Virus record (IMG/VR): IMGVR_UViG_3300032058_000009 | Location: 1-24,852 of that record | DNA from: a virus | Length of the DNA: 24,852 nucleotides | Strand: one strand, 5' to 3' | Shown here: in pieces, positions 1-24,852 of the stretch | Numbering within the stretch: position 1 is the stretch's first letter | How the letters are laid out: each line of letters opens with the position of its first letter | Notes under the pieces: generated by a model | What the model saw: only the letters and a program-made list of their open reading frames with translations | The model's database searches: none | What the model was told of the DNA's origin: nothing | Program-made: the position numbers and the translations under genes

Positions 1-29
1 TGGTGTACAAACAATAGGAGGGAATAAAT

Positions 30-560
30 ATGGCGACATTATCAGAAATTGAAAGATCAACAAAGGCATATGCGGATGCAAGGGATAAACTGGCAGCAAC
101 ATTAAAGAAATTAGAAGACCAGATTGAGGCATTGAAACGGCAATATATGCCGGGCATCAAGGTTCAAGTCGGGATTGCAAAGGAAATGGAAGCGCACTTG
201 AAGGCGGAACTTGAAGACAGTAAAGCTCTATTCGTTAAGCCCAGGACGATTATTATGCATGGCATCAAAGTGGGGTTTGAGAAGGGCAAAGGTAAGATCG
301 AGATCGCCGACAACGACCAGGTGGTGAAACTCATTGAAAAGCACTTTCCCGATCAGGTCGATGTGCTGATAAAAACAACGAAAAAACCCGTCAAAAAAGC
401 ACTGGCAAATCTGACCGTTGCAGAATTGAAGAAACTTGGCATTACCGTAGAGGATACCGGGGATGTGGTAGTAATAAAGCCAGTAGATTCACTCGTCGAA
501 AAGCTGGTTGATAAGCTCCTCAAAGAAAAGAAAGAAGAGCAGGAACAGGAGGCGGCATAG
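30..560 (+). CDS. gam: Gam-like host-nuclease inhibitor (Mu Gam family)
   Basis: Mu Gam binds the ends of linear double-stranded phage DNA and shields them from host exonucleases; it is related to Ku. The 176-residue product matches Gam in length and layout: an N-terminal coiled coil (about residues 5-60, rich in K, E and L), then a beta-rich core and a C-terminal segment with the spacing of Gam (KALANLTVAELKKLGI followed by VVVIKP near residues 122-152, where Mu Gam has KEAILLEP...GITV...FSIIPFE). The C-terminus is a charged K/E tail. The start has a clear AGGAGGG ribosome site. It lies in the early/middle region upstream of the Mor gene, as in Mu-like phages. The family call is from remembered similarity, not from a search. 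Confidence 0.72.
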   Translation: MATLSEIERSTKAYADARDKLAATLKKLEDQIEALKRQYMPGIKVQVGIAKEMEAHLKAELEDSKALFVKPRTIIMHGIKVGFEKGKGKIEIADNDQVVKLIEKHFPDQVDVLIKTTKKPVKKALANLTVAELKKLGITVEDTGDVVVIKPVDSLVEKLVDKLLKEKKEEQEQEAA

Positions 561-586
561 GTAATGAAGGGAATAAGGAGGAGATT

Positions 587-880
587 ATGATATGCCCAAA
601 ATGTAAAGAGGACTGCATGCGTCCGGATCATGACTGGACATACGGTGTCGAATCATACGCCTGCTGGAAATGCGGCTACAGAATATACCCGTTATATCCT
701 GCGCGTATGGCGACTCCGGAAGATCAATATAGGTCCGGCGATGGGGTTAAGTTGAATTTTTGCTCGCGCTGCGGCAAAGAACATTATAACCCGAGGGGAA
801 GATACTGCGATGAATGCTTATTATTAAAAAAATCGAATGCAGCGCGCAAAAAAGGGCGTTACCGCAACAGATGCAGATAG
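587..880 (+). CDS. small double zinc-ribbon protein
   Basis: A 97-residue protein with four CxxC pairs: CPKC (residues 3-6), CWKC (26-29), CSRC and CDEC further on. Together they could form two zinc ribbons. The C-terminus is strongly basic (KKSNAARKKGRYRNRCR), which fits nucleic-acid binding. The start follows an AAGGAGGAG ribosome site and lies 26 bp after the Gam-like gene, so both are probably in one transcript. I do not recognise a specific function. Small zinc-ribbon proteins are common in the early/middle region of Mu-like phages, where roles in transcription or host takeover are usually guessed at but not shown. Confidence 0.6.
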   Translation: MICPKCKEDCMRPDHDWTYGVESYACWKCGYRIYPLYPARMATPEDQYRSGDGVKLNFCSRCGKEHYNPRGRYCDECLLLKKSNAARKKGRYRNRCR

Positions 881-948
881 CGAGCAACAGCAAAGGCTAT
901 TACGTGCCTGTCACGCGGGAGGAAATAGAGGAGGGAAGCAATGCCTGA
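814..948 (+). CDS. small overlapping ORF of unknown function (44 aa)
   Basis: An ATG-started 44-residue ORF in a different frame from the zinc-ribbon gene, overlapping its last 67 bases and the first bases of the Mor gene. A GAGGGGAAG stretch 13 bases upstream could serve as ribosome site. The second half reads IASNSKGYYVPVTREEIEE, which resembles a conserved segment of small phage proteins rather than random out-of-frame sequence. An inner ATG at 871 would give a shorter form that begins just before this segment. Alternatively it is the displaced end of the zinc-ribbon gene after a frameshift. Function unknown. Confidence 0.35.
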   Translation: MLIIKKIECSAQKRALPQQMQIASNSKGYYVPVTREEIEEGSNA

Positions 949-1249
949 AGGTTTGCTTGATTGGGTTAAAAACATCAAGATAGATGATATACTCGAAAAT
1001 GATATAAAGCTTATATACGAATTCTGCGGCTTAGAGGTGCTTCTCTGCCTGTGGGAAAACTTTCCAAAAATGAACCTATACATTTCTACAAAACCCTTGT
1101 TGGAAGCAAAAAAACGGTATATCAGACAACATTTTAACGGTAAAAATATTAAAGAATTATGCCGTCTTCTTGATGTAAGTGAACGGTTTGTTTACGAGAC
1201 CCTTGAACAAAAGGATATAACACATGAAAAGCAGGAGCAATTATTTTGA
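941..1249 (+). CDS. mor: Mor-family transcription activator
   Basis: Mor activates the middle promoter of phage Mu; the related C protein activates the late promoters. The 102-residue product matches Mor over its conserved half: a dimerisation segment (LIYEFCGLEVLLCLWENF, about residues 24-41), the short beta strand NLYISTK (Mu Mor has QVYIPRG) and a helix-turn-helix IRQHFNGKNIKELCRLLDV...VYETL (Mu Mor: WNDFNGRNVSELTTRYGV...VYKAI). The start has a GAGGAGGG ribosome site. It is the last plus-strand gene before the inverted packaging module and ends one base before the stop of the opposite gene. By position it could act as Mor or as C for the late operons. A second paralogue is not seen in the window. 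Confidence 0.88.
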   Translation: MPEGLLDWVKNIKIDDILENDIKLIYEFCGLEVLLCLWENFPKMNLYISTKPLLEAKKRYIRQHFNGKNIKELCRLLDVSERFVYETLEQKDITHEKQEQLF

Positions 1250-1250
1250 A

Positions 1251-1688
1251 TTACTTTGTTATGTATGACAATATCGCATTTTTAATGTCGTTTAAAGCCT
1301 TGTTATCAAGTTTTAAAAAAGGTCGTGCTGGGATGGTGACCTTATGACCGCGACCTGCTTTTCCGCCAAATTGCTGTATAGCGGCATAGACCTTATTAGT
1401 TCCTACAATCGCAGATTTGGATGTCGCCTTTTTGCTAATGGACGAGGCAAGCTGCCCGCTTTGCTGGAGGATTTTGCCGGGCCAGTGGCCTTTCTTTTCA
1501 CGCTGCTTTATTGTGGCTGGAGCAAGGGGCGTCCACTTGGGCTGTCCTTCCTTCTCGAAGTTTTCTTCCACAGCGTCATGCATGATCCCGGCAATGATCC
1601 GCATTACAGGCGTCATATCCTCAACTTTTTTCGATAGATTTTTCAGCAGGCTTACAACTTCCTTATCGTCGACCTGGATGTCAATCAT
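1251..1688 (-). CDS. virion morphogenesis protein, Mu gpG-like
   Basis: A 145-residue protein when started at the ATG at 1688 (MIDIQVDDKEVV). The frame is open upstream to 1823, but the extra 45 residues are cysteine- and aromatic-rich, overlap the previous gene and look non-coding. The sequence fits the phage virion morphogenesis family of Mu gpG and P2 gpS: an early helix (LLKNLSKKVEDMTPVMRII), then WTPLAPATIKQREKKG, LQQSGQLASSI, YAAIQQFGGKAG and the C-terminal IPARPFLKLD. In Mu gpG is needed for head or tail completion. It is the last gene of the minus-strand module, 80 bp after the gpF-like gene, and its stop almost touches the stop of the convergent Mor gene. Confidence 0.88.
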   Translation of the reverse strand: MIDIQVDDKEVVSLLKNLSKKVEDMTPVMRIIAGIMHDAVEENFEKEGQPKWTPLAPATIKQREKKGHWPGKILQQSGQLASSISKKATSKSAIVGTNKVYAAIQQFGGKAGRGHKVTIPARPFLKLDNKALNDIKNAILSYITK

Positions 1689-1767
1689 GTGCAGTATCCC
1701 GGCAAGCTTGTTGACATTTATACATATAAGACATATATATAAAGGATCCCGATATTTACTTTTAGCA

Positions 1768-2622
1768 TCATACTTTCTCCCCCAAATCCAATACGTCTTC
1801 GATGGATGTTTTGACCTCATCAATAAGATTTTTCATCTCTTTTGGATATTTTGACCAATCCGGTTTCCATGCTGCCTTGCCTGGATTGTAGCTCCATCCC
1901 GCATCCAGGTGTATGTCGAGGCCGGTTTTCGGATCGGTATAGACGGTGACTTTCGCCTTGTCTCCTGCCTTGTTAATATTTACTTCTTCTTCCCGAAGGT
2001 AATCCTCGCCTCTGGAGATCTCAAGGCCTCTGTCTTTTACCTCAGCACTGGATAGCGCTCTCACTCGACAGCGGCAGTTCCAGCCATTAGGCGGATAAAA
2101 GGAATTCCAGAAGGGATCATCATAGCGAAAAACCTTCCCGTTTAAACGCTGGTGGCCTGGGCGGGTTTTGCTATCCATTACTGCTATGTACTGCCAATAA
2201 GGGCGATCTTCGACATTATCCAGCATCTCTTTAAATCTTCCTGCCATGTAGGCGGTCTGAAGATTTGTCTGATAGATGGTTTGAAGGCGGCGAGGGCTTC
2301 CGAGCTGCACTGTCTGGCCGCCATCGGCGTCGCCGACCAATTTCTTTCCCCACCAGCCTTTTGCCTGAAGTTTGGGTGTCAAATCTTTTTTAAATTGCTG
2401 TAATGTGATCCCATTATCAAGTGCCTTTTGTACTTCTTCGCTAATATACTGGAGAACATCGAGCCGCATGGCCTTGGCCACGGTGAATGCTTTAGCGTGG
2501 GCTTCCTGCCAGGTATCCTGCCAATTCCAGCTAAAGGTATAGCCTTTACTCTTGAAGTATTCTATTGCCTTTTCAGGTGTAAGCCCCATGGCATAGAGGA
2601 GATCAGGTGGTTTCTTTGTCAT
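1768..2622 (-). CDS. phage head morphogenesis protein, Mu gpF-like
   Basis: A 284-residue minor head protein of the Mu gpF / SPP1 gp7 family, which is present in few copies in the capsid and is needed for DNA entry or head assembly. The diagnostic C-terminal block is clear: MDSKTRPGHQRLNGKV (about residues 150-165), then FYPPNGWNCRCRVRALS, the C-R-C metal-binding-like signature of the family. The start codon overlaps the stop of the portal gene (ATGA-type overlap at 2619-2622), showing translational coupling. The order portal-gpF-gpG is exactly that of Mu, only read on the minus strand here. Confidence 0.95.
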   Translation of the reverse strand: MTKKPPDLLYAMGLTPEKAIEYFKSKGYTFSWNWQDTWQEAHAKAFTVAKAMRLDVLQYISEEVQKALDNGITLQQFKKDLTPKLQAKGWWGKKLVGDADGGQTVQLGSPRRLQTIYQTNLQTAYMAGRFKEMLDNVEDRPYWQYIAVMDSKTRPGHQRLNGKVFRYDDPFWNSFYPPNGWNCRCRVRALSSAEVKDRGLEISRGEDYLREEEVNINKAGDKAKVTVYTDPKTGLDIHLDAGWSYNPGKAAWKPDWSKYPKEMKNLIDEVKTSIEDVLDLGEKV

Positions 2623-4154
2623 ATTCTATCTCCCGGCTCTGCACTCAATCTGCCCCAAATCTCAGATACAAATATAGCCCTCTGGAGCATATCCTGAAGA
2701 GCGCTATCGTCCATGTTTGGATACGTGTCCGCAAGATTATCGAGTATCTCCTGGTAATCGCTGCCCTGCTTGATGAGGTCAATCACCGGGCGTAGCAGCC
2801 CTTCCGCTTGTTTTTGCAATTCCTCCGGGGATATTCCTTCAATCGCGGCATCGATGGCGTCCTGATCAGGGAATAAACCATTGCCGATTGCCGATTGCCG
2901 ATTTCCGATTGTGGATTCAGAAAATTCCCCCTGCGGCAAGGAAGTTCCAGGTGTTTTTACAGTTTCCATTGTGACCTCGATATCCTCATCCTCAAACCCG
3001 TATGTCTTCATGTAATATTTCTTCGTAAATTTTATCTGTCCCATATCCATGAGGGTCTTGTCCCGATCAGCCAGATCTTTATCGACGTCTTCCTCTTCCC
3101 ACATGGAAAAAATCGGCCTTTCACCACTGGTGAAATTGATCTCGAATATCCATTTTATAAGGTCATTAAACGTTCTTTCTACGAGCTTTTTATCACTGTT
3201 AATAATGTCCTTGCGCACAGCCATATGAGATTTTACCGCAGCATAGCTTCCACCTTTTACTTCTGTGGTTAGGTTTTGACCCAGGATTGCAATCGATACT
3301 TCTGTCTTACAGAACTCCAGGAGATTTGCATATATATCAGCGGATGCACCCTTGCTGGAAGCCTCCTTTATATCCACAGAAGAGTCATCAGGAATTACCG
3401 CAATTGCATCCTGCACCATCTTTTCCAGCATGTCTGCAAGGTCATCCGTTTCCTCTTTTGTAATGCCTCTCGGATGTTTCCCGACAAGGAAAGGCATCCC
3501 ATACTTCTCGGTGAAGACGACCCAGAATTTGAGTCCCCCACGCTTGAATGTGATGGGCCAGAAGCAGCGCGACAATTCAGGAAACCCGTAAGGGTTCTGA
3601 TAGGTAGCGTTATTCCTGGGTATAAGGAATTTCTTTTCCGGAAGTTCTTCGCCGTTGATGTAATTATCCCTGGTTCTGAAACGAAGTTCATTTTCCTGGT
3701 TGAAAACAAACCACTCCGGTGGTTTTCCTATGACGTCCTTTGGGAGGATATAGTTGCCGATTTTTTCCCACATAACCTCAAGAGGTTGATAACCGAATAG
3801 TATAGCTTCGAGTATTTCCCCAATTATTCTTTCAAGGTTAAGATTATTGAATACATCCTCGATAAGCTTTGCCTGCCTCGATTTGGCCTTCCCCCGGTCA
3901 ATGCCCCATTCAAGTGATTTTACCCCGCTTTTTCTGCTCGATACGCATCCGCCCAGGTGGGCATCGCTTAAAAGCTCTGTATACACCGTGATATCCTTGC
4001 CCTGTTTTTTTAATATCGGATCCGGGTTTGGCAAATACATACCCAGGGAGTAAAAATCTATGGAGCGTTTACGGGTAGCAATCTCTTCGGAAAGTGTTGA
4101 CTTTTTTTCAGAAAGCGATATGTAGTCCCGTTCGTTGATCCAGAGTTTCTTCAT
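2619..4154 (-). CDS. portal protein, Mu gp29-like (DUF935)
   Basis: A 511-residue portal of the DUF935 family; the portal forms the dodecameric ring through which DNA enters the head. Family features include ILEAILFGYQPLEVMWE (about residues 112-128), PYGFPELSRCFWPITFKRGG and KYGMPFLVGK. The start has a GGAGG site a few bases upstream. The region near residues 413-424 is odd: it is encoded by a tandem heptanucleotide repeat (2881-2915) and reads TIGNRQSAIGNG, a low-complexity insert just before the C-terminal helical domain. The reading frame is kept. The gene sits between the large terminase and gpF, as in Mu. Confidence 0.95.
   Translation of the reverse strand: MKKLWINERDYISLSEKKSTLSEEIATRKRSIDFYSLGMYLPNPDPILKKQGKDITVYTELLSDAHLGGCVSSRKSGVKSLEWGIDRGKAKSRQAKLIEDVFNNLNLERIIGEILEAILFGYQPLEVMWEKIGNYILPKDVIGKPPEWFVFNQENELRFRTRDNYINGEELPEKKFLIPRNNATYQNPYGFPELSRCFWPITFKRGGLKFWVVFTEKYGMPFLVGKHPRGITKEETDDLADMLEKMVQDAIAVIPDDSSVDIKEASSKGASADIYANLLEFCKTEVSIAILGQNLTTEVKGGSYAAVKSHMAVRKDIINSDKKLVERTFNDLIKWIFEINFTSGERPIFSMWEEEDVDKDLADRDKTLMDMGQIKFTKKYYMKTYGFEDEDIEVTMETVKTPGTSLPQGEFSESTIGNRQSAIGNGLFPDQDAIDAAIEGISPEELQKQAEGLLRPVIDLIKQGSDYQEILDNLADTYPNMDDSALQDMLQRAIFVSEIWGRLSAEPGDRI
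2881..2915. repeat. tandem heptanucleotide repeat inside the portal gene
   Basis: Five head-to-tail heptamers: TTGCCGA three times (2881-2901), then TTTCCGA and TTGTGGA. Because 7 is not a multiple of 3, the repeat is read in three frames and gives a 7-residue period at the protein level (IGNRQSA). It lies in a linker of the portal protein and keeps the frame. Confidence 0.85.
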
Positions 4155-4298
4155 GCGTCCTCCAAGCCATTTTTAGGTCTATCTTCTCTCAGCACCGCCT
4201 TTTCTTTCCCGCATTTCGGGCACCGGTAAAACCAGTAAAAAGTATCATGATCATCATAATCATCATACCGTCCAGTTCCAGCAGGGTATCAAATTCAT
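4151..4298 (-). pseudogene. small zinc-ribbon gene, apparently frameshifted
   Basis: The gap between terminase and portal is not empty. On the minus strand an ATG at 4298, behind the GGAGGG near the end of the terminase gene, starts MNLI and then hits a stop after 11 codons. A second frame, one base out of register, has no start codon but reads GRYDDYDDHDTFYWFYRC then PKCGKEKAVLREDRPKNG and ends with a TGA that overlaps the portal ATG in the usual coupled manner. Removing one C from the CCC at about 4284-4286 would join them into a protein of about 48 residues (MNLI-PAGTGRYDD...). Either a one-base error or a decayed gene; function unknown, the CPKC motif suggests one zinc-ribbon knuckle. Confidence 0.4.
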
Positions 4299-4299
4299 C

Positions 4300-5667
4300 T
4301 CAGTAATATCCCTCCATCATTTCCACCGATTCTCTCTTCTTTCTGCCCGTTACGTATATGGGCCCGTGATGTATGTCATGAGCCGCATAGAGGGCAAGAG
4401 CCAGAGCCCAGAAACGGTCTGCATGGGAATCAAGCCGTTCAGTTGCAGCTATATCAAACCGTATGTTTCCTGATATCCCGGTCACTTTTTTTACAGAATG
4501 GAGGTCTTCCCGTATTTCATACCTGGGCGGAATGCATATTGATCTATCCTCAAAGTTTGTGCGAAGGATGTAGGCCATTTCTTCCTTCGTCTTTGCCGTA
4601 AACATCACCGGCTCGACCCGGTACTTACCGTATTTAAGTTGTGCTTCTTCGGCAAGCTGCATCCCTATTCCTGTCTGGTCAATGCAAAATCTCCTCATCC
4701 GTGGAGATGCAAGGATTTTGAAGAGTATCTCCCGCTGCAGGTGAAAAGGGGTGTTTTCCATCTTTCTGATATGGCGGGTATACTTCATGGTTTCGATCTT
4801 TTCAAGAACCCAGATTATGGATAGGTGCTTCTTTCTGCCAATGTCCATACCTCCGTAAAGGTCATTGTTTGACTTATAGAGCTGATCCTCATCCCAGAGG
4901 ATGTTGTCAAGCTCACATTTGTCGATCATCTCATAGGTGAGAAAAGAAGAGGCTTCATCTACTGCCTGACAGCAATATTCCTGAAGCCACGTGTTTTCAT
5001 CAAAGCAGTTGTCGTGCTGGTCTTTCAGCCAGGCATCCTTTTCCGCTTTTGTGGTTTTTCTTTTTAGAATCTTGTCCACAAGGCCATCTTCAACGGCCTT
5101 GAAGATATCTGTGGTATGAAGCGACCACGCAAGCCTGCCCTTTTTGATTGCATCGACAAACTTGTAGTACCGGCAGGATGTGCCGTTGTGAGTGGAAAGA
5201 ATCCGCAACGGATATCCCCAGGTGATGCAGGGCCTTGCCGCTGCCCACATTTTCTCCTGGTCTTCGTGGTGGGCAAACTCGTCCAGGACAACCTTGCCGC
5301 CCTTACTCCTAAATGCCCTCGGATTCGATGAAAGCGCGTGTATCTTTGCCCCGTTCGAAAATTCTATAACAAAGGTCTTAATATTACGCTCAGAATCAAT
5401 AACCTGCTGGCCCAAACTTTTGGCGGCAATATGGAGCAGGCGGGTCCACCGTTCGCAGTATTCAATATACTCCCTGGCCGCCGATTCATCGGCAGAGGAA
5501 AACCAGACGGCAGGGACAGCGCCTCTGGCGCAATCCCTTACATCTTCGTAGCTTTGAACATATGTGGCTCCAATGCGCCGGGATTTTTCCCATATTTTAA
5601 CTGGGTTTTCATCTTTGAGCCATTCTGTCTGATAGGGAAGAAAATATTTGTTATCGTTCGATGCCAA
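4300..5667 (-). CDS. terminase large subunit, Mu gp28-like
   Basis: The 455-residue DNA-packaging ATPase and nuclease. The Walker A region is the degenerate form typical of Mu-type terminases, KSRRIGATY (residues 28-36); Walker B is VVLDE (126-130) followed by FAHHED. The RNase H-like nuclease domain begins near YGGMDIGRKKHLSIIW, with D275 as the likely first metal ligand, followed by CIDQTGIG and a late acidic DSHADRFWALALA. The start appears to be TTG at 5667 (no ATG or GTG nearby fits), overlapping the small terminase gene by 17 bases, so expression is probably coupled. The length matches the family (about 450-550). Confidence 0.93.
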   Translation of the reverse strand: MASNDNKYFLPYQTEWLKDENPVKIWEKSRRIGATYVQSYEDVRDCARGAVPAVWFSSADESAAREYIEYCERWTRLLHIAAKSLGQQVIDSERNIKTFVIEFSNGAKIHALSSNPRAFRSKGGKVVLDEFAHHEDQEKMWAAARPCITWGYPLRILSTHNGTSCRYYKFVDAIKKGRLAWSLHTTDIFKAVEDGLVDKILKRKTTKAEKDAWLKDQHDNCFDENTWLQEYCCQAVDEASSFLTYEMIDKCELDNILWDEDQLYKSNNDLYGGMDIGRKKHLSIIWVLEKIETMKYTRHIRKMENTPFHLQREILFKILASPRMRRFCIDQTGIGMQLAEEAQLKYGKYRVEPVMFTAKTKEEMAYILRTNFEDRSICIPPRYEIREDLHSVKKVTGISGNIRFDIAATERLDSHADRFWALALALYAAHDIHHGPIYVTGRKKRESVEMMEGYY

Positions 5668-6067
5668 GGACTTCTCTCTCTATTAATTTCAATACATCTT
5701 CAGTAATGCCGGACTTTTCATCTTCTTTATCCTTTTTATGAATGACTTCTTCGTAGTCTTTCACCTTTATAATAAGCGGCAAAAGCCGTGTGAATGCATA
5801 CATTCTACCAGGGTCTACCTTTTGCCCATTATCCATGTCTTCTTTGATATTTTTCATGAGCTTTCGGGCAAATTCATATAATTCTTCGTGGAATGCTTCT
5901 TTGCTTTTAATATGTTGCAGACGTTTGGTATCCCAGTCGCCCTCATCCTTCCAGAGACGCACTGTTTTTTCTGCCAGGCGCAACCGCGACGCAACCTCAG
6001 AAATAGTGCATTGTTCAACAACATAAAGTCTTTCTGCCTCATTGAAATAAAGCTGCTTTTTAGACAC
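5651..6067 (-). CDS. terminase small subunit-like protein (DUF1804 type, HTH)
   Basis: Small terminase subunits recognise phage DNA and hand it to the large subunit. The product has an N-terminal helix-turn-helix (CTISEVASRLRLAEKTVRLWK, about residues 20-40) followed by DEGDWDTKR, the arrangement of DUF1804 proteins found next to Mu-like terminases. I prefer the GTG start at 6067 (138 aa): it has a GGAGGAAG site 8 bases upstream and overlaps the stop of the preceding gene by 8 bases. The ATG at 6091 would add only MPLWRKLS and has no better site. The rest is helical and charged. It directly precedes and overlaps the large terminase. Confidence 0.78.
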   Translation of the reverse strand: MSKKQLYFNEAERLYVVEQCTISEVASRLRLAEKTVRLWKDEGDWDTKRLQHIKSKEAFHEELYEFARKLMKNIKEDMDNGQKVDPGRMYAFTRLLPLIIKVKDYEEVIHKKDKEDEKSGITEDVLKLIEREVLGIER

Positions 6068-6308
6068 CGAGAGCTTCCTCCATAGAGGCAATCCGCCTCT
6101 TGAGGGTATTCATCTCATTATAAATCGTATAGAGCCTTTTCATAGAAGCCATTGTTTCGGGGATTTTGAGCTTTGTAATGTCGTCTTCATATGGATTGAT
6201 ATTTGTCCTGATGATAATGATAAGTCCGGAAGCCTCTAAATCGAGTTCTTTCAATCGATGTTTGCAATCTGCAAGCTGCCCCTTGAGCAGCATGATTTCC
6301 TGATTCAT
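6060..6308 (-). CDS. small coiled-coil protein of the packaging operon
   Basis: An 82-residue, largely helical protein with two likely coiled-coil segments (about residues 3-28 and 53-80, spaced hydrophobics with K/E/R). No catalytic motif is visible. Its start overlaps the stop of the upstream membrane-protein gene (ATGA-type), and its end overlaps the small terminase start. By position it corresponds to one of the small Mu genes between the lysis region and gp27 (gp25/gp26), but I cannot assign a family from sequence. Function unknown. Confidence 0.65.
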   Translation of the reverse strand: MNQEIMLLKGQLADCKHRLKELDLEASGLIIIIRTNINPYEDDITKLKIPETMASMKRLYTIYNEMNTLKRRIASMEEALGV

Positions 6309-6577
6309 TTTCCACTCTCCTTTCGCGCCACCGGGCAGAATTGATTTTGATCAATTTTAGTTTCCAAACGTGCAAGACATGCTCCATGATATTCGAGTGT
6401 ATCGATAAGTTTCTGCAACATCTCAAAATTGTGCCGCTCACGTTCCTGTTGTGCCTCGATTATCCCGGAGAACAATTTTACCTGACTTTTATGGTAGGCG
6501 TACCAGATAATGAAGACAATGCCCGCAACGCCTGCCTGTTTCAGTATCTCTACGAAAATTCCAGCATCCGACGACAT
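6305..6577 (-). CDS. small membrane-anchored coiled-coil protein
   Basis: A 90-residue protein with one N-terminal transmembrane helix (AGVAGIVFIIWYAYH, about residues 15-29), then a long amphipathic helix or coiled coil rich in Q, E and R. The architecture resembles DUF2730-type proteins of Mu-like phages (one membrane span plus coiled coil near the small terminase); this is an inference from layout. The start ATG at 6577 has a TAGGAG site 7 bases upstream. It is the first gene of the minus-strand operon, so its promoter must lie in 6578-6751, shared with the divergent head operon. Confidence 0.65.
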   Translation of the reverse strand: MSSDAGIFVEILKQAGVAGIVFIIWYAYHKSQVKLFSGIIEAQQERERHNFEMLQKLIDTLEYHGACLARLETKIDQNQFCPVARKESGK

Positions 6578-6664
6578 ATAAAAGCTCCTAACTGCTTTAG
6601 TATTAAAGCTACCCTTCGACAGGTTGGCAGCTTTTACTCATTCTAACCTTATTTTTTATTATTC

Positions 6665-6685
6665 TCTTCTGAATAGTTCAGAAGA
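6665..6685. promoter_or_regulatory. 9-bp dyad in the divergent head/packaging control region
   Basis: TCTTCTGAA, a TAG spacer, then TTCAGAAGA: a perfect 9-bp inverted repeat in an AT-rich 174-bp gap between two divergent late operons. A TACAAT (6714-6719) lies 33 bp upstream of the plus-strand ATG at 6752 and could be a -10 box; the dyad centre would then be about 50 bp upstream of the start point. Mu Mor and C bind dyads just upstream of promoters that lack a good -35, so an activator site is plausible. A palindromic operator or hairpin is the alternative. No strong -35 is seen on either strand. Confidence 0.45.
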
Positions 6686-6751
6686 ATTATTATTCAAGCT
6701 TATTTAAAATCAGTACAATGAACATCGAAATACGAGCAAAAAGGAGAAAAT

Positions 6752-7873
6752 ATGTGGTTTGAGATATTCAAAACAGGCACTCACACGGACTCGGCAGGAA
6801 ACGAACGAATCTGGTCGGAAGCCGACCTTGACATAATCGTGTCGAAATATAATACTCTCGAACATGAAGCGCCTATTGTCATAGGACATCCGAAGGATAA
6901 CGCTCCGGCCTGGGGATGGATTGAAAAATTGAAAAGAGAAGGAACAAGGCTTTTCGCAAAGGCAAAAGATGTGGTACCCGCCTTCAAGGAGATGGTGAAT
7001 AAAGGGCTTTTCAAAAAGCGATCTATTTCGCTCTATCCTGATCTAACCCTGCGTCATGTAGGATTTTTGGGAGCCATGCCGCCAGCGGTAAAAGGTCTGG
7101 CAGACGTCCAGTTTTCTGAAGACAATCTCACAACAATTGAATTTGAGGAGTACCGTATTCCGATAATCGGAGGGATATTTCAAAGGCTCCGTGAATGGCT
7201 CATCGAGAAATACGATTCCGATACCGCCGACAGGATTGTCGGCTCCTGGGAGATCGATGAGCTGAAAAAAGACGTTCCCCAGGATGAAATGTCAACGACT
7301 GCCTTCGGGGAATGGGAAGGCAAAAAATCTAAGGAGGATGAAGATATGGATAAAGTTGCAGAGCTTGAAGCAAAGATCAAGCAACTGGAAAAAGAAATCT
7401 ACGATTATTCAGAGAAGGATAAGACAAAAGAACAGCAGATCGCAAGCCTGAAGCAGGAACTGGAAAAAGAACGGGCCGAAAAACGGAAAACGGATTTCAA
7501 CACATACTGCGATGGACTTGTGAGGGACGGCAAGCTCACACCAGCGCAAAAAGTCTTGGCTGTTGATTTTATGGAGATACTTTCCGGCAACGCCGAATAT
7601 GAATTCACCGAGGGTGACGGCAAGGCAAAAAAGGCTCCTTTAGAGGCGTTTAAAACCTTTTTAACCGCCCTTCCAAAGCAGGTGGAATTCAAAGAAACGG
7701 CAACGAAGGATAAGGCTTACCATCTCACCGGCAAAACGGCAGAGAAAATCGAAGCCCTGATCCAGGACAAACTGAAAGCGGACAAAACACTGAATTACAA
7801 CGAAGCGCTCACGCTGGTGCAGAAAGAAAATCCTCAGTTGGCAGAGGAATATGCCACAGAGATTAAAGGATAA
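6752..7873 (+). CDS. prohead protease (Mu gpI-like) with C-terminal scaffold
   Basis: Mu gpI is the head maturation protease, and its C-terminal part is also made separately as the scaffold gpZ. This 373-residue protein has the gpI N-terminus: MWFEIFKTGTHTDSAG, then IVIGHPKDNAPAWGWIEKL (about residues 42-60), KKRSISLYPDL and GAMPPAVKGL. After residue 199 it changes to a highly charged coiled coil (AELEAKIKQLEKE...) and a helical scaffold domain. It starts after an AAAAGGAG site and is the first gene of the plus-strand head operon. Confidence 0.93.
   Translation: MWFEIFKTGTHTDSAGNERIWSEADLDIIVSKYNTLEHEAPIVIGHPKDNAPAWGWIEKLKREGTRLFAKAKDVVPAFKEMVNKGLFKKRSISLYPDLTLRHVGFLGAMPPAVKGLADVQFSEDNLTTIEFEEYRIPIIGGIFQRLREWLIEKYDSDTADRIVGSWEIDELKKDVPQDEMSTTAFGEWEGKKSKEDEDMDKVAELEAKIKQLEKEIYDYSEKDKTKEQQIASLKQELEKERAEKRKTDFNTYCDGLVRDGKLTPAQKVLAVDFMEILSGNAEYEFTEGDGKAKKAPLEAFKTFLTALPKQVEFKETATKDKAYHLTGKTAEKIEALIQDKLKADKTLNYNEALTLVQKENPQLAEEYATEIKG
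7346..7873 (+). CDS. nested head scaffold protein (gpZ-like), in-frame internal start
   Basis: Within the protease gene an AAGGAGG at 7331-7337 is followed 8 bases later by an in-frame ATG at 7346 (codon 199). Translation from there gives a 175-residue, coiled-coil-rich protein, the scaffold part of the protease-scaffold fusion. A strong ribosome site inside a gene at exactly the domain border is the arrangement known for Mu I/Z and lambda C/Nu3. The position of the site is seen directly; its use is inferred. Confidence 0.78.
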   Translation: MDKVAELEAKIKQLEKEIYDYSEKDKTKEQQIASLKQELEKERAEKRKTDFNTYCDGLVRDGKLTPAQKVLAVDFMEILSGNAEYEFTEGDGKAKKAPLEAFKTFLTALPKQVEFKETATKDKAYHLTGKTAEKIEALIQDKLKADKTLNYNEALTLVQKENPQLAEEYATEIKG

Positions 7874-7886
7874 GGAGGGTTAGGCG

Positions 7887-8906
7887 ATGGCAAAAGAGCT
7901 ACCGGTATTAAGAGAAAGTTATGTAGCCCTTGAGGATTTAAGCGACGATCAGTACAAGTTTGTCGTTTTGACATCCACAGGGGTCAGGCGTCCTGACAGC
8001 GAAACCGAAATTTGTCTGGGCATTTTACAGAATGCGCCTGCCGCAGGGGAGGCAGCCGTGGTTATGGAATTCGGCGTCAGCAAGCTTCAGATGAACGCCG
8101 CCATCGGTGTCGGTTCCTGGGTAAAAGCGGAATACGTGGATGCCAAGGATGCAGGCAAGGGGAAGGATGCCTCAATGGCTCTTGCCTATGCACGGGCTTT
8201 CGTGCTCGAAGCCGCAGAAGCGGAAGACGACCTGGCAACAGTATTGCTGTGCGGCCCTGTCCCGGCTATCACTGCAGTGCCGTGGCAACAGGCCACAGTC
8301 ACCACGAAAACGACCGCAGGGGCTGTCACCTATACGGCAGCAGAGCTGCTCGGCGGTCTCATCCTACGCGATCCGAATGGAGCAAACCGTTCCGATGTAA
8401 CTCCTACAGCAGCATTGATCGTGGCAGGTATTCAGGGCGTTGTTGCTGGCAGTTGCTTTGAATTCGAGATACGCAATACCGCAGACGGGGACGAGACAAT
8501 CACCCTGACCGCCGGTGCAGGGGTGACACTCTCAGGCAATATGACCATCAAGAGATACAATTCGAGAAGGTTCCTCGCAGTTGTCACCAATGCGGGATCG
8601 GGCACTGAAGCAGTGACCATCTACAGCCTCGGTTCTCTGCCGGATAAGGCAACTGAAGCCCTCTATGGTGTGGTAGCAGCAGGAAGCTACACAACCACCG
8701 GAGGAGCAGCAGTGGAAGACATCACGGTAACAGGGATGCTCGAAACAGATGTGCCGATTGTTACTGTCCAGAATACAGGCACCAATAACAGGACGCTTCT
8801 TGCGTCGAAGGCAAAGGCAGGCGGAGGAAAAATTACCTGTACGTTTTCCGGCGATCCGGGGGCAGATTTGGTCGTAAACTACATTGTGCTCAGAGCACTT
8901 GCATAA
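7887..8906 (+). CDS. capsid decoration protein (DUF2190-like N-terminus, beta-rich C-terminus)
   Basis: A 339-residue protein between protease/scaffold and major capsid, the usual position of a capsid cement protein. The first 130 or so residues fit a DUF2190-like beta fold (LGILQNAPAAGEAAVVMEFG, VGSWVKAEY, ARAFVLEAAEAEDDLATVLL). The remainder (about 150-339) is rich in T, G, V and A with short repeated beta strands (ETITLTAGAGVTLSGN, EAVTIYSLG, PIVTVQNTGTNNRTLL), suggesting one or two Ig-like or jelly-roll domains exposed on the capsid. Such proteins usually have only the first domain (about 100-130 aa), so this is an extended version. The start has an AAGGAGGG site. Confidence 0.62.
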   Translation: MAKELPVLRESYVALEDLSDDQYKFVVLTSTGVRRPDSETEICLGILQNAPAAGEAAVVMEFGVSKLQMNAAIGVGSWVKAEYVDAKDAGKGKDASMALAYARAFVLEAAEAEDDLATVLLCGPVPAITAVPWQQATVTTKTTAGAVTYTAAELLGGLILRDPNGANRSDVTPTAALIVAGIQGVVAGSCFEFEIRNTADGDETITLTAGAGVTLSGNMTIKRYNSRRFLAVVTNAGSGTEAVTIYSLGSLPDKATEALYGVVAAGSYTTTGGAAVEDITVTGMLETDVPIVTVQNTGTNNRTLLASKAKAGGGKITCTFSGDPGADLVVNYIVLRALA

Positions 8907-8925
8907 AAAAGAGGAGGGATAGAAT

Positions 8926-9915
8926 ATGCCAGATCCAATTGTGAAAGAACTTTTGATATCCGGTCCGCTGCAGAATGTCAGCATTGCGTACCGAAATAAG
9001 AGCTACATAGCCGACAGGGTATTTCCAATTCTCGACAATGTCGATCCGAAGGCGAAGATAGCCAGGTACCTCAAGGGCTCCTGGTTCAGAGACGAAGCGG
9101 CGATCAGAGGACCAGGGGGAGAAGCCCCGAGAGGCACATATAAGGTTGACCTATTGTCCATATCGACAAAGGAATATGCCTTTGCAAAAGAGGTGACCGA
9201 CGAAGACAGACGATTTGTAAGGTCCCAGATGGCTCCGCCTCTCAAACCTGATCAGGACGCCATAGAATTCTGCGCTGACAAGATAGACCTCTCCAAGGAA
9301 CGAAGGGTTGCTGCGCTTATCAAGGAAAGTTCCTGGGTAGATGGCAACGGCGCAGGCGGCGAAGATGCCGAAGGAATGTGGTCTCCTGCGGGAGCTACCA
9401 ACACCTTTCTGTCAGATATCGCCAAGGCGAAAAAAGCAATCCAAAGCAAAACAGGCTTGACACCAAATGTGCTACTCATCGATTATGCAACCTATGAGGC
9501 GTTGAAAGAGGTTGAAGCCATACTTGACAAGATCAAATACACCGAGAGGGGTGTTTTGACAAAGGACATTCTCGCGGCTATCCTTGACCTTGAGGAAGTG
9601 TTGGTCGGCGAATCAATCGTCAATACGGCAAAGGAAACAAAAGCCGGTACTGAATTCACAGCTTCATATATATGGGAAGTAAACCCTGGAAAAGGTATGG
9701 GTTTTGTCTTCTACAGACCTTCATCTCCAGGGCTTAAAGTGCCATCTGCGGGATACCAGGTCAGATTAGCCTATGAGGACGGCCAGCCTCGTCGTACAAC
9801 TACTTGGAGAGAACCGTCCAGACATCAGGACGTCTACGAAGTGGCAGAAGAGACAGACATTATCCAGACAGGCCCCGATTTGGGTTATTTATTTAAAGAT
9901 ACCTTTGCAACGTAA
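8926..9915 (+). CDS. major capsid protein
   Basis: A 329-residue protein directly after the decoration gene with a GAGGAGGG ribosome site, matching the expected place and size of the major head subunit. Typical capsid features are the N-terminal IAYRNKSYIADRVFPILD (about residues 21-38), the mid-protein TKEYAFAKEVTDEDRR and a late segment with helix and strands (LTPNVLLIDYATYEALKEV). It does not look like Mu gpT, so the head is mosaic: Mu-type protease and portal with another lineage of HK97-fold capsid protein. The fold is inferred from the pattern, not proven. Confidence 0.82.
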   Translation: MPDPIVKELLISGPLQNVSIAYRNKSYIADRVFPILDNVDPKAKIARYLKGSWFRDEAAIRGPGGEAPRGTYKVDLLSISTKEYAFAKEVTDEDRRFVRSQMAPPLKPDQDAIEFCADKIDLSKERRVAALIKESSWVDGNGAGGEDAEGMWSPAGATNTFLSDIAKAKKAIQSKTGLTPNVLLIDYATYEALKEVEAILDKIKYTERGVLTKDILAAILDLEEVLVGESIVNTAKETKAGTEFTASYIWEVNPGKGMGFVFYRPSSPGLKVPSAGYQVRLAYEDGQPRRTTTWREPSRHQDVYEVAEETDIIQTGPDLGYLFKDTFAT

Positions 9916-9925
9916 GGAGAGTATA

Positions 9926-10360
9926 ATGGCATACTGCACACTTGACGATATTAAAAAGCTTCTTCCCGAAGAAAACCTCATCCAGCTTACCGATGATGCG
10001 GGAAGCGGCGTCGTTGACACCAATGTCGTAGATGATGCCATTAATTACGCAGATCAACTCATAGACGGATACTTAAGGGGGAGATACACCCTCCCCCTTT
10101 CCACTGTGCCGTCGTTTTTGAAGAAGCTGTCCATAGACCTTGTAATCTTTTACTTATATGGCAGGCGTCCGGAAATTGAAAATGACAACGTTACGAAGAA
10201 ATATATCAACACGGTGAAAATACTTGAGCAGATTCAGGCGGGGAAGATATCTTTGGGGTATGACGAATCCGGTGGAGACATAGCTGGCAAAGAAGAATAC
10301 AAAACGAACAAAACATCCGATGACAGAATATTTTCTAAAATCGTTTTAGATGCGTTTTAA
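9926..10360 (+). CDS. Mu gp36-like protein (DUF1320), head-tail connector region
   Basis: A 144-residue protein started at ATG 9926 (AAGGAGAG site), not at the in-frame ATG at 9773 inside the capsid gene. The sequence MAYCTLDDIKKLLPEENLIQL, then DDAINYADQLIDGYLRGRYTLPL and KKLSIDLVIFYLYGRRP is the classical DUF1320/gp36 pattern, a helical protein akin to head-completion adaptors. It follows the capsid gene by 10 bases, in the Mu order. A 112-bp gap follows with no gene visible. Confidence 0.93.
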   Translation: MAYCTLDDIKKLLPEENLIQLTDDAGSGVVDTNVVDDAINYADQLIDGYLRGRYTLPLSTVPSFLKKLSIDLVIFYLYGRRPEIENDNVTKKYINTVKILEQIQAGKISLGYDESGGDIAGKEEYKTNKTSDDRIFSKIVLDAF

Positions 10361-10472
10361 AGGCATTTTATCGTCGGACATAGGGTTTTATACGGATGCA
10401 CCCGGAAAAATCAAAATTAACAGATTTTAACAGGGTTATAGAGGATTTTTTTAGGGCAGGGAGGATGGAAAA

Positions 10473-10766
10473 TTGATTGTGCGGAAATGGGAGTTTTTAA
10501 AATATGTTTTGAGGTTTGGAATTATACTAACAATCGTGCTGCCTATTCTTTTTATTATACAGGGAGCAAATGCCATCAAGGTCTTTACCTTTAAATTGTG
10601 TCTCGCTGCAGCAGGCCTCGGGCTCGCTGAACTTTTATGGTTATTTTACTTTAAACCGGTTTTTCATAAAACTGAGGGGTTATCTCAGTATGAGAAAAGG
10701 ACAATACTACTTTTTCGCGGCATCCTGTATGCTGCTCTTATCCTTGCTCTTACCCTGGGACTGTAG
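10473..10766 (+). CDS. small three-helix membrane protein, possible holin
   Basis: A 97-residue very hydrophobic protein with three likely membrane spans (about residues 10-30, 38-58 and 79-97). It starts with TTG at 10473, about 9 bases after a CAGGGAGG ribosome site; an ATG at 10465 is a dead end after three codons. It precedes and overlaps by 77 bases a muramidase gene, so a role as holin or holin-like lysis protein is the simplest idea, but no family is recognised. The 112-bp stretch upstream contains no gene and no clear promoter. Confidence 0.6.
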   Translation: MIVRKWEFLKYVLRFGIILTIVLPILFIIQGANAIKVFTFKLCLAAAGLGLAELLWLFYFKPVFHKTEGLSQYEKRTILLFRGILYAALILALTLGL

Positions 10767-11286
10767 TGCCCTGGATAGATGCCTGAAATTCAAGAATTCC
10801 GTCATTCGTGAATCCAGGTATTTTATCGGCATCGATGCTCCCTGGCATCTTTTTCTTGGTCAGATAGAGCTGGAAAGCCGTTGCAATGAAATTATAACAG
10901 CCTTTGACGGCGGTATGGGGCTGGGCCAGTTCATGCCGGATACGGCGGAATGGATACATGAACGAGAAAAGGCTTTACAGGAGATATCTATGGAGCCTCT
11001 GCCTTATGATCCACGGTGGTCTATCAGGGCGCTTATTCTTTATGATCGCTGGTTGTATTTAGCGGTAAAGTGCCATGATTGGTATTTTGCATTCAGGGGT
11101 TACAACGGAGGAGCAACAATGATTAACAGGGAGATTGAACGCGCAGGATCATGCGAGCATATTTTAGTTGAAAAAGAATGCAAGCGGAAGGTCATCAAAC
11201 TAAAGACCGGCAAACTACTCGATATGTGCAAAGTAAATATCGCATATCCACGTCTAGTTTATCAAAAAGGGGACAGGTATCTATGA
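10690..11286 (+). CDS. SLT-type lytic transglycosylase/endolysin with signal peptide
   Basis: This enzyme should cut the glycan strands of peptidoglycan. From ATG 10690 it is 198 residues long. Residues 1-27 form a signal peptide (basic MRKGQ, then a hydrophobic CMLLLSLLLPW stretch, then CSA). The catalytic region has the SLT pattern: QIELESRCN with the likely catalytic E62, GGMGLGQFMPDTAEW (74-88) and AFRGYNGGA. The open frame extends back to 10570, but those residues overlap the membrane protein out of frame. Sec export of an endolysin means that lysis need not depend on a large-hole holin. The stop overlaps the next start (ATGA). Confidence 0.85.
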   Translation: MRKGQYYFFAASCMLLLSLLLPWDCSALDRCLKFKNSVIRESRYFIGIDAPWHLFLGQIELESRCNEIITAFDGGMGLGQFMPDTAEWIHEREKALQEISMEPLPYDPRWSIRALILYDRWLYLAVKCHDWYFAFRGYNGGATMINREIERAGSCEHILVEKECKRKVIKLKTGKLLDMCKVNIAYPRLVYQKGDRYL

Positions 11287-11555
11287 TTGTTGCGATCTGC
11301 ATAGCTATTCTTGTTTTGAACATACTTGATTATCTCACAACGAGAAAGATTCTAAAAAACGGGGGGGTTGAACTCAACCCGATTATGAAGTGGTGCATCG
11401 AAAAAAATCTTTTCATGCCGGTTAAGTCAATACTTACGCTATTTGTTGTCGGGTTAATTTACTTTTTCAGAAATAACTATGTGGTAATAGCAGGTCTTGT
11501 GATTGTGGTGGGTTATGTGTGGATTGTATGGCATAACTGGAGGCAATTAACATGA
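11283..11555 (+). CDS. DUF5658-like small membrane protein
   Basis: A 90-residue protein with three predicted membrane spans. The N-terminus, ILDYLTTRKILKNGGVELNP (about residues 14-33), is the signature of the DUF5658 family (N-D-T-T ... GG-E-NP), whose function is unknown. It is coupled to the muramidase gene upstream (4-base overlap) and to the spanin gene downstream (4-base overlap), so it belongs to the lysis cassette and may act as a holin or antiholin. The start uses an AAGGGG site. Confidence 0.68.
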   Translation: MIVAICIAILVLNILDYLTTRKILKNGGVELNPIMKWCIEKNLFMPVKSILTLFVVGLIYFFRNNYVVIAGLVIVVGYVWIVWHNWRQLT

Positions 11556-11953
11556 TGCCATATATTACGATATTGAGGATCATAGGGCCGTATCTGATAG
11601 CTGCCGCAATAGGCGGCGCTATTGTGGGAAAAATTCAGCAGATCAGGCTAAACCATGTAACAGCTCATTTACAAATTGTTAAACAGGAATTATCCGTATG
11701 TCAGGACGTGAATAAGACGAATCAAAACAGTATTGAAAGCCTGAAAAAAGAGGTTAAAGCCGCTTATGCCGCATGTAACTCACGGTTACAAATTAAAGAC
11801 AAGATGCTCCGCAACATCCAAAGAATAGACGCCATAGATAAACAAGAAAGGATTGAAAATGAAAAAAAGGATGACCCTTCCGGCACTCCTGATAATGCTC
11901 TCCTTGACGAGCTTAACAGGATGTACCCAGGGAAACCAGATCGTCAAAACTGA
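11552..11953 (+). CDS. Rz-like inner-membrane spanin (i-spanin)
   Basis: A 133-residue protein with one N-terminal membrane helix (PYLIAAAIGGAIVG, about residues 13-26) followed by a long periplasmic coiled coil (VTAHLQIVKQELSVCQD, then SIESLKKEVKAAYAACNS). This is the layout of Rz proteins, which fuse inner and outer membranes in the last step of lysis. The identification rests on layout plus the lipoprotein gene that starts inside its 3' end. It has a GGAGG ribosome site and overlaps the preceding gene by 4 bases. Confidence 0.8.
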   Translation: MMPYITILRIIGPYLIAAAIGGAIVGKIQQIRLNHVTAHLQIVKQELSVCQDVNKTNQNSIESLKKEVKAAYAACNSRLQIKDKMLRNIQRIDAIDKQERIENEKKDDPSGTPDNALLDELNRMYPGKPDRQN

Positions 11954-12146
11954 TTATATTAGGCAGGAAATACCCTCTATTCCGGCATCGCCGGAATTTT
12001 ACCCGGTCTCGTTTATTAAACGGGATGAATACTATTGCATCGATGCGGAGAACGCCAGGAATTTGCTCAAGAACCGAGAGTTGGAAAAAGGGTATCAGGA
12101 TGAATTGAAGGAAATTCTGAACCAGATAAAAGGACCAAAGCCATGA
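11859..12146 (+). CDS. Rz1-like outer-membrane lipoprotein spanin (o-spanin)
   Basis: A 95-residue lipoprotein started at ATG 11859. It has a basic N-terminus, a hydrophobic stretch and a lipobox LTGC with the acylated cysteine at residue 21, then a proline-containing segment (IPSIPASPEFYP). The first 95 bases lie inside the Rz-like gene in another frame, the architecture known from lambda Rz/Rz1, here as an overlapping rather than fully embedded pair. It is longer than lambda Rz1 (60 aa). An outer-membrane lipoprotein spanin requires a diderm host. Its stop overlaps the start of the next gene. Confidence 0.8.
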   Translation: MKKRMTLPALLIMLSLTSLTGCTQGNQIVKTDYIRQEIPSIPASPEFYPVSFIKRDEYYCIDAENARNLLKNRELEKGYQDELKEILNQIKGPKP

Positions 12147-12565
12147 ACATTTCAGAAATGGAAGATAAGCTAATATCAACAATAGAAGGTTTACATTTAT
12201 TCCGTTTGGTTGATTCCCTTGGAAGAAAAGGGCATCCGCAAACTCTCAATTACCCCTGCGCCTTTGTATATTTCGCTGGAGACGAAAACACAATGTCCAA
12301 GCCGAGGACTGTATATGTTGTGAATTATGAAGTTTTGATCGTATGCAAAAATTTGTCGTTGAACCCGGAAAAAGAGGCAGCGAAAGACGCCTATGTCCTC
12401 CTTGATGCAGTAGAGCAGGCCATAAATGGCAAACAATTATCAATACCTGACATTGAACCGTGGACGTGCATGTCACGTGAGATATACGAATATGAAAATG
12501 GTATCATAAGCTACGTTATGAAATTTCAGACGCGGCATTATTTATCTGTGCCGACACCGGATTAA
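12143..12565 (+). CDS. Mu gp37-like protein (DUF1834), tail/head completion
   Basis: A 140-residue protein that fits the DUF1834/gp37 family: MEDKLISTIEG at the N-terminus, the central YPCAFVYFAGDENTM and VYVVNYEVLIVCKNLS, and a C-terminal strand pair EYENGIISYVMKFQTRHYL. In Mu it follows gp36; here the whole lysis cassette sits between gp36-like and gp37-like genes. It is probably a tail-terminator or neck protein, judging by fold class and position. The start overlaps the Rz1 stop (ATGA), with AAGGA upstream. Confidence 0.78.
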   Translation: MNISEMEDKLISTIEGLHLFRLVDSLGRKGHPQTLNYPCAFVYFAGDENTMSKPRTVYVVNYEVLIVCKNLSLNPEKEAAKDAYVLLDAVEQAINGKQLSIPDIEPWTCMSREIYEYENGIISYVMKFQTRHYLSVPTPD

Positions 12566-12586
12566 AATTAAAGAAAGGAGAGATTT

Positions 12587-12799
12587 ATGGATAGACAACC
12601 AGGATCATACAGGACAGCAGCAAAGGGTAAACCGCAGAAAGAAAATCTGAATGATGAGGCGATGGCGGCACGGCTTGGTAAGAAATGTACAAAACAGGAA
12701 GACATTGAAGCAGCCGGAACACCCGTTGAAGGGATGAACAGGCAGCTTGGCACTTACCGATATGACGCCAACAAAAAAGAATTTGTGCCTAATTCATAA
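12587..12799 (+). CDS. small conserved-looking protein of unknown function
   Basis: A 70-residue, hydrophilic, probably partly disordered protein (MDRQPGSYRTAAKGKPQKEN..., no membrane span, a single cysteine). A good AAAGGAGAG site precedes it. It lies between the gp37-like and tail tube genes, where Mu has the small gp38. The internal similarity between PGSYRTAAKGK near the start and LGTYRYDANKKE near the end suggests a short duplicated motif. I do not recognise a family. Confidence 0.55.
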   Translation: MDRQPGSYRTAAKGKPQKENLNDEAMAARLGKKCTKQEDIEAAGTPVEGMNRQLGTYRYDANKKEFVPNS

Positions 12800-12803
12800 A
12801 AAG

Positions 12804-12826
12804 GAGGTTTAGCTTAGCTAACCCTC
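12804..12826 (+). other. hairpin between small ORF and tail tube gene
   Basis: GAGGTTTAGC, loop TTA, GCTAACCCTC: a 10-bp stem with one mismatch. An AAGGAGG overlaps the left arm (12801-12807) but has no start codon behind it. No T-tract follows, so it is not a classical terminator; it may be a processing or partial-termination element ahead of the highly expressed tail tube gene. Confidence 0.45.
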
Positions 12827-12851
12827 TAAAAATCTAAATAAAGGAGATACA

Positions 12852-13799
12852 ATGAGTCTTGAAGAAAAACAATTAATCCTGGCAAAAACAGAAGTAGTCT
12901 ATGGTACTGACCCGATCCCTACGATTACTGCAAATGCACTTTTGACCGGCAAAGTATCCATTGAAATAGTTGATGCGAGCCGCGAGCGAAAGGTAATGTT
13001 GCCTTATTTTGGGTCATTAAAGAAAGTGCCTCTTGGTGAAGGCGTGAAAATATCATTCCCTGTAGAGTTGAGGGGCTCTGGCACTGCCACGACTCCTCCA
13101 CGTATTGCGGCGTTACTTCGCGCTGCTAACCTGACCGAATCCATAGGCAGCTCGTATATTGACTATGATCCTAACTCGTCCGCAGACGGAGAATCCTGCA
13201 CAATCTGGTTTTACCAAGACGGCATACTTTGGAAGGTTGTAGGGTGCATGTCAGAAAGCGTGAAACTTACCGCAAAGGCAAACGAAATTGCAACACTTGA
13301 ATTCTCATTAATAGGACTTTTTGGGGGTAAGGCAAGCATCACAGATGCAGCTTTTCCGGCGCCTACCTATGAGGCAACATCGATTGTACCGCCGGTGTTC
13401 AAAAGCGCAACATTCACTATACACACCTATGCAGGTATAATCAGTAATTTTGAAATGACAATTAAGAACAAGCTTGCAAAGCGCCTGTCTGCAAATGCTA
13501 CAAATGGTATACATAGATACAGCATAGTCGGCAGGGAAGTTGAAGGCAGCGTTGACCCGGAACTGGTTGCCCTCGCATCGTTTAATCCATTTAACCTCTG
13601 GGAAGATGGAGATGCAGGCACTATTACGGCCACAATCGGCTCAGAAGCCGGCAATCGGTATGTGATCACTGTAAACAATGCAGTGCTCAAGCCGCCGAAA
13701 CTGGGAGGCAGGGAAGGCATGGCAACATATGCGCTGGCATTTACCGCGCATCCGACACTAACAGCAGGGAACGAAGAAATAAAGATAAGACATAGCTAA
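12852..13799 (+). CDS. major tail tube protein (siphovirus type)
   Basis: A 315-residue beta-rich protein in the position where Mu has the sheath (L) and tube (M). Only one structural gene is present here and it looks like a tube protein of long non-contractile tails: AKTEVVYGTDPIPTITANALL at the N-terminus (about residues 10-30), paired strands with VKISFPVELRGSGTATTPP, and a repeated half near the end (ANEIATLEFSLIGLFGG, later MATYALAFTAHPTL) that is typical of a duplicated tube fold. It follows an AAAGGAG site. Chaperone and tape measure genes follow, supporting the call. Confidence 0.78.
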   Translation: MSLEEKQLILAKTEVVYGTDPIPTITANALLTGKVSIEIVDASRERKVMLPYFGSLKKVPLGEGVKISFPVELRGSGTATTPPRIAALLRAANLTESIGSSYIDYDPNSSADGESCTIWFYQDGILWKVVGCMSESVKLTAKANEIATLEFSLIGLFGGKASITDAAFPAPTYEATSIVPPVFKSATFTIHTYAGIISNFEMTIKNKLAKRLSANATNGIHRYSIVGREVEGSVDPELVALASFNPFNLWEDGDAGTITATIGSEAGNRYVITVNNAVLKPPKLGGREGMATYALAFTAHPTLTAGNEEIKIRHS

Positions 13800-13810
13800 A
13801 TACAGTGGGT

Positions 13811-13834
13811 AGAGACGTAAAATCTTGCGTCTCT
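13811..13834. repeat. palindromic intergenic element (REP-like hairpin)
   Basis: AGAGACGTAA, loop AATC, TTGCGTCTCT: a 10-bp stem with one G-T pair in the 60-bp gap between tail tube and chaperone genes. There is no T-tract. It resembles the AGAGACG...CGTCTCT palindromes that recur between genes in many bacterial genomes, so it may have been picked up from the host; this is from memory. A role in reducing read-through or in mRNA stability is also possible. Confidence 0.6.
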
Positions 13835-13859
13835 AAGAACAATAAATAAAGGAGGGAAT

Positions 13860-14279
13860 ATGCGTGACCTTGAAGTATCCGACAAAAATGTAATAACCAT
13901 AAGCGATGCAAGAAGCGGCACAGAGATAGAATTATATTATCGTAATCCCACCACGCAAGAAGAGGTCGAATACCAGACAAAGCTCTACAAACGAAAAGGC
14001 AATAAGTTGCTCTTGAATCCAAGGGTTAAGATTGATCTCGGGATCCAGATATTGACTGGATTCCGTGAGGGCGATTTCGGCATAGGCGGGAAACCCATAT
14101 CATGTGATCCAGAATCTCCTAACTATCGCCCGGACTGGAAAGACCTTATAAAGCGGACAGCAGGTGACATCATCTCAACATTTGCAACTGTCATATTTGA
14201 GGGGGCTCGTGTTACGTCCGATACGGTTGTAGAAGTCGAATTGGAGGGTGATGACATCCTCCCTTTTCAGACGAGCTGA
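13860..14279 (+). CDS. tail assembly chaperone (lambda gpG-like), upstream frame
   Basis: The 139-residue zero-frame product sits between tail tube and tape measure, the fixed place of tail assembly chaperones, which coat the tape measure during tail building. The sequence has the small alpha/beta layout of such proteins with a conserved-looking core (LLLNPRVKIDLGIQILTGFREGDFG split over residues 50-74). Its last codons carry a canonical slippery heptamer, CCCTTTT at 14261-14267, five codons before the stop, and an open -1 frame continues for 95 codons. The start has an AAAGGAGGG site. Confidence 0.72.
   Translation: MRDLEVSDKNVITISDARSGTEIELYYRNPTTQEEVEYQTKLYKRKGNKLLLNPRVKIDLGIQILTGFREGDFGIGGKPISCDPESPNYRPDWKDLIKRTAGDIISTFATVIFEGARVTSDTVVEVELEGDDILPFQTS
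14261..14267 (+). promoter_or_regulatory. programmed -1 frameshift site, C CCT TTT
   Basis: In the zero frame the bases read CTC CCT TTT CAG, so the heptamer is X XXY YYZ with X=C, Y=T, Z=T, in exact register for simultaneous -1 slippage of the P- and A-site tRNAs. The -1 frame is closed by a stop just upstream (TGATGA near 14249-14254) and is open from there to 14554, with no usable start codon, so slippage is the evident way to express it. No clear downstream pseudoknot was found by eye. Confidence 0.75.
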
Positions 14280-14554
14280 AAAGGATCAACGCCCAATGCA
14301 CGCCGGAAAAGAAAAAGAAGTGTCTCGCAACATCAGGTTCACTACTTGCTATAAAATGTGCGGAATGTGACGGGAGGATACCGCATGAACCATCAGTATG
14401 GTTTGCACATATTTGGTATCTCTACAGATTGCAGAGGGCAGGATATCCCTTCGGGCCCAATGATCTATCAGTTGAGGAATGGATGGATATTGGCATACTC
14501 AGAGATGAAATGGAAAGGATGGATAGATATATTATCGCATCTTTATTACGATAA
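14267..14554 (+). CDS. tail assembly chaperone extension (gpT-like), expressed by -1 frameshift
   Basis: This segment of 95 codons is the -1 continuation of the chaperone gene; the predicted fusion is 231 residues (136 from the first frame plus 95). It reads SDELKRINAQCTPEKKKK after the shift, then AIKCAECDGRIPHEPSVWF (two cysteines as CAEC) and HIWYLYRLQRAGYPFGPN, and ends DEMERMDRYIIASLLR. It has no start codon of its own near its beginning. In lambda the equivalent G-GT fusion is made at a few percent and recruits the tape measure. The following 132 bp to the tape measure start contain only a possible 29-codon ORF. Confidence 0.7.
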   Translation, partial: SDELKRINAQCTPEKKKKCLATSGSLLAIKCAECDGRIPHEPSVWFAHIWYLYRLQRAGYPFGPNDLSVEEWMDIGILRDEMERMDRYIIASLLR

Positions 14555-14580
14555 AAGCCGCGGCAAAGAAAATAAACCCC

Positions 14581-14670
14581 ATGAACGCATTGGATATGAT
14601 GAAAAAGGCCATCCCCGCTATGATAAGCAAAGTGATGAAAGACCCTTTCAGGATTGCAGTGATCATATAA
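14581..14670 (+). CDS. possible small ORF before the tape measure gene
   Basis: An ATG-started ORF of 29 residues, MNALDMMKKAIPAMISKVMK then DPFRIAVII, amphipathic then hydrophobic. It has no good ribosome site. The same frame is open upstream (AAAKKINP), so it might be translated by coupling to the chaperone extension, which ends 27 bases earlier. The alternative reading of this stretch, an ORF from 14358 to 14690 in another frame, overlaps the chaperone extension and looks like a shadow. Low confidence. Confidence 0.22.
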   Translation: MNALDMMKKAIPAMISKVMKDPFRIAVII

Positions 14671-14686
14671 GGAGTATAGCACAATT

Positions 14687-17509
14687 ATGAATGCTGTCAA
14701 CATTATTATACAAGCCGACGATAAGGGCGCGATAACTGTACTACAGAAGACTGAAGATGCGATGAAGCGCCTGAAATTGTCCGCAGATCAAATGACGGGC
14801 GCTGTACCTGCTTTAAACGGTGCATTCCGGAGCATGGTTACAAACTTGTCTACACTTTATGCCTCGTTTAAGATGTTTGAATCAATCAGAGATTCAACCA
14901 CGCTTGCCGCCCGCGTCGAAACCCTTGGCATAGTATTGCAGCAGGTCGGCAAAAATACTGGCTACAGTAAGGCGGAGGTGGAAGCATATTCGGCAGGCGT
15001 TCAAAAAATGGGCATTACAACCCAGGAGGCACACCAGACGATTATCAAAATGATTCAGGCGCACCTTGATCTGACAAAATCTCAAGAACTTGCAAGAGTC
15101 GCTCAAGATGCAGCAGTTATCGGAAATATTAACTCGTCAGAGGCATTGGAGCGCCTGTTGCATGGTATTATCACCTTGCAGCCGGAAATTTTGCGTACAG
15201 TGGGAATTACGGTTGATTTTGAATCGGCGTACAGGCAATTTGCATCTTCTGTGGGTAGAACAGTAGAGTCTTTATCATCTCAGGAAAAGCAGCAGATAGC
15301 GCTTAACCTTGTCCTCGCCCAGGGCAAGGATATTGCAGGATCGTACGAAGCGGCGATGGGCACCGTCGGCAAGCTTATGACATCTTTGCCACGTTTTATT
15401 GAAGGCGTTAAAGAGAAATTCGGAGAATTATTTAAACCGGCACTGGGCATTATTATCGAAGGGCTTATTGAAAAGTTCAAATCTTGGGGACGCACCCTTG
15501 AGGAATTAAAAGCATCCGGGGATCTTGCCCGCTGGGCTGACAATATCAAGACGGCCTTTGTAGTTGCAGTCGGGTCAATTGAAAACCTGTGGAGCGCAGC
15601 CAAAAAATGTGTATCAATGATAAATGATCTGAAAGAGATATTAATATCGGCATCGGTTGCTATGGGATCATATTTTATTATGCATACAGTAGAATCCGGT
15701 GCCGCAGTTGCAAAATTTGCAACACAGATTAAGGAGCTGACAATAGCCGTTGAAATACTTACATACCGTGCGCTTACGGCGCTGCTCACTCCACTGGGGT
15801 GGGTTGCCGCAGCGATCGGGGCGCTTACATATGTAACTATCAACCATTATCAGGAGTTAAGGGCTGCTGAACAAGAGATGGAGAATTTTAAAAAATCGCT
15901 GTCAAGCTTATCTGCTGATGCAAATACACAGGCTCTTATAGATCAGCTTGAAATCACAGCACTTGAAATAGAAGCCGTTGGCGGCGCATCTGATGCAACC
16001 AGGCAAAAAATAGAAATGCTGAAACAGGTTATGTCCGGAGGGGCGGAAGGATCGCAGAAGGATTGGTGGAAGGGAATCGTCCATTATATGGATATTGGAG
16101 GCGGTAAAGGCCTTCCGCCGCCCGCTGATACATACAATCTTAAAAAAATACAAGACATGAATAAGAAGATACAGGAAGAGATCGCAAAGCTTACAATGAC
16201 AGAGATTGAGTACATACATTACCGCGCTGCTGAATATGCAAAAGAGGGAGCCAGCAAAATTCTGATTGCACAATGGACGGCCGCAAACATAAAAAAGCTC
16301 CAGGATGAAATCGAGCAGCGTTATATGGATCGAATGCGCAAACTCGCCGAAGAGGAAGTAAAATCCGCCAGAGAGCATTTGATTATGACAGCCAGATATG
16401 CGCAAAAAGAGCTCGAAGAGCGGATTGCAATCGAGGATACATTAAACCAGTATAAACAAAAAATGGGTTATATTACATTTGAGGATTTTATAAAAGCAAA
16501 ATATAATAATGCCGTTGAGTTGCTTAAAGGTAAGCTCCGTGAAATTGATGCTGAAAGAAAGGTATTATCGGAAAATGAATATGCCAACGCTGACAAATTG
16601 AGAGAGCTTGGACACCAGACATATATTATCAACGAAAAAATTATGGCAATGAAACAATATGAAGTATATGAGCTCGATGAAATGCGAATCAATAAACAAA
16701 AAGAGCTTAATGACCTACTTAAAAATCAGGCAGATTACAATAAAAAAGGCTATGATGACACCTGGGTGCAGTTGATGAATATGGCAAATCAGGTGGGCGG
16801 GGAGGCAGGAGCGGGGCTCGGGAAGCTTGGTTCGTCAATCAAAGGGATTGCTGATATCGGCATGGGTCAGGACATTGCTTCACAGCGTTACCGGGAAGCG
16901 TTAAAAAATTATAATGATATGAAAGCCCTTGCCGAGCAATATTATATCGATGATTACACACAAATGCAATTTTATAACCAGCTGAAACTCGCAGAAGAGC
17001 AGATGTATACACAGCAGAGGCTCTCTATTGTCAGCAATGGTTTTGGAGCTATGGCAGGTATGGCACAGGCGTTCTACGCGCTATCCGGCAATCAGAGCAA
17101 AACCGCATTTAACTTATACAAAGCATTAGCAATTACGCAAACAACAATTGATACATATCAGGCAGCAGTAGCCGCATATAAGGCGATGGCCGGGATTCCT
17201 ATAGTTGGCCCTGCCCTTGCTGCCGCAGCAGCTGCGGCGGCTATCGCATTCGGCATGGCAAAGGTTGCAGCTATTGCATCTTTGCAGCCGGGCACTGGTG
17301 CTTCAACTGCTGCAATGCCTTCTGGCAGCGGAGGCTATGCATATAGTACACCCACAACAAATACATGGGAAAAAACAGAGACAAATAAGTCTGAGCGGCC
17401 TATAGTGATTAATATACATGTTGCCGGCAATGTTGTAGATCACGATGCATTTGCGAGGGAGATTATACCCTCCATAAAAAAGGCTGTCGAAGATGGTATG
17501 AGGGAATAA
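14687..17509 (+). CDS. tail tape measure protein
   Basis: At 940 residues this is by far the longest gene, as expected for the protein whose length sets tail length. It begins MNAVNIIIQADDKGAITVLQ, the beta-alpha start common in tape measures, followed by long helical and coiled-coil stretches. A hydrophobic region with LTPLGWVAAAIGALTYVTI lies around residues 365-385, and a second one near the C-terminus (GPALAAAAAAAAIAFGMAKV, about residues 843-862) could cross the host inner membrane during DNA injection. The central part (about 390-780) is charged coiled coil. The C-terminal region is G/S/T-rich and ends in a small beta/helix domain. It starts after AAGGAG and overlaps the next gene by one base. 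Confidence 0.9.
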   Translation: MNAVNIIIQADDKGAITVLQKTEDAMKRLKLSADQMTGAVPALNGAFRSMVTNLSTLYASFKMFESIRDSTTLAARVETLGIVLQQVGKNTGYSKAEVEAYSAGVQKMGITTQEAHQTIIKMIQAHLDLTKSQELARVAQDAAVIGNINSSEALERLLHGIITLQPEILRTVGITVDFESAYRQFASSVGRTVESLSSQEKQQIALNLVLAQGKDIAGSYEAAMGTVGKLMTSLPRFIEGVKEKFGELFKPALGIIIEGLIEKFKSWGRTLEELKASGDLARWADNIKTAFVVAVGSIENLWSAAKKCVSMINDLKEILISASVAMGSYFIMHTVESGAAVAKFATQIKELTIAVEILTYRALTALLTPLGWVAAAIGALTYVTINHYQELRAAEQEMENFKKSLSSLSADANTQALIDQLEITALEIEAVGGASDATRQKIEMLKQVMSGGAEGSQKDWWKGIVHYMDIGGGKGLPPPADTYNLKKIQDMNKKIQEEIAKLTMTEIEYIHYRAAEYAKEGASKILIAQWTAANIKKLQDEIEQRYMDRMRKLAEEEVKSAREHLIMTARYAQKELEERIAIEDTLNQYKQKMGYITFEDFIKAKYNNAVELLKGKLREIDAERKVLSENEYANADKLRELGHQTYIINEKIMAMKQYEVYELDEMRINKQKELNDLLKNQADYNKKGYDDTWVQLMNMANQVGGEAGAGLGKLGSSIKGIADIGMGQDIASQRYREALKNYNDMKALAEQYYIDDYTQMQFYNQLKLAEEQMYTQQRLSIVSNGFGAMAGMAQAFYALSGNQSKTAFNLYKALAITQTTIDTYQAAVAAYKAMAGIPIVGPALAAAAAAAAIAFGMAKVAAIASLQPGTGASTAAMPSGSGGYAYSTPTTNTWEKTETNKSERPIVINIHVAGNVVDHDAFAREIIPSIKKAVEDGMRE

Positions 17510-18276
17510 TGCAAACCCCTATAATCTTATACGATAACAGACTTACAGACGGCACGCTGACGGCGACAGACACGGCAACGGGATATGATGTGCTGAATAT
17601 AGTTGATAATCGCCCTTATACATTCTGGAAGGCTGCAAGTTCGGGGACAAAATATATCACTGTGGACTGTGGATCAACAAAGAGCGCCGATTGTCTTGCA
17701 ATAATCGGTCATAATTTTAAAACCGCGGCCGCAATTGTATCTATAGAGTCATCGCCAGACAATACTGTATGGACAAAACGGCTATCGGATTTTACCCCGA
17801 TATCAGATAAGGCTTTTATGAAAACATTTATATCTTCATCAGCACGGTATTGGAGAATTAAAATAATCACTACCTCTATTGCGGCGCAGATTGGTGTTGC
17901 AGTACTTGGTACTAAGATGCAGTTTGAATACCCACCGGAAACTCCTTACAATCCCTATACAGAAACGCCTGCCGCATACGTGGAGCGCAGCAAAAACGGT
18001 CACATACTCGGCGTCTCGACATATAACCCTGTGCTTGAGTTTAGGGCTCTATTCAGTTTTATAACCAGAACATGGCTTAACACATATTTTATTCCCTTCT
18101 GGCAGAATCATGCGAGGCTTTTCAAACCGTTTTTTTTTGCCTGGGATCTCGATACCTATCCTGAGGATGTGTTTTTTGTGTCAATAGATAATAATATGAC
18201 TTTTGAAACCCCGTTTTCTATTTTAGAATACGTGGATACAGTGTTCTTGACCATGAGAGGAGTGCGCGAGGTATGA
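17509..18276 (+). CDS. distal tail protein with discoidin-like N-terminal domain
   Basis: A 255-residue protein directly after the tape measure (1-base stop/start overlap, GAGGG site), the usual place of distal tail and baseplate proteins. Residues 1-135 look like an F5/8 type C (discoidin-like) beta sandwich: YDVLNIVDNRPYTFWKAASS, ITVDCGSTKSADCLAIIGHN, then SPDNTVWTKR and ARYWRIKI. Discoidin folds often bind carbohydrates. The remainder carries aromatic-rich tail-type sequence (FIPFWQNHARLFKPFFF, then AWDLDTYPEDVFFVSIDNN). The domain call is from pattern only. The gene is coupled to the next by ATGA. Confidence 0.62.
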   Translation: MQTPIILYDNRLTDGTLTATDTATGYDVLNIVDNRPYTFWKAASSGTKYITVDCGSTKSADCLAIIGHNFKTAAAIVSIESSPDNTVWTKRLSDFTPISDKAFMKTFISSSARYWRIKIITTSIAAQIGVAVLGTKMQFEYPPETPYNPYTETPAAYVERSKNGHILGVSTYNPVLEFRALFSFITRTWLNTYFIPFWQNHARLFKPFFFAWDLDTYPEDVFFVSIDNNMTFETPFSILEYVDTVFLTMRGVREV

Positions 18277-20036
18277 CATACGATGCATACAAAGATTCCC
18301 TGTCACGTTATCCAATTGAAATGGTCATAATCACGCTCGACTACTGCAATAATACAATAGGAGTAAGTCCTTGTATGGCAATAGACTGGTGCGGAAAATC
18401 TGGTCTATACTGCGGCCTTTCAACCATATATTGCGGCGGCATACAGGAGCGCTGTTACAATACATACTTTACATGCAAGGATAAAACAAATTTTAGCAAG
18501 GGGTCAAAAGACTATATATTTACATCAAATGATGCACCGCTGCCTTTTAAAGCAGGCGAGCGGCCATATATAAAAGAAATTAAGCACTTACCTACAGAAA
18601 TCAAAACATCATTAACAATTGCTGGACGGGTAAATATCATCATGTATGATGAGCCGGATACGGACATAGGCATAGATCCTTATGTTGCGACTCGGACATC
18701 CGTGCAGGGATCGTTCTGGAAAAAACTCATTGCCAGAAACCCGAATTATGCAGGCAGACGGATACGGCTGTATCATGGTTTTTATGGCCTTTCATTTCTT
18801 GATTTTGAACAGAAATTTGAAGGGGTTATAGACAGCATTACAATCAAGGAGAACGAAATGATAAATATTGAGTGCGCAGATCTCCTTAAATCGCTGTCAA
18901 AAATAGAAATCCCCCCAAAACTGAACATTAAACTTGCCGCTGAAATGACAGCAGAACAGACAACTATATCTGTATCTGACGGCACAGACCTTGACGCAAA
19001 TGGATATATCAGGATAGGCGACGAAGTCATATCATACACGACAAAAACAGGTAATCAGTTGATAGGATGTGTGAGGGGTTGCTTCGGCACGTCAGCTACG
19101 ACTCACAGTAAGAATGACAAGGTTCAAAAATGCCGCTATTATGAGCCGCAAAGCCCTTACGACATCCTTATTGCTATGTTGCTGACTGATGCCGGCATAG
19201 ACCCAGCTTTTGTCAATGACGCAGCATTTACCGCACTAAAATCGTTAGACGAATCGATTGTGAATTTTTCTGCACTTATAAGCGAACCTGAAAAACTTGA
19301 CACGCTCTATTATGAGATTATTGAGTTGATTGAATGCAAAAGCTGGATGGGCGAAGACCTGAAAATAACTATTGCAAAAAATCTACCTAATTATCCCAGG
19401 AGAATTTATCAGGTATTTACGGATGATGAAAATATTATCGCCGGGTCTGATAGCGTTGATCTCAATGCCACATCGCGCAAAAGTAGAGTGTCAATTTACT
19501 GGGATAAAACATTAACAGGTAAGAACGAGATAGCAAGCTATGCACGGCTCGATGTTGCTATTGATGCCGAGGGCGAAAGCACAAATATGTACAATGAATC
19601 ACTCGAAAAAAAGATAATGTGCAGATGGCTACGATCAGATTATATGGATGAGGATTTAGTTATTAAATATGTGGCGAATTTATCGAAACGCATACTGAGG
19701 TCATTGAAAAATCCCATGCCTATATATACATTTGCCGTTGAGCTTAAGGATGCGGAGGTAAAAACAGGCGATTTTGTCAGGATCACAACTGATAAAATAC
19801 TTGGAGTGGACGGTAACCCCCTATCACGCAATGTATATCAAATTGTAAAACGTGAGCCGAAAGGGAATAAAATAGTTCTGAAAGCTATGAAATACCCCAG
19901 TAAAAAACTATTTTTTGTGGGTCCGAATACCCTGCCAGATTTTACAAGCGCCAGTGAAGATGAGCGGGAGTTCGGTTTTATAACGGATGCGGTGGGCCAG
20001 ATGAACGACTGGAGCGAAGGATATGTATTGTATTAA
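18273..20036 (+). CDS. tail tip/hub-like protein with an N-terminal cysteine-rich region
   Basis: A 587-residue tail protein between the distal tail protein and the fibre genes. The most striking feature is the N-terminus, with cysteines at residues 25, 34, 40, 47, 54, 61 and 68; the last five are exactly seven residues apart. After this comes a beta-rich segment that fits hub proteins (SLTIAGRVNIIMYDEPD, GVIDSITIKENEMINIECAD) and an inserted domain with ISVSDGTDLDANGYIRIGDE (about 230-250). The C-terminal third returns to hub-like sequence (AEVKTGDFVRITTDKI near residue 495). It has a GAGGAG site and overlaps the previous stop. Confidence 0.65.
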   Translation: MTYDAYKDSLSRYPIEMVIITLDYCNNTIGVSPCMAIDWCGKSGLYCGLSTIYCGGIQERCYNTYFTCKDKTNFSKGSKDYIFTSNDAPLPFKAGERPYIKEIKHLPTEIKTSLTIAGRVNIIMYDEPDTDIGIDPYVATRTSVQGSFWKKLIARNPNYAGRRIRLYHGFYGLSFLDFEQKFEGVIDSITIKENEMINIECADLLKSLSKIEIPPKLNIKLAAEMTAEQTTISVSDGTDLDANGYIRIGDEVISYTTKTGNQLIGCVRGCFGTSATTHSKNDKVQKCRYYEPQSPYDILIAMLLTDAGIDPAFVNDAAFTALKSLDESIVNFSALISEPEKLDTLYYEIIELIECKSWMGEDLKITIAKNLPNYPRRIYQVFTDDENIIAGSDSVDLNATSRKSRVSIYWDKTLTGKNEIASYARLDVAIDAEGESTNMYNESLEKKIMCRWLRSDYMDEDLVIKYVANLSKRILRSLKNPMPIYTFAVELKDAEVKTGDFVRITTDKILGVDGNPLSRNVYQIVKREPKGNKIVLKAMKYPSKKLFFVGPNTLPDFTSASEDEREFGFITDAVGQMNDWSEGYVLY

Positions 20037-20066
20037 AGAAATAAATATCTAAAAAGGGAGGTAAAA

Positions 20067-21284
20067 ATGGGTTATAACGCAATATTATCATCAGAAGTAG
20101 ATGTAGGCAGCCCCGGCAAGGCTGAATTATTTCAGAAAATAAAAGACAATTTTGATTATCTTTATACGATGATAGGTGGACCAGTAGAGGTACCGAATGG
20201 GTCGTTTGAAATAGATACCGACAATGACGGTATACCGGACAACTGGACGCTCAATCTATATGCTGGCGGGTCAGCCGCATTTGACACAGCATCAGCGCAT
20301 GGCTCAAAGGCATATAAATTTACCCGGACCGCAGGGGCAGGAAATGGTGGCGGATATCTTGAATCTGGTTATATGGAGTGCAGCCCTATAGGTGTATACA
20401 TGATAGGTTTCAGTATCAAATCATCTGTTGCAAATTTGAAAAATATTGTAAAAATCAGATATTTCAACAAAGATAAAGTTTATATATCAGATCAGGATGT
20501 ATATTCATCAACAACAAATCCGACATCATGGCAGAGATATCAATATACGATGAACATACCTTCGGATGCGAGGTATTACAAAATCCGCCTGATCGGAGGC
20601 TATACGGATACGGATGTTGCAGGCGATACTTATTATGATGATGTTGCAATCTACAATAAGGTCGTGAATCAATCACAGCTGAAAACCGCTACCGGCATCG
20701 TGGGAGGCTACACCGGTCATTATATCATCCCGGGGGGAGAGTATGCATTTATGCCGGCGTTTGCTGTCAATAACATTTCTGAAATTAGCGCTAAGTTTTG
20801 TAATGGCGCCGTTGTTTATCCCAACAATTGGTATGCTTTTATATATCTACATCTGATTCCTGAATATTACAACACATTTATATATGCAAAATTTCGTTAT
20901 GTGACATCGTCCGGTACGGAATATTGGATATTTGTGCTGTATGATAAACAACAGCATAAAATACTGGCGTCATATGACGCCCCAGACCATCCATGTTACG
21001 GTAACGGCGGCGATGAAAATAAAGTGCCACACCCGTTTATGGATTACTTGGGCAATCCGCTGCCTGACAATATAGAAATTGTGCTGCTCGATATGGTTAC
21101 AACCAATGAACTCAGGCGCAGGTCACAGGAAGAGGGGCGCGTTATATCAATGCTACTTGCAGAATATGATGTTGATATGTCCAAGGAAATAGAGTTCGTG
21201 CCGCGCGATATGGACGGCAAAAGAACACTGACACAAAAGCATCCTTCATATAAGGTAAGAAGATTATTAAAAAAGGAGGTATAA
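20067..21284 (+). CDS. tail fibre-like protein with carbohydrate-binding-type domain
   Basis: A 405-residue protein behind an AGGGAGG site. The N-terminus (about 1-40) looks like a helical attachment segment. Then comes EVPNGSFEIDTDNDGIPDNW (about 41-60), with the D-x-D-x-D-G-x-x-D calcium-loop pattern of thrombospondin type 3/dockerin-like repeats, leading into a jelly-roll similar to carbohydrate-binding modules (SWQRYQYTMNIPSDARYYKI, YYDDVAIYNK). The second half is a different beta-rich domain of unknown type. The C-terminus is charged. It probably contacts the host surface or holds the DGR-varied protein. The next gene starts one base after its stop. Confidence 0.6.
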   Translation: MGYNAILSSEVDVGSPGKAELFQKIKDNFDYLYTMIGGPVEVPNGSFEIDTDNDGIPDNWTLNLYAGGSAAFDTASAHGSKAYKFTRTAGAGNGGGYLESGYMECSPIGVYMIGFSIKSSVANLKNIVKIRYFNKDKVYISDQDVYSSTTNPTSWQRYQYTMNIPSDARYYKIRLIGGYTDTDVAGDTYYDDVAIYNKVVNQSQLKTATGIVGGYTGHYIIPGGEYAFMPAFAVNNISEISAKFCNGAVVYPNNWYAFIYLHLIPEYYNTFIYAKFRYVTSSGTEYWIFVLYDKQQHKILASYDAPDHPCYGNGGDENKVPHPFMDYLGNPLPDNIEIVLLDMVTTNELRRRSQEEGRVISMLLAEYDVDMSKEIEFVPRDMDGKRTLTQKHPSYKVRRLLKKEV

Positions 21285-21285
21285 C

Positions 21286-21474
21286 ATGACGACGATACCC
21301 ATACCTAACAGCAGATTGAGCGGCTCATTCTTTGATGCAGGCGACCCGGATGAATATGGCGTCACGTTAACGCACAACAGAAACGACGATGCAACTAACA
21401 AGCGCTATCCATATTGCGACGATACATTTTCCTGTGGTGATGGATCAATATGCAATCAAGAAGAATGGCTATAA
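21286..21474 (+). CDS. small hypothetical protein, fibre cluster
   Basis: A 62-residue protein behind a strong AAGGAGGT site, one base after the fibre gene stop. The sequence is acidic and polar with four cysteines in the last third (YPYCDD, FSCGDG, ICNQEEW), possibly one metal site or disulfides. I recognise no family. It sits in the fibre-to-DGR cluster, so a structural or assembly role is likely but unproven. Confidence 0.55.
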   Translation: MTTIPIPNSRLSGSFFDAGDPDEYGVTLTHNRNDDATNKRYPYCDDTFSCGDGSICNQEEWL

Positions 21475-21532
21475 ATTCAATGAACGCAATAACACAACAA
21501 ACGCAACAAACAATAAAAAGGAGGAAATTAGT

Positions 21533-21808
21533 ATGAAGGGATACCCTAAAACTATTGGAACAAAACAGGATATTTACAACCTCGTTGAGCTCGCCCGTCA
21601 GGATGACGAGATCAAAGAACAGTTAATACAGACGCTTGATAACCTGATTGCAACGAGTCAGCATTTTGTCATAAAGTCTGAGTCAGTTGAAAAGCCTATT
21701 GAGGAACAGACATCCGACGATTACGAGCTCATCTATGATCCGGGCTCAGCTATGGCTAAGCTCGGATTAACATTGTCTGAAATTAACAATATTAAAGAAA
21801 ACTTATAG
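21533..21808 (+). CDS. small hypothetical protein upstream of the DGR target
   Basis: A 91-residue protein. I chose ATG 21533 because of the AAAGGAGGA site a few bases upstream; the frame is open back to 21389 but that part overlaps the previous gene. It is helical at the start (DIYNLVELARQDDEIKEQLI), then acidic with YELIYDPGSAMAKLGLTLSE. The position just before the variable protein, with only 9 bases between, suggests a joint operon and perhaps a chaperone or linker role for the fibre tip. No family recognised. Confidence 0.6.
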   Translation: MKGYPKTIGTKQDIYNLVELARQDDEIKEQLIQTLDNLIATSQHFVIKSESVEKPIEEQTSDDYELIYDPGSAMAKLGLTLSEINNIKENL

Positions 21809-21817
21809 GAGGTTAAC

Positions 21818-22896
21818 ATGATACTATGGAAAAATGACCCGGCATATTTGCTAAATGCCGACAACCTGCACAAATCTATTGCAGACATTATTGATTTCTC
21901 CGGGGGAAGTATTTATCCAGGAAATCAGGCGAGACGGCGAAACTGGAAATTGCGGCGAACACTAAGATTGCAATCAACAACAATGGCACATTTAAGGTAT
22001 TTAATGTAGGCCCCACTGCAAAGGTACTGGATGAGGGCAATCTTGATACCGGCGTATTCGTTGTGGGAACAGATTATTATGTATATCTTCACGATGATAA
22101 TGCTGATCAGGAGGTATATATAATATCTGCAAATTCCACATACCCGACTTCACATGGGTGCAATGCAAACAACACCAGGAAAATTGGCGGGTTTCATTAC
22201 GGCTACGAAAGGGTGTCAATCACCGTGAACGACGTGAGGGTTGCTATTGTACCTAACTCAGTGTGGGATCTGAAACATCGACCAAAATGTTCCCCAGAAG
22301 GCATGGTTTATTTGGGCGGTGGCGTCTGGGTAGATATATATCTTGCATCAGTCAATGAGGCAATAACTTTTAATGGAGGAAATGGATATCCTCTTTTGAC
22401 AGGCACAGCTAAAAGCGTTTATGGCGCTACACCGTTGACCGGTATAGAAGGTTTATCTGGATATAACTTTATTGAGCTTGCCCGCAGATCCGGGAAACGA
22501 TTATTGTCTTATAGCGAATGGCTTGCCGCCGCTCATGGCCACCCTGCAGGCAATCAATTTGCCGGCAATACGTCCTCACGTGGAACAACCGGAGAAGATG
22601 CCAATTTAGGCGCAATATCCTTTGCTAACGTAGTAAATTGCTGCAGGAAGATTTGGCAGTGGCTGGATGAATTTACAATTGAGCAGGCCAGCACTTCTTA
22701 TGCCTGGCAAAATCCTATGTCAGGGATGAACGTAGGGCAGCTCTATTTGCCAAACGGAAGCGGTTTACGACAGTTTATAGCTGGTGGTGATTGGGGCGAC
22801 GATGCGTACTCGGGTTCTCGCACGGTGGCCCTGAGCTACTGTCCGTGGAGCGTGAACACGGCCATTGGCTCCCGTTTCGCCTGTGACTCTCTGTAA
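21818..22896 (+). CDS. DGR target (variable) protein, C-type-lectin/FGE-like fold, with an apparent -1 frameshift
   Basis: This is the gene diversified by the retroelement, most likely a receptor-binding tail protein like Mtd of phage BPP-1. It starts at ATG 21818 with an AGGAGG site. The first frame reads MILWKNDPAYLLNADNLHKS...IIDFSGG and then turns to arginine-rich nonsense. From 21895 the -1 frame reads on as GKYLSRKSGETAKLEIAAN...TFKVFNVGPTAKVLDEGNLD to the end, so the break lies at the GGGGG at 21902-21906. With one more G the protein is 359 residues. The C-terminal half has FGE/C-lectin features: SVWDLKHRPKCSPEGMVYLG, GKRLLSYSEWLAAA, then the variable region (residues 323-357) with GGDWGDDAYSGSR and the terminal IGSRFACD. 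A GTG at 22063 could begin only the downstream part, and it has no ribosome site. Confidence 0.85.
22783..22887 (+). repeat. DGR variable repeat (VR)
   Basis: The last 105 bp before the stop region of the target gene match TR at 23292-23396 without gaps. There are 12 differences, at 22783, 22789, 22795, 22798, 22828, 22829, 22835, 22837, 22841, 22850, 22861 and 22862. Each has A in TR. In VR nine are G, two are C and one is T. The final 25 bp (22863-22887) are identical in both copies and would contain the initiation-of-homology (IMH) part. Confidence 0.96.
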
Positions 22897-22899
22897 TCT

Positions 22900-22913
22900 G
22901 ATAACTGTTTATC
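22900..22913. other. short inverted repeat downstream of VR (possible cruciform)
   Basis: GATAA, loop CTGT, TTATC, 12 bp after the end of VR. In BPP-1 a hairpin or cruciform with a 4-base loop just downstream of VR helps retrohoming. This one has the right place and loop size but only a 5-bp AT-rich stem, so it may be chance. Confidence 0.35.
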
Positions 22914-22950
22914 TGTTTTTGTTTTTTAAAGGAGGTAAAAATAATAATCC

Positions 22951-23283
22951 GTGGAAAACCTTATTATTTATCAAAAACAATATGATTTTGCGCTGTATTT
23001 ATTTCCTATTGTTGACAGGTTTCCGAAACATGAAAAATTCGTGTTTTGCACGCATATAAAATCATGTGTTTTGGACATAACAAGGTTGATTATACAGGCA
23101 AACAAAACCAGGCACAAAAGGTCGCTATTGTATAACATTGATGTAAAAATTGAGGAACTAAAATTTTTATTGAGGCTGGCGCATGACAGAAAATACCTGG
23201 CCCACAATAGCTATGAACACAGCAGCAAACTTATTTTGGAGATAGGAAGATTGTTAGGAGGCTGGATCAAAAGCGCGGTCTAA
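22951..23283 (+). CDS. avd: Avd-like DGR accessory protein
   Basis: Avd is a small basic four-helix-bundle protein that forms a pentamer, binds the reverse transcriptase and TR RNA, and is needed for mutagenic cDNA synthesis. The 110-residue product is all-helical and basic with the family pattern: YDFALYLFPIVDRFPKHEKF at the N-terminus, FVFCTHIKSCVLDITRLIIQ, then IDVKIEELKFLLRLAHDRKY and a C-terminal ILEIGRLLGGWIK. The start is GTG at 22951 behind a strong AAAGGAGGT, with a longish spacing of about 14 bases; no ATG fits. It lies between VR and TR, as in the Bordetella element, and ends 8 bases before TR. Confidence 0.88.
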   Translation: MENLIIYQKQYDFALYLFPIVDRFPKHEKFVFCTHIKSCVLDITRLIIQANKTRHKRSLLYNIDVKIEELKFLLRLAHDRKYLAHNSYEHSSKLILEIGRLLGGWIKSAV

Positions 23284-23600
23284 GAACGTTTAGTGGTAAT
23301 TGGAGCAACGATGCGTACTCGGGTTCTCGCACGGTGAACCTGAACAACTATCCGTGGAACGTGAACACGAACATTGGCTCCCGTTTCGCCTGTGACAGTA
23401 TTGTTTTAAGAGTTGGTATCTCTACGGAGTGCCAACCAGTGATTGTAATACAGTCAGGTTCTTAGTCCATGTTTCCGCTCAGGCGGAAGCAAAAATTGAA
23501 CAGGCTGGCAGGTTCATATTTCATACATGGTGAGTAAGGATGATAATCCATAAAACCGTGCCAGCCGAATTATAATTAAGCAATCAGAAGGGCAAAATAG
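23284..23600 (+). ncRNA. TR-containing DGR RNA with structured 3' spacer
   Basis: The 317 bp between avd and the RT gene hold TR and a spacer with no ORF but with clear RNA folds. Hairpin 1: 23412-23436, GTTGGTA paired with TGCCAAC, then CTC/GAG closed by a C(UACG)G tetraloop, with one bulged base. Hairpin 2: 23471-23490, GTTTCCGC, loop TCAG, GCGGAAGC. Stem 3: GGCTGGCA (23503-23510) paired with TGCCAGCC (23559-23566), extended by GGTT/AACC beyond a bulged G. In BPP-1 the RNA flanking TR is part of the template RNA that Avd and the RT use for priming; the same role is inferred here. Exact RNA ends are unknown. Confidence 0.72.
23292..23396 (+). repeat. DGR template repeat (TR)
   Basis: The 105-bp donor copy lies between avd and the reverse transcriptase gene. 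It has 25 adenines, many placed as AAC codons when read in the frame of VR (AGT GGT AAT TGG AGC ... GTG AAC CTG AAC AAC TAT ... TGG AAC GTG AAC). AAC is the codon type that gives the widest residue choice without a stop when adenines are mutated. No adenine substitution in these AAC codons can create a stop codon. TR itself is not in a gene. Confidence 0.96.
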
Positions 23601-24614
23601 ATGCCGATAACATACAACAACTTGATTAGCAGCATTTATAGCTTTAATAATCTTTATGCGGGTTATATAAAGGCAAGAAAATGCAAAAGGTATACAAATG
23701 ATGTGCTTAAGTTCAGCAGCAATCTTGAGAAGGAATTAATCGAACTACAAAAGGAACTTTCAAGCGGTAGATACAAAACAGGAAACTACAAGAGGTTCAC
23801 AATATTTGAACCGAAAAAAAGGGAGATATCTGCTTTGCCGTTTCGGGATAGAGTTGTCCACCATGCCTTGTGCGCTATCATTGAACCTTTATTCAACAAT
23901 AAATTCATACATGATTCATATGCATGCCGCCTGGGCAAAGGCACACATGCTGCATCGTCCGCATTATCTTTATATTTAAGGCGATCAAAAAGAATCTGGG
24001 ATAGAGCTTATTGCCTCAAGGGCGATATTAAAAAATGCTTCCAATCTATCGACCATGAAATATTAAAACGTATTATAAGAAGGACAATACGGTGCAAAAA
24101 AACGCTGACGCTTATCGATGAAATTATCGACAGCACTAGTGGCTCAAAGGGAATCCCGATCGGCAACTTAACCTCACAGCTTTTTGCAAATATATATCTA
24201 AATGAGCTTGATCATTTTATTAAGGAAAAATTAAAGGTCAAATTCTATATAAGATACCTCGATGATTTTATCATTATATATAGAGACAAAGAGGTGGTGC
24301 ATGGCTGGCACGGCAAGATAAAGCAATTTGTTGAACAACAGCTAAAACTTACATTAAATGCAAAAACATCAGTATTCCCGGTCAATCAAGGCGTTGATTT
24401 TGTGGGTTACCGGACTTGGGCAACTCACAAGTTGCTGCGCAAAAGGAGTATTATCGGTATGAAGAGGAAGCTTCGAAAATTGGCTGTATTACACAGGGAA
24501 GGCCGTATAGGATTAAAGGATATCAAATGTGTACTCGCATCTTGGCTCGGCCATGCCCAACACGCAAATAGCCATAATGTAGTGAAAAGAGTGTTGAGAA
24601 ATTTTGTTTTTTAA
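23601..24614 (+). CDS. DGR reverse transcriptase
   Basis: The 337-residue enzyme copies TR RNA into adenine-mutated cDNA, which replaces VR. The RT motifs are in order: RFTIFEPKKREISALPFRDR (about residues 65-84), YACRLGKGTHAASSAL (107-122), the first metal site CLKGDIKKCFQSID (138-151, D142), the fourth-motif signature GIPIGNLTSQLFANIYLNEL (184-203) and RYLDDFIIIY (218-227) with the catalytic YLDD. G-x-x-x-SQ in place of the QGxxxSP of group II intron enzymes is the DGR mark. No maturase, nuclease or other domain is attached, and the length is typical (300-400 aa). The ribosome site is weak (AAGGG). It is the last gene of the element. Confidence 0.96.
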   Translation: MPITYNNLISSIYSFNNLYAGYIKARKCKRYTNDVLKFSSNLEKELIELQKELSSGRYKTGNYKRFTIFEPKKREISALPFRDRVVHHALCAIIEPLFNNKFIHDSYACRLGKGTHAASSALSLYLRRSKRIWDRAYCLKGDIKKCFQSIDHEILKRIIRRTIRCKKTLTLIDEIIDSTSGSKGIPIGNLTSQLFANIYLNELDHFIKEKLKVKFYIRYLDDFIIIYRDKEVVHGWHGKIKQFVEQQLKLTLNAKTSVFPVNQGVDFVGYRTWATHKLLRKRSIIGMKRKLRKLAVLHREGRIGLKDIKCVLASWLGHAQHANSHNVVKRVLRNFVF

Positions 24615-24763
24615 AAAGCATGAAGAATAATAATGAGGGGGTTATGCAGCTTTTATCTTACATGGGATGAAAATCACTTTTCATTATAAGAAATAAAAAA
24701 TTCTCAAAGTTGGTGTTAAGTTATAGTAAAAATAGTTGAAAAACAAAACTGGAGTTGCCCCAG

Positions 24764-24852
24764 TCAAACCGGACACCGCTCTAACTTATTTTGCATCATC
24801 TTGTATTCCCTTGGTGATCTCATCTTAAGCCCCTTATGGGGATGATTTATAT
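24764..24852 (-). CDS. transposase C-terminus (IS3/IS481-type integrase), cut by the window edge
   Basis: On the minus strand the last 28 codons of an rve-type transposase enter the window and end with TGA at 24764-24766. The residues NHPHKGLKMRSPREYKMM match the conserved end of IS3/IS481-family integrase domains (N-x-x-RPHKGL ... TP-x-EY). The terminal inverted repeat must lie between this stop and the RT gene, perhaps around 24745-24770, but one end alone does not allow it to be fixed. The element therefore adjoins the DGR and may mark the right limit of the intact phage sequence. Confidence 0.7.
   Translation of the reverse strand, partial: INHPHKGLKMRSPREYKMMQNKLERCPV

Follow-up and report, generated by a model that had tools for sequence, protein, structure and literature searches.

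A Mu-like transposable prophage with siphovirus-type tail genes carries at its right end an Mtd-type diversity-generating retroelement whose target gene is interrupted as assembled

That a diversity-generating retroelement (DGR) can be carried by a Mu-like siphophage is already known in principle. The hankyphage of Bacteroides, described in 2018, combines a Mu-like transposase and 5-bp duplications with a flexible siphovirus tail, seen by electron microscopy, and a DGR (PMC6199706; PMC12135933), and Vibrio phage vB-Vv-ZX4290 has Mu-like head genes followed by a tail operon of siphovirus type, judged from gene content, and then by a target gene, Avd and a reverse transcriptase (RT) at the genome end. 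The novelty that a preliminary description of the present locus had implied for the union of a DGR, random transposition and a siphovirus tail was thus anticipated by both hankyphage (PMC6199706) and vB-Vv-ZX4290. Chromohalobacter phage YPCBV-1 is likewise Mu-like and carries a target homologous to Mtd, which its authors call a SUMF1-type enzyme, together with Avd and an RT at its right end (PMC9769972), while the transposable Mushu of Faecalibacterium also has a DGR target (PMC11792537).

The window analysed here is an entire IMG/VR record of 24,852 bases. Positions 21818-24614 hold an mtd-like target gene that contains a variable repeat (VR), followed in turn by avd, a template repeat (TR) and an RT gene, and comparison with BPP-1 bears out the proposal that this order is the same in both. 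We consider it very probable that the element is a genuine DGR of the BPP-1 (Mtd-Avd-Brt) type and that it is the final gene module before the right end of a transposable, Mu-like prophage whose tail is of siphovirus type. All parts of the DGR are present, but the target gene is interrupted as assembled. The preliminary description had called the DGR complete, which holds for the VR/TR pair, avd and the RT; the target ORF, however, is not continuous, with the frame of ATG 21818 stopping at 22009 and the Mtd homology and VR lying in another frame, a break that had gone unmentioned. The features of the window are as follows.

30..560, plus strand: Mu Gam-like protein (profile match).
941..1249, plus strand: late transcription activator of C/Mor type (profile match).
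1251..6577, minus strand: packaging block with Mu gpG-like tail completion, MuF, Mu portal, TerL, TerS-like and two small ORFs (profile matches).
6752..9915, plus strand: head protease, scaffold and major capsid.
9773..21284, plus strand: connector, lysis and tail genes, with gp36, SLT lysin, tail terminator, tail tube (Phage_tube_2), tape measure, F5/8-type protein and tail fibre.
21818..22009, plus strand: 5' fragment of the target, ATG with upstream AGGAGG, 63 codons, departing from the Mtd frame.
about 21922..22896, plus strand: Mtd-like target, second domain and C-terminal lectin-type domain, in a different frame from ATG 21818.
22784..22887, plus strand: VR, at the 3' end of the target gene (repeat comparison).
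22951..23283, plus strand: avd, accessory variability determinant, 110 aa (Pfam bAvd, E 9.9e-33; phrog_3206).
23293..23396, plus strand: TR, containing 24 adenines (repeat comparison).
23397..23600, plus strand: TR-RT spacer, strongly structured RNA, candidate counterpart of the BPP-1 spacer.
23601..24614, plus strand: DGR reverse transcriptase, 337 aa, frame intact, with PIGNLTSQ and YLDD motifs (phrog_1423 over its full length).
24703..24725, plus strand: right end of the transposable prophage (..GGTGTTAAGTTATA), common to two sister prophages.

Besides the gene order, the locus shares with BPP-1 an Mtd-family target, Avd and the placement of VR at the target 3' end, but its target is only 29% identical and has a broken frame, and BPP-1 shows no Mu-like transposition, its annotated attachment site matching a tRNA. 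Hankyphage resembles the window in Mu-like transposition, in a siphovirus tail (known from microscopy there and from gene content here) and in having the DGR on a tail gene, whereas its target was without similarity to characterised proteins in 2018 (PMC6199706) and the target here is Mtd-like. The layout of vB-Vv-ZX4290 is close to that of the window, although its head genes all lie on one strand and its target is another one, and YPCBV-1 differs in having sheath and baseplate genes of its own, and so a contractile tail. What the window adds is an Mtd-type DGR in a lineage of transposable phages with siphovirus tails, relatives of which occur in Deltaproteobacteria, Gastranaerophilales and Fibrobacter MAGs.

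The two repeats, each 104 nt long, are 89% identical and lie 509 nt apart, and each of their 11 mismatches is at a TR adenine (hypergeometric p about 1e-8). These mismatches alter nine codons, every one with a change of amino acid. Read in the VR frame, TR has its main variable sites occupied by AAC or AAT codons; adenine changes cannot turn any TR codon into a stop, and the theoretical repertoire is about 10^14. The 3' ends of the two repeats, examined for an initiation of mutagenic homing (IMH) element, share an identical 20-nt GC-rich block, and the sequence downstream of VR, examined for a 3' hairpin, offers only a short candidate hairpin.

The target was matched by Pfam mtd_2nd (E 2.9e-24) and by the tail protein family phrog_11262 (E 4e-60), and it aligns with the solved BPP-1 Mtd (PDB 1yu1) over 280 residues reaching the C terminus (E 9e-21). 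By this homology the C-terminal domain that carries VR is assigned a C-type lectin fold. A structure prediction, which had been suggested as a check, was uninformative on this point: the AlphaFold model from a 13-row alignment reached a mean pLDDT of 37 and its fold search gave no meaningful matches, so the model was set aside and the lectin fold rests on sequence homology instead. The ORF at 21818..22009 matched no family in the Pfam and phrog profile searches. In the downstream frame the first ATG, GTG or TTG is GTG 22063, which already lies within the second Mtd domain; use of a non-standard start codon in that frame appears unlikely, no ribosome-binding site being visible by eye. The frame break argues that the exact sequence as assembled would not yield full-length Mtd, and the gene is not an intact, expressible one in this record, perhaps owing to an assembly error.

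Searches of IMG/VR for exact patterns taken from TR and from the surroundings of the frame break found no near-identical second copy of the window phage, so three explanations have to be weighed: an assembly error, a genuine lesion and a length-variable switch. An assembly error is the most likely of the three. On this reading, which is compatible with our overall interpretation and which we think probable, the break arose in assembly or sequencing, and the living phage has an open target frame. The sequence is a single metagenomic assembly, the break adjoins a run of five G (21905-21909), Mtd homology picks up directly in the other frame, and the frame is open from start to stop in 12 of 12 mtd relatives; the same dependence on one assembled copy, with no second one from the pattern scans, also weighs against the reading. 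That the DGR has decayed, a real lesion having silenced the mtd-like target and left the cassette a relic in this copy, is a less probable, though not negligible, account. It would agree with a break between 21818 and about 21922 followed by no usual start codon until 22063, and with open frames in all 12 relatives, but a short G run is a common site of assembly error, and the RT, Avd, TR and the remainder of the target are intact. Moreover, every difference between VR and TR lies at an adenine, with zero background substitutions within the repeat, which indicates that diversification was recent on this lineage. We regard as very improbable the proposal that the G run is an on/off switch, by which DGR rewriting of the receptor-binding tip would be joined to reversible silencing of the whole tip protein.

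The two proteins encoded downstream of the target were identified by profile searches, which the preliminary description had recommended for the RT and target. Avd, previously noted as an avd-like gene, scored 123 bits against a cut-off of 80 for the NCBIfam equivalog NF033474 ('diversity-generating retroelement protein Avd'), in addition to its Pfam bAvd match. The RT, proposed to be of DGR type from its GxxxSQ and YLDD motifs, has PIGNLTSQ and YLDD, and a PDB search ranked the reverse transcriptase 8ub7 first (E 2e-67), the group II RT LtrA reaching only E 5e-17. An RT grouping outside the DGR clade had been named as grounds for abandoning the DGR reading; in our tree the RT clusters with DGR RTs, BPP-1 Brt among them, split with support of 100/100 from the three group II RTs that served as the comparison (retrons were left out, and the place of the RT inside the DGR group is not fixed by this tree). 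It is 39.6% identical to BPP-1 Brt and 45.6% to the vB-Vv-ZX4290 RT. NCBIfam models for group II intron and defence RTs scored far under their cut-offs (142 of 300 bits; 77 of 200). We therefore give practically no credence to an RT from a group II intron, retron or defence system beside an unrelated repeat pair: the RT domain is common to all those families, but these low scores, the SQ rather than SP motif, the separate 100/100 clade, the presence of both Avd and TR/VR, and the confinement of 11 of 11 mismatches to TR adenines all oppose it.

The template RNA of BPP-1 has a structured spacer. In the window the spacer between TR and the RT gene folds far more stably than its shuffles (z -5.7; control windows averaged -0.6), in keeping with a counterpart of the BPP-1 template-RNA spacer. 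Strong folding is confined to some of the relatives: L010, L021 and L023 share with the window a z under -3, whereas L004 and L008 are near 0. TR-RT spacer DNA is too divergent when aligned for a covariation test, and an Rfam search gave no match at the gathering threshold. By analogy with BPP-1, we infer that an RT-Avd complex would take an RNA spanning TR and the structured spacer and copy the TR RNA into cDNA with its adenines misread, and that this cDNA would replace VR at the 3' end of the mtd-like gene, TR being kept. Residues of the lectin fold at the receptor-binding surface would change as a result, and the target would presumably contact the host receptor. Of the proposal that the phage varies its host-binding protein as BPP-1 does, the DGR identity and the Mtd-type target are upheld, whereas tropism switching may be attributed only tentatively to this copy, with its broken target frame.

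Related mtd loci provide indirect support for homing in the window phage. Most have TR/VR pairs, and in these TR adenines account for most or all of the mismatches. Between the mtd genes of L023 and L025 there are 12 differences in 1040 positions outside VR and 28 in 160 in the VR end, and 20 of 27 VR differences lie at TR adenines; the L032 and L033 genes differ at 13 of 911 positions outside VR and at 17 of 160 in the VR end. Natural relatives of the target thus appear to concentrate their variation in VR, the outcome expected of a DGR.

The carrier was proposed to be a Mu-like, transposable phage with a siphovirus tail, and its genes agree. Mu-like head and regulatory genes are represented by Gam, the late activator, Portal_Mu, MuF, a gpG-like protein and Gp36. 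The tail, known here from genes alone, has a tape measure, a tail tube and a tail terminator, and no tail sheath was found among the tail genes of the window. A Mu-type transposase would lie outside this truncated record, and one is present in a complete sister prophage; a search with DDE_2 (PF02914) returned zero matches, controls included, and was thus uninformative, the transposase having been found with other models. The right-end sequence TATAACTTAACACC occurs in the window and in both sister prophages beside three different flanks, which places the right end of the window phage at about 24725, 111 bases past the RT stop and followed by 127 bases of flanking DNA (24726-24852). Although the left end is missing from the window, varied insertion sites are evident from these three flanks and a 5-bp target duplication from the AGTGG that borders the complete sister on both sides. 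The window is therefore part of a transposable phage, one whose tail genes look siphovirus-like. Inspection by eye suggests that the minus strand of 24726-24852 encodes the C-terminal end of an IS3-type transposase with an integrase fold (..INHPHKGLKMRSPREYKMM..), a possible reason for the contig to stop there.

The two sisters (C102 and C169) belong to the Deltaproteobacteria MAG UBA4796. They resemble the window in head genes up to 91% identical, in an inverted packaging block, in the right end and in the position of the DGR. The complete one measures 35,886 bp, has TATAA-type ends, and encodes the Mu-type transposase, a MuB-like ATPase and an S24 repressor. In the sister DGRs, 13 of 15 and 11 of 12 TR/VR mismatches lie at adenines. 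The UBA4796 genome contains no Mtd match, and C102, in contrast to the window, has an unrelated 434-aa DGR target and different distal tail genes. Comparison with the sisters suggests that the tail tip is swapped together with the DGR target at the right end, against a near-constant head backbone. The lineage is therefore well suited to questions about how DGR targets pass from one phage to another.

Several further arrangements were seen in these and other genomes. The distal tail genes of C102 include a lambda gpJ-like tail tip protein (L048 7841-11023), where those of the window differ. Its DGR also contains a gene for a D12-class adenine-specific DNA methylase (L048 4458-5357) between target and avd, and in Pseudomonas phage Bise a DNA adenine methylase gene directly follows the RT. 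A plasmid of Ideonella dechloratans (L060 9388-12787) carries two tandem avd-RT pairs beside an integrase and phage tail genes, and its two RTs are not each other's closest relatives in the tree. Finally, the TerS-TerL-portal-MuF-gpG block of the window (1251-6577, minus strand) is flanked by early genes on one side and the protease-capsid operon on the other, both on the plus strand. Prophages from Deltaproteobacteria, Gastranaerophilales/Cyanobacteria and Fibrobacter MAGs (L037-L040, C169) also have their packaging genes inverted relative to protease and capsid, indicating a conserved arrangement and not an assembly fault.
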